A stretch of 42,748 nucleotides of DNA from Bdellovibrio sp. CG22_combo_CG10-13_8_21_14_all_39_27 (lineage in GTDB: Bacteria; Bdellovibrionota; Bacteriovoracia; Bacteriovoracales; Bacteriovoracaceae): positions 119,754 through 162,501 of the forward strand of contig PCTW01000010.1 in the NCBI GenBank assembly GCA_002786715.1, written 5' to 3'. The notes beneath the pieces are model-generated. The model saw only the letters and a program-made list of their open reading frames with translations. It was not told the origin of the DNA and made no database searches. How positions within the stretch are numbered: the stretch's first letter is position 1; every line of letters starts with the position of its first letter. The position numbers were made by a program, and so were the translations under genes. Shown in pieces: positions 1-42,748 of the stretch.

Positions 1-527
1 AATGCAGGAAGTTCAGCCGTTAATTGTTGAACTTGCTTTTGAAGATCAATTTTCTTGATTGTTGTTGATGAAATGAGATCAGTTAAATCTTTGATCTCTT
101 TTTCAATTTTATCAGTGTTAGCTGTCGCTACTTTTAGTTCTTTGGCCTTAACATCTCGTTGGTCTTCAAGGTTATCAAGAGCTTGTTGTCTTTGACGAAG
201 TGATTGTGTTTGATTTCTTAACTCCAGATCTTCAACTAAATGAAATGAAGGTTTTCCTATGAAAGATCTTCTCCACGTTTGATCGTCATCACGAACATCA
301 AAGCGATAGTCTCCGCGATTCCAGTTTCCGTGATCATTGCGATTACGTCTTGAACCATTATTATCGCCTCTATTTGTATCACCACCACGACCATTTCCGT
401 CTCTTTCTGTGCCTGGACGAGGTCTTTGTTGTGCATGGGCATCATTCAAAAGGGCCATTGGTGACATAAGCATGGCCGTTAGCATGATAGGGGCCAATAA
501 GCGGTTTGTTCTTTTGATCTTCTTCAT
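1..527 (-). CDS. Secreted coiled-coil protein, C-terminus outside window (partial)
   Basis: An open frame runs from an ATG at 527 to the window edge (175 codons) without a stop. AGGAGAAG at 531-538 is a good ribosome site. The N-terminus is a signal peptide: a basic stretch (KKMKKIKR), a hydrophobic core to about residue 30, and an AHA cleavage site near residue 35. Residues 36-85 are rich in Gly, Asn, Arg and Asp (GRGGDTNRGDNNGSRR) and look disordered. A short aromatic segment follows (residues 79-100). From about residue 103 to the edge the chain is Gln/Glu/Lys/Leu-rich with heptad spacing, a likely coiled coil. No family is recognised. A periplasmic or surface location is inferred from the signal peptide. 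The 5' UTR carries a strong hairpin (539-584). Confidence 0.8.
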   Translation of the reverse strand, partial: MKKIKRTNRLLAPIMLTAMLMSPMALLNDAHAQQRPRPGTERDGNGRGGDTNRGDNNGSRRNRNDHGNWNRGDYRFDVRDDDQTWRRSFIGKPSFHLVEDLELRNQTQSLRQRQQALDNLEDQRDVKAKELKVATANTDKIEKEIKDLTDLISSTTIKKIDLQKQVQQLTAELPA

Positions 528-538
528 TTTCTTCTCCT

Positions 539-584
539 ATGGAATGCAACGTGGTCGATAAAAAATTTGTTTTATCCATTCCAT
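539..584 (-). promoter_or_regulatory. 5'-UTR hairpin abutting the Shine-Dalgarno of the partial secreted protein
   Basis: Read on the minus strand, ATGGAATG followed directly by GATAAAA pairs with TTTTATC and, after a 10-nt bulge, CATTCCAT. That gives 15 perfect base pairs with a 6-nt loop. The last paired base lies directly beside the AGGAGAAG ribosome site (531-538). The position suggests a role in translation control or mRNA stability; the structure is seen, the role is inferred. Confidence 0.5.
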
Positions 585-717
585 GGAGGGCCATTTTGGC
601 GTCAATCTTCCTGAGTGACACAGTATTTTTGGGTACTAAGCAAAGAATAGGCCAAAACTGTTTAGATTTCTGAAAGTGGGGAATAATTATGTACTCTATT
701 TGTGTTCGTTTAATCTT

Positions 718-747
718 TTGACAAAGACGACGATTCTTTCGCAAAAT
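718..747 (+). promoter_or_regulatory. Candidate sigma70 promoter of the 756 methyltransferase
   Basis: TTGACA at 718-723 is a perfect -35. CAAAAT at 742-747 (spacing 18) is a fair -10. Transcription would start near 754, almost at the ATG at 756, giving a leaderless or nearly leaderless mRNA. This fits the weak ribosome site in front of the ATG. The rest of the 528-755 gap holds the hairpin above and no gene. Confidence 0.35.
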
Positions 748-755
748 AGATAAGA

Positions 756-1421
756 ATGAAAAATATTAATGATTATGATAAGTTAGATTTGTTTGACCAG
801 TTCTTCGTTAAGTTCCCTTCGTTTTTACCAATGAACAGAAGTTACTCTCGTGTACTTGAATTAGGACCAGGGCTTCATCCTCGTAGCCTTCCCAATCGCT
901 TTTTTCCCATTGAGAGGTACTTAGCGATTGATCGCGATCAAAAGTCGATTGAACAGTGTAAAATGCTTTTCTCTAGTCCCTCAGCGACATTTGAATGTGT
1001 TGATATTGCTCAATATTTACCAGAGGAGGAATTCGATCTCATTATTGATTCTTCTGTTCTGCACTGCTTGGAATCCTACGATATTTGGCTTCGAACCTTC
1101 CAAAACTTCTCAGCTTCACTTAGTGATGGGGGAGTCATGATAGGGGAAATGGCCGTTAAATCAGATCGAATGGATTTTCAAGAGCCTTACTTTTATGATG
1201 AGCAAACAAGCATCCTCTATAAGGATGGAAAAATAAATAGGTTGATTTTAGATCCAAAGGTCGTTGAGAAAGCCTTGTTATTTTGTGGGTTCAAAATATT
1301 CTTTTTTACAATTCCTCTAGGACTAAAAGTTATTTTTGATGATTCTCGAGACAAAATAAAAGCGGAGGATCCTGATGTCCTCCGCTATGTCGTTGTTAAA
1401 GATAGATCTAATCGTTACTAA
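756..1421 (+). CDS. Class I SAM-dependent methyltransferase
   Basis: The 221-aa product has the Rossmann-type SAM motif I, VLELGPGLHP (residues 33-42), an acidic residue after strand 2 (AIDRD, about 55-60) and the strand-4 motif FDLIIDSSVLHCL (about 93-106). The region after strand 4 (GGVMIGEMAV) fits the usual post-motif. The substrate cannot be read from the sequence. It stands alone, in front of and divergent from the partial secreted protein, and ends tail-to-tail with the gene at 1422 with no gap. Length is usual for a stand-alone small-molecule methyltransferase. The ATG at 756 is the only sensible start because motif I comes early. Confidence 0.8.
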   Translation: MKNINDYDKLDLFDQFFVKFPSFLPMNRSYSRVLELGPGLHPRSLPNRFFPIERYLAIDRDQKSIEQCKMLFSSPSATFECVDIAQYLPEEEFDLIIDSSVLHCLESYDIWLRTFQNFSASLSDGGVMIGEMAVKSDRMDFQEPYFYDEQTSILYKDGKINRLILDPKVVEKALLFCGFKIFFFTIPLGLKVIFDDSRDKIKAEDPDVLRYVVVKDRSNRY

Positions 1422-1832
1422 TTATTCAGGTAAGTGTGGGGACTTGTCTTTTCCGCCTGCTCCATCATCTTCATGAGGCGCTTTTTCAACTCCAGGTCTT
1501 AAGCCTAATCCTCTATTGATGATCAATGCATACTTAACTTCTTCAGGATAAATGATATCTCCACGCTTAAGTTCAATCTGAGCTCTTTCAAGAACTTCTT
1601 TGACTGATTTGCGATGAAATCCTTCTTTTTTGATGTCATTCAATGAGAAGATCTCTCCATCACGCGTTTCGATACCAGCTGCGGCCTTGTCTAAAGCTTC
1701 GTTCATTTCTTGAACAGTCACTTTTACGATCAAATTAGTTCTGGCCAGCGCCTTAAGATCAGCTGCATCGGCAGCTCCTATCATTAAAGCAAATGCGCCC
1801 AGGGCCAATATGACACTAAGAATTTGTTTCAC
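1422..1832 (-). CDS. Small exported protein of unknown function
   Basis: This 136-aa protein starts with GTG at 1832, preceded by GAGGTGAAAA. The first 24 residues form a clear signal peptide (KQILSVILALGAFALMIG, then AADAA with a likely cut after an Ala). The mature part is mixed alpha/beta, with a repeated-looking Ile/Glu-rich stretch (SVKEVLERAQIELKRGD) and a Gly/Asp/Lys-rich, charged C-terminal tail (HEDDGAGGKDKSPHLPE). No cysteine and no membrane segment remain after cleavage, so a soluble periplasmic protein is inferred. No family is recognised. Confidence 0.7.
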   Translation of the reverse strand: MKQILSVILALGAFALMIGAADAADLKALARTNLIVKVTVQEMNEALDKAAAGIETRDGEIFSLNDIKKEGFHRKSVKEVLERAQIELKRGDIIYPEEVKYALIINRGLGLRPGVEKAPHEDDGAGGKDKSPHLPE

Positions 1833-1991
1833 TTTTCACCTCACTCCGTTAACGGTGAACCTAATCCTTGGTTTCAACTGCCCCTCACTTCCTATGAGGG
1901 TTTGTATACTGATACCTAATACAAGTTCGATGCCAAGTTCAGCTGATAAATATTCGATAAGTTAGAGCGGTGTCATGGTGTCATTTAGAGA
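1833..1991. other. Intergenic region with a small hairpin (1882-1900)
   Basis: The gap between two minus-strand genes holds a 6-bp hairpin, CCCTCA-(7 nt)-TGAGGG at 1882-1900. It lacks a T-tract in the minus direction, so it is not a standard terminator for the gene at 1992-3752. Any promoter of the 1832 gene must lie here, but no clear -35/-10 pair stands out. Confidence 0.3.
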
Positions 1992-3752
1992 CTATTGGGG
2001 TCGTGTAGGGAAAAGCTTGTAAATCTTTATGTCGTTTTGGCTCCATACTTCATCAATCTTAAAATATCGAGAAATAAGGGGGATATCCCATTGATCCTTA
2101 TCGGTAACGACCAGGTAATCTATGCGGTAGGAGTAAAGAAGTTTCTGCCAATCAATGTCTGTTTTAGTTTCGAAACTCATAACTAAAGATTCTAAAAGTT
2201 GTTCTTTAAATACCCCTCTTGGGTCTTTGAAATGTTGTGATTGCACTAGCTCTTCCATTTTCTGATCCAGACCAAGTGTCCAATGCTCGAGTGTATAATT
2301 TTCATTGATATAATCTCGAAGTCCAGTACCAGTGAGGCCCATAAATTTCCACTGAAAAAAATGGCGTTCGAGCAAATCGATGTTCGGAGAGATCTCAGTT
2401 GCAGAATCTCTAAGTATTCGCTTACCATAGACCATTGGAATGATGTTCATAATTTTATCATTCGCGAGAAAAACATTATCAGATGAAAGTTCTGGCATTA
2501 AGTTGTTTAGAACAGAACGAACATCTTCAATATATTGGTTTGAAACCAGTCTTTCACTCTCTCCATAAAATCTTAAGCTAGCATTAATTCCAATCCCGAA
2601 AATAAACAGAACAATGGCCATTGCAGTTGATGTTCGTGAACTCATCTTCCAATTGAGCTTAGGAATTTTGTGATCAAATTTAAAAAAGAGATATTGAAAA
2701 AATTGGGCGGCGATAAGCATTGAAAAAGGAACCAAGAGGTACTTGAAATGGACATTGAGAAAGGTCTTACCTAATAAGAGGGGAGATAAATAGAGAAAGA
2801 AGGCTGAAAAATAAAGTGAGCCAATTATTTTCCTTTTGTCTGAGGGAATGGGGTGATCGTTCTTAAATAGAGAAAAACTCATTAAGAACATTAACCACAT
2901 GGACTTGCCATAGAGAAGATAGCTACTGTGATCATTTAATCCAAGTCCATTTCTCCACATGACCCAAGTAAATTGTGGGTCTTTTGTTAAGTGAACAAAT
3001 GAAATGAGTGACGGTATTCCGAATAATAGCGAAAAGAATAAAACAAATGATAACGTTTTTAAACTTTTACGGCTTCTCAAAACAAAAATGATCACGAAAA
3101 GAGAAAGCGTTAGATGAATCCAGAAAGCAAAAGGTAAATAAAATAAAATTCCGAAAGTCGCAATTGCTGTAAGCGAACTTTTTATTTTTTTATTGTCCGA
3201 AAAAAGAACACTCAATATGAGGAGAGTCGTTAAAAGATGGACAAAAAGGGGAACCAGAGGAATGGTGAAATGGTTAAAGGCAAATATGTAATCGCCGGTA
3301 AGCCAACTCAATAATGGCTTAAAATACCAAGCTGAAGGAGAAAGAAAACAAAGCAGAGCAGAGAAGTAGGCAAAGCCGAATTTGACTTCAAGACTTAAAA
3401 AAATGGCCAATAATAGTGAAAAGAGCATTAAGGTTAAAAAGGGGCGAGCTATAATAGTCATTTGCTCTGGAGTGAGGTCTAAAGATTTAGCGATGAATCC
3501 AAGTAATCGATGCGACGAATCCGGAAAAAAACAATCTGAATTTCTTCCTTCAAAAGTAGCATGGTTACAAACGGATTGTTCACTTTGGATAGACCGTTTA
3601 ATTCTGGCCAACGCAATAAACTCATCATCATGAACGATGGCCGAACCTGAAAATCCATTTGTTTGATGCATAATCTGTGGCATAAGTGAAAGAAGCGATA
3701 AAAAAACTGCTGCTAAAAAAGAGAGAAATATTTTTTGATCGAGACTATTCAT
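1992..3752 (-). CDS. Polytopic membrane protein, probable GT-C-type glycosyltransferase
   Basis: The 586-aa product has an N-terminal membrane segment (residues 9-27), an extracytoplasmic loop with acidic pair HDDEF (about 42-46), and roughly nine to eleven more hydrophobic helices to about residue 400. A soluble C-terminal domain of about 180 residues follows, ending in a beta-rich part (IDYLVVTDKDQW ... DIKIYKL). An acidic motif in the first external loop and a periplasmic C-terminal domain are features of GT-C lipid-linked sugar transferases. No specific family was identified, so the call is by architecture. Its start overlaps the 3' end of the upstream methyltransferase by 8 nt, so the two are probably co-transcribed and translationally coupled. 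Confidence 0.55.
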   Translation of the reverse strand: MNSLDQKIFLSFLAAVFLSLLSLMPQIMHQTNGFSGSAIVHDDEFIALARIKRSIQSEQSVCNHATFEGRNSDCFFPDSSHRLLGFIAKSLDLTPEQMTIIARPFLTLMLFSLLLAIFLSLEVKFGFAYFSALLCFLSPSAWYFKPLLSWLTGDYIFAFNHFTIPLVPLFVHLLTTLLILSVLFSDNKKIKSSLTAIATFGILFYLPFAFWIHLTLSLFVIIFVLRSRKSLKTLSFVLFFSLLFGIPSLISFVHLTKDPQFTWVMWRNGLGLNDHSSYLLYGKSMWLMFLMSFSLFKNDHPIPSDKRKIIGSLYFSAFFLYLSPLLLGKTFLNVHFKYLLVPFSMLIAAQFFQYLFFKFDHKIPKLNWKMSSRTSTAMAIVLFIFGIGINASLRFYGESERLVSNQYIEDVRSVLNNLMPELSSDNVFLANDKIMNIIPMVYGKRILRDSATEISPNIDLLERHFFQWKFMGLTGTGLRDYINENYTLEHWTLGLDQKMEELVQSQHFKDPRGVFKEQLLESLVMSFETKTDIDWQKLLYSYRIDYLVVTDKDQWDIPLISRYFKIDEVWSQNDIKIYKLFPTRPQ

Positions 3753-4437
3753 TTAGTTTTTTTATAACCACAAAATAATTATCTGAAAATAATCTACCGC
3801 TAAATAGAGAAAGAAGAGATTGCCACATGAGTCCAGTTCCTGGGATTCTTCCATTATTAAAATAGTGTAGAGATTCGAGTTTCAGAGATTGAACTTCATC
3901 TACCATATGACGTAAATCATAGCTCGAAATAGGTGTAATATGGGCCGGATAATTAGTCGGTCCAAAAGCGGCATGATATCCTTTGAATGCGAAAGTGATC
4001 ACACTTAAAAAACTTTCAATATTGGGGGTTGAAAGCAAGATAGAACCATTCTTCTTCGTTATCGAAGCCAATTGTCTAATAAAATGACGAGGGTTTTCCA
4101 TGTGTTCAATCACTTCACTTGAGATGACGAGGTCAAATTGTTCTTGGTATTGAGTTGGAAATTCCTTATTAAAATCTGCTTGAAGAAAATGAATATTGGA
4201 TTGCTTGTAATCAAAAAATTCAGCAAAATCCATTCCATTCAATGCTTGATTTGGATATTTATTTCTGAGCAATTGAAGAATTTTTCCATTTCCACAACCC
4301 ACATCACAAATGACGGTATCTGAAAGAATCAATTTTTGTGAGTACTCAAAAAGAGATTGATGGATGACTTCAGAAGAGTCACCTTTACTCTGTTTTGAAG
4401 CGACCTCGCGCAACTGTTCTATCTCGTTTTTCTGCAT
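3745..4437 (-). CDS. Class I SAM methyltransferase (UbiG/Methyltransf_11-like)
   Basis: The 230-aa product shows motif I VICDVGCGNGKIL (about residues 42-54), LNGMDFAEFF for the strand-2 acidic loop, FDLVISSEVIEHMENP (about 105-120, the usual strand-4 motif with EVIEH) and GSILLSTPN (strand 5). This pattern is typical of small-molecule or lipid-linked-sugar methyltransferases. It is the first gene of a minus-strand pair with the GT-C-like gene, whose ATG lies inside its last codons. This suggests modification of the same glycan or lipid; the substrate is unknown. Confidence 0.8.
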   Translation of the reverse strand: MQKNEIEQLREVASKQSKGDSSEVIHQSLFEYSQKLILSDTVICDVGCGNGKILQLLRNKYPNQALNGMDFAEFFDYKQSNIHFLQADFNKEFPTQYQEQFDLVISSEVIEHMENPRHFIRQLASITKKNGSILLSTPNIESFLSVITFAFKGYHAAFGPTNYPAHITPISSYDLRHMVDEVQSLKLESLHYFNNGRIPGTGLMWQSLLSLFSGRLFSDNYFVVIKKLNE

Positions 4438-4503
4438 TTAATCATTATAGTTAAATAACAGAGGAGAATAAAGCATTTATAAAAGCTGACTAAAACGATC
4501 TAC

Positions 4504-4552
4504 TTGTAAAATATAATGAAAGCTATGATAATAATTATAAATTATCTAAGGA
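4504..4552 (+). promoter_or_regulatory. Candidate promoter and ribosome site for the 4558 gene
   Basis: TTGTAA (4504-4509), 17 nt, then GATAAT (4527-4532) resembles a sigma70 promoter, with a start near 4539. AAGGA at 4548-4552 is 5 nt before the ATG at 4558. The 4438-4557 gap separates divergent genes and contains no ORF. Confidence 0.4.
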
Positions 4553-4557
4553 TGTAA

Positions 4558-5292
4558 ATGTCACTATCATTGATTGTTAAACGTCTTTTTTGGCCAGGCC
4601 CAGATTTCGGAACAAGGGATCGCTACAATTTAAGAAAGCTACTTTTGAAAGGGCAAGAAATAGAATCATTAGACGTTGGCTTTGGAAATGGTTGTATGAC
4701 TTATTTTGCAGCTTCAAAGGGAAAATCTGCTTTAGGTGTCTCGATTTTAGAAAGGGAAGTCTTAAAGGCCAATTCTCTAAGATCACTTTTTAATCTGAAT
4801 GATGAAAAATGCCAGTTTAAACATGTTCATTTTAATAAGCTTCAAGAAAGTGGTTCTGGCCCCTTTGATCAAATTATAATGTTTGAAGTTTTGGAACATA
4901 TCGTTGATGACAATTCTGCCATTGAAAATGCTTACAAACTTTTAAAACCCAGAGGACAGCTGCATATCACAGTCCCTAATCGTGATAGCCATGGCCATTT
5001 TGAATCGCTGAATAGATTTGAAAATGGAGGGCATGTTCGCCATGGTTATGATTTTGAATCTCTTCAAAAATTACTAGAGGCCCATGGATTTGAAATACTA
5101 GATCGCCGGGGTGTAGGATTTAATGGTTCAATTTTGGGTTTTAAAGCTATTGCCTTTTTAAGACGTGCCCCAGGGCCCATTGGTCAATTATTGAGTTTGC
5201 TTGGGTTTATTGTTCTTTGGCCATTTGTTCAAATTCTCAATCTTCTTTCATGCCGTCCATGGTCAATCTATATACTTGCATGTCGAAAGTAA
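4558..5292 (+). CDS. Class I SAM methyltransferase with hydrophobic C-terminal segment
   Basis: The 244-aa product has motif I LDVGFGNGCMTYFAA (about residues 38-52), GVSILER (about 60-66) and FDQIIMFEVLEHIVDD (about 101-116). The next strand ends in the sequence HITVPN. A long hydrophobic stretch near the C-terminus (LLSLLGFIVLWPFVQIL, about 212-228) suggests membrane association, as in enzymes acting on lipid-linked sugars. The glycosyltransferase downstream starts inside its last codons (5280 vs stop 5290-5292), so the two probably form one operon and act on the same saccharide. Substrate unknown. Confidence 0.8.
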   Translation: MSLSLIVKRLFWPGPDFGTRDRYNLRKLLLKGQEIESLDVGFGNGCMTYFAASKGKSALGVSILEREVLKANSLRSLFNLNDEKCQFKHVHFNKLQESGSGPFDQIIMFEVLEHIVDDNSAIENAYKLLKPRGQLHITVPNRDSHGHFESLNRFENGGHVRHGYDFESLQKLLEAHGFEILDRRGVGFNGSILGFKAIAFLRRAPGPIGQLLSLLGFIVLWPFVQILNLLSCRPWSIYILACRK

Positions 5293-6377
5293 AAGTATGC
5301 CACTTCTATTCAGGTAATCGATTTGGTGGACTTGAAAAGTTTCTGATTAATGTTCAACGATATTCTAATATGACACCAAAGGTTGATCATTCCTTTGCTC
5401 TTTGTTTTGAAGGTAAATTGTTTGATCATCTTCAGCATTTAAAGAATAATGTCGAGCTCATAAAACTTAACACACTATCAAATCCAATCAAAGTTGTATT
5501 AGCTTGGGTTAATATTTTTAAAATGCTTAAAAGAAATGAAATTGACGTATTGGTATCCCATGAAATTTGGAATTATATATTAGGATATTTTCCAGCTAAA
5601 TTGGCCGGAGTTAATGTAGTCTTATGGAGTCACACATCCTTTTTCGATTACAAATTGTACAAATTATTAAAGTATTTTCTTCCTCAAGAAATTGTTGCTG
5701 ATAGTCTGCATGTCTCTGAACTCATTAAGGAACGTTGGCCTTCAATTCCCGTTAAAACATTATATTATCCTCATCCTTCACCAGAAGGAGTGCCTGCTCC
5801 AAAAGCTTCGAATGATATTCCAACGATTCTCTATGTAGGAAGGTTTGCTCGTTATAAAGGTCTACATATACTTATCGAATCACTAAAATATTTAAATGAT
5901 TTGGAGTTTAAACTCGACATTGTAGGTGGTCCACAAAGTGTAGAAGAAGAGAAGTATAAAATTGAATTAGAGACTATTATTAAAAAATTCAATCTCCAAG
6001 AAAGAGTGAATTTTGTAGGTGAACAATCTGATGTCGCATCGTTTTATTTTAAAAGTGATATTTTTTGTCACCCAAACATTGCTCCTGAAGCTTTTGGATT
6101 GGTTTTTATTGAAGCTCTCTATTGTGGATTGCCAATTGTTGCTACAAATATTGGGGGTGCAAAGGAAATTTTTGCATCAACTGATAAAGTGATTGGGAAA
6201 TTGGTCAATCCAAATCAGGTCGAAGAATTGTCATCAAGTTTGAGAGATATGATTGTTCATTCAAAGTTAAGAGAAGAAATTAAAATATATGCGCCTGAGG
6301 TCTCAAGGCAATTGTGTGATCCTCTTTTAAGCATGCAAAAAATGGAAGATTATTTAATTCGATTTCGTAAAAAATGA
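5280..6377 (+). CDS. Glycosyltransferase family 4 (GT-B fold)
   Basis: From the ATG at 5280 the product is 365 aa. The frame is open back to 5217, but a start at 5280 puts the first beta strand (KVKVCHFYSG, then NRFGGLEKFL) at the N-terminus, as usual for GT4 enzymes, and limits the overlap with the upstream gene to 13 nt. The C-terminal half has the nucleotide-sugar domain: TILYVGRFARYKGLHILIES, then PEAFGLVFIEALYCGLPIVA with the family E-x7-E motif (about residues 270-278) and a GGAKE loop. It is likely cytoplasmic or peripheral, adding a sugar to a lipid-linked acceptor. It ends 24 nt inside the convergent gene at 6354. Confidence 0.85.
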   Translation: MSKVKVCHFYSGNRFGGLEKFLINVQRYSNMTPKVDHSFALCFEGKLFDHLQHLKNNVELIKLNTLSNPIKVVLAWVNIFKMLKRNEIDVLVSHEIWNYILGYFPAKLAGVNVVLWSHTSFFDYKLYKLLKYFLPQEIVADSLHVSELIKERWPSIPVKTLYYPHPSPEGVPAPKASNDIPTILYVGRFARYKGLHILIESLKYLNDLEFKLDIVGGPQSVEEEKYKIELETIIKKFNLQERVNFVGEQSDVASFYFKSDIFCHPNIAPEAFGLVFIEALYCGLPIVATNIGGAKEIFASTDKVIGKLVNPNQVEELSSSLRDMIVHSKLREEIKIYAPEVSRQLCDPLLSMQKMEDYLIRFRKK

Positions 6378-7238
6378 AACACAATTCCCAATCAATTTTA
6401 AATTTAAAAAATCACTCTTATTCATCTGCCTTAATTGACAAGATAGTTTTGCAGAAGTAGTTCCCGTAGAGTCGAACTGTAATTTTTCAAGTTCTTTTAA
6501 ATTGATAAAATTGAGAAATTGCAGCCAGAATTTTTCCTCAATGGCCCCAAGTACTAAGTAGTCATTATCACTTTTTAATCGGTAAATTTGATAGCATGGA
6601 TAAAGACCGTTATGGAGGGCCTTTGATTGAAAGCTTGGCGGCATTAATAAATGTGATAATTCTTCAATCGACTCGTCCAAGCATATTTCTTCTTCTATCA
6701 GAGAGTTCGTTTTAATAGCCTCAATAGTTAAACTACAAAACATGAGGGCCAATTTATTCGCCAATTGTATTCCTGCAACAGGAAGAAAAGGTGGGGGGAT
6801 TATGGCTTGATCATCTTCATATTGCTGTAGGTGCCAGATTAGCAAATTGGATTCAGAGAGAGCATTAAGATCATGGAGGGATCTTTTCTCTTTGTTTTGA
6901 GATGCTTTAATTGTAATAAGAACAAAGGGTTTTTTAATAAGTTTCTTATAGTGCTGTAATTCTTCGGCATGTTTCCAAGTGATAATGGCCCCATTGCTCG
7001 ACATGATTCGTTCTTTGAGCTCATTGTCTTCAAATAACTGGCATTTATCGTTTAGTTGTTCTTGCCAGTGCTGAAAAATTTTATCTTTTGAATTTAAAAA
7101 GGGATCTTGCTGATTTAAATTTTTCGATTTGTAGATTATTGCCCCTTGATTGCGTAACAAACTCGCTGCCAGTGGACCTGGTAGTCTAGTCGTAAGATCG
7201 ACAATCGATATTCCTTTTAAGGGTTGATGTTTGCTCAA
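6354..7238 (-). CDS. Divergent, shortened CoA-transferase family III (CaiB/BaiF)-like protein
   Basis: The N-terminus ([31 protein letters not shown], described here as residues 7-37) closely follows the family III pattern of an opening strand, LPGPxA and a Rossmann-like helix. The whole protein is 294 aa, against roughly 360-400 for active enzymes. The segment that usually carries the catalytic Asp reads [11 protein letters not shown], with no Asp, and the His-containing G-H-D type motif of racemases is not visible. It overlaps the DUF255 gene upstream by 4 nt (ATGA), so the two are co-expressed. It may be a binding protein or a decayed enzyme; enzyme activity should not be assumed. Confidence 0.65.
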
Positions 7239-9265
7239 TTGGCCTTCTTAGGAATTAATTTTTCCTTAAAACTTTCTATTCCTGTTCCCTGTAGCTCACA
7301 GGTCGTCAAATTACAGATTTGCCATTCATCATTTCCTCTTTGGTGGTAGCTCACAACAAAGCGAGGCATAAAGTAAGAAATAAGTTCTTGAAAAGCAGCT
7401 TGTGATTGCCATTCCTGTGGTACTTCCATTGCTCTATAAGTTGTATCTGGATAGGTGAGAGCGCGCAAGGCCTCTCCACTGACAATGGGATTTCTTAGGG
7501 CTTGCTGAGTCAGAGATTTCATCATGACTTCTATTGCTTTTAACCATTTCTCATCTTTGAAGAGTACTGACGATCTTCGAACGATAGAACAAAAAGTTGC
7601 AACAGAGGATTTATAAGAAGTGTCTAGAGCATTAGCTTCCAATGCAGGAGCCATATGTGCTCCTGTTTGGTTTAAGGATCTGACAAATAGTCTGTCATCT
7701 TTTAAAAACTCAGAAGTAATAAAATCGAGTGTGTCTTTTAGATTATCTTTAAAAATAGCATTACCTGAAATTTCATAGAGTCTAAGCATTGCCTCTGCAA
7801 ATGTCACATAATCTTCTAGGTACAGCACTTCTGGTTCAAGTGTCGTGCTATGGCGAATTCTTCTCTTTCCTTCTTTCGTTTCAAGAAGAAAATTTTGATA
7901 GCTTCCATCGACTATAGAATTGAGTATGCGAGTGGCCACATCTTTAATTGGCACAACACGACAGTACTGAAGGACATCTACAAGAGAAGAAATCATGAGA
8001 AAGTTCCAACTGCTAATGCCTTTATTATCCGTCTTTGGAGGGATTCTCATTTTTCTAGCAATCAAGGCCTGCTCTCTAATTTTTCTTACGTTTTCCCAAG
8101 TTTCTTGGCCCAAGTACTCTTGTTTGTATTTTGGATCAAGCGACAAGACATTAAGTTCGTGATCAAAATTACCTTTCTTTTGAATTCGAAACCATTTTTT
8201 ATAGAGCTCAAGATCAAGTTCCTTTTCGCTTTCAACTTTATTAACAAGATCTTCAAATTCTTCTTCAGAAAAAGTATAATAAAGTCCTTCGACTCCTTCG
8301 CTGTCGGCATCTTGGGCGCTGAAAAGATAACCATTATCACTCAACATTTCTTTTTCTATATAAAGGAGTGTCGAGAAAAGGGCATCAAAGACAAAAGCAT
8401 GAGGATAAACAAGGGATAACTTGGTCAGGGTTCTTATCAGTCCACTTTGGTCGTAGAGCATCTTTTCAAAATGGGGAACTAAAAATTCTTTGTCGACACT
8501 ATAACGATGGATTCCGCCGCGAGCGTGGTCGAAAACTCCTCCAAAAAGTAAGTTTTCACAAGTTTTGATAATAAAATGTCCTTGTTCTTGCTCCACCATT
8601 CCATCAAGCATTTGCTCGAGGGCCCATTCTATAAAGGGAAAATGGGGGAATTTGGGAGCCTCACCCCAGCCGCCTCGTTCTAAATCGCGATACTCTTTAA
8701 TGGCATCTAGTATGGCCATTGGGGGAGGAAAGTGACCTGGAAAAGGTATATCTTCTTTAGGTTTACGACTTTCATTCAAAGCCTTTGAGACTTGTTCTGC
8801 ATTTTGTTGAACTTGTTCTTTTTCATTTTGGTAAACTCGCTCTAGTTCCTGAGCGAGTTGCAGGAAGCTTGGGCCTCCTTTTTGATTTGGTGTTTTTGGA
8901 TAATACGTTCCAACAAAGTAGGGGCGAAGATCGGGTAAGAGGAAAGCTGAAAGTGGCCAACCTCCACTTTTGATAAACATTTGGCAAGCTTCTTGGTAGT
9001 AGGCATCTAGATCTGGATGCTCTTCGCGATCTGCTTTGATACAAATAAAATTCTTATTCAAAAAGTCTGCTGTATTTTGATCAGAAAAAGACTCGTGACC
9101 CATGACATGGCACCAATGACAGCTCGAATAACCGATCGATAAAAAGATGGGCTTATTTTCACTTTGAGCTTTGGCGATAGCTTCTTCACCCCAGGGGTAC
9201 CAATGAACTGGGTTATCTTTGTGTTGAAGTAAATAGAGTGATTTCGATTGGGCCAACTTGTTCAT
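7235..9265 (-). CDS. YyaL/DUF255 thioredoxin-domain protein (SPATA20 family)
   Basis: Using the ATG at 9265, the product is 676 aa. This ATG is preceded by AAGGAAGG at good spacing. A TTG eight codons earlier (9289) keeps the frame open but has no such site. Residues 10-125 are the Thioredoxin_7-like domain: [16 protein letters not shown], then [18 protein letters not shown] with the CHWC redox-type pair. The rest is the alpha/alpha-barrel part of the family ([30 protein letters not shown] with its conserved His-Phe-Glu-Lys-Met, [12 protein letters not shown]-like region). The family is widespread and its true reaction is unsettled. Length is typical. The CoA-transferase-like gene follows with a 4-nt overlap. 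Confidence 0.9.
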
Positions 9266-9423
9266 GCTGAATTCCTTCCTTGGGATCAAATTTAAGCCTT
9301 AATAATAGTCCAGCTACCATCGACAAAGAAGCCTTAAGTTGATAACTATTTGATATCTCGCACTGGGTTAATGTTGTGCTAGATAATTCTTACTCATGAT
9401 GCATTGAGTAGTTCATTTTTGAA

Positions 9424-10404
9424 GTGAATTTGTGTATCAAGATGCCAATGAAAGTTTCGCATATTCTCCCAAGTCATCCGACAGTAAGTTTGTTGACGAG
9501 GGCACTAGTACTAACACTGAAAGCCTCAGTTGTTTTAGCTCTAGTGGTAACCATTGCCATTGCCTTTACTTCCCAGCTTAAATTTAGCGGGCGATCTTAC
9601 TTATTTCTTGATTCATTCTCACGAATTCGTGATGTCATTAGACATGTTCCTGAAGCTACTAATGAATTTGATGAGTATTCTTTTGGCCACCGAGCTTTTG
9701 ATCGACGCTTACGTTTGGATCGAACTCGCGAGTTAGAGATCGAGCAGCTTATCACTTCTATCCAGTCGGGACTCCCTAAGGGCTTGAGAAGAAAGTTTCA
9801 ACTCATCATTGATCGCACTCTTCATTTTTCTGCTCAATATAAGGTTGATCCATTTTGGGTTCTCTCTGTCATGTGGACAGAAAGTCATTTTAATCCAACG
9901 GCCCGTTCTCCAAAGGATGCGATGGGGCTCATGCAGATCATGCCAGCAACAGGTGAGTACTTGCATAAAAAATTAAAGCGACCCATTGAAGATATTGAGA
10001 TCGTTGATGTTATTTCCGATCCTGAAACCAATATAGAACTTGGGGTCTATTACTTAAAGCGTTTGCATAAAATGTTTTATGGAAATTTCAAACTTGCGAC
10101 TATTGCTTATAATATGGGCCCGTATTGGGTGAAATCAGAACTGCGCAAGGGTCATACAGTAGGCGGCAAAAATAAATATCTCGATAAAGTAAGAGATGCC
10201 TACAAGCAGTTAACTGCTAACTATTTGGCCTACACAAAAAGAACTCCTGAACCTTATAAATCAACAATTGTTTATCTCAATCCAAAACGAGTACCCGTTA
10301 ATCTTGTGTCAGAAGTGATGAAAATGCTTAAACCTGTTAAGCGTCCAACTGAAATTGCCTTAATCGCTGATGATAATCCCTTCGCTTATTCAGTTATTCT
10401 TTAA
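9424..10404 (+). CDS. Membrane-anchored lytic transglycosylase (SLT domain)
   Basis: The frame opens with GTG at 9424 (326 aa). ATGs at 9442 and 9448 are also possible, and no clear ribosome site decides between them. A hydrophobic helix at about residues 31-48 (LVLTLKASVVLALVVTIAIAF) acts as a signal anchor. The SLT fold follows: VDPFWVLSVMWTESHFNPTA with the catalytic Glu of the ES motif (about residue 154), AMGLMQIMPATGEYL, DPETNIELGVYYLKRL and ATIAYNMGP. It would cleave peptidoglycan glycan strands in the periplasm. It is divergent from the DUF255 gene across a 158-nt gap in which no convincing promoter is seen. Confidence 0.88.
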   Translation: MNLCIKMPMKVSHILPSHPTVSLLTRALVLTLKASVVLALVVTIAIAFTSQLKFSGRSYLFLDSFSRIRDVIRHVPEATNEFDEYSFGHRAFDRRLRLDRTRELEIEQLITSIQSGLPKGLRRKFQLIIDRTLHFSAQYKVDPFWVLSVMWTESHFNPTARSPKDAMGLMQIMPATGEYLHKKLKRPIEDIEIVDVISDPETNIELGVYYLKRLHKMFYGNFKLATIAYNMGPYWVKSELRKGHTVGGKNKYLDKVRDAYKQLTANYLAYTKRTPEPYKSTIVYLNPKRVPVNLVSEVMKMLKPVKRPTEIALIADDNPFAYSVIL

Positions 10405-10464
10405 AATCTTTTACCTCTCGTCCTGTTTGTGCTAAAAATAATCACTTAATTTCAAAGAGTTGGA

Positions 10465-11157
10465 GTGCCATTGCAAAAGGTAATTGCCATCGATGGGCCA
10501 TCAGGATCAGGAAAGTCTTCAGTTGCTCGACGCCTAGCATCCTATTTTAAAATAACCTATATCGACACCGGAGCTATGTTTCGGGCCATTGGTTTATTCT
10601 TAGATCAAGAAGGAATTGCATTTGAAGAAGGTCCAGAACTAAAAACTGCACTCAGCAAATTGAAACTTGAATACGCTGTTGATGATAAAAAACTTGTCGT
10701 CATCAATGGACATGATGTTTCGACTCTTATTCGGGAGCATCGTGTCTCAGGTCTTGCTAGCGTTGTTAGCCAACTGCCAAGTGTTCGTTCATTTCTTCTG
10801 GATTTCCAAAGAGAGCTTGGGACTAAAATCGTCTGTGTTATGGAAGGACGTGATATCGGAACGGTGGTATTTCCTCAGGCTTTTTGCAAATTTTTTGTTA
10901 CAGCTTCAGTCGAAATCAGAGCTCGTCGTCGCTATGATCAATTAGTCGAAATGGGTCAAAGTGATATTTCAATGGAACAGTTAATTGAAGATGTGCAAAA
11001 GCGAGATGAGCTAGACTCTAACCGCAAACTTGCGCCCTTAAAACGGGCCGAAGATGCTCAATTGGTAGATACTTCGCGAATGAATCTTGAAGAAGTCGTC
11101 GAATCACTGGCCAGCATTGCCAGAGAAAAAGCTCAAGCCATTGGCCTGCAACTATGA
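10465..11157 (+). CDS. cmk: Cytidylate kinase
   Basis: The 230-aa product has the P-loop GPSGSGKSS (about residues 11-19), the CMP-binding loop YIDTGAMFRA (about 32-41) and VCVMEGRDIGTVVFP (about 128-142). RRRYDQL and KRDELDSNRKLAPLKRA form the LID and CMP-specific region. It phosphorylates CMP and dCMP. The start may be GTG 10465 or TTG 10471; the latter has GGAG five bases upstream, and both give an intact P-loop. It overlaps the next gene by 4 nt (ATGA), heading an apparent operon with the heptose genes and pheST. Confidence 0.95.
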   Translation: MPLQKVIAIDGPSGSGKSSVARRLASYFKITYIDTGAMFRAIGLFLDQEGIAFEEGPELKTALSKLKLEYAVDDKKLVVINGHDVSTLIREHRVSGLASVVSQLPSVRSFLLDFQRELGTKIVCVMEGRDIGTVVFPQAFCKFFVTASVEIRARRRYDQLVEMGQSDISMEQLIEDVQKRDELDSNRKLAPLKRAEDAQLVDTSRMNLEEVVESLASIAREKAQAIGLQL

Positions 11158-12200
11158 AAATTGCTATTTTTCGAACTGATGCTATTGGTGACACTCTTTT
11201 GACGTTGCCAATTGCTCAGACTTTAAAAGATCAAAAGATTGGTCATGAAGTCTATTTCTTGGCCTCTAACAGAGCTCGCGATCTTTTTCCCTATTCGCCC
11301 TGGGTAGATGATTTCAAAATATTAGAACTTGGTGAGAGTTGGTGGCAAAAATTTAAACTTTGTTTTTCTCAACTCAAAGTTTGGAATCCTGATGCCATCG
11401 TTTATGTAGGTGGATCTTCAGCTCCAGTGGTTGCGGCTTTTCTTTTAGGAATAAGAATGCGTCTCGGATTGAAGAGTCGTTGGTGGACTCATCTTTTGCT
11501 CAATAAAGGTGTTCGACAAAAAAGAAGCCAAGGTTCTCAGCACGAAGTCGCTTGGAATCACGATTTAATACGTCCTCTTGGTTTTGATTCAAAACAATTA
11601 GCTTCTCCCAAAATCTATTTAGCTGATGAATCGATTAATAAAATAAACGAGATTTCTCAAAGCTGGTCCAGTCGACCAACAATCTTGGTACATCCAGGTA
11701 TGAGCGGACATTCACTCAATTGGCCCATGAAGAATTACGCTTTGTTAATGGAGAAAATTGAAGAAAATTTTCCCCGAAAATTTAAATTCATTGTTTCTCA
11801 TACTCCTAGTGACAAAAAATATGTCCAGGAGCTCAGAGAAAACCTTGAGAAAAGAAGACCTTCAGAGCTCCATTATTTTGAAGGGAGTCAGCATGGACTT
11901 CCGGTTTTTATGGCACTGGTTGAAAAAGCACACTTGTTTATTGGCCCATCCACCGGTACGACTCATATCGCCAATGCACTAAATGTACCCCAGGTGACAT
12001 TTTATGGGCCGATTAAGGCCCAAAGTTCTTCAAGATGGGGACCATTTGTGCAGCATGAGAAATGCTGGGTCTTTTCTCCGCAAGTTCAGTGTCCGGCCAA
12101 CACAAAATGTTTATTAGAAAAATGTTCATTTTACGAATGCATGAGTACAATAACTGTCGACCAAGTTATGGATAAGATAAGAGATCATTTACAAGGATGA
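11154..12200 (+). CDS. GT9 family heptosyltransferase (lipopolysaccharide core type)
   Basis: The 348-aa product has the GT9 opening KIAIFRTDAIGDTLLTLPI (residues 2-20). The second domain has ILVHPGMSGHSLNWPMKNYA and FIGPSTGTTHIANALNVPQV, with the family TG-x-H loop. A C-terminal cysteine cluster is characteristic of heptosyltransferases (CPANTKCLLEKCSFYECM, about residues 318-335). It would transfer a heptose from ADP-heptose to the lipid A inner core or a related glycan at the inner face of the membrane. The heptose kinase directly downstream (3-nt gap) supports heptose as the sugar. Exact position specificity (WaaC, WaaF, WaaQ type) cannot be assigned. Confidence 0.85.
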   Translation: MKIAIFRTDAIGDTLLTLPIAQTLKDQKIGHEVYFLASNRARDLFPYSPWVDDFKILELGESWWQKFKLCFSQLKVWNPDAIVYVGGSSAPVVAAFLLGIRMRLGLKSRWWTHLLLNKGVRQKRSQGSQHEVAWNHDLIRPLGFDSKQLASPKIYLADESINKINEISQSWSSRPTILVHPGMSGHSLNWPMKNYALLMEKIEENFPRKFKFIVSHTPSDKKYVQELRENLEKRRPSELHYFEGSQHGLPVFMALVEKAHLFIGPSTGTTHIANALNVPQVTFYGPIKAQSSSRWGPFVQHEKCWVFSPQVQCPANTKCLLEKCSFYECMSTITVDQVMDKIRDHLQG

Positions 12201-12203
12201 TTC

Positions 12204-13229
12204 ATGACATTAATTGATGCCAAAAGATTTAGTGAAATTACAGACAAATTCCCTTCGCTCGCACCTATTTGCGTTTGTGGAGATGTTGGAATCGACAAGT
12301 ACACTTTGGGTGAAGTTCGAAGAATTTCTCCAGAAGCACCAGTGCCCATTTTAGAAGTCAAAGAAGAACGTCTTATTTTGGGGATGGCGGCCAATATTTC
12401 GAACAATCTAAAAACGCTAGGAATGGATTCTACTTTAAGTGCTGTTATTGGTAATGATCAAAGAGCGACTCGCTTCGAATCTCTTTTAGAAGAAATCAAT
12501 CTAAAAACATGGGGCTTGATTCGAGACCCAAGCCGACCGACTATTTATAAGGAACGTATTTCAACCAATACTCAGCAAATTTGTCGTATCGATTATGAAG
12601 ACCTCTCACCCTTAAATGTCGAAATTGAAAAGAAGCTTTTAAATAGAGTTGAAGATTTTGCTACTTCTCACTCGGCCCTCATTGTTGAAGACTATTCAAA
12701 AGGTACTTTGACGAAAAATGTTCTTAGAAGATCAATTGATGTGTTCCGCGAAGCAGGTAAGTTAGTTGCAGTAGATCCTGGTCGCCAAACGACGCCGGAG
12801 AGTTATTCTGGGGCCAGTTTGATAAAGCCTAATTTGCTCGAAGCCAAACAAATGATGGAACATCTTGGTTACACTTACCAACAGAAGAGTCTTGAAGAGA
12901 TGGCCGTCATCCTTTCTGATAAACTTAATATTCCCCAAATTGTCATTACTCTTGGAAAAGACGGTATGGCGATGTTTGATCGTGAAAAGTCGAACACGCT
13001 GACGATCATTCCAACAGTCGCGCAAGAAGTCTTTGATGTCTCCGGTGCTGGTGACACAACTATTTCACTCTTAGTTTCTTCGCTTCTAGCGGGAGCAAAT
13101 CTCGAAGAAGCGACATGGATTGCCAACTGTGGAGCAGGAGTTGTTGTTGCTAAAAAAGGAACTGCAACTGTGAATCTTTTTGAATTACAAGAATTTTATC
13201 ACCGCTTATCGCGTCGATACTCAAAGTAG
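12204..13229 (+). CDS. hldA: D-glycero-beta-D-manno-heptose-7-phosphate kinase (RfaE1 domain)
   Basis: The 341-aa protein is a PfkB/ribokinase-fold kinase. Near the N-terminus, CVCGDVGIDKYTLGEVRRIS and PEAPVPILEV are hallmarks of the HldE/RfaE kinase domain, followed by LGMAANISNNLKTLG. The C-terminal PfkB signature is DVSGAGDTTISLL (about residues 278-290), whose Asp is the catalytic base. It phosphorylates heptose 7-phosphate at O-1 for ADP-heptose synthesis. Only the kinase half is present: there is no nucleotidyltransferase domain, so the adenylyltransferase (HldC) must be encoded elsewhere. The ribosome site AAGGATG lies just before the ATG. Confidence 0.9.
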   Translation: MTLIDAKRFSEITDKFPSLAPICVCGDVGIDKYTLGEVRRISPEAPVPILEVKEERLILGMAANISNNLKTLGMDSTLSAVIGNDQRATRFESLLEEINLKTWGLIRDPSRPTIYKERISTNTQQICRIDYEDLSPLNVEIEKKLLNRVEDFATSHSALIVEDYSKGTLTKNVLRRSIDVFREAGKLVAVDPGRQTTPESYSGASLIKPNLLEAKQMMEHLGYTYQQKSLEEMAVILSDKLNIPQIVITLGKDGMAMFDREKSNTLTIIPTVAQEVFDVSGAGDTTISLLVSSLLAGANLEEATWIANCGAGVVVAKKGTATVNLFELQEFYHRLSRRYSK

Positions 13230-13238
13230 GAAAGTTTT

Positions 13239-14306
13239 ATGAACATGGTTTCAAAGTTAAAAGAAATTTTAAGCGAATATGAAGGTCTCGTCGCAAAAAT
13301 TGATAAAGAAGCTGATCTGATGAATTTAAAAGCACAGTTTCTAGGCAAGTCTGGAAAAGTGACAGAAATTCTTAAGGGACTTAAAGATATAGGGCCTGAT
13401 GAGCGAAGAGAAGTAGGCCCACTTGCTAACGAAGTTAAAGAGAAAATTGCACATCTCACTGATTCGCGTTTAGCTCATTTAGAAAAAAGTGCCATCGATA
13501 AGCAATTATCCGATGAGCGAATCGATATTACTTTACGTGATAAAACAAAATACGATCAGCCTCGCCATGGTGGATATCATCCACGAACTCTGATTCAACA
13601 GGAAATTGAAGATGTTTTTCTTTCAATGGGATTTGAAATATTAGATGGCCCACATATTGAAGATGAGTTTCACAATTTTGAAGCCCTCAATATTCCAGGC
13701 GATCATCCTGCGCGTGATATGCAAGATACTTTCTGGTTTCATCAAGAACCAAACGAGCATGGTAAACGCCATCTCCTGCGTACTCACACCAGTACTATTC
13801 AAGTTCGAGGAATGATGGCCAAGAAGCCGCCTTTCCGTTTTATCGCACCTGGAATTGTTTTTCGTTGTGAAAGAACCGATGCTAGTCACGAAATGGTTTT
13901 TACTCAGCTTGAAGGGATGATGGTAGGAAAGGATATTTCTGTTTCAAATCTCATTTATTTTATGAAGCAATTGTTAACCCAAATTTTCAAAAAAGAAGTT
14001 GAAGTTCGCTTGCGTCCAGGGTTTTTCCCTTTTGTTGAACCAGGGTTCGAGCTCGATATCCGCTGTCTTATTTGCAATGGGTCCGGTTGCAGTGTTTGCA
14101 AGCAAGTTGGATGGGTAGAACTTCTCCCGTGCGGAATGGTTCATCCTAACGTTCTCAAGTCTGGAGGTATTGATCCCAATGAATGGAATGGTTTTGCCTT
14201 TGGTTTAGGTCTCGATCGCTTAGTGATGATGAAGTATGGTATTGATGATATCCGCCATCTTCAAAGTGGCGATCTTCGTTTTAACTCACAATTTAGTACA
14301 TATTAG
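13239..14306 (+). CDS. pheS: Phenylalanine--tRNA ligase alpha subunit
   Basis: The 355-aa product has the N-terminal coiled-coil arm (residues 1-85) and the class II core. HPRTLIQQEIEDVFLSMGFE opens the core, FEALNIPGDHPARDMQDTFW is the active-site region, LLRTHTSTIQVRGM and FRCERTDASHEMVFTQLEG are motif 2, and GFAFGLGLDRLVMMKYGIDD is motif 3. A cysteine-rich insert (CLICNGSGCSVC) found in many bacterial PheS proteins is present. AGGAAAG precedes the ATG. It forms an alpha2beta2 enzyme with the PheT encoded 9 nt downstream. Confidence 0.97.
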   Translation: MNMVSKLKEILSEYEGLVAKIDKEADLMNLKAQFLGKSGKVTEILKGLKDIGPDERREVGPLANEVKEKIAHLTDSRLAHLEKSAIDKQLSDERIDITLRDKTKYDQPRHGGYHPRTLIQQEIEDVFLSMGFEILDGPHIEDEFHNFEALNIPGDHPARDMQDTFWFHQEPNEHGKRHLLRTHTSTIQVRGMMAKKPPFRFIAPGIVFRCERTDASHEMVFTQLEGMMVGKDISVSNLIYFMKQLLTQIFKKEVEVRLRPGFFPFVEPGFELDIRCLICNGSGCSVCKQVGWVELLPCGMVHPNVLKSGGIDPNEWNGFAFGLGLDRLVMMKYGIDDIRHLQSGDLRFNSQFSTY

Positions 14307-14315
14307 GAATAGAGA

Positions 14316-16748
14316 ATGAAAGTATCATTAGATTGGATTCGCGATTTTGTAGATCTTCCCCAGGATATTTCTCCGAAAGATTTTTCAAGTAAATTTACTT
14401 TAGCAACTGCGGAAGTCGAAGATGTTATTGTCACAGGAGATTTTTGGAATAAAGTGACTGTAGTTGAAGTTCTTGAGAAGGAACGTCATCCTGAAGCAGA
14501 TAAATTAAATCTTGTAACTTTTGCTTTGGGTGGCGGAAAGACTTTTAAGGTTGTTTGCGGAGCTGGTAACGTTGAAGTTGGGATGAAAACAGTTTATGCG
14601 CCAACTGGAACTTTGCTACCTACGGGCTTATTATTAGAGCCTAAAAAAATCCGTGGAATCATGTCAGAAGGTATGCTGTGCTCTGAAGAAGAACTTGCAC
14701 TTGCAGAGTCTTCAGAAGGGCTGATTGTTTTACCAACTGATGCTCCAGTAGGAGAGTCATTAAAAAATTATTGGAAAAAAAGTTCTGACGTAGTTCTCGA
14801 TATCGACAATAAGTCATTAACTCATAGACCTGATTTATGGGGACATTTAGGAATGGCCAGAGAAGTGGCCGCTATTTACAGAACAGAATTTAAAAATAAG
14901 TTTACTCAGAAATGGATCGAGGATTGGCGTGCAAAAGCAGGAAAAGCAACTCCTCCAGTTACTGTTCAAGTTGAGAAAGACTGTGCCGGTTTGGCCTACT
15001 TTGGTATTTCAATCGATTCAATTACAGTTGGAAAATCCCCACAATGGATGAAAGAACGACTTGAAGCCGCAGGACTTCGATCTATCAACTCGATTGTTGA
15101 TATTTCTAATTATGTTATGCTTGAGCTTGGTATGCCGAACCATATCTTTGATCGCAACCAGATCAATGGAGGAAAGGTTCTTATTTCTCAACTTAAGAAA
15201 GAAGAAACTTTTAAAACTTTAGATGAAATTGATCGTCAACTTATTCCTGGAGATACTGTTATCTCTGATAATGAAAAGACTCTCGTGCTGGCCGGAATTA
15301 TGGGAGGTCTGGAAAGCGGTGTGACTGAATCTACTCAAAATATATTTATAGAAGTGGCCAATTGGAAAGCATCACCGATACGCAAAACTTCTGTCAGACT
15401 TGGTTTGCGAAGTGATTCTAGTCAACGATATGAAAAATCGTTGGATTCTCAATTGTGTGAAAGAACGCTGTGGAGAATCGTTGAATTGGTCTTAGAACTT
15501 AACTCAAATGCTAAAATAAATGGCCAAAGCGTTTATGATGGAGCTGATCTCTCTTCCATACCCGCAGTTAACATTAATTTAAGCTTGGACAAAATTAATA
15601 AAACTCTTGGAACAAACCTTTCTCAAAATGAAGTAAGCGATATCCTCACAAGACTTGATTTTGGTATTCAAAACAAGAATGATCAATTTAATATTGTCGT
15701 ACCCAGTTATAGAGCGACTAAAGATATTGAATGTGATTCTGATATTATAGAGGAAGTTGGACGAATCGTTGGATTTGACAATATCACTCCTCATTCTCCT
15801 CAGGTTGAAGTGATTCCCGTTCGCTTGTCTGAAAAACAAAAACTCTATCGAAAGATCAGAGATTTTTGTGTTTATGAAATGGGAAGTTTTGAAATTCAAA
15901 CATATCCATTGGTTGGTGAAGCTCTTAACAAGAAAACTTTTTGGAATGCTAAAAATTCTGATCTTATTTTAAAGAATCCAGTGAGTGTGGATCATGATCG
16001 AATGAGAGATTCTCTTATTCCAAGTCTCTTAGAATCAATGATTACTAACTCGAAACACCAAGAAAGTGCGAGAATCTTTGAATTAGGGCGACGCTATGCC
16101 AGCGACAAAAAGGACTTTAGTAAAGATTTAAGTCAATTGATTGTTGCCTATTTTGATAAAGACAAAAATCCTTATCTTGAACTCTTGAATGATTCAGAAA
16201 GGTTCTTTGATGCAATTCAACTTCCTTACGACTTACTCCGGCCAAGTCAACCGAATAAATTTCCTCATGCTCTGTACGACGAAAATTGGATAGGTGTTCA
16301 TCCTTTTGAACGCTTTGATGTAAGAGTTATGGGAAAAATTCACGGCTCTATTTTAAGCATTCATCCAATGCTACTTAAAAAGCTTAAAATAAAAGGTCAT
16401 CTTTCAGTTATGATTCTTGATCTTTGGAGCTTTGAAGAGCGAGAGATGAAAGATAAAACAAAGTATAGGCCGTTAGCAAAATACCCAGGAAGTGATTTTG
16501 ACTATACTCTTGAAGTAGGAAACGAAGTACAGGTAGGCGATATTCTAGATTCGCTTCGAAAATGCAAACTTTCCGAATTGAAAAAGTCAGGGATCGTTGA
16601 CATATTTAATCAAAACGACAAAAAATATGTCACGATTCGATCACATTTTGCGGACAATGAAAAAACTCTGTCTGGTGATTTTTTAACTCAACTACAAAAC
16701 TCAATTCTTGATTATCTTAGTCGGGCCGGTTACCCTCTGAAATCATGA
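14316..16748 (+). CDS. pheT: Phenylalanine--tRNA ligase beta subunit
   Basis: The 810-aa protein has the usual domain order. B1 begins MKVSLDWIRDFVDLP; the OB-fold tRNA-binding domain covers about residues 40-150 (HPEADKLNLVTF); B3/B4 editing follows; B5 lies around 410-480; a class II-like core follows; and the ferredoxin-fold anticodon-binding domain is at about 715-810 (YRPLAKYPGSDFDYTLEV). AGGAATAGAGA precedes the ATG. It is the last gene of the cmk-to-pheT run, and a 143-nt gap follows. Confidence 0.97.
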   Translation: MKVSLDWIRDFVDLPQDISPKDFSSKFTLATAEVEDVIVTGDFWNKVTVVEVLEKERHPEADKLNLVTFALGGGKTFKVVCGAGNVEVGMKTVYAPTGTLLPTGLLLEPKKIRGIMSEGMLCSEEELALAESSEGLIVLPTDAPVGESLKNYWKKSSDVVLDIDNKSLTHRPDLWGHLGMAREVAAIYRTEFKNKFTQKWIEDWRAKAGKATPPVTVQVEKDCAGLAYFGISIDSITVGKSPQWMKERLEAAGLRSINSIVDISNYVMLELGMPNHIFDRNQINGGKVLISQLKKEETFKTLDEIDRQLIPGDTVISDNEKTLVLAGIMGGLESGVTESTQNIFIEVANWKASPIRKTSVRLGLRSDSSQRYEKSLDSQLCERTLWRIVELVLELNSNAKINGQSVYDGADLSSIPAVNINLSLDKINKTLGTNLSQNEVSDILTRLDFGIQNKNDQFNIVVPSYRATKDIECDSDIIEEVGRIVGFDNITPHSPQVEVIPVRLSEKQKLYRKIRDFCVYEMGSFEIQTYPLVGEALNKKTFWNAKNSDLILKNPVSVDHDRMRDSLIPSLLESMITNSKHQESARIFELGRRYASDKKDFSKDLSQLIVAYFDKDKNPYLELLNDSERFFDAIQLPYDLLRPSQPNKFPHALYDENWIGVHPFERFDVRVMGKIHGSILSIHPMLLKKLKIKGHLSVMILDLWSFEEREMKDKTKYRPLAKYPGSDFDYTLEVGNEVQVGDILDSLRKCKLSELKKSGIVDIFNQNDKKYVTIRSHFADNEKTLSGDFLTQLQNSILDYLSRAGYPLKS

Positions 16749-16783
16749 GTTAATTAAGCTGGAGTTTTTTGCTCGGAGATGTG

Positions 16784-16797
16784 TCAAGAATTCTTGA
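16784..16797. promoter_or_regulatory. Perfect 14-bp palindrome upstream of the polysaccharide locus
   Basis: TCAAGAATTCTTGA lies between pheT and the first polysaccharide gene. It has the symmetry of an operator for a dimeric repressor or activator. As RNA it would make only a 5-bp stem with a 4-nt loop and no T-tract, so a terminator is unlikely. Confidence 0.35.
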
Positions 16798-16848
16798 TGG
16801 AAAAATCTGCAACTTTTATTGATTTCCCCTCCAAATCATTCATTTTTA

Positions 16849-16881
16849 TCGGTTTTTCGACCGAATAGAACGAATGAAGGA
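16849..16881 (+). promoter_or_regulatory. Leader hairpin and ribosome site before the 16892 gene
   Basis: TCGGT (16849-16853) pairs with ACCGA (16860-16864) around a 6-nt loop, and a flanking CATTC/GAATG pair can extend it. AAGGAG at 16876-16881 is a strong ribosome site for the ATG at 16892. Whether the hairpin affects translation is not known. Confidence 0.3.
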
Positions 16882-16891
16882 GTGGGCTTAG

Positions 16892-18205
16892 ATGAGTCTT
16901 AAAATTAAACTGCCTCAAAAAAAGAAGGCCAACGGTGTTGGAGATCACGAAAATATTCGTGATGTAGAGGTTGTTTCAAATGATTCAAATAAGTCCGACA
17001 AAATTTTAGATTTGAAAAATTTTGAATTGCAATCAGAGTATGTTGAAAAAGATGTGACACTGCCGAATTTGAGCAGTGAAGAAAAAAATGCACCTGAGCA
17101 AACGACAATCAAAATTATTCGCGATACAGGAGTGCAAACAGTATCTCCAAAAGAGTTGAAAGATATTATTCGAACCAGCAAAGATATTAAAAAAGTTGTT
17201 GTAGAAAAACTTTCAGTTAACGAAGCTTCAAGAGTGACTTTACAGTACAGTCCAAAGAAAGATGAAATTGAAGATCACCAAGACGCTGCACTTCTTTCAT
17301 ACATTCCTGAAACACAAAAAATGTCTTTCAATGATGATCAGTTTTTAGAAAATGTTAGCTTGATGGAATTTGAATTCATTTTAAACGCTGAATTCTTTAA
17401 TCCAAATAGTGCTTTCCAAACAAATAAAATAGCTAATGACAAAGAAATTAAATTAAAGCTTGTCAAAAACGAAGATGAGTCCAAGAGTAATTGGTTTGAT
17501 GAACCAAATGAGAACGGTGAAAGCTCAAAGAGAGTCGAGTATGAAAAGCATACACTTTTAAAGAAAAAGGGTAAGCAGCATAATGGTTACTATTACAGAG
17601 CTAAGGATCATGTAGAATTATTCAAAACCGGATCGTCGTATCTTAAAGATTTTAAAGATGGCGAGAAAAACTTTTCTTTTATTAGTGTCGGTTTAGATAA
17701 CGTACGCGAGAAGACGGTCTTTGGCATCGCAAGTTTCTTCAATTACCATAGTGATTGTCGTATTGGAATTGTTACAGATCATTTCGAAAAGAGCTTTTAT
17801 CAACAGTTTGTAGGTGAACTAGAAAAAGTTGAAAGACAAATACTCGATGAAGATCTTCCTTTTTATGTATTTGAAGGAAAAGGCTTTGAGATTATAGAGC
17901 TTTCAAATTTGAAGAATGTAGAACGCAAAATTAAAGATCATGATTTTGAAAATTTTGTTGAAAAAATGATCGACAGTTACGATCTTCTTTTATGGGATCT
18001 TCCGGATATGGACTCGCTTAAGGCGAATAAGGAGCTCTATTTTCCGGTCATTCGAGTGCTCGACAATATTTCACTCATCGTTTCAGCTAATCAAACGAAA
18101 TTTAAAGATATTCAAAATATTATTGATTACTTCAAACGTTATCAAATCAGAATCAAAGGCATGCTTTATCACCGAGAAGCAAGCGAAAAAGAAGAGGCCG
18201 CATGA
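16892..18205 (+). CDS. BY-kinase-like (CpsD/ParA-fold) protein without a Walker A motif, long form
   Basis: The 437-aa product has a charged, low-complexity N-terminal part (residues 1-225) and a C-terminal domain (about 230-430) that is plainly related to the next gene's. The C-terminal domain keeps the layout of polysaccharide tyrosine autokinases: an opening helix (HVELFKTGSSYLKDF), a first strand ISVGL, a helix FGIASFF, the strand RIGIVTD in the Walker A' place, and YDLLLWDLPD in the Walker B place. The GKS/T P-loop is missing: the loop reads LDNVREKTVFG. No tyrosine-rich tail is seen. It leads the polysaccharide locus and overlaps the next gene by 4 nt. A regulatory partner of the Wzz protein is likely; ATP hydrolysis is doubtful. 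Confidence 0.65.
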   Translation: MSLKIKLPQKKKANGVGDHENIRDVEVVSNDSNKSDKILDLKNFELQSEYVEKDVTLPNLSSEEKNAPEQTTIKIIRDTGVQTVSPKELKDIIRTSKDIKKVVVEKLSVNEASRVTLQYSPKKDEIEDHQDAALLSYIPETQKMSFNDDQFLENVSLMEFEFILNAEFFNPNSAFQTNKIANDKEIKLKLVKNEDESKSNWFDEPNENGESSKRVEYEKHTLLKKKGKQHNGYYYRAKDHVELFKTGSSYLKDFKDGEKNFSFISVGLDNVREKTVFGIASFFNYHSDCRIGIVTDHFEKSFYQQFVGELEKVERQILDEDLPFYVFEGKGFEIIELSNLKNVERKIKDHDFENFVEKMIDSYDLLLWDLPDMDSLKANKELYFPVIRVLDNISLIVSANQTKFKDIQNIIDYFKRYQIRIKGMLYHREASEKEEAA

Positions 18206-19110
18206 GCGGATTAAGACTTAAAATCGGTGACCTCCATGAGGAATCCGAAAAAATTGAAAAAAACCAGGATGACTTCGATTTGAAGCTGGATGAGATATTA
18301 GGGATTTCTGAAGATACGCCAGAAGTAGATCATGTTCAAAAGCCTCGGTTAAAGCTTATCTCTGAGGATGCTCAAGGTTCCGAAAGCACTCATTCAGGTG
18401 AAAGCAAGAAGAAGAAGGTTAATCGATATTTTTATAAAGTTACTAATCATCATGAATTGTTCAAGATTGGTCGTTCATTTTATAAAGATTATCTTTCGGG
18501 AGTGAAGTCTTTTGCTATTACTTCTACAGGGTATCAAGGCTCTCAGCAAAACTCTATTCTTGGGCTTGCCAGCTTTTTTGATCATAAAGAGGAAAATCTC
18601 AAAATTGCGATTATCTCTGACAATCTTTATCTCGGTGCCTTTAAAGATATCGTTGCTATTTCACAGAAGCATTACGTACCTCTCTTCAAAAATGGTAAAG
18701 ATTGTGAAGTTGTGGGGTTTTACGGGCATTTTGATTTCGTCGACCTAACAACTTTACTTGATTATGCTAATGACTGTGAAACAGATGCCTATGATGAAAT
18801 CTTCGATAGTGTCGTAGATCACTATGATATAGTTTTTTGGGATGTTCCAGAGCTTCATAAAATTCAGAAGAATTCGGAGAAGTATTTTCCCGTTATTATG
18901 AAATTTGAAAGTCTCTCTATAATTGTGGCCCAAAGCTTAAGCTCAGCTGCAGATGTTGAAGAGATTAAGAACTTCTTTTTAGGCTATGGAATTAACCTAA
19001 AGGGTCTTTTGTTGGATTCTGTTCAAGCGAAGAACGAAGCCAAGGTCAAAACAGAAGAAAAGCAAGCTTCACGTGAAAACCGTAAGCCATGGTGGAGGAT
19101 ATTCAGTTGA
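18202..19110 (+). CDS. BY-kinase-like protein without a Walker A motif, short paralogue
   Basis: The 302-aa product aligns by eye with the C-terminal half of the preceding protein. Shared features are Y-x-x-H-H/V-E-L-F-K, the GLASFF/GIASFF helix, IAIISD/IGIVTD, YDIVFWDVPE/YDLLLWDLPD, KYFPVI, ISLIV/LSIIV and KGLLL/KGMLY. This domain spans about residues 73-275. The expected P-loop reads TGYQGSQQNSILG, with no Lys-Ser/Thr. A charged C-terminal tail ends in KPWWRIFS, which could be a membrane or protein contact. The stop overlaps the TTG start of the Wzz-type gene (TTGA), so all three are probably translationally coupled. It is read as an adaptor in a Wzx/Wzy pathway by inference. Confidence 0.65.
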   Translation: MSGLRLKIGDLHEESEKIEKNQDDFDLKLDEILGISEDTPEVDHVQKPRLKLISEDAQGSESTHSGESKKKKVNRYFYKVTNHHELFKIGRSFYKDYLSGVKSFAITSTGYQGSQQNSILGLASFFDHKEENLKIAIISDNLYLGAFKDIVAISQKHYVPLFKNGKDCEVVGFYGHFDFVDLTTLLDYANDCETDAYDEIFDSVVDHYDIVFWDVPELHKIQKNSEKYFPVIMKFESLSIIVAQSLSSAADVEEIKNFFLGYGINLKGLLLDSVQAKNEAKVKTEEKQASRENRKPWWRIFS

Positions 19111-20603
19111 AAAAAATGAATATCATTCTAGATGAAACAACTGTCTTGAATTTTCCCTTCATTGGGAAACTGATTAGACGTTATTGGTTTGTTTCCTTAA
19201 TTATTCCATTAGTCGCCTTGATTTTTGGTGTCGTTAAGTATTCTTCTCAGAACACGATTTTTCAAACATCTCATGCATTTAAAAATACTGCTGAAAGTGC
19301 TAGTTCTAGCTCTGCTTTTGCCTCGATACTAGGCGAAAAGAACAGAGGACTAGATGAAACTGAAATCGTCGCCATTGCAAATTCTATAGATTTTCAATTT
19401 AAGCTTGCTGAAGTTTTAATGGAAGATCAAGGTTTTTCAAATTTGAATTTTAATTCAATAAATGCAGAAAAGTCTGTTCCTCAAAGCTCATTCTTCGCCC
19501 ATTGTGGTTCTGAAAAAGAATGCGTGAGAAGAACTGTCGCAACATTGTTACCTTCTCTTTATAGTGTTGTCCCAGATAAAGGAATTATAAACAGATACTT
19601 GGTGATTGTAAGGAGCTTAGATGCTTTTACTTCAAAATCACTTTTAAAAGCACTAAGTATTCTTATTGAGTCAGATAGAGTGAAAACTATACAGTCAACG
19701 ATTACTCAACAAATTAAATTATCTGAGGAATTAATTGAAACGAAGAGAAAAGAGCTTGAAGAAGGGGACATTAACACTCAGAGAGATCGTTATAAGTTTT
19801 TAGTATCTGAGTTAGAAGATCTTGATCGCAAGCTAAATAGTATTCGCCATAATTTCTTTGTCATGAAACAAAATCTTTCGCAAGCAGAAACAATTCTTGA
19901 GCAAACATTAAAAGTGCGCAAAAAAGGCGTTAATGTTAATGAATTGTTAAAGGGTGAAAAGGCTGCAGCGCTTGAATTGAGAATTTCTCAATTGCGTGAA
20001 GATTTGAATAGTCTTGAAATTTCCAAAGGGCAATTTGGAGGAAAAGATCAAGTTATTATTACTCAAATTAAAGAAGAAATAAAAGATAAGCAAAAACAGT
20101 TGGATGCAATTGGTGCCTTTAAGAGATCAATTAGCTCCGTTTCTGATTTTGTAAAATCGAAAGACAAGACATCTCCTAATCAAGAGTTCGATTATGTAGT
20201 ACTAAAAAAGCGCTTCGATGAAATGAAAAATGAATATGACAACATGGTTTCAAATCGTGAAAATATGGTTAAAGAGATGACTCAATTGGAAAATCACTTA
20301 GATAAGTATAAACCAACTATTGAGTTCTTGAAGCTTTTAGAACAAAAGTCTGTCCAGTTAAAAATTGCAGAATCAACAGTCGTTTCTGATTTATCATTCG
20401 ATACATTGCCGTCAGATGTTGCCTCATTTAAGAAAACAAGCCTCGGGAAAATTCTTTTCATATCCCTTGCAAGTGGTATTTTCTTCATGTTCGTTGCTGT
20501 TCTTAGTAGGTATTTTATGGACGGCAGAATATATGACGAATATGAGTTACAATCAGTCTTCAAAGATCTTGAAATTATCGGAAATACCCCTGACTTCCAG
20601 TAA
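19107..20603 (+). CDS. Wzz/GNVR-type chain-length determinant protein (polysaccharide co-polymerase)
   Basis: From TTG 19107 the product is 498 aa. GGAGGA at 19094-19099 sits 7 nt before this TTG, which makes it a better start than the ATG at 19089, since that ATG precedes the ribosome site. There is one membrane helix near the N-terminus (FVSLIIPLVALIFGVVKY, about residues 28-45) and one near the C-terminus (ILFISLASGIFFMFVAVLSRYF). A large periplasmic region between them is rich in coiled coil (about 195-430). This two-helix hairpin is the Wzz/PCP architecture. A CGSEKEC pair lies in the periplasmic part. It lacks a fused kinase domain, consistent with separate BY-kinase-like partners upstream. 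Confidence 0.8.
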   Translation: MKKMNIILDETTVLNFPFIGKLIRRYWFVSLIIPLVALIFGVVKYSSQNTIFQTSHAFKNTAESASSSSAFASILGEKNRGLDETEIVAIANSIDFQFKLAEVLMEDQGFSNLNFNSINAEKSVPQSSFFAHCGSEKECVRRTVATLLPSLYSVVPDKGIINRYLVIVRSLDAFTSKSLLKALSILIESDRVKTIQSTITQQIKLSEELIETKRKELEEGDINTQRDRYKFLVSELEDLDRKLNSIRHNFFVMKQNLSQAETILEQTLKVRKKGVNVNELLKGEKAAALELRISQLREDLNSLEISKGQFGGKDQVIITQIKEEIKDKQKQLDAIGAFKRSISSVSDFVKSKDKTSPNQEFDYVVLKKRFDEMKNEYDNMVSNRENMVKEMTQLENHLDKYKPTIEFLKLLEQKSVQLKIAESTVVSDLSFDTLPSDVASFKKTSLGKILFISLASGIFFMFVAVLSRYFMDGRIYDEYELQSVFKDLEIIGNTPDFQ

Positions 20604-20901
20604 TTGAATTCTTTCTCCATTTTCTAATGATAAATAGCATGAATGGATGAATCATCGTCACAGATAGATCTTTTATGGACTCCATCCAAGTTGCCGTAAG
20701 TGAAAAACTGTCGAAAATTTCTTTCGCAATGGCCAGGCTGAGCAAAATAAAAAAAGCTAAGATAAGATTATTTTTTAATTTTTTTAATAAGAGAATTGTT
20801 ATGCATAGGCCAACTAAGTAATGAAGAACAATGTCTAAAGGCAAAAATCCAAATAAGAGAGTATTTGATATGACGCCGAAAAAATGATGAATTACTTGCA
20901 T
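20575..20901 (-). CDS. Small VanZ-like membrane protein
   Basis: The 108-aa product has three or four hydrophobic helices and the VanZ-like signature AKEIFDSF ... SIKDL (about residues 59-79), where the family keeps a Glu and an Asp around membrane helices. An AAGTAGG site precedes the ATG at 20901. It lies opposite to the polysaccharide genes and its end overlaps the Wzz gene tail-to-tail by 29 nt. It accounts for most of the otherwise empty 20604-20968 gap. Function unknown; VanZ relatives are envelope-associated. Confidence 0.55.
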   Translation of the reverse strand: MQVIHHFFGVISNTLLFGFLPLDIVLHYLVGLCITILLLKKLKNNLILAFFILLSLAIAKEIFDSFSLTATWMESIKDLSVTMIHPFMLFIIRKWRKNSITGSQGYFR

Positions 20902-20974
20902 ATTGCCTACTTGCTTGCTGATAGTCTTTTCTATCGTTATTATAAGGTGAGCAAAGGTTTTTCAAAAGGTGATA

Positions 20975-22540
20975 ATGACTGAAGTGTTCGATACCCAGGA
21001 AAGGCGAAGAGCTAGCACTCTGTATAACTTGTTTATGGTTGCCTTTTTTGGTCATCTTTTGTTGAATTTTTTTGGTACATCACTTGTTCTTTACAGCTAT
21101 ATTGTTGTAACAGCTCTGGCCCTCATTTCCTTATTTTATTATGACTGGAAAACCACATTTCAAATTTTGTGTTTTATGGCGCTTATTGAAGGACAGGGGA
21201 GAATTCTATTTGGTTACAATCCTGTTTTTCGTCTTCTTTTCGACATTTTAACGTTGATTGCTATTTTGCGTTCATCACTAAGATCAAAACATATATTTGC
21301 TTTCAGTTTTTTACCTAAATTTACTTCGATGATGATTGTATTGCATTTTCTTTGGTTTCTTTTAGAGATTTTTAATCCCGACGGGGCTTCTCTTTTCGCT
21401 TCTTTTGCTACCGCTAAGTTTTATATCTTTCCCTTTCTACTTCTCTTTACTCATTTTAATAATCCAATAGATGTCACTTCAAATAATTTTCAAAAGTTCT
21501 TGAAAATTTTCTTGTCTGCATTAGGACTCATTTCTCTTCTTTGTGTTTTTCAAAAATATCAAGGATCAGATTATATGAATTCTTTAAGCCCCTTTTACTC
21601 AAATCTCTTTTCAAAGTTTGAGCGCTTTCAGGGGACTTTTTATAGACCGTGGGGGACTTCTTATACGCCTGGAGGATTTTCAGTATTCTATAGTTTATGT
21701 TTAAGTATGGTTTTTATTTTTGGATTGAAGAGAACTGGAGATGGTCGTCAAAAGGCCACATTCGGATATGTTCTGATAATGGCATTAGTCATGCTTTCCA
21801 CATTTGTTCTTTTTATTTCTCAAGTGAGATCTTTATTAGTTAAATCACTGGCGATTGTTTTACTTTCAATTTTTTCAGGATTCCTTGGAACCACCCAAGT
21901 TGTAAAGCGAACTATTCTCATCTTTGTTACTTTTTGTATAGCTTCAGTCGGCACTTATTTTTTCGTAGAAGCTTTACCTTTTTTAGATCAAAGTTTTGAT
22001 TTAGAGGTTTCTGTGAATCGTTTATCTGAACTGGGAGATTCGGATAAGGTCACGACGGCAAGAGCAACTCCAGAACTCGTTATTAAAAGATTAACTGAAC
22101 AAGTTGAATTTCCATTAGGTTACGGTCTTGGCCTGACGACTGCCTTTTTGCCAGATTATCAAGTGGCCCGCGATAGAAGATCTTTGGATATTCCAGCTGA
22201 TAACTTTTGGAATGGTGATAATGTTATCCTTTTCTTTTTCCTAGAGTTAGGCATTGGTGCACTTTTCATTCTCTTTTCGTATCTCTCTTTCCCTTATTAC
22301 CTTTTTTCTATGTCTGTAGAATCTTTAAAAAATTTTTCGAGGACTGAATATATCATAATCTCCACTGCTTTTATTCAAGTATTAATCGTAACTCTTGGCA
22401 ATTGGGGAGCTGCTACAATCGTCTATAACCCTGAGTCTTTTTTTATAATGTTTTGGGTAGGCATTGGCTTTCATACTTTTTATAGTGCCAAGAATAAGAT
22501 TCTTGTAGAAAATGAAAAGTTTGATAAAATTAATACATGA
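20975..22540 (+). CDS. Wzy/O-antigen-ligase-like polysaccharide polymerase
   Basis: The ATG at 20975 has AAAGG five bases upstream and is preferred to the GTG at 20969; the product is 521 aa. It has about ten to twelve hydrophobic helices. A large periplasmic loop holds the family-type pattern of an Arg followed by P-L-G-Y-G-L-G (TTARATPELVIKRL, then FPLGYGLGL, about residues 355-395) and a later HN-like segment (IPADNFWNGDN). This is typical of Wzy_C/WaaL proteins that join lipid-linked repeat units at the outer face of the inner membrane. It overlaps the next gene by 4 nt (ATGA) and belongs with the Wzz and flippase genes nearby. Confidence 0.75.
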   Translation: MTEVFDTQERRRASTLYNLFMVAFFGHLLLNFFGTSLVLYSYIVVTALALISLFYYDWKTTFQILCFMALIEGQGRILFGYNPVFRLLFDILTLIAILRSSLRSKHIFAFSFLPKFTSMMIVLHFLWFLLEIFNPDGASLFASFATAKFYIFPFLLLFTHFNNPIDVTSNNFQKFLKIFLSALGLISLLCVFQKYQGSDYMNSLSPFYSNLFSKFERFQGTFYRPWGTSYTPGGFSVFYSLCLSMVFIFGLKRTGDGRQKATFGYVLIMALVMLSTFVLFISQVRSLLVKSLAIVLLSIFSGFLGTTQVVKRTILIFVTFCIASVGTYFFVEALPFLDQSFDLEVSVNRLSELGDSDKVTTARATPELVIKRLTEQVEFPLGYGLGLTTAFLPDYQVARDRRSLDIPADNFWNGDNVILFFFLELGIGALFILFSYLSFPYYLFSMSVESLKNFSRTEYIIISTAFIQVLIVTLGNWGAATIVYNPESFFIMFWVGIGFHTFYSAKNKILVENEKFDKINT

Positions 22541-23052
22541 AGATTTTTACTCACGTTTTGCTCTCTTGGCTTTTGCTCATTCAAACTGCTTTTGCAGCAG
22601 AAAGTAATTATGACATTAGGCAGTTGGCGCTTCCATCTGAAGTGAAAGATCTTTCGAAGGGAGTAGGGGCTATTTATTATTCTCCATCGATTAAAGGAAA
22701 AGTTCTCATTCCCGTGAATATTTGGGGCGATGTTGGTAAAACGGGCCTGCATTTTGTTCCAGTTGATACAACTTTGGTCATGGGGTTATCTCTCGCCGGT
22801 GGACCAAGTTCGCACGCTAAACTATCCGATATCAAACTAAACCGCACCGAAAATGGTAAGAGTAACGAATATACTTTTGACTTAAGCGGTGGCGGAACAG
22901 TAGATGCTCAATCGTTTAGTCTCAAACCTGGAGATACAATTTTTGTAGAAAATGATAAATACTATGAGAATAGAGCTTATTACACTTCACTTATTGGGGT
23001 AATTGCCACAATTTTATCTTCAGTATTACTTTATAGAGAAGTTAAAAAGTAA
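22537..23052 (+). CDS. Small single-SLBB-domain exported protein with C-terminal membrane helix
   Basis: The 171-aa protein has a signal peptide (residues 1-20, ending AFAAES). It has one SLBB beta-grasp unit (about residues 53-130): VLIPVNIWGDVGKTGLHFVP, then TTLVMGLSLAGGPSSHAKLSD, IKLNR and LKPGDTIFVEND. These are the usual SLBB marks (G-x-V-x-x-x-G, AGG, LxPGD). A C-terminal hydrophobic helix (LIGVIATILSSVLLY) follows. Full Wza exporters also have a poly_export domain, several SLBB units and an amphipathic C-terminal helix; none of these is present. It may link the polymerase complex to a separate outer-membrane exporter. Confidence 0.75.
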   Translation: MKIFTHVLLSWLLLIQTAFAAESNYDIRQLALPSEVKDLSKGVGAIYYSPSIKGKVLIPVNIWGDVGKTGLHFVPVDTTLVMGLSLAGGPSSHAKLSDIKLNRTENGKSNEYTFDLSGGGTVDAQSFSLKPGDTIFVENDKYYENRAYYTSLIGVIATILSSVLLYREVKK

Positions 23053-23054
23053 TT

Positions 23055-24143
23055 TTAAACTACCATCTTCAGAAAATTATCCAGTCTATTCTTTATATTA
23101 TCGCTGCTAAACCTTTTGGTATTTCTTATTAATTTTTCTAATTGATCGTTCCATATTGTTTCACTTAAGGCCAATTTGATCATTTGTTCAATTAGCTGAT
23201 TTGAGTTTGTTGGATCGAAATTAAAAATATCTGGGCCAGCGACTTCGGGTAAAGATGTGCGGTTTGAAACTAAAACGGGGGTTTTAGACAGCGCAGATTC
23301 AACAATTTGCAAACCAAATCCTTCTTCCATACTTGGTATAATTGTTGCAATTGCCTTAGAGTAAAGCATTTTTAGTTGGGAATCATCTACATATCCTAGA
23401 AATTTAATTTTATTACTTTTTGCATAAGATTCTAATTCATTTCTTTTTTCAAGCGAGAGACCTCCAGCAATTAGTAATTCAATTCCATGATATTCTTTCT
23501 CAAAATTACTAAATGAATCTAAGAGGAAATATATATTTTTTCTTTCATCAAAACCGCCAGCGTAGAAAAAATATTTTCTCTCAGAATAAGGAACTATTTG
23601 ATTTTGAAGAAAATTATTATCAAGTAAGTTTGGTATTGTGAATATTGTATCAATTCTATGGCTGACCTTTACTATTTCTTTATTAGAAAAATCACTAACA
23701 GTAACGATGAAGTTTGCGTTTAGGGACAATTTCCATTGGTAAGCATATAACCAATGGGTAATAAGAAAGGGATTAAACTTTTTTTTAAAATCATTATACG
23801 AAATAAGATCGTGTATGGTGGAAATTGTTTTTATCTTCTTACAAATGAGTGGGGGAATTCCTGTATTTGCTGGAGTCCAGTAATGAGTTATATTATTTTT
23901 TCTTAATAGCTTTGGAAGATAATAGTAGAACCAGACAAAGGACTTCTGTTTTGAATTTTCAATAATATTGATATTATTCGGTAACATTGATTTCATTTGC
24001 GTAGAGATTTTAATGTCAGAAAACAGGGTGATTTTAATATCCAGTTGGTGGAGGATTTCGATGAGATTTAATAAATACCTACTGAATCCTCTGATTGTAG
24101 GTTGATGAAATGTTCTTGCATAAAGGCCAATATGAATACTCAA
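23055..24143 (-). CDS. Glycosyltransferase family 4
   Basis: The 362-aa GT-B enzyme begins HIGLYARTFHQPTIRGFSRYL. Its C-terminal domain has YFFYAGGFDERKNIYFLLDS, a loop equivalent to IPSMEEGFGLQIVESALSK with the E-x7-E motif, and NRTSLPEVAG. It starts inside the end of the acyltransferase gene (ATGA overlap), so they form one minus-strand operon. It ends 2 nt from the convergent SLBB gene, and no terminator is visible between them. It probably adds one sugar of the repeat unit; donor and acceptor cannot be read from the sequence. Confidence 0.85.
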   Translation of the reverse strand: MSIHIGLYARTFHQPTIRGFSRYLLNLIEILHQLDIKITLFSDIKISTQMKSMLPNNINIIENSKQKSFVWFYYYLPKLLRKNNITHYWTPANTGIPPLICKKIKTISTIHDLISYNDFKKKFNPFLITHWLYAYQWKLSLNANFIVTVSDFSNKEIVKVSHRIDTIFTIPNLLDNNFLQNQIVPYSERKYFFYAGGFDERKNIYFLLDSFSNFEKEYHGIELLIAGGLSLEKRNELESYAKSNKIKFLGYVDDSQLKMLYSKAIATIIPSMEEGFGLQIVESALSKTPVLVSNRTSLPEVAGPDIFNFDPTNSNQLIEQMIKLALSETIWNDQLEKLIRNTKRFSSDNIKNRLDNFLKMVV

Positions 24144-25279
24144 TGGACCCTCGTGAATTTTTTGCGCATTTTCAAAAATGGGCTTTCAATATAATGAAAG
24201 AGAAAATGGGAAGCTAAAATTGAAGTTGATATTTGTATAAAACCAATGAAGTATGAATTGATTGAGGTAAGATGGAATTTAGATAAAATTCCGTAGTTGA
24301 AAGTATAAAGAATATAATGAGTTAAATAGAGTGAGTATGAAATTTTACCGATGTATAAGGCGATTCTGTTTTTTAGAAAAAAGTTATTAAGTTTATTAGA
24401 GTTTTCAATTGCTCCTAGAATAAATAAGCATGAGGCCAGTGATAGTAGAATTGGTTCAATCGTCAATAAATGTCCTAAATTTTCTCTCGGTCCTAGTGAA
24501 TGAAAGGTGAATATAAGTAATGCTAACGATGTTATTTGAAAAATATTTTTTAATAAAATATTCTTTAAAATATTATATCGCGAGTAGAAAAGTGCGGCGA
24601 TACATCCGTAAAGCATAGAATCAATGTTCGTCTCTGTTGAAAAGAGTGTCTTAAAAATTTGAATTTTCGTCTCCCCACTACCAATATATAGAAATCGAAA
24701 ATATATGGGTATAATAAGTAGCACCACAGTAGATAACCAGAAGAAAACTTTCCTTTTATAGAACTGAGAAAATAAGATCGGCCAAAGTAAATAAAAATGT
24801 TCTTCTACTGCAAGAGACCAAAAGTGATTTAAAACGAGTGGAAACCCATCCTTTCGAATATAAATTTCTAAATAATTAGCGAGTGCCAAAGGATAGAAAA
24901 ATAATGTTTCGTAAAATTCTTGCCTCACCTCAGGTCTTTTGGTTGTTACAAAAAGAATAACAAGTGAGCCAAAGAATAGGCATGTATAGAAAGCTGGCCA
25001 AAGACGAAATATTCTTCGCATCCAAAAGGCTTTTAGATCGATTGAACTATTTTGATTTATTTCTTTTAGAAGCAAGCCAGTAATGAGGAATCCACTCAAG
25101 GTGAAGAAAAAATTGACCCCATACCATCCATAAACTTTAAACCAATTCATGATAATATCGCTGTCACTGTGAATGTGATGGAGTAATACTAAGAGAACTG
25201 CGTAACATCTCATACCGTTTAGTTCGGGTACTGTTCCGTTTATAAAGCTTTTGTAGGGAAGTAATTGATTCTTATTCAA
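24140..25279 (-). CDS. Acyltransferase 3 family membrane protein (OafA/YrhL-like)
   Basis: The 379-aa product begins at TTG 25279, with GAGG four bases upstream. It has the family pattern ELNGMRCYAVLLVLLHHIHS with the conserved His near residue 34, VNFFFTLSGFLITGLLL, a Arg-Arg/Trp pair (WMRRIFRLWPAFY) and LVLNHFWSLAVEEHFYLLWPI. About ten membrane helices are predicted by eye. It would O-acetylate or otherwise acylate the exported polysaccharide. It forms an operon with the GT4 at 23055 and is transcribed divergently from the flippase. Confidence 0.88.
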   Translation of the reverse strand: MNKNQLLPYKSFINGTVPELNGMRCYAVLLVLLHHIHSDSDIIMNWFKVYGWYGVNFFFTLSGFLITGLLLKEINQNSSIDLKAFWMRRIFRLWPAFYTCLFFGSLVILFVTTKRPEVRQEFYETLFFYPLALANYLEIYIRKDGFPLVLNHFWSLAVEEHFYLLWPILFSQFYKRKVFFWLSTVVLLIIPIYFRFLYIGSGETKIQIFKTLFSTETNIDSMLYGCIAALFYSRYNILKNILLKNIFQITSLALLIFTFHSLGPRENLGHLLTIEPILLSLASCLFILGAIENSNKLNNFFLKNRIALYIGKISYSLYLTHYILYTFNYGILSKFHLTSINSYFIGFIQISTSILASHFLFHYIESPFLKMRKKFTRVH

Positions 25280-25305
25280 GAGGCCTCGGTTTTAACTTAT
25301 ACTTA

Positions 25306-25333
25306 ATTATAAAGTGATTGATGTAAATATCAA
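25306..25333 (-). promoter_or_regulatory. Promoter of the acyltransferase operon
   Basis: On the minus strand, TTGATA (25333-25328), 16 nt, then TATAAT (25311-25306) is a strong sigma70 promoter. Transcription should start near 25299, about 20 nt before the TTG start. Its -35 overlaps one arm of the inverted repeat TTGAT-6nt-ATCAA at 25318-25333. Confidence 0.6.
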
Positions 25334-25346
25334 CTTTAAGTATAGC
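25318..25346 (+). promoter_or_regulatory. Overlapping divergent promoter of the flippase gene
   Basis: TTGATG (25318-25323), 17 nt, then TATAGC (25341-25346) gives a moderate sigma70 match facing the flippase. Its -35 is the other arm of the inverted repeat used by the opposite promoter, so the two core promoters cross each other and cannot be occupied together. Confidence 0.4.
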
Positions 25347-25354
25347 GAGTCATA

Positions 25355-26875
25355 TTGAATTCATCGAAATTACATTTTTCAAACACTGCATTCAATTTTT
25401 CAACGAATTTAGCTAAAAGTTTAATTTCAATGATTATTGGTCTTGTTCTAACTCCCTTTTTAGTTACTTGGCTTGGAGATGACATATTTGCCCAAAATCG
25501 ATTATTGCTTGATCTCTTTTCTTATGTTGGTATTTTTGAGCTTGGACTCGTCGGTGCCATTTATCCATTAATCATTAATTCTCTCAATAATCGGGATGGC
25601 GATTTTGATCTCTATCAGGTGATTTCATATTCTTTCAGGATTTTTTTAAAGCAATCGTTTTTGCTGCTAGTTGTGTCAGCAGTTATGTTTTTGTTTTTAA
25701 ATTTTTTCTTCAATCTTAGTGGTCCTCATTTATTTCCTATACAAATGTCATGGGGAATTTATTCTCTGATTCTTATTTTATTTCCAATTAATGTTTTGAG
25801 AATCTATTTCGATTCGATACAAAAAATTAGCCTCATAAATATTTTATTAATCGTTCAATTAATTGTAGTCCAGTCATTGTGTGCTTTTCTCGCATGGAAA
25901 GGTTTTGGATTGATTGGTCAGATTTCGGCTAATGTAGTAGGCATATTTATTTTGAACATATTAATCATTGTTTTTTTCTTAAGATCTTTTGATCTGACTA
26001 AATTGAGAAAACAAAGCCTTTTAAAATTTGAAGATTTCAAAAAACGAGTGTGGGAATTAAATTGGAACTCCTTTGCACAGTCCACTTCTGGAAAGATTTG
26101 TCTCTACACTGATAATGTATTAGTTGGTCTCTTTTGGGGAGTTTCTGCCGTTACTCCTTTTTTTCTATGTCAAAAAATAGTTTCAATTATTCAACAGCAA
26201 CTCTTGTCAATCGGTTCTTCTTCTTGGGCATCATTAATTGATATATGGAATTCTGGTGATAGATCAAGATTCGAAGAGAAGATTTTTGAGTCCAATAAGT
26301 TTATCATGATCGCAAGTATTAGCTTCTTGGTCCCCGTTTTAGTGCTTAACAAGCTTTTTATTCAAGTTTGGATAGGGCTTCAGTATTTTTCTTTTGAAGT
26401 AACTCTTTTTGCCATTTTCGTTGCCATTTTCCAGAGCCTTATAAGTTTTTGGGGTTGGTTGCTGACAGGGTCAGGTAAGCTTAAATCAATGACAAAACCA
26501 ACTCTCATTTACAGTGGATTAAATCTGTGTCTCAGTGTTTTATTTAGTTATTATTATAAATTTGGACCGCTTCTGGGGACTGTTGTTGCACTTGTTTTTT
26601 ATTATAACTGGTCTCTTGGAGCTATCATCTGCAATGAGTTTCGACTTCAAAAACTTAAATTTTTCATGGCCGTTTTGCAACCCATCCTTTTGGGCTTCAT
26701 TTCTTATTTCGTATTAAATTATGGCCTATCTTTTTTTTCCTTCGAGGCAACCTGGGTTAATCTGGTTGTTTTGTCGGGTATTTCCTTTGTTTTTATGATT
26801 ATGATATCGGTCATAATTCTTTTAAATTCGAGGGAGCGTAAAATTTGGTTGCGACGCTTTCGACTAATTAAATAA
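25355..26875 (+). CDS. Wzx-like oligosaccharide flippase (MOP superfamily)
   Basis: The 506-aa product begins at TTG 25355. The next in-frame ATG lies inside the first membrane helix, so TTG is preferred. About twelve to fourteen hydrophobic helices cover the protein. The opening resembles Wzx/polysaccharide_synt proteins (FSTNLAKSLISMIIGLVLTP, then FLVTWLGDD), and the charged loops are short. It would move lipid-linked repeat units across the inner membrane before Wzy polymerisation. A hairpin terminator follows directly after the stop. Confidence 0.8.
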   Translation: MNSSKLHFSNTAFNFSTNLAKSLISMIIGLVLTPFLVTWLGDDIFAQNRLLLDLFSYVGIFELGLVGAIYPLIINSLNNRDGDFDLYQVISYSFRIFLKQSFLLLVVSAVMFLFLNFFFNLSGPHLFPIQMSWGIYSLILILFPINVLRIYFDSIQKISLINILLIVQLIVVQSLCAFLAWKGFGLIGQISANVVGIFILNILIIVFFLRSFDLTKLRKQSLLKFEDFKKRVWELNWNSFAQSTSGKICLYTDNVLVGLFWGVSAVTPFFLCQKIVSIIQQQLLSIGSSSWASLIDIWNSGDRSRFEEKIFESNKFIMIASISFLVPVLVLNKLFIQVWIGLQYFSFEVTLFAIFVAIFQSLISFWGWLLTGSGKLKSMTKPTLIYSGLNLCLSVLFSYYYKFGPLLGTVVALVFYYNWSLGAIICNEFRLQKLKFFMAVLQPILLGFISYFVLNYGLSFFSFEATWVNLVVLSGISFVFMIMISVIILLNSRERKIWLRRFRLIK

Positions 26876-26918
26876 TTCCCAATTATCAGACTGTTTTAGT
26901 GTGGGAATATTCTTTTCT
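26875..26918 (+). terminator. Candidate rho-independent terminator of the flippase gene
   Basis: ATTCCCA (26875-26881) and TGGGAAT (26902-26908) form a perfect 7-bp outer stem. A short inner ACT/AGT pairing lies within the 20-nt loop, and the T-rich run ATTCTTTTCT follows. It begins at the last base of the stop codon. Confidence 0.5.
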
Positions 26919-26968
26919 CAATCATTTTGTCTTTATTTCCGACAAGAACATTGAGGAGAACCTATAAG

Positions 26969-28183
26969 TTGAATCTCGACGATCAAGCAATTTTTTTCTT
27001 TTTTGTGGCCGTTTTTGCTTTGGGTACTTTTGGTTTGAGCTTTCTTTTTTGGATAACTAAAAAGAAATCTCTTTGGCTTAAAAAGTATCTTACTATACCA
27101 GCAAGAAAGTCTACGACTAATGCGGTTCAATTAGGTGGACTTCCGATTTCTTTGACAATTTTTTTCTCTTCTCTCTACCTTATTTACTCATCTTCTCGTA
27201 TAGATGGAAATTTTGAACTCGTTCTTTCGCGCTGGAGTTATTGTTCACTTTTTATCATTGCTTACGGTTATCTCGATGATCGTTTTGAGCTGCGACCGAT
27301 TGTTAAGCTTATAATGCAACTCTTTTGTGTATTAAGTTTTGCTCTGCTCACAGCTGAGATTTTTACCCGATACCAATCAGTATTAAGCTTTCTTATCGTT
27401 TTTGTATGGGGAATGGGCACTGTAAACGGTTCAAATCTCTTAGATGGTTTAGATACTCTTACTATTAAACTTACGACTTCAATTCTACTTTTTTATTTTT
27501 GTTGCTCTCTCATTTTTCAAATTCCTCCGCTGATGTGGGTGACATGCATGATTGCAGCTGGAATACTTTCTTTTTATTTTTTCAATCGTGAGCCGGCAAA
27601 AGTTCATCTTGGAGAAATTGGCGGAAGTTATATGGGAATGAGTTTTCTTCTTTTATCTTCATTTCTCTACTTAGGATTGATCCCAAAGTACGGCCATATC
27701 GAGAGTTGTGGCATGGCCCTCTTACCTTTAACTTTGCCAATGGTTGAGCTTGGCATCAGTTTTCTAAGAAGGATCTATAATAGAAAATCCCCATTTCGTG
27801 GAGATCGTCTCCACGTTCACCATATATTGAAAAACTATCACAATTTTTCAGCCTCGATCTCATCTTCGATCATGATGCTTGGCCACTTATTTTCTTTAAT
27901 GGTCTCTGGTCTTGTCGCTTATGCTATCAATCCTTGGCTTGGTTATTTTTGTCACTTAACCCTCATGATTTCGATGTACCTATCTATTGGAGTCAAGTAT
28001 TGGAAAGGTTCCGACACACTTGATCTCTCCGCCAAATCAATCTTTCAATATCTTCGTAAAAAAGATGTCATGATTATTGATTCTTCCAAAATTGACGACT
28101 TCCAAATCACTATTATGGAAGGCGAAGAATATGATGAAAATGATTTTGAAGATGATGGTGACGACGACTCAGAAGTGGCCTAA
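26969..28183 (+). CDS. WecA/MraY-like polyprenyl-phosphate sugar-1-phosphate transferase
   Basis: AGGAGA at 26954-26959 lies 9 nt before TTG 26969, so this start (404 aa) is preferred to the TTG at 26927. It has about ten helices and the family's cytoplasmic motifs: TTNAVQLGGLPI, YGYLDDRFELRP (the DD pair), NGSNLLDGLDTL and RGDRLHVHHIL (the HxHH loop). The motif normally reading F-x-G-D-x-G-S here reads VHLGEIGGSYMG, with Glu for the metal-site Asp. It would load the first sugar phosphate on the lipid carrier and so start repeat-unit synthesis. The C-terminal tail of about 20 residues is very acidic (Asp/Glu run). Confidence 0.85.
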   Translation: MNLDDQAIFFFFVAVFALGTFGLSFLFWITKKKSLWLKKYLTIPARKSTTNAVQLGGLPISLTIFFSSLYLIYSSSRIDGNFELVLSRWSYCSLFIIAYGYLDDRFELRPIVKLIMQLFCVLSFALLTAEIFTRYQSVLSFLIVFVWGMGTVNGSNLLDGLDTLTIKLTTSILLFYFCCSLIFQIPPLMWVTCMIAAGILSFYFFNREPAKVHLGEIGGSYMGMSFLLLSSFLYLGLIPKYGHIESCGMALLPLTLPMVELGISFLRRIYNRKSPFRGDRLHVHHILKNYHNFSASISSSIMMLGHLFSLMVSGLVAYAINPWLGYFCHLTLMISMYLSIGVKYWKGSDTLDLSAKSIFQYLRKKDVMIIDSSKIDDFQITIMEGEEYDENDFEDDGDDDSEVA

Positions 28184-28192
28184 AATAGTTTC

Positions 28193-29200
28193 ATGTCTAT
28201 TAAAATCCTTTTAACTACACCGGATTATCCTCCCAAGCTTGGTGGCTTATCTACATTCACCAGTAACTTAGAATCGATTTTAAGGCAAATGGGAGAGGTT
28301 ACGTTGCATGTATGGGATAATGTTCAACAATTAACTCAATTTAATAGCGATCAACATTTTGACTGGGGTATTCACGTTCATTTTATGGGAGGAGTGGCAG
28401 CTGCTCGCTTCTGTAAAAAGAATTTAAATTTTATCCATGGTTCTGAAGTTGCTTTCACCAGTCCAAATTTTATTAAAAGAACTTTTAAGAAAATAATGAA
28501 GAGGAAATTCATATCTTACCTTGAAGAAAGTCATTGGAATTTATTCATATCTGAATTCACAAGACAATTTTTAGTGAGCAAAGGACTCGAAAGTGACTTC
28601 TCTCGTGACCTTGTTTTTCATAATCTTATTGATTTAAAAGAGAATCAATTATTTGGCCCTTCATTTACCCAAGGTCCACTCCAATTAGTTTGTATTGCGA
28701 GAGATGTTCCTCATAAAAATATTGATGGGGCCATCACCATTGCCAAAAATATTCAAAACCAAATAAAAAGGGAAGTTGTTTTAACCATTAATGCAATGAG
28801 AGACCCAAGTTTGCATTCAAATATAAAAATGGTTTGTCTTCCTAATTTATCAAACGAAGAAAGAGAAAAAATATATCAAAAATCTCACTTTAACTTGTTA
28901 CCTTCGCTTGATTTTTCAAGTTCTGGATTCTTTGAAGGATTTGGTTTGACTGTCCTTGAAGCGGGGAAGTACGGAACGCCAAGTATCGTTTTCTCTGATC
29001 AAGGAGGACAAGGAGAAAGTGTCCATCATCGATTAACGGGATGGTCAGATTTATATTCCAATCGAGAGCAAATACCGCAGTACATTTCTGAATTTGATGA
29101 AGTCAGTTATCAGCAATTAAGAGTAAATACTTTTCAGCATACGATCGATAATCATGATAAGAATTTCTACAAAGCGCTGCTTGATGGAGTACTTAAATGA
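28193..29200 (+). CDS. Glycosyltransferase family 4
   Basis: The 335-aa product begins KILLTTPDYPPKLGGLSTFT, the common N-terminal GT4 motif with a Gly-Gly donor loop. It has LVCIARDVPHKNIDGAITIA and SGFFEGFGLTVLEAGKYGTP with the E-x7-E motif. It lies 9 nt after the WecA-like gene and overlaps the next GT gene by 4 nt, so it should act early on the lipid-linked repeat unit. No clear ribosome site precedes the ATG, which suggests translational coupling. Sugar specificity unknown. Confidence 0.85.
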   Translation: MSIKILLTTPDYPPKLGGLSTFTSNLESILRQMGEVTLHVWDNVQQLTQFNSDQHFDWGIHVHFMGGVAAARFCKKNLNFIHGSEVAFTSPNFIKRTFKKIMKRKFISYLEESHWNLFISEFTRQFLVSKGLESDFSRDLVFHNLIDLKENQLFGPSFTQGPLQLVCIARDVPHKNIDGAITIAKNIQNQIKREVVLTINAMRDPSLHSNIKMVCLPNLSNEEREKIYQKSHFNLLPSLDFSSSGFFEGFGLTVLEAGKYGTPSIVFSDQGGQGESVHHRLTGWSDLYSNREQIPQYISEFDEVSYQQLRVNTFQHTIDNHDKNFYKALLDGVLK

Positions 29201-30363
29201 TTCATTTGGTATTAAATTCTCCATATCTGGGAGGAGCTGAAAGAAGTGCTATTGAGCAGGCATCAATGAGTTTCGAAGTAAGCCAACTCGTTTTTCATAT
29301 TCCTAAAATAACGACCTCAATTGAAGATACTGATGTTTATAAATTTTTACAAAAGAAAATCCCTCAATGTCATATCTCGGAATTTCCTTTCCAAAAACAA
29401 TTGTTTCAAGTTTCTCGAACGCATTTTTTATCACAAATTTTTGGATTGCTTTTTATTCCTATCGCCGTAATGAAAATCTATTTTTATCGAAAAAGAATGA
29501 ACTTATCCAAAGCTGATGTTTTATGGCTAAATGGCAATAAAGCTGCTGTTTTGTTTTTGATGAGTCTCCTTTGCGGTGAAATGCAGGCGAAATTAGTCTG
29601 GCATTGGCGGGACTATCCCTCAACTTCGGGAATGATCTCTCTGGTAAAAGTACTTCTTAAAATTCTTAAACCGAAACGACTTCTTCTTTTGGCCAATTCT
29701 TTATCAGTTGAAAAATCGCTCAAGGCCTGGAGACCTATTTCAAGTATTGCTACCGACTATGTTTACAACCCATCCGGCGAAATCAATTTAAAAGAGTTTT
29801 TAAAAGTTGAGACTTTGGGTATTGCTTCTATGCTCGCTCCTTGGAAAGGTCATCATGATGTCTTATTAAATATTTCGACGAATAAGAAAGAGTTGCAAGA
29901 CCTAGGGATAAAAAGGTGCCTTATTTTTGGAGAGGAAATATATCAAACTTCAGGAGAGCATGCTGGGTATAAAAAGCAACTTGAAAAGTTAATTAGAAAG
30001 TTGAATATACAGGATTTTGTTTTTCTAAAAGGAAATGCAATGCCTGTAGATATCTATAGTCAGATTGATCTGCTTGTTCATTCATCAGTAAAAGCAGAAC
30101 CTTTTGGGAGAGTTTTAATTGAAAGTTTTTTAGCAGGAATTCCTGTTTTGAGTACCGGTTTAGGCGGAGCAGGCGAAGTTATTGGAGAGCATTTTGAACG
30201 GGGATGGGTTTATCAAATTCATCATCCACAGGATTTTTTCAAGCAAATTTCAAACATCATTTTAGCAAAAAATACTCCTGAAAAATTAGGTTTAGCAAAA
30301 AAATGGTCATATTCGATCAACGGTCAAATCCCTGGTAAGTTGAAAGAAGTTTTTCAAAACTGA
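29197..30363 (+). CDS. Glycosyltransferase family 4
   Basis: The 388-aa GT-B enzyme opens IHLVLNSPYLGGAERSAIEQ. Its C-terminal half has ASMLAPWKGHHDVLLNI, KGNAMPVDIYSQIDLLVHSS, AEPFGRVLIESFLAGIPVL with the E-x7-E motif, and GGAGEV. ATGA overlap with the preceding GT4 indicates one operon with the WecA-like gene. It is the last polysaccharide enzyme before the giant C25 protein, with a 163-nt gap after it and no clear terminator. Confidence 0.85.
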   Translation: MIHLVLNSPYLGGAERSAIEQASMSFEVSQLVFHIPKITTSIEDTDVYKFLQKKIPQCHISEFPFQKQLFQVSRTHFLSQIFGLLFIPIAVMKIYFYRKRMNLSKADVLWLNGNKAAVLFLMSLLCGEMQAKLVWHWRDYPSTSGMISLVKVLLKILKPKRLLLLANSLSVEKSLKAWRPISSIATDYVYNPSGEINLKEFLKVETLGIASMLAPWKGHHDVLLNISTNKKELQDLGIKRCLIFGEEIYQTSGEHAGYKKQLEKLIRKLNIQDFVFLKGNAMPVDIYSQIDLLVHSSVKAEPFGRVLIESFLAGIPVLSTGLGGAGEVIGEHFERGWVYQIHHPQDFFKQISNIILAKNTPEKLGLAKKWSYSINGQIPGKLKEVFQN

Positions 30364-30526
30364 CTAGTTTTATTGCCATCTATAAATTTCGATAGTTTAC
30401 GATATTCTTCAGAATATTATTTATTTGCCTAAATACTGGAGTTTATTGCGCCGGAAAGTGAGGATAACTTCACACAACTATAGAGAGGGGATTTAACCAT
30501 ACAAGCTTAAAATTACGATAAGACTT
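30364..30526. other. Leader region of the giant C25 gene
   Basis: The gap contains no ORF. An inverted repeat, ATATTC-TTCA-GAATAT (30402-30417), could be an operator. A GTGA/TCAC pair lies near 30458-30473. I see no convincing -35/-10 pair and only a weak ribosome site before the ATG at 30527, so read-through from the upstream GT genes is possible. Confidence 0.3.
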
Positions 30527-33500
30527 ATGGTGAATATTATTAGAAAAAGCCCATTCTTTGCCTTTCTCCTTTTGTTGATTCTATCAACGACAACAAATAC
30601 ATATGCAGCTTGTGGTGCCATTGATCGAACATGGGATGGTTCATCAAGTTCTAAGTGGGCCACAAATAATAATTGGTCAGGAAATAACTTTCCCAATAGT
30701 TCCGCTGAAAATGCCATTATCGTAGCGGCTACTCGTCGACCGAAGGCAAAAGCCAATATTGTTGTCGGTTGTGTCGAGGTTCAATCAGGAGATATGCGGT
30801 CTTCCAATAATCGTACTTTTACAGTGCAAGGGGACTATTTTCGAGCGACAGGTGTTGCAAGTTTATTTGTTTCAACAAATCACAACTGGACAATTCATCT
30901 AGCAGGATCATCTCATCAGGATTTGGACATTGTTGATCCAGTCAATAATCTTACTATTTCAAATAGCACTTCAGTTTCTTTTAATTATCCCTTTGAGGTT
31001 CGAAATACTTTTACCATGAGTGGGACAGGTACTTATCTGAACGTCAATGAAGACTTAACTTTGTCAGATTCTGCCCAAACGGTGACCATTCCAAGTGCGG
31101 CAACTATCGAAGTGGCCACGGGGAAGACTTTAAATATTTTCGGTTCACTTGTTGTTAATGGAACTCTTATTCTAAATCCAGGCTCTACTCTAATGCTTGG
31201 AAATGCAAAATCGTTAACGGTGGGAGCAAGCGGTCAACTCAGATTACAAGGCTCAAGCGGTAACGTCGCCACTGTAAAAAGTCAGTCGGGCTCCATAGAT
31301 GCTGTTCTTAATGGATCTTTGTGGGCTCAGTACTTTAGATTTTCGAGCTTCAATCTAACTACTGCTGGTATCAAAATTAACGGTTCGGTAGCAATGCTCG
31401 AGTTTGGTGAATTCCATTTTATTCCAAGTGGAGGCTATGCTTTAACACTTGGATCTACCGTTAATATGCCTACTACAGCAAATGGAATTGGCTTCTATGA
31501 TGACAATGCCTACGGCAATACAAAATCTATCAATGCTTCAAGTTATAATTCTACTGCTATGATGCTTAATGATTGGTCTGGTAATGGAGGCACTCCTTCT
31601 GAAACAGATCCCAATTCAAAAATCGATTGGGGAGTTCAAGCAGGAACAACTCTGACTCTCTCAAATAATTCTAATATTGGCTTTCCTTCTGATCCTGTCA
31701 CAGCAGGATCGGCAGCTCAAGAGTTTGCCATTTTTGCTTTTGCTTTATCTCAAAATTCAGCACCAACGGATATTACTCAAGTGACTTTTACTCTTAATGG
31801 AACTGCAACAGCGTCAGATATTGATTATGTTCAAGTTTTCAATCAAGGGGCCAGTTGCCAAGTAAGAGGCGCACAAATTGGTGGAAATATTAACATGTCA
31901 GGTTTTCCAGCTACGGCGACAATCAACATACCTTCTGCAACTGTCACAACTAGTGGAACAACTCCCGCATGTATTCATGTTCTTGTGAGAACTACTGCAA
32001 CAGCTGAAAACAATGCAACCATTGGTATTAAAATCGATGGAACATCTGATGTCGTCAATTCTCAAGGCTACGACTTCTCTGGAGTTTCTGGTCCTCCTGT
32101 TTCTGGCCCTGTTGTTACCATTTCAGGAGACCCAACCCGTTTGTGGAGAGGGTCAAACTCTACCAATTGGAGAACAAATGGTAACTGGCAAGGGGGATGG
32201 CCTGGTTTTAATGAGAACTGTAAAATTCAAGCAGGTGTTCGAACTGTTAGACTTACTGCCAATGAAGCCTGTCAAAATACGACACTTGTTTCAACTGGAG
32301 AAATAAATTGGAACAATTCGAGTTTTAGTTTAACCGTTTGGGGTTATCTTAATGTTGAAGCTGGATTCACTTATACTAATGCCGCAAACTCATCACTGAT
32401 TATGGGGGGGGCAACGAACCAGTCAATGGTTATCTCTGAGCCCTTTCCTGGCAACGTCACGATCAATAATACAGGTGGTATTACGAGTATTATTTCCGTC
32501 GATGGTGATTCAACTATTAATGGAAATTTAACTGTAACTAATGGTCTTTTGAGAATTGCCAGCGGAGTCACTTTACAAGTGAATGGAAGTGTTACAGTTC
32601 AAACTGGCGCAAAACTTGATATCGAGCCAGGTGGTACATTGAAAATGGCCAACGGTAGAGTTGTCACAATTAATACAGGCGGAACCCTCGAAATGGTTGG
32701 AGGTGCCACAGATGCTATCATGAGTTCAACTGGTGGAACAGCAGCTTTTACCGTTGTTGTTAACGGAACCATTAAGGCCAGTCATTATCTTTTCGATCAT
32801 CTTGGTGTTAACGGTGTTACTATTAATGCAGGTGCCGCCATTGATGCCACTGATAATTTGTCATTCGGTACTTTTAAACATCCGGTTAATAATTCTTCGA
32901 CTCTTCTCACTTTGAATCTTCAAGTTCCAGGTAATACTTTATCGACAATGGCCTTTGACCTCAATGGCTCTGCAGCTTCAGCGGCAACGATTAAAAATAT
33001 CAAAACCAATACCACTGTTGGAACACTGACAATTAATAGTTATTCTGGAAATTTATCAGGTCCAACTTATGAAAATGCACCAGTTTATTTAATTAATTGG
33101 ACTGGTCTTACAAACACTTTAGATATTGCACAACAAGCGACTTCTTCAACTCAAGTTTATCAAGGTCAAACGTATAATATGGGGCGCTTCAGTTTGAAAC
33201 AAAGTCAAGCTGGAGCAAGCTACGTCAACACAAACATTAATTCTATCGCTTTAACATTAACTGGAACGGGATCATCAAATGATATTTCTGTTGCGAGATT
33301 ATATTATGATGATAATTGTGATTCTTCAGGTGGCGTTTTAAAAGGCACTGGTACTTTTGCGGGTAATCCAGCTAAAGTAACTTTTTCGGGTATGACAGGA
33401 ACAACAATTGAAGCATCAACAGGTGTTCCACCAACAAGATGTTTTTATGTTGAATATGACATTTCAGGTTCCGCCGTAAATGATAAAACTGTCGGTTTTT

Positions 33501-36500
33501 CTGTGGCCTCTTCAAGTGATATTGTTGATTCTCAAAGTTACGTCATTTCTGGTTCAACTCCGCTACCAATTACTTCAGGAGCGCCGTCGACAATTATTGG
33601 TTCTTCGACTGTTTGGACAGGAGCTGTAAATACCAATTGGGCGACAGCTGGAAATTGGAATGGTGGTGTACCAACAGCATCATTGAACTGTGTTATCAAT
33701 TCTACTGCTAATCAACCGACTATTTCAGCAGGTACAGGTATTTGTAATTCAGTTTTCCAAGGGGCCGGTTCTACTATCACTATTAATACTGGAACAACTC
33801 TACAATTATTTGGTTCTCTGAATAATGATGGAACTATAGTTGCAAATGGAACAATTGATTTTACCGACAACGGAATCAATTCTACAAATCAAGTAATAAA
33901 GAATGGACTAACTCTTGGAAATTTAAAGTTATCAAAAACGGCGAATGGTTTTGTTGCATTCAATGGTACTGTTACGGCCAACGCTTTAAACTTAAGCACT
34001 GCAAATTCTTTATTAATTTTAAGTTCTGGAAGAGTTTTAATCCTTCCAAATGGCGCAGTTTTAAACTCAGGAAAATTAAGGATTGATGCTGCAGGTGTTG
34101 TGAAAATAGGAAATGGTCAATCCTTCACAGTCGCAGGTGGCGATTTACAGTTTAATGGTACGGCAGAAGCTTATCCACAATCGCTTTCGAACAAGGCTAA
34201 AATGACCGTTGATGGTGCCGGAACCTGGGGCCTCACTGGAACCAGCGGGAATATTACTTTATCAGGGTTTAATCTCGATTATTTAAACAACAATGGACTC
34301 AACTTAACAGGTTCAGTAAATCTGCTGGCCTTTACGGGCGGACAATTTACGAACTTACCAACTGCGTATGCTTCTATGAGTGTTATGAATATCAATTCAA
34401 CGGGAACTATTCCAGCACTCGCTACCAATGTCGGCATCAACTGGGGACCAATTAATGCTTATCCAGTTCCAGCTGATACTTACAAACTTGCCAGCTCTAC
34501 CGGATGTGCTAGTCATTCTATGGACTTTGACGATTATTTCGGTGACTGGCTCGATAATGCAACTGTCGGTTTTGATGTCAATTCGAAAGTTTCTCAGACA
34601 GGTTGTAATGTTACTTTCTCTGGCGCTGTGACGGCCGTCTCGGTAAAAAATCTTAGAGCAGATGCTTATAATGGGGCAGTCGATTTGCGTTGGGATACGA
34701 CCAATGAAACGGATCATTTAGGATTCCATGTTTTTAGAAGTGATGAAAATGGGGATCACTTTATTCAACTTTCTCCTCGTATGATTCGCAACTTTAATAC
34801 GTCCGGAAGTTTAGGTGGTTCTTATCGCTTTGTTGATTTCTCTGCCGTAAATGACACTACTTATTTTTACTATATTCAAGATTTTGATAATCTTGGCATC
34901 TCTAAAATGTGGGGACCTGTTGCCGCAAGACCACAAAACGGTTTAGGAACGCCTCCCGCCGATGGAGGCAGTGATAATAGCGGGTCACGCCCAGATCCCA
35001 TCAATCCGACACCGAATCCTTCTCCGTACCCTAATGGATATGAAGATCTCGGCGATGGATTTACTATTCTGGCCCGTTCTCAAGATACAATACGTTTGAA
35101 AATTGTTCCAGGAGCATTGACTACAACTAATGCTACGTGGAATGCCTCTTACAAAGAGATTGCGATAGATGGTTACAGTAAAAAAGAAGAAGCTGGAATG
35201 CCGGCCCTGCTTGAACGAACTTTATTAATTGAAGTTTCAGATTATTATTCACAAGTTCAACAACAAGTTTTGAGTTCTTCTCAGTCGACATTATCAGATC
35301 TTTTAGTTTCACCGGCGCCGCAATGGTCATTAGATGGGAGTGGAGTTCTTATTCCAAGTTATAGCCCCAATGCTACCGCCTATGCCAGTTCTCTTGTAAA
35401 TCCTTCGACTTTTACTCATTTGCATTCGGAATTGATCTCACAAGGGGCAAAGAAATTTATAAAAATTGTCATTTCACCAACGTTGTATTCTGCTTCGACC
35501 AAAACGATAACCCGTTTGGACGAGATGGTTGTTGATCTTTTTCTAGGGACTTCTCCTTGGTATGAAGATACCAAGAATTCATCTCTGTATGCACGTGACA
35601 ATACTGTTCATATAGGTATTGATAAAACGGGAATGTTTGAACTGAACTATAGTGATTTGACTTCGGCTTTTGTCGATGGCCCTGTCGCTGGAAAACCCAT
35701 TTCAAGTTTGCGAGTTTTTCAAAATGAAGTTGAAATTCCAATTGAAGTCATAAGTGCTGATAGTATTTTCAATGCTGGTGACAAAATTCGCTTTATGGGA
35801 CTCTTTACTCCTTCACAGGAAAACAATGAATCCTTTGTCGTTCTGAGCGCCTACGACTTACTTGGCACTTCACAAACTCCTATGAGATTAAGTTCATTTA
35901 ATGTCGATGGTAATCCTAGTTTAGGTTCAACTTCTACAAAGCAAGCCTTTGCGACTATTTCTGCTGAAGAAAATAATATTTACGTAACTGACAGTCCTGT
36001 TGGTGCTGAACATGATCACTTCTTCTGGAAAATGATTTTTGCGCCTTATCCGGCCAACGTCAATTATGAAAAGCTACCTTTCTCGATGACCATTTCTGGG
36101 CTTGATGTGGATTCCAATTCCGATGCCATTTTGTCAGTTTATCTCAAGGGAACAACAGATGAGAAGGGAAATATCAATGACCTCGTCCATAGCTTAGGTC
36201 TTTATGCTAATGCTGCCATAGATATGGTGACCCATGTCGAATTTGTAGGAGGCAGATATCAAAAGATTAATTTCTCTATTCCACTTGAGTACTTAGTTGA
36301 TGGTGCCAATAATTTCATTTTGAGAGCTCTTGCAAGCCAAACTCCGTATAGTGATCGTATGCAAATTGATCGCGTAGAACTAACTTATCCCTATATTCGC
36401 TATAAATTAAATGATCAAACAATTTTGCGAAATGAATACGCCAATACCAAAATGAGTTTTTCAGGATTAAGTACTAGCACGGTACGCATCTTTGATATCA

Positions 36501-37984
36501 GCAATTCAGAAGCTCCATCAGAGCTGAATAATGTGTTGATCTCTGGCCCTGATGCCAACAGCGAGTATACTGCCTCTTTCTATTCAAACTCAGGTGTAAA
36601 TGCAGAGAATGGAAACAATTTTTTAATTATCGATAATCAACTTTATTATTCAGTGACATCTTTAAAAGTGAATAGAGGTTCCATTAAGGGCCTAAGAGAT
36701 ACAGACTGGAATAAATCCATGATTGTGATCGGTGGCGAGGGCGCGCTGGAAGCGGTTGAAGAATTAACTTATAGACGTGAAGCTCAAGGATTAAATGTAC
36801 TTAAAGTGACTTATCAGGAAATTTACAACGAATTCAGTTTTGGTCGTGCTTCTTCATTTGCGATCAAAGAATTTTTACTAAATGCCTATGATACTTGGTC
36901 AACTCGGCCAAGTTATGTTTTGATCCTTGGCGATTCAACTTATGATCCCAAAGATCATTTTGGCTTCGGCATTAGACCTGACGTTTCACCGATGCCAGTT
37001 GTGAGTGGCCAGATCTATGACTTTGGTTCCGATAACTGGTTTGTTACTAGGTTGGATGCTGTCACTCCTTTGATGGCCATTGGACGCTTTCCATCGTCAG
37101 ATCCTTCCGTCCTTCAAACCATGGTTCGCAAATCTCTCGATTTTGAAGATGAACTTGCCAGTCCTGATTTTGATACAAACCGTAAGATTACTTTTTTAGT
37201 TGATAATTCGGATAATAACGAGCGCTTTAGACAACGTAGTGATGAGATTTCTCAAATGTCAGCGTTATCACAGGCCAACATCGTTCCGCAGACTTTCGAT
37301 CGAGGAGAGTTGGGTGATGCTCAGATGACATCTGATATAGAAAGCAGTTTTTCTAATCAATCACTCATTGTTAATTATTTGGGGCATGGAGCTGAAGATC
37401 TATGGACAGATAATGATCTCTTTACCACAGCTGAAGCTGAGGTATTAAGCAATACGGAATACCCAATCCTCATGGCCTTGAACTGTTTAAATAATTATTT
37501 TTATGACCCTGATGAAACTTGGTTCTCACTTGGTGAAACACTTCTAAGTAATAAGTCTGGCGGGGCCGTTGCTTTTATTGGCTCTACTGCTATGACGACG
37601 CCAAATGCCCAAGCTCAATTTGCTAAAAACTTTTATCAGCTTTTAGGAGATCGTATTAAAAACGGTTCGAAAAGTACGCGTCTTGGAGATCTTTTCATGT
37701 TGGCGAAGCAACAACTCCCTAGCGAAGGTTATTACTCTGATGTTCAAAATAGTTACTTACTGGTAGGTGACCCATCGATGAAGTTTCCTGAAAAGCTGTT
37801 CTTCAATATTCCAGCTTCGGTTGTTTCCTCTCCAGCAGCGGCTCCTACAAAAAGTGGAGGAGGATGCTCGGCCATGGGAGCGGATGGTGGCCCAACAACA
37901 GGTTCCGGATTATTAGAGATTGTGTCTCTGATTTTGAGCTATATGATTGGAGTTTGGTTGATGAGAAAAACTGGGTTAAGATAG
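30527..37984 (+). CDS. Giant secreted gingipain-like (peptidase C25) protein with C-terminal sorting tail
   Basis: The 2485-aa product has a signal peptide (residues 1-27, NTYA cleavage site). Three modules follow, each opened by a W-x-G-x5-W-x5-NW motif (Trp36, Trp540, Trp1030) and continued by repetitive beta-rich sequence. A fibronectin-III-like domain (about 1373-1475) and a Pro/Asn-rich linker (about 1475-1505) come next. A C25 peptidase domain covers about 2062-2425 (YVLILGDSTYDP). The catalytic pair is likely His2287 (LGHGAEDLW) and Cys2320 (ALNCLNNY), 33 residues apart as in gingipain R. The C-terminus has Gly-Gly-Gly-Cys (Cys2447), a hydrophobic helix (about 2463-2480) and basic RKTGLR, like MYXO-CTERM-type tails. 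Surface display and proteolysis are inferred. The RiPP-like precursor begins 8 nt downstream. Confidence 0.88.
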   Translation: MVNIIRKSPFFAFLLLLILSTTTNTYAACGAIDRTWDGSSSSKWATNNNWSGNNFPNSSAENAIIVAATRRPKAKANIVVGCVEVQSGDMRSSNNRTFTVQGDYFRATGVASLFVSTNHNWTIHLAGSSHQDLDIVDPVNNLTISNSTSVSFNYPFEVRNTFTMSGTGTYLNVNEDLTLSDSAQTVTIPSAATIEVATGKTLNIFGSLVVNGTLILNPGSTLMLGNAKSLTVGASGQLRLQGSSGNVATVKSQSGSIDAVLNGSLWAQYFRFSSFNLTTAGIKINGSVAMLEFGEFHFIPSGGYALTLGSTVNMPTTANGIGFYDDNAYGNTKSINASSYNSTAMMLNDWSGNGGTPSETDPNSKIDWGVQAGTTLTLSNNSNIGFPSDPVTAGSAAQEFAIFAFALSQNSAPTDITQVTFTLNGTATASDIDYVQVFNQGASCQVRGAQIGGNINMSGFPATATINIPSATVTTSGTTPACIHVLVRTTATAENNATIGIKIDGTSDVVNSQGYDFSGVSGPPVSGPVVTISGDPTRLWRGSNSTNWRTNGNWQGGWPGFNENCKIQAGVRTVRLTANEACQNTTLVSTGEINWNNSSFSLTVWGYLNVEAGFTYTNAANSSLIMGGATNQSMVISEPFPGNVTINNTGGITSIISVDGDSTINGNLTVTNGLLRIASGVTLQVNGSVTVQTGAKLDIEPGGTLKMANGRVVTINTGGTLEMVGGATDAIMSSTGGTAAFTVVVNGTIKASHYLFDHLGVNGVTINAGAAIDATDNLSFGTFKHPVNNSSTLLTLNLQVPGNTLSTMAFDLNGSAASAATIKNIKTNTTVGTLTINSYSGNLSGPTYENAPVYLINWTGLTNTLDIAQQATSSTQVYQGQTYNMGRFSLKQSQAGASYVNTNINSIALTLTGTGSSNDISVARLYYDDNCDSSGGVLKGTGTFAGNPAKVTFSGMTGTTIEASTGVPPTRCFYVEYDISGSAVNDKTVGFSVASSSDIVDSQSYVISGSTPLPITSGAPSTIIGSSTVWTGAVNTNWATAGNWNGGVPTASLNCVINSTANQPTISAGTGICNSVFQGAGSTITINTGTTLQLFGSLNNDGTIVANGTIDFTDNGINSTNQVIKNGLTLGNLKLSKTANGFVAFNGTVTANALNLSTANSLLILSSGRVLILPNGAVLNSGKLRIDAAGVVKIGNGQSFTVAGGDLQFNGTAEAYPQSLSNKAKMTVDGAGTWGLTGTSGNITLSGFNLDYLNNNGLNLTGSVNLLAFTGGQFTNLPTAYASMSVMNINSTGTIPALATNVGINWGPINAYPVPADTYKLASSTGCASHSMDFDDYFGDWLDNATVGFDVNSKVSQTGCNVTFSGAVTAVSVKNLRADAYNGAVDLRWDTTNETDHLGFHVFRSDENGDHFIQLSPRMIRNFNTSGSLGGSYRFVDFSAVNDTTYFYYIQDFDNLGISKMWGPVAARPQNGLGTPPADGGSDNSGSRPDPINPTPNPSPYPNGYEDLGDGFTILARSQDTIRLKIVPGALTTTNATWNASYKEIAIDGYSKKEEAGMPALLERTLLIEVSDYYSQVQQQVLSSSQSTLSDLLVSPAPQWSLDGSGVLIPSYSPNATAYASSLVNPSTFTHLHSELISQGAKKFIKIVISPTLYSASTKTITRLDEMVVDLFLGTSPWYEDTKNSSLYARDNTVHIGIDKTGMFELNYSDLTSAFVDGPVAGKPISSLRVFQNEVEIPIEVISADSIFNAGDKIRFMGLFTPSQENNESFVVLSAYDLLGTSQTPMRLSSFNVDGNPSLGSTSTKQAFATISAEENNIYVTDSPVGAEHDHFFWKMIFAPYPANVNYEKLPFSMTISGLDVDSNSDAILSVYLKGTTDEKGNINDLVHSLGLYANAAIDMVTHVEFVGGRYQKINFSIPLEYLVDGANNFILRALASQTPYSDRMQIDRVELTYPYIRYKLNDQTILRNEYANTKMSFSGLSTSTVRIFDISNSEAPSELNNVLISGPDANSEYTASFYSNSGVNAENGNNFLIIDNQLYYSVTSLKVNRGSIKGLRDTDWNKSMIVIGGEGALEAVEELTYRREAQGLNVLKVTYQEIYNEFSFGRASSFAIKEFLLNAYDTWSTRPSYVLILGDSTYDPKDHFGFGIRPDVSPMPVVSGQIYDFGSDNWFVTRLDAVTPLMAIGRFPSSDPSVLQTMVRKSLDFEDELASPDFDTNRKITFLVDNSDNNERFRQRSDEISQMSALSQANIVPQTFDRGELGDAQMTSDIESSFSNQSLIVNYLGHGAEDLWTDNDLFTTAEAEVLSNTEYPILMALNCLNNYFYDPDETWFSLGETLLSNKSGGAVAFIGSTAMTTPNAQAQFAKNFYQLLGDRIKNGSKSTRLGDLFMLAKQQLPSEGYYSDVQNSYLLVGDPSMKFPEKLFFNIPASVVSSPAAAPTKSGGGCSAMGADGGPTTGSGLLEIVSLILSYMIGVWLMRKTGLR

Positions 37985-37992
37985 GATAATTT

Positions 37993-38157
37993 ATGAAGAA
38001 TGAAAAAAAGACAACGAAGAAAAGTTACCAAAAACCTAAAATCGAAACCGAGCCCCTAATGAGTTTTGGTGCCGTATGCAACGGAACCGTAAATGGTGGG
38101 CGAAAGGCGAGTACTGGTGCACCAGATTTTTGCAATTCCAAACGTCTCAATTCCTAA
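37993..38157 (+). CDS. Candidate RiPP precursor peptide (54 aa)
   Basis: This short ORF starts at ATG 37993 with AGGA six bases upstream, 8 nt after the C25 stop. The leader is Lys-rich and contains SYQKPKIETE (residues 11-20). Its Y-x-x-P-x-I matches the YxxP-type leader motif that PqqD-like recognition domains bind in lasso-peptide systems. The rest (residues 21-54) is small and polar: SFGAVCNGTVNGG, KASTGAPDFCNSK, with Cys29 and Cys47, and a C-terminal Ser54. HPr-kinase-like, PqqD-like and radical SAM genes follow. The last 65 nt overlap the kinase frame. Identification as a precursor rests on context and motif; the product structure is unknown. Confidence 0.65.
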   Translation: MKNEKKTTKKSYQKPKIETEPLMSFGAVCNGTVNGGRKASTGAPDFCNSKRLNS

Positions 38158-39070
38158 AGATGTCCAATGGGGTGACGTCACTCATCAAGAACTTGCCCAA
38201 AAAAAATTGGACCTGCTCCAAAAAGTAAATAGTTTGGCCCTGAGTCAAACTGTAAAGTTAAAATCATGTGGGCAACAGTTTAAAATCAATTCTCATTTTG
38301 CCATTCCTAAATCTCTAGAAGCTCTTTTATCGGATGAGCCGCGAGTCCACCTTGAATTTAATTGGTATGATTGCGAATCTCTGGGGATGGGCAGCAGTGA
38401 GTTTGAAGATGAGTCGGGCCAGGATTGCGTTTTATTCTCGCTAGGAGAATGGGAGTTTTCCATTCAAAGGGATTTTGTATCGGCCAAAAATCACCATCAA
38501 GTTGTTCTTATTTCCTATTCAAAGATTGCGGATGGGTTCCAGAATGCCCTTCGCTGTTATATACCTCGGCTGCTTTTGAGAATGAATTTTTTAGTTGTTC
38601 ACTGCTCAGCTGTTGCCCTTAATGATCAACAGGCCATCGCCTTTATGGGGCCGTCAGGAGTGGGTAAAAGTACCATTCTTTCGAGAGCACCAAACCTCGT
38701 TGCCTTACATGACGATATGAATATTCTTCGCATTGGAATGGATCATAAAGTTTATATAAAAGGTGCTGAATTAGGTTCCATCTTAGTTCCAGATCTTCCA
38801 AAAATATCGAAGGAATATCAATTGATCGAAATTTATCAGTTGAGACAATCTCAAAAAAATGAAATTTTTGAACTAAAACCGGCCGATCGTTTCACATTAC
38901 TGTTAAGCAATTTTGCCAATTATTTTTGGGAAACATTGACCTCTGGTGAAGTCGATCAGCTGACTAAAGCTGCTCAAGATATTACTAATTCTGTTCCTAT
39001 TTCAGAGTTTAGAAATAATGCCGATGTCGAGGTATGGGAAATGTTAAAGGTTCGCCATGGCCTTAGTTAA
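38093..39070 (+). CDS. HPr-kinase-like protein (HprK-related, RiPP-associated)
   Basis: The frame opens with ATG 38093 (325 aa). GTG 38117 and TTG 38207 are later options, and the first two overlap the precursor ORF. The C-terminal half carries the HprK fold: LVVHCSAVAL, GPSGVGKST as Walker A (residues 186-194) and LHDDMNIL, with the paired acidic residues 207-208 of HprK-type kinases. Bifunctional HprK lacks the long N-terminal region seen here. HprK homologues in lasso-peptide clusters phosphorylate a C-terminal serine of the precursor, and the adjacent peptide ends in Ser. No HPr or PTS gene lies nearby, so a peptide substrate is more likely than HPr. Confidence 0.8.
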   Translation: MVGERRVLVHQIFAIPNVSIPKDVQWGDVTHQELAQKKLDLLQKVNSLALSQTVKLKSCGQQFKINSHFAIPKSLEALLSDEPRVHLEFNWYDCESLGMGSSEFEDESGQDCVLFSLGEWEFSIQRDFVSAKNHHQVVLISYSKIADGFQNALRCYIPRLLLRMNFLVVHCSAVALNDQQAIAFMGPSGVGKSTILSRAPNLVALHDDMNILRIGMDHKVYIKGAELGSILVPDLPKISKEYQLIEIYQLRQSQKNEIFELKPADRFTLLLSNFANYFWETLTSGEVDQLTKAAQDITNSVPISEFRNNADVEVWEMLKVRHGLS

Positions 39071-39449
39071 TTTCACTCATCATGGCCTGAGTATGTGCCC
39101 CGTTTTAATACCCGAAGATATTATCTTGGTTGAGACTGATCATGGAGCTATTCAGCTAGGTGATATTGTTCTCTTTAAAGATAATGAATGCGGAGATTAT
39201 GTTGCTCATAGAGTTGTTGCCCTCGAACCTTTGACGACAAAAGGTGACAATTCTCCCTTTGATGAATTGATAAAGAGCGATTATGTTCTAGGGATAGTCG
39301 TTGGACGAATTCGCGCTGGTCGGCCCTTAAATTGGGGTTTCAAAGGGACTCGATTTAAATCATCAAAAGCAAGGCTGTCTCGGTTATATCACAAAAAGTA
39401 TACTCGAGTTTTTCGAGGCCTTTTTAAACTACTTTCTCGTCTTATTTAG
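39057..39449 (+). CDS. Small S26-type (SipW/ER-like Ser-His) signal peptidase family protein
   Basis: The 130-aa product has the signal peptidase box GLSMCPVL with nucleophile Ser12. It then has GDIVLFKD, VAHRVVAL with His51 in the place of the usual Lys, and TTKGDN (61-65). Ser-His with KGDN is the pattern of SipW and ER-type enzymes. There is no N-terminal membrane anchor; instead the C-terminus is long, basic and amphipathic (about residues 95-130). It overlaps the kinase gene by 14 nt. It is a good candidate for leader-peptide removal from the RiPP precursor, by inference. Confidence 0.75.
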   Translation: MALVNFTHHGLSMCPVLIPEDIILVETDHGAIQLGDIVLFKDNECGDYVAHRVVALEPLTTKGDNSPFDELIKSDYVLGIVVGRIRAGRPLNWGFKGTRFKSSKARLSRLYHKKYTRVFRGLFKLLSRLI

Positions 39450-40337
39450 CAACCATTTCACATCGTATTTTAACGAATTTGCTATTTTTCCTTTTGCTTT
39501 ATGTTTCATTTTCCAATATCTCAAGCCACTTTGCTTGGTTTGCCAGGCAAAATTAAAATCAATGTCGAGATTTGATTTAATCATCCCTTTTGGAATTTCT
39601 AAATTAAAGTTTGCAAGTTCATTGGCCAAGGAAAGTGACCAATCAAGACTCACTTTCAGATCCCATTCTCGGGCCAAATGCTGCAATTTATTCCAATCGA
39701 TTTGTTTGCTAAATTTTTCAATAAAAAGAGCTATATCCAGTAGCCAATAGATTTTCAGACAATTGTGTTGAAAGACGTAATGGCCCATTAGAAAAAGCAA
39801 GTGAGCTTCAAGTTGAAGCTGATCAGAAATTTGAGTGTGTCTGTATCTCTGCCAATCAATCTGAGGTAGGTGATAGAAAAGTTGAGAGTGACATTCGATG
39901 ACAACTTCATGATTATTTTGTGAGAGAGAAAAAATTTTCTTGTGTGAATTGCCCCACCATTTTTTCTCTTTTATTTCATGTCCATTGAGGGCCTTTATTC
40001 TATTTTCAAGGTAGTGCAGGGATTCTTGATCAATCAAGAGATCAATATCACTTTTAAAGCGTTCACCAATTTGATAAAGACCAAGTTTTTCGAGCGCGTG
40101 TCCTTTTATAAAAATGGGTTTCGTTAAGTTCATCGGCCAGTTTTCAAATAGTTTTTCAGCGCATTCATTTTGATCTTGATTCAGTGAGATTTGCTTTAAC
40201 CATTGCTCTTTAAAAGCGGATGTATCAAAAGGAAGTTGATCTGAATGGGTATACAGCCAAGCTTGAAGAAAATGCTCTTCAAAAAGATTATTCCGATGAG
40301 GAGAGTCGGCCACTCCACTGGGGATATTGATTTTCAT
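39429..40337 (-). CDS. Nucleotidyltransferase family protein (NTP_transf_5/PF14907-like)
   Basis: The 302-aa product has the family core PIFIKGHALEKLGLYQIGERFKSDIDLLID (described as residues 74-103), in which KG, G-x-R and D-x-D form the nucleotidyltransferase active site. Downstream it has VVIECHSQLFYHLP and helices rich in Trp and Leu. Members of this family often sit in peptide-modification and polysaccharide clusters with PqqD and HprK-like genes. It is convergent with the peptidase gene (21-nt overlap) and divergent from the PqqD gene with only 22 nt between starts. It may nucleotidylate the peptide; that is inference. Confidence 0.8.
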   Translation of the reverse strand: MKINIPSGVADSPHRNNLFEEHFLQAWLYTHSDQLPFDTSAFKEQWLKQISLNQDQNECAEKLFENWPMNLTKPIFIKGHALEKLGLYQIGERFKSDIDLLIDQESLHYLENRIKALNGHEIKEKKWWGNSHKKIFSLSQNNHEVVIECHSQLFYHLPQIDWQRYRHTQISDQLQLEAHLLFLMGHYVFQHNCLKIYWLLDIALFIEKFSKQIDWNKLQHLAREWDLKVSLDWSLSLANELANFNLEIPKGMIKSNLDIDFNFAWQTKQSGLRYWKMKHKAKGKIANSLKYDVKWLLNKTRK

Positions 40338-40344
40338 AACTTGA

Positions 40345-40353
40345 TGTTATCAT
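40345..40353 (+). promoter_or_regulatory. Extended -10 promoter candidate for the PqqD/radical SAM pair
   Basis: TG-T-TATCAT (40345-40353) is an extended -10 element. A start about 7 nt downstream would fall on the A of the ATG at 40360, giving a leaderless mRNA, which fits the lack of a ribosome site. A TTGATT at 40327-40332 has only 15-nt spacing. Confidence 0.35.
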
Positions 40354-40359
40354 ATCCTC

Positions 40360-40626
40360 ATGAGTTACAAAAAACGGTCTGATCTTGCCTTGAAAATGAT
40401 TGGTGAACAATTAGTCATTATTGATTCGAAAATCGGTAAGGCCGTTCATCGCTTAAATGATGTGGGTGTTTTTATTTGGGATCTCATTGAATCTTCTTCT
40501 TCCGATGAAATTTTGGCCAAACTGATGGATGAATTTGAAGTTGATGAAGCAGAGGCTCGAGCAGATCTCAAACAATTTGTAGCCGATCTTGAAGCCCTTC
40601 AGCTCATCGAGAAAAGTCATGAGTAA
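40360..40626 (+). CDS. PqqD-like peptide recognition protein
   Basis: The 88-aa product has the winged-helix PqqD pattern: a beta-hairpin (MIGEQLVIIDSKIGKAVHRLN), DVGVFIWDLIES, then helices (SDEILAKLMDEFEVDEAEA) and a final helix (DLKQFVADLEALQLIEK). In lasso and radical SAM peptide systems this RRE domain binds the leader of the precursor and delivers it to the enzyme. The neighbouring 54-aa peptide has a suitable Y-x-x-P motif. It overlaps the radical SAM gene by 8 nt. Full length for a free-standing RRE protein. Confidence 0.9.
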   Translation: MSYKKRSDLALKMIGEQLVIIDSKIGKAVHRLNDVGVFIWDLIESSSSDEILAKLMDEFEVDEAEARADLKQFVADLEALQLIEKSHE

Positions 40627-41659
40627 GCATGATCCTGCTCCACGATTGGGACTTCTGGCCCAATCGCAAGAGCACGCCTATCAAAATTGCCAACCGTTGA
40701 ATGCCACAATAGAAATTACTATGGGTTGTAATTTGGCCTGTCAGCATTGTTATAATTTTGATCGATCCAAAGCGATGCCTCCAGAATTCAAGAACAATGC
40801 ATTATCGGATACAGAGATTCACGGCATTTTGAAAGACATTATTAAAGAAGGGGCATTTTTTATTAATTTGAGTGGTGGCGAAGCTTTGCTCCATCCTTCA
40901 CTTGATCAGTTTATCCAAACTATCGTTCAGGAAAAAGCAATTGCTCGTCTCAAAAGCAACGGAATTTTGTTAACCTCAAAGCGCTGCTCTGAATTGGTCC
41001 AAGCGGGTCTACAGGGAGTGGATATAACTCTTTATGGTATGAGTGAGGAGAGCTATCAAATCTTCAGTCGCAAAAGTGCTTTTTCTCAGGCCATTCAAGG
41101 AGTCAAGAATGCGCAAGAGGTAGGTCTTGAAGTTCATATTAATTTTATTCTTCACAAGGCCAATGTCCATGAACTCGATTTATTTCTTACTGCCGTAAAT
41201 GCAAATCAATGGTCTTTCGCGATTAGCGATGAAATCACCGAGCGCTACGATCATTCACCGGGGGCCCTAGATTGGAAAATTACTGCTAATCAAATGAGAG
41301 ATCTTTTGGCCGGACCTCATCGTGCTTTGTTTGATTACAGAAATACTGATCATGCACTTCAATGTTCTTGTGCTCGTTCAGTGGTAGGAATTTCGGTCAC
41401 GGGAAAAGTCTTTCCCTGCATTGGGGCACCAATTATTGCCGGCGATTTGCGACGTGACTCATTTTCTAATATTTGGAAAAATTCTGCTGAATTTACAAAA
41501 ATTAGGAATCTCAAAACTAGTGATTTTAAGTCCTGTGAAAGTTGTGACGTGATTGATTATTGCCAAAGAAGTTCAGGTGCTATTTTTTGTGATACAGGCG
41601 ATTATACGGGATGCTCTGAAACCACAATCTCTGCTGCTAAAATTCGTTCTGAAAATTAA
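40619..41659 (+). CDS. Radical SAM/SPASM peptide-modifying enzyme
   Basis: From ATG 40619 the product is 346 aa. An earlier in-frame start at 40589 would overlap the PqqD gene by 38 nt without benefit. The radical SAM cluster motif is C-x3-C-x2-C (Cys37, Cys41, Cys44; GCNLACQHCYNF). FINLSGGEALLHP and LKSNGILLT follow as expected for SAM binding. The C-terminal SPASM region has CSCARSVVGISVTG and FPCIG, then KSCESCDVIDYCQRSSG and later Cys residues, enough for one or two auxiliary clusters. Such enzymes make thioether or C-C crosslinks, or epimerise residues. Partner PqqD is fused by overlap; the likely substrate is the 54-aa peptide. Confidence 0.9.
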   Translation: MSKHDPAPRLGLLAQSQEHAYQNCQPLNATIEITMGCNLACQHCYNFDRSKAMPPEFKNNALSDTEIHGILKDIIKEGAFFINLSGGEALLHPSLDQFIQTIVQEKAIARLKSNGILLTSKRCSELVQAGLQGVDITLYGMSEESYQIFSRKSAFSQAIQGVKNAQEVGLEVHINFILHKANVHELDLFLTAVNANQWSFAISDEITERYDHSPGALDWKITANQMRDLLAGPHRALFDYRNTDHALQCSCARSVVGISVTGKVFPCIGAPIIAGDLRRDSFSNIWKNSAEFTKIRNLKTSDFKSCESCDVIDYCQRSSGAIFCDTGDYTGCSETTISAAKIRSEN

Positions 41660-42003
41660 TTCTTTTTCTTATTGAGAACCGTATGTAGCGCCTTGAGAAT
41701 TTTTCTCCAATGAGCAAAAGTCTCAAGATCTTCAAAGTAGAGTTTAAATCCAGCCAGATGCTCGTTCTCTCTCTCTTCACTCCAGCATTGAGTGACGGAT
41801 AATAAGACTTCTTCTTTTCCAAAGAGTTTGATTTTAATTCGGCGGTTTTCACCTTCTAGTTGAATCATTTTTGGACTTCTTATTTGAATTCCTCCAAGAC
41901 CGATATCTTTTAAAATCCATCCTTCTTGAACGAGGTAATCAATTTCTATAGGAGATTTAAGTTTACGAACATCATAGCGAGGGAATAATCGAATATGATT
42001 CAT
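41656..42003 (-). CDS. PilZ-domain protein
   Basis: The 115-aa product opens RLFPRYDVRK, with the R-x3-R part of the c-di-GMP site. It has WILKDIGLGGIQIRSP, matching D-x-S-x-x-G with Gly for Ser. The rest follows the PilZ barrel (IKIKLFGKEEVLLSVTQCW, AGFKLYFEDLE). Binding of cyclic di-GMP is likely but the Ser change may weaken it. It is translated from ATGA overlap with the upstream unknown gene and its stop overlaps the radical SAM stop. C-di-GMP control of polysaccharide or motility is a usual PilZ role. Confidence 0.75.
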   Translation of the reverse strand: MNHIRLFPRYDVRKLKSPIEIDYLVQEGWILKDIGLGGIQIRSPKMIQLEGENRRIKIKLFGKEEVLLSVTQCWSEERENEHLAGFKLYFEDLETFAHWRKILKALHTVLNKKKN

Positions 42004-42398
42004 GGGTTTTTCTCACTTGCCATGAGGAACCAGCGATTCCATTTTTCTCTCGCACCGTCGACGAGAGTTTTTAACTTTTCTCTCTCGATCGTGACCTCAT
42101 CTTCGAGGTCGATGATCACCACTCTCTTTTGATTTTCTAACCAATCAACAATGAGACACAGCTCGCTTTTGGGATCGAATTGATCCAGAAGCTCTTTTTT
42201 AAGGACACCTCGTCGCTGACAAAGAAGACGCATTAATGCTGGCAGGTCATACAGCAAAAAATTTTCATTTTTACTTCCATTAATTGTAGAAAAAAGACTT
42301 TTGAACTCGCCTGGGGATGCTTTGCTTTCCAATAAAAGGAGTTTAACCGGGTTTAATGCCGGTCCAAAATACTCTTGAATTTCTTCTTTAATTCCCAT
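42000..42398 (-). CDS. Unknown soluble protein, operon partner of the PilZ gene
   Basis: The 132-aa product has no signal peptide and no membrane helix. It is helix-rich with many Leu, Glu and Lys; a basic segment (LMRLLCQRRGVLKKELLD) and an acidic strand (VVIIDLEDEVTIE) are the visible features. No family is recognised. It is expressed with the PilZ protein (ATGA overlap), so a shared c-di-GMP-linked role is possible. The start at 42398 has only a weak purine run upstream. Confidence 0.65.
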   Translation of the reverse strand: MGIKEEIQEYFGPALNPVKLLLLESKASPGEFKSLFSTINGSKNENFLLYDLPALMRLLCQRRGVLKKELLDQFDPKSELCLIVDWLENQKRVVIIDLEDEVTIEREKLKTLVDGAREKWNRWFLMASEKNP

Positions 42399-42450
42399 CA
42401 GTTATGATCTCTTTTTCAATATTATAACCGACTTATTTCAGACCTTGTGA

Positions 42451-42516
42451 AATAAAAAAAAAAGTGTGAAAAAAAATGAAAAGGTGCTTGACGGAACTCC
42501 TTGGTATCTCTATTAT
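42451..42516 (+). promoter_or_regulatory. Strong rRNA-type promoter with UP element
   Basis: A-tracts at 42451-42483 form an UP element. TTGACG (42488-42493), exactly 17 nt, then TATTAT (42511-42516) is a near-consensus sigma70 promoter. A GC-rich discriminator (CACCGACC) follows, typical of stringently controlled rRNA promoters. The start should be near 42523. Confidence 0.7.
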
Positions 42517-42522
42517 CACCGA

Positions 42523-42748
42523 CCGAGCGACACATTCTACGACTTTTGAAATGTACTGAGAGCCTCTATAAGCTACTCGGTGTTTTTGTGTCTGTGAATT
42601 GAGCCTGATCTTTTACATTCTAAAATTGAAATTAAAGTTTGGACTTCGGTCCAAATAAGACGAGAAGAGAAAACTAGTTAGAGTTAACACTCTTATTTAG
42701 TAAGTATTAAAGATCTGACGTAACCAGATCGTGCAATAGCTGAAGTTG
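42523..42748 (+). other. Probable rRNA operon leader (16S expected beyond the window)
   Basis: No ORF is present. TGATCTTTTACA (42606-42617) matches 10 of 12 bases of the antitermination boxA consensus TGCTCTTTAACA. A 7-bp hairpin with a UUCG tetraloop, TTTGGAC-TTCG-GTCCAAA, lies at 42638-42655. The 16S start (AGAGTTTGAT) is not reached. Identification as an rrn leader is inference from promoter plus boxA. Confidence 0.55.
42606..42617 (+). promoter_or_regulatory. boxA-like antitermination site
   Basis: TGATCTTTTACA agrees at 10 of 12 positions with the bacterial rRNA boxA and sits about 83 nt after the expected transcription start, a usual place for it. Confidence 0.5.

Follow-up and report, generated by a model that had tools for sequence, protein, structure and literature searches.

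What kind of peptide pathway is encoded by six neighboring genes of a Bdellovibrio genome, and which role might its product play? The genes occupy positions 37993-41659 of the window, the 42,748-nucleotide stretch of DNA analyzed here, and encode a 54-aa peptide, an HprK-fold kinase, an S26 peptidase, a PF14907 nucleotidyltransferase, a PqqD-type RiPP recognition element (RRE), and a radical SAM/SPASM enzyme. An earlier note on this DNA had named these six gene types and read them as a single RiPP-type pathway that is not a standard lasso cluster. Profile matches and structure models confirm all six and, as the note had stated, neither an Asn synthase-type lasso cyclase nor a B2 protease is found among the larger ORFs of the window in a Pfam scan. 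Our main reading, to which we assign a probability of roughly 0.7, is a phospho-RiPP pathway similar to those of linear polyphosphorylated peptides (LPPs) and paeninodin with an added radical SAM step, the product of which partners a giant C25 protease. No published description of the cassette was found in the openly accessible literature searched.

A conserved precursor peptide and its cassette

The 54-aa RiPP precursor peptide (37993..38157, + strand) is real. Homologues are found in 34/369 Bdellovibrionota genomes, and the peptide is more strongly conserved than any other part of the locus, with 58-70% identity between genomes vs. ~28% for the kinase and 41-44% for the radical SAM enzyme. 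The gene is under purifying selection (pS 0.74-0.99 vs. pN 0.20-0.32 against nine relatives), and identity in frame 0 amounts to 54-70% compared to 13-35% in the other frames. A chance ORF is ruled out by this synonymous/nonsynonymous pattern and the phylum-wide conservation. The leader holds KKSYQKPKIETEPLMSFGA, which constitutes a YxxP RRE motif, and YxxP together with the spacing Y-x12-[F/Y/V]-x-A is kept in 30/34 precursors, whereas the spacing fails in 4/34. A predicted cut behind Ala27 would release the core VCNGTVNGGRKASTGAPDFCNSKRLNS, which ends in a near-invariant Ser. In the alignment of 34 precursors, core conservation spans at least six families and runs through all ~27 residues to the last one, which is Ser in 94% and Ser or Thr in 97% of the sequences and represents the sole core column with more than 90% Ser/Thr. 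At the predicted core position 3, 88% of the precursors have Asn. The core also contains a near-invariant GGRK, in which Gly35 and Lys38 are invariant and Arg37 is present in 91% of the peptides.

Peptide and enzymes occur together. Among the 369 genomes, 33 encode both the peptide and the specific kinase, one the peptide only and one the kinase only (p = 8e-45, uncorrected for phylogeny), such that 33/34 peptide genomes have the kinase. Enzymes that recur without a peptide, the pattern that the earlier note had named as speaking against its reading, are represented by a single genome among the 34 with the specific kinase, and there the kinase starts at a contig edge; the reading of a single RiPP-type pathway stands. 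According to a locus comparison, the gene set recurs across the Bdellovibrionota phylum. As the peptide moreover evolves as a protein, the cassette is more than a chance assembly. Fusions of the S26 peptidase to the kinase (L012) and to the radical SAM enzyme (L013) further argue for one pathway, and the hallmarks of RiPP systems, a conserved short precursor with a leader, an RRE, and co-occurring modifying enzymes, are all present.

The surroundings of the cassette are more variable. A PilZ-like accessory protein (41656..42003, - strand) has homologues adjoining the cassette in six loci (the window, L010, L011, L012, L127, and L136), and a 132-aa accessory protein of no assigned family (42000..42398, - strand) has homologues next to the cassette in L011 and L127 and as parts of larger proteins in L010 and L136. 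The window cassette contains no MsbA-like exporter. Relatives commonly carry a separate ABC ATPase and permease pair, which was rejected as an essential part since no match was found in the window's genome, G007, and G068 (single query, no positive control). The earlier note had also pointed out that HprK- and PqqD-related families co-occur near envelope polysaccharide loci; such a context was detected in only 9/34 loci, with the polysaccharide proteins of the window serving as the reference for similarity and short flanks limiting detection, and does not hold as a general rule. The radical SAM enzyme of the window retrieved no related loci as a single query. An alignment of these enzymes as query led to Halobacteriovorax loci and many looser clusters, and the peptide is absent from the looser clusters of other phyla examined. 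A search of plasmids with the radical SAM enzyme yielded distant matches only, all below 60% identity.

Cassette enzymes and a possible order of steps

The RRE (40360..40626, + strand; E = 7e-16) has lasso-type RREs as its nearest solved relatives (TbiB1, 5v1u, followed by 9x8z and 9x90). The radical SAM/SPASM enzyme (40619..41659, + strand), the start of which is better placed at ATG 40619, is recognized by domain matches (E = 2e-18 and 2e-10) and a CxxxCxHC motif, and its nearest solved relatives are SkfB, PqqE, and SuiB-type enzymes. Crosslinking by this enzyme is plausible. The radical SAM enzymes of the cassettes split into two distant groups with 38-49% and 19-25% identity to that of the window, and both serve one peptide family. 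Hence, the modification may differ between lineages or be dispensable.

The HprK/PEPCK-fold kinase (ORF 38093..39070, + strand) has an intact P-loop (GPSGVGKST) and conserved His, P-loop Lys, and Asp-Asp residues, and its AlphaFold model (pLDDT 86) resembles PEPCK and HPr kinase structures. The candidate starts at 38093, 38096, and 38117 lie inside the peptide gene, while in relatives the kinase begins directly behind the stop codon of the peptide; past this stop, the frame offers no ATG, GTG, or TTG before TTG 38207. The true start of the window kinase, or the assembly at this point, is thus uncertain. The S26/SEC11-type peptidase (39057..39449, + strand) is devoid of an N-terminal membrane helix and has a UmuD/SEC11/SPase I-like fold, albeit with weak Foldseek E-values (4e-3 upward). 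Ser12 and His51 are invariant in 25/25 relatives, and the protein is predicted to be a leader peptidase like LppS, with which it shares a Ser-His spacing of 39. Its sole invariant Asp (Asp64) is found 13 residues past His51, whereas Asp93 of LppS sits 25 past His68, and we therefore claim only the Ser-His pair. The nucleotidyltransferase (39429..40337, - strand; Pfam E = 7e-21) has invariant Lys78-Gly79, Asp97, Asp99, Glu148, and His150 in 26/26 sequences. Nucleotidylation of the peptide is possible, but the experimental precedent for such an enzyme acting with a phospho-RiPP is the addition of a hexose to phospho-Ser in pseudomycoidin (PMC9266682), and LppN was inactive in a heterologous host (PMC13381572).

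For the pathway as a whole, we infer the following order of steps, including the sites and chemistry of modification. By binding the YxxP leader, the RRE would make the precursor accessible to the remaining enzymes. The radical SAM/SPASM enzyme would modify the conserved core, most likely by a crosslink at Cys29 and/or Cys47, and the kinase is predicted to phosphorylate the C-terminal Ser. The PF14907 enzyme might then cap the C-terminal phosphate with a sugar or a nucleotide, and the cytosolic S26 peptidase would remove the leader after Ala27. The product of ~27 residues would be exported to the envelope and act together there with the giant C25 protease, which is probably anchored at the surface.

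Relation to known peptide systems

LPPs of Bacillota (Popov et al., 2026; PMC13381572) are the closest published analogue. An HprK-like kinase, an SpI/SEC11-type Ser-His leader peptidase, a discrete RRE, and an NTP transferase are common to both systems, as is a YxxP leader, which the RRE recognizes in LPPs and is predicted to recognize here. The LPP leader (YxxPxVLxHQxIxFET) is cut after residue -1 by the SpI-type LppS with help of the RRE, and the window leader, with its Y-x12-F-x-A, reproduces the spacing of Y-16, F-3, and T-1 in LPPs, while HQxIxFET is absent from the precursors studied here. LPPs often sit in polysaccharide loci (PMC13381572). In contrast to the window system, LPP clusters have an MsbA-like exporter, no radical SAM enzyme is described for them, their cores are variable, and their phosphosite is Ser at core position 3; the phylum, Bdellovibrionota, and the associated giant C25 protease also set the window system apart. 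Here, the likely phosphosite is the C-terminal Ser, the near-invariance of which matches the acceptor of PadeK and PsmK (PMC9266682). Paeninodin and pseudomycoidin (PadeK, PsmK, PsmN) further share the HprK-type kinase, the nucleotidyltransferase, and a PqqD-type B1 with the window, in which neither cyclase nor B2 was found among the ORFs scanned and a radical SAM enzyme and an S26 peptidase are present instead. The best reading of the sequences is that the window system belongs to neither family.

Other systems show partial overlap. SynChlorMet (Scm) and similar clusters of other phyla combine the same enzyme types around a short YxxP-like peptide, but often have two radical SAM enzymes and peptides with Cys/Gly-rich repeats; the ScmD, ScmE, and ScmF models remain below cut-off (22.6/100, 89/400, and 68/400 bits). 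The HPr-rel-A system (TIGR04352/TIGR04353) likewise pairs an HprK-related kinase with a PqqD-related protein. TIGR04353 reaches 27.1 bits with the window PqqD (cut-off 35), and TIGR04352 is not among the 25 families listed as matches of the window kinase.

The giant C25 protease and the possible role of the product

Just upstream of the cassette, a 2,485-aa C25 protease (30527..37984, + strand) is encoded that consists of a signal peptide, a long N-terminal repeat region, a gingipain/PorU-type domain, and a C-terminal tail composed of GGGC, a membrane helix, and a basic stretch. Across genomes, its size ranges from 1,500 to 3,500 aa. The C25 domain and the Cys-His dyad (conserved in 27/27 copies) are shared with gingipains and PorU, while the 2,000-aa repeat region in front and the GGGC-membrane-basic tail set it apart; the PorU model scores 180 bits, below its cut-off of 420. 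The JDVT-CTERM model for myxosortase targets reaches at best 9.7 of 27 bits on the tails, and MrtJ/JDVT-CTERM was discarded as a universal part, given that the protease MrtJ exceeds its cut-off only in G017, next to the cassette, and other matches are generic CPBP proteases. The earlier note mentioned neither this gene, the strongest association found, nor LPPs as a published close analogue, nor the near-invariant C-terminal Ser.

Peptide and giant C25 are found together in 27 genomes, the peptide alone in seven, and giant C25 alone in three (Fisher p = 3e-31; 1e-20 at the genus level; both uncorrected for phylogeny). Five of the seven are fragmented assemblies; G095 and G230 are fairly complete and have the cassette with divergent peptides, and no C25 was detected in them. 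The three comprise one truncated cassette and two genomes (G242, G268) with a lasso cluster that carries an HprK-like kinase, an Asn-synthase-like cyclase, B2, and the same nucleotidyltransferase and ABC pair. The C25 gene lies between peptide and kinase in G016 and beside the S26/nucleotidyltransferase/ABC half of a split cassette in G062. As the same peptide is kept and giant C25 is almost always present, cassette and protease probably work together.

Several readings compete with this one. A RiPP that comes with radical SAM enzymes and ABC exporters is in most cases an exported natural product, and the peptide could likewise be an ordinary secreted RiPP with a signaling or antimicrobial function, the giant C25 being a mere neighbor or a co-inherited lineage marker. 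G095 and G230 and the lack of phylogenetic correction in the Fisher tests fit this possibility, which we consider somewhat unlikely: the core is conserved over at least six families, unlike the variable LPP cores, C25 accompanies the peptide even in genomes where the two are not linked (G007, G215, G352, and others), the peptide is found in 0/72 genomes that have only small C25s, and the lasso-replacement genomes retain giant C25. Gingipains cut after Arg or Lys. As a sub-case of the C25 link, the giant protease might cleave the exported peptide at GGRK, or the peptide might be its tight-binding pseudosubstrate inhibitor, as the intact dyad, the conserved GGRK, and the co-occurrence would allow. 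We regard this as doubtful, because the lasso cores in G242 and G268 are without GGRK and G095 and G230 keep the peptide with no C25 detected.

A peptide-derived redox cofactor of the PQQ/mycofactocin type, with the core consumed to give a small molecule, would account for PqqD next to a radical SAM/SPASM enzyme and for strong core conservation, and PQQ/mycofactocin-type radical SAM families are among the matches, though far below cut-offs. However, the whole core rather than one or two residues is conserved, no dedicated dehydrogenase family was seen adjoining the cassette, and an HprK-like kinase with a PF14907 nucleotidyltransferase is typical of phospho-RiPPs (PMC13381572, PMC9266682), making this reading improbable. 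Even less probable is a mis-described true LPP or paeninodin lasso cluster, which the same kinase, nucleotidyltransferase, RRE, and SpI/S26 gene types and the YxxP leader would suggest; the radical SAM enzyme, the missing cyclase, B2, and MsbA-like exporter, Asn at core position 3, the conserved core, and the different phylum argue against it.

For the favored phospho-RiPP pathway, we tentatively propose that the product is a dedicated partner (anchor, inhibitor, or cofactor) of the giant gingipain/PorU-like surface protease rather than a weapon or signal, with lasso peptides as its replacement in some lineages. This replacement in G242 and G268 suggests that the fold may be less important than the phosphate-bearing peptide itself. 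The cassette joins radical SAM RiPPs with phosphorylated lasso and LPP RiPPs and shows that LPP-like sets of enzymes are not confined to Bacillota. No biological role is known for LPPs or paeninodins (PMC13381572), and LPP cores are too variable to guess a target. Here, the core is nearly fixed phylum-wide and tied to one giant protease, and thus the role of such a peptide becomes testable.

The precursor peptide and its gene neighbourhood

The window lies at the end of contig C56 in a 4.08 Mb assembly, placed in the same GTDB family as genomes G020 and G131 (Bacteriovoracia, Bdellovibrionota). All genes listed in an earlier note are found here, namely a precursor peptide (37993-38157), an HprK-fold kinase (within ORF 38093-39070), an S26 peptidase (39057-39449), a PF14907 nucleotidyltransferase (39429-40337, minus strand), a PqqD protein (40360-40626) and a radical SAM/SPASM enzyme (40619-41659). 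Lasso cyclase and B2 protein, which the note had reported as absent, were not found among the larger ORFs of the window. We consider this cassette to be a RiPP pathway with a probability of about 0.85.

Judged by sequence conservation, the 54-aa peptide is a real gene product and not a chance ORF, because no other part of the locus is as well conserved, its synonymous sites are far more diverged than its nonsynonymous ones and it has matches across the phylum. Compared with five relatives, the peptide shares 58-70% identity, the kinase ~28%, the peptidase 30-40%, the nucleotidyltransferase 28-34% and the radical SAM enzyme 41-44% (23% in one). Synonymous sites in the peptide gene are near saturation (pS 0.74-0.99) at nonsynonymous differences of 0.20-0.32, and identity in the remaining reading frames is far lower than in the coding frame. 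The peptide profile matches 37 of 369 phylum genomes; exclusion of three weak matches with internal stops leaves 34, spread over families f1, f8, f11, f16, f18 and f19. Their consensus reads K-K-x-Y-x-x-P-x-[IV]-x-[ST]-E-x-L-x-x-[FY]-[GA]-A | x-C-N-G-x3-G-G-R-K-x5-P-x-x-C-x4-L-x-S, and Y12, P15, C29, G35, K38 and C47 are invariant in the alignment of 34. The last residue is Ser in 94% and Ser or Thr in 97%, and is the sole core hydroxyl residue retained in >90% of precursors. A 53-aa peptide with a WxxP leader, two Cys and a C-terminal Ser (L049:1230-1391, in a MAG labelled Proteobacteria) adjoins HprK-like, PqqD and HCYNFDR-type radical SAM genes and is possibly a distant relative.

Neighbourhoods of the peptide share a common enzyme set in shuffled gene order. 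Loci with the enzymes and no peptide would speak against the proposed pathway; of 34 genomes with the specific kinase (match >100 bits), 33 have the peptide, and in the exception, G071, a 4-kb contig begins with the kinase, so that a peptide gene in front of it would be lost beyond the contig edge. Conversely, in the only peptide genome without the kinase (G252), the peptide gene is the last on a 3-kb contig. The note's single RiPP-type pathway is supported by co-occurrence; its crosslink and phosphate are predictions from sequence. Furthermore, natural fusions of kinase and S26 (L012) and of radical SAM and S26 (L013) tie the peptidase to both enzymes as partners. One peptide family is served by two distant radical SAM groups. 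Cassettes L011, L127, L129 and L134 each carry two PqqD genes, which suggests separate RREs for separate steps. Elsewhere in the genome to which the window belongs (contig C82, L016:9563-15124), another PqqD-like gene is accompanied by two Cys-rich proteins that are SPASM-like by eye, and it adjoins the gene of a 758-aa protein whose N-terminus resembles that of pilins.

Predicted functions of the enzymes

The nearest solved relatives of the RRE are TbiB1 (5v1u), followed by 9x8z and 9x90, annotated as PqqD family or lasso PqqD chaperone. The kinase has a PEPCK/HprK fold, and its conserved His145, Lys167 and Asp182-Asp183 (A5 numbering) plausibly correspond to the His-Lys-Asp-Asp residues that are reportedly essential to lasso kinases, whose target is a C-terminal Ser (PMC9266682). 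By analogy, the kinase probably phosphorylates the C-terminal Ser of the peptide. In the window, the kinase frame has no start codon from the peptide stop to TTG 38207 (38093-38207), unlike in relatives, where the kinase starts directly after the peptide; an unusual start or an assembly indel is possible. Lys-Gly, Asp97/Asp99 and Glu148/His150 of the nucleotidyltransferase are invariant (26/26). The pseudomycoidin nucleotidyltransferase PsmN puts hexoses on phospho-Ser (PMC9266682).

The S26 peptidase is SEC11-like in sequence, with invariant Ser12 and His51 (25/25) and a model that shows no N-terminal anchor. In linear polyphosphorylated peptides (LPPs), the leader is removed by the RRE-dependent SpI-type peptidase LppS, which cuts after -1 at a motif with Tyr at -16 and Phe at -3 (PMC13381572). 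The LPP spacing recurs in 30/34 precursors ([F/Y/V] at -3, Ala at -1, then x-Cys); therefore cleavage behind Ala27, yielding a core of 27 aa, is predicted. By this analogy, S26 is a good candidate for the leader peptidase.

The radical SAM enzyme has a complete CxxxCxHC motif and SPASM, and its nearest solved relatives are SkfB, PqqE and a SuiB-type enzyme. A thioether product is plausible because two Cys are invariant in the peptide, but we propose it only tentatively, as the enzyme might instead make a carbon-carbon link or another change.

Association with giant C25 proteases

Directly upstream of the peptide gene, positions 30527-37984 encode a giant gingipain/PorU-type C25 protease of 2,485 aa. 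It combines a signal peptide and repeats with a C25 domain (E 1e-61), and its tail reads SGGGCS...membrane helix...MRKTGLR. Both dyad residues, Cys and His, are retained in all 27 homologous domains compared. Among the C25 matches listed, giant C25s, with open frames of 1,499 aa or more (next largest C25 1,164 aa), occur in 30/369 genomes, 27 of them with the peptide, and the peptide is found in 0/72 genomes with small C25s only. The three exceptions are G071, with its truncated cassette, and G242 and G268, in which a lasso cluster (precursor, cyclase, B2, PqqD, HprK-like kinase) adjoins the same nucleotidyltransferase and ABC pair. The association gives p 3e-31 when counted by genome and 1e-20 when counted by genus, ignoring phylogeny and computed with N=370 for a set of 369. 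The C25 gene adjoins the cassette in 16 loci and lies elsewhere in the genome in others; it sits between peptide and kinase in G016 and, where the cassette is split (G062), adjoins the half with the S26, nucleotidyltransferase and ABC genes. Two genomes with the cassette and divergent peptides (G095, G230) have no C25 among the matches listed, which counts against the link. We regard a functional link as an even chance, with the peptide as a candidate anchor, inhibitor, substrate or cofactor.

One genome (G007, contig C9, L202) encodes three giant C25 proteins, two in tandem, and one peptide gene. In G017 only, a MrtJ-type intramembrane protease (L013:12788-13228, minus strand; 95 bits, cut-off 75) lies near the cassette; such a protease may process GGGC-type tails like those of giant C25s.

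Relation to known systems and proposed pathway

The cassette would work like the LPP and paeninodin (phosphorylated lasso peptide) pathways but fits neither family, because it lacks the Ser at core position 3 and the MsbA-like exporter of the former and the cyclase and B2 of the latter. LPPs are described as Bacillota-restricted with variable cores (PMC13381572). Since PqqD/radical SAM/HprK/S26/nucleotidyltransferase clusters with different peptides occur in many phyla, this set of enzymes is not in itself unique. SynChlorMet-like examples from bacteria and archaea (L052, L073, L077, L095, L101, L114) have short peptides that start YxxP-like and repeat Cys/Gly/Ala units, beside PqqD and radical SAM genes (the latter often paired) and HprK-like, S26 or PF14907 genes. 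In two genomes (L195:5535-6623 and L196:5814-6917, minus strand), a single reading frame apparently joins a lasso-type precursor (YxxP leader, core start T-x-S-x-G-x-K-x-D-G-G-A-F-P) and a class I SAM methyltransferase domain; genes for lasso cyclase, B2, PqqD and an HprK-like kinase lie alongside.

No description of the cassette was found in the open-access literature; what is new here is the conserved core together with the C25 partner. In the proposed pathway, the RRE would bind the precursor leader, the radical SAM enzyme would modify the core, the kinase would phosphorylate the C-terminal Ser, the nucleotidyltransferase would cap the phosphate and S26 would remove the leader. The mature peptide would then be exported and may act at the envelope together with the C25 protease.

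Follow-up and report, generated by a model that had tools for sequence, protein, structure and literature searches.

A conserved precursor peptide of Bdellovibrionota in a putative radical SAM RiPP cassette with lasso-type C-terminal tailoring

The DNA analysed here, a stretch of 42,748 nucleotides referred to below as the window, carries a 54-aa open reading frame on its forward strand (ATG at 37993, TAA ending at 38157) that is a genuine and strongly conserved gene of Bdellovibrionota. With a probability of about three in four, we regard its product as the precursor of a RiPP, the leader of which would be held by a PqqD-family protein, the core modified by a radical SAM enzyme, and the terminal serine phosphorylated and probably capped further. 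The genes around it are best read as a RiPP cassette that is built on a radical SAM enzyme and tailors the C-terminus in the manner of lasso peptides, and the resulting peptide-modification system of the Bdellovibrionota is apparently undescribed so far. The gene family, the cassette and the co-occurrence of its members have been established in the present analysis, and from these we infer the chemistry and the function of the product.

The precursor, MKNEKKTTKKSYQKPKIETEPLMSFGAVCNGTVNGGRKASTGAPDFCNSKRLNS, begins with a Lys-rich N-terminus, followed by the motif Y12-x-x-P15-x-I17 (38026 to 38043), the predicted PqqD-bound part of the leader, and by a core of about 27 residues of the form [GA]AxCNGxxxGGRK...C...S. 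The core contains the cysteines Cys29 (38077 to 38079) and Cys47 (38131 to 38133) and closes with the C-terminal Ser54 (38152 to 38154), the candidate phosphorylation site. Directly 5' of the ORF stands an AGGA, which overlaps the stop codon of a preceding gene of giant size (2485 aa) that ends 8 nt before the precursor gene starts. The first-pass annotation had described the ORF by the segment SYQKPKIETE, Cys29, Cys47 and an Asn-Ser end, and this description agrees with the window sequence.

The conservation of this layout has been followed in 35 aligned copies from 34 genomes, one of which (G274) supplies two. Y-x-x-P-x-[ILV] is kept in 35/35, as are exactly two cysteines downstream of the tyrosine; both cysteines and Lys38 are invariant. 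RK occurs in 32 of the 35 copies and either G-x-[RK]-K or GGTK in all of them. At the C-terminus, 32 copies have Ser, 2 have Thr and a single one, L127, which is cut by its contig end, has Ala; all 34 complete copies thus terminate in Ser or Thr, as against 31 of 199 control ORFs (at least 100 aa, 12 loci). The prediction made from the window, that Y-x-x-P, both cysteines and the terminal serine would be conserved among relatives, is thereby borne out, with Thr replacing Ser twice, and frameshifts or stops beside an intact kinase, which had been named as the sign against the gene, are found in none of the 35 copies. Among nine pairs of precursor genes, four with computable dS gave a dN/dS of ~0.10–0.14, and the other five were saturated at synonymous sites (pN 0.07–0.20); the peptide is under purifying selection. 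Its identity to the window copy amounts to 51–70% within the first 12 copies, compared with 28–34% for the kinase. Because strong homologues, conserved motifs and purifying selection (dN/dS) come together, the reading as a chance ORF is ruled out. A divergent subfamily has been observed in addition (L130–L133), which has the core C..GG.K..C..LL[ST] and is accompanied by more divergent kinases; G274 carries this type as well as the main one. Further divergent precursors, L194 and L196, lie beside divergent kinases and keep YxxPxI and the terminal Ser, with more than two Cys. Peptide distances correlate weakly with those of the radical SAM enzyme, the PqqD protein and the nucleotidyltransferase (Spearman 0.25–0.30), and no weight is placed on these values.

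In a protein search of 97 genomes, comprising the window's own and those of relatives, 23 gave any precursor match at E ≤ 10, and strong matches fell in 12 including the own genome (E ≤ 2.2e-9, next best E 0.09), those in the 11 other genomes spanning E 2e-9 to 2e-20. Strong kinase matches (E ≤ 3.5e-16) fall in the same 12 genomes, and eight further genomes show weak kinase matches only, at E 0.002 or above. A 12-row precursor profile run over 368 Bdellovibrionota genomes has located homologues at 35 places in 34 genomes, and Halobacteriovorax, a predator of bacteria, lies within the lineage that carries the precursor. A search of genome contigs with F[GA]AxCNGxxxGxRK as a DNA pattern, strict enough to miss divergent copies, has yielded 22 stretches, 20 of which are Bdellovibrionota peptides; the matches in Verrucomicrobia (L094) and Balneolales (L104) are short and have been set aside as chance. 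Neither the precursor (72,556 records) nor the nucleotidyltransferase has a match in plasmid records, where the kinase search yielded four weak matches, and no precursor copy has been confirmed among viral contigs; spread of the precursor by plasmids or phages is rejected on these grounds. The precursor and nucleotidyltransferase profiles are without a match in PDB sequences, and NCBIfam contains no match at all for the precursor peptide.

Downstream of the precursor gene, the window encodes, in this order, the kinase frame, an S26-like peptidase, a convergent PF14907 gene, a PqqD protein and a radical SAM/SPASM enzyme. Precursor, RRE (PqqD) and radical SAM/SPASM enzyme are encoded together, the combination that marks a radical SAM RiPP system. 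Enzyme profiles derived from 12 loci and applied to the full set of 35 have recovered the kinase at 33 loci, the radical SAM enzyme at 31, PqqD at 29, the nucleotidyltransferase at 28 and the peptidase at 26; several parts are absent because the contig stops before them, and G261 has its kinase, PqqD, radical SAM and peptidase genes on another contig. Of the 368 genomes, 33 have both peptide and kinase, 1 has the peptide only, 4 have the kinase only and 330 have neither. The single peptide-only genome (G275) is 64% complete and has its precursor copy at a contig end. Among the kinase-only genomes, G122 has a contig that opens with the kinase from its first base, G022 and G316 have divergent, Ser-ending YxxPxI peptides with more than two Cys near the kinase, and G365 is without any precursor found. 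The first-pass annotation had placed the peptide with a PqqD protein, a radical SAM enzyme and an HprK-like kinase, a grouping that stands as a cassette; the PF14907 protein, the S26-like peptidase and the C25 protease had been overlooked. At four loci (L049, L050, L111, L114) a second PqqD-like gene lies near the kinase, and positions 4148–8693 of L196 (G316) hold a divergent version with three radical SAM genes, a kinase and a Ser-ending peptide.

The kinase has an HprK/PEPCK fold by prediction and matches its profile from 38174 to 39070 (forward strand), within a mechanically called ORF that opens at the ATG of 38093. In the 15 kinases compared, out of 33, H143, K165 (the Walker Lys), D180 and D181 are invariant (15/15), and this His-Lys-Asp-Asp set is the motif described for lasso-peptide kinases in the available text of PMC9266682. 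The structure model (pLDDT 84) adopts the PEPCK/HprK fold with a best Z of 15.7 to PEPCK (rmsd 4.9 over 260 residues), and HprK 1knx is reached at Foldseek rank 42 (E 6e-5); by sequence alone, PEPCK is most similar. Matches to NCBIfam models stay below the cut-offs (ScmC in 11 of 15, HprK_rel_A in 13 of 15). At 23 of the 34 other loci the kinase starts between −1 and +16 nt from the peptide stop, and at 11 of all 35 it lies elsewhere or outside the available stretch, not directly after the peptide. The window departs from this pattern, since directly behind the peptide stop the kinase frame offers no ordinary start codon: the ATG at 38160, 2 bases after that stop, opens a different frame, which runs into eight consecutive A (38199–38206). 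Possible causes are an error of the assembly, slippage or a start within the peptide gene (38093), and the oddity (38093–38210) leaves the frame of the precursor itself untouched.

The PqqD-family leader-binding protein (RRE; 40360 to 40626, forward strand; PF05402, E 7e-16) finds its nearest PDB relatives in the lasso B1 proteins TbiB1 and TfuB1. The adjoining radical SAM/SPASM maturase (40619 to 41659, forward strand) matches PqqE 6c8v and SkfB 6efn among PDB sequences, and CxxxCxxC is present in 29 of 31 copies, the remaining two being cut by contig ends. Two different layouts of the SPASM cysteines occur among these 31 genes for a peptide core that is nearly identical, and the exact radical chemistry is difficult to assign for this reason. 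Adjoining the maturase, a PilZ-like protein is encoded on the reverse strand (41656 to 42003, weak match with E 8e-4), homologues of which lie near four other loci. The S26-like Ser/His peptidase (39057 to 39449, forward strand), in which Ser, His and a Lys-Gly-Asp (KGD) box are kept in 25–26 of 26 copies, occurs as a fusion with the kinase (L057) and with the radical SAM enzyme (L052); both fusions argue for work alongside these enzymes in the cytosol, where the peptidase is probably located. In the nucleotidyltransferase-fold protein of PF14907 (39429 to 40337, reverse strand), K-G, R and D-x-D are kept in 28/28. Its model (pLDDT 87) aligns with the ANT(2'')-Ia fold at Z 10.5 and rmsd 3.0 over 153 residues, and a Foldseek search with the model gave nothing below E 0.01. 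This protein and the peptidase are candidates for tailoring and for leader removal, respectively.

The main partner among those overlooked is the giant C25 (PorU-like) protease, encoded in the window from 30527 to 37984 on the forward strand (C25 domain 209.7 bits), which co-occurs with the peptide even where the two are not adjacent. Such proteins mostly comprise 2,000–3,500 aa, and the window protein, with 180 of 420 bits, does not pass NF033707 (T9SS sortase PorU). Its C-terminus consists of Gly-Gly-Gly-Cys, a hydrophobic stretch taken as a transmembrane segment, and a basic, Arg-containing tail, and the same type of ending, with a Gly-Cys motif ahead of the hydrophobic and basic parts, is seen in all 30 giant copies inspected. 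We take this ending to resemble MYXO-CTERM-type sorting signals, and it looks like a surface anchor. PF01364 detects some C25 protein in 43 of the 97 genomes, and C25 ORFs longer than 2,000 aa are found in 11 of the 12 peptide-positive and 0 of the 85 peptide-negative ones. When the C-terminal 560 residues were used as the query across the 368 genomes, the giant protease was found in 27/34 peptide-positive and 4/334 peptide-negative genomes (7 with the peptide only, 330 with neither); at the level of 181 genera, 19 have both, 3 the peptide only, 2 the protease only and 157 neither. The corresponding p-values of 2e-30 (genomes) and 1e-20 (genera) overstate independence because the genomes are related. 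The pattern persists within genera, G108 being the sole g15 genome with either gene among the matches listed. An ABC-2 permease occurs in 27/34 peptide-positive genomes, has not been found in the window's own genome, and lies beside the giant gene rather than the peptide in G044, G114 and G115. Upstream (22537 to 30363), the window carries polysaccharide-type genes (SLBB, PF00953, PF01943-like and several GT4 glycosyltransferases), and similar genes recur near several other cassette copies.

From these parts a route of six steps may be proposed. The PqqD protein would bind the Y-x-x-P-x-I leader, as suggested by the motif and by the likeness to lasso B1 proteins, and would present the core C-N-G-x3-G-G-R-K...C to the radical SAM/SPASM enzyme for modification, in which the new bond would most likely involve one or both invariant cysteines. 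The HprK/PEPCK-fold kinase would phosphorylate the C-terminal Ser (Thr in two copies) in the way PadeK acts on paeninodin, which we infer because the terminal hydroxyl is invariant, the catalytic His-Lys-Asp-Asp set is kept and the co-occurrence is near-perfect. The PF14907 nucleotidyltransferase may cap that phosphate with a sugar or nucleotide, comparable to PsmN, and the S26-like peptidase would release the leader by a cut close to the conserved F-[GA]-A-x-C. On the basis of their association, the ABC-2 exporter and the giant C25 protease may, in most genomes, cooperate with the product on the cell surface. Phosphorylation is the strongest of the predicted chemical steps, and the cysteine crosslink is the weakest. 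Weighing against the route are the missed cut-offs of the curated ScmC and HPr-rel-A kinase models, the likeness of the kinase sequence to PEPCK, the 11 loci at which the kinase is not directly behind the peptide or falls outside the available stretch, the two SPASM layouts, and, for the window, the missing ordinary kinase start and the ABC-2 permease not found in its own genome.

In the available text of two papers, PadeK is described to phosphorylate the C-terminal Ser of paeninodin, PsmN of pseudomycoidin is reported as a nucleotidyltransferase adding a sugar or nucleotide to the phosphate, and C-terminal Ser phosphorylation of ribosomal peptides is described only for lasso peptides (PMC9266682, PMC8498205). 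As far as these texts describe them, the two phosphorylated lasso peptides share with the present cassette the C-terminal Ser and an HprK-homologue kinase with His-Lys-Asp-Asp, and pseudomycoidin additionally a nucleotidyltransferase in the cluster (PMC9266682, PMC8498205). Two marks of a PadeK-type kinase are present here, the motif in 15/15 kinases and the terminal hydroxyl residue in 34/34 complete substrates. The cassette differs from paeninodin and pseudomycoidin in having no B2 protease and in containing a radical SAM/SPASM enzyme, an S26-like peptidase and two core Cys; furthermore, it has been found only in Bdellovibrionota in our scans. SynChlorMet cassettes consist of ScmA, ScmC, ScmD, ScmE and ScmF (NCBIfam) and likewise unite an HprK-like protein, a PqqD and radical SAM enzymes, whereas the present cassette has one radical SAM gene instead of two and adds PF14907, the S26-like peptidase and C25. 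The ScmC model matched 11 of 15 kinases below its cut-off (best E 1.3e-9; 17 bits of 125 where a score is given), and the window PqqD and radical SAM proteins reach 22.6 of 100 bits for ScmD and 89 of 400 bits for ScmE. The HPr-rel-A system (TIGR04352/TIGR04353), for which we know of no curated precursor, shares an HprK-related kinase and PqqD; its models are again matched below the cut-offs (kinase 17 bits of 200 where given, window PqqD 27.1 of 35). The cut-offs of both systems are failed, yet the cassette plainly works along similar lines. Sactipeptide and other thioether RiPPs, matured by enzymes of the SkfB and PqqE class, share the radical SAM/SPASM maturase and a Cys-containing core, and to our knowledge they have no kinase or nucleotidyltransferase. 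In the open-licence part of PubMed Central, no paper has been found that joins HprK, PqqD, radical SAM and RiPP, that contains SynChlorMet, or that pairs Bdellovibrio with peptidase C25, and none of those listed seems to describe the present cassette.

Lasso leaders carry a YxxPx-type motif bound by PqqD-like B1 proteins, and such a leader (35/35) together with a PqqD nearest to lasso B1 is present here. With the kinase and nucleotidyltransferase known, in the accessible text, from the paeninodin and pseudomycoidin clusters (PMC9266682, PMC8498205), this could be taken to indicate a lasso peptide with a diverged cyclase. PF13471, the lasso B2 protease, is above cut-off in 0/34 peptide-positive genomes, with two weak matches below it, and the place of a constant partner is taken by the radical SAM enzyme. 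Since B2 is absent, the system is not a lasso system; a lasso peptide in the usual form is refuted, and one with a diverged cyclase is highly improbable. The kinase could also have another target or serve as a regulator, with the nucleotidyltransferase acting directly on the terminal hydroxyl: the kinase is below every curated kinase cut-off seen, and the PF14907 fold, as modelled, could use a hydroxyl acceptor directly. The invariant His-Lys-Asp-Asp, the standing of the kinase as the most constant partner of the peptide (33/34 genomes) and its start within 16 nt of the peptide stop at 23 loci speak against this, and we consider it improbable.

The state of the cysteines is less settled, as a thioether, a radical modification elsewhere or a plain disulfide are possible. 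An ordinary disulfide between both cysteines, with the radical SAM enzyme acting on other residues, for example Lys38, Arg37 or the N-G pair, is quite conceivable, if not favoured; Lys38 matches the cysteines in its invariance, a single core is paired with two SPASM layouts, and SPASM enzymes make several bond types. Exactly two core Cys, kept in 35/35 copies, beside a radical SAM/SPASM enzyme are, on the other hand, the usual picture for thioether chemistry, and a bond involving one or both of them remains our preferred reading. The peptide may finally be, instead of a free natural product, a small dedicated partner of the C25 protease, as a modified inhibitor, an activating subunit or a surface tag that offers Gly-Gly-Arg-Lys to a gingipain-like active site. 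The genome and genus counts given above, the restriction of C25 ORFs above 2,000 aa to 11 of 12 peptide-positive genomes, the genomes in which the giant lies elsewhere, away from the peptide (G007, G052, G044), the gap of 8 nt in the window and the conserved basic pair are all consistent with such a role. Against it stand G034, where the cassette is complete and C25 is lacking entirely, as well as G265 and G290, where the giant is encoded and both peptide and kinase are missing; a preference of C25 enzymes for Arg/Lys is known from gingipains, another branch. We regard this role as less likely than not, though more likely than a different kinase target.

The RiPP precursor reading ties the kinase/nucleotidyltransferase logic of lasso peptides to a radical SAM enzyme, and C-terminal tailoring would consequently be a general RiPP module and not a lasso speciality. 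The small core (about 27 residues) and the single kinase and radical SAM enzyme keep the system manageable for work in a laboratory host, and its association with a giant C25 protease that is apparently anchored offers a role open to direct testing. We hold it for a rather speculative proposal that the peptide, modified by the radical SAM enzyme, phosphorylated at its C-terminus and then glycosylated or nucleotidylated, is a surface component, not an antibiotic, working with this protease. If true, a PorU-like enzyme would attach or process a peptide-phosphate-sugar unit on the surface of Bdellovibrionota cells, with the ABC-2 exporter, where present, and the neighbouring polysaccharide genes also involved.
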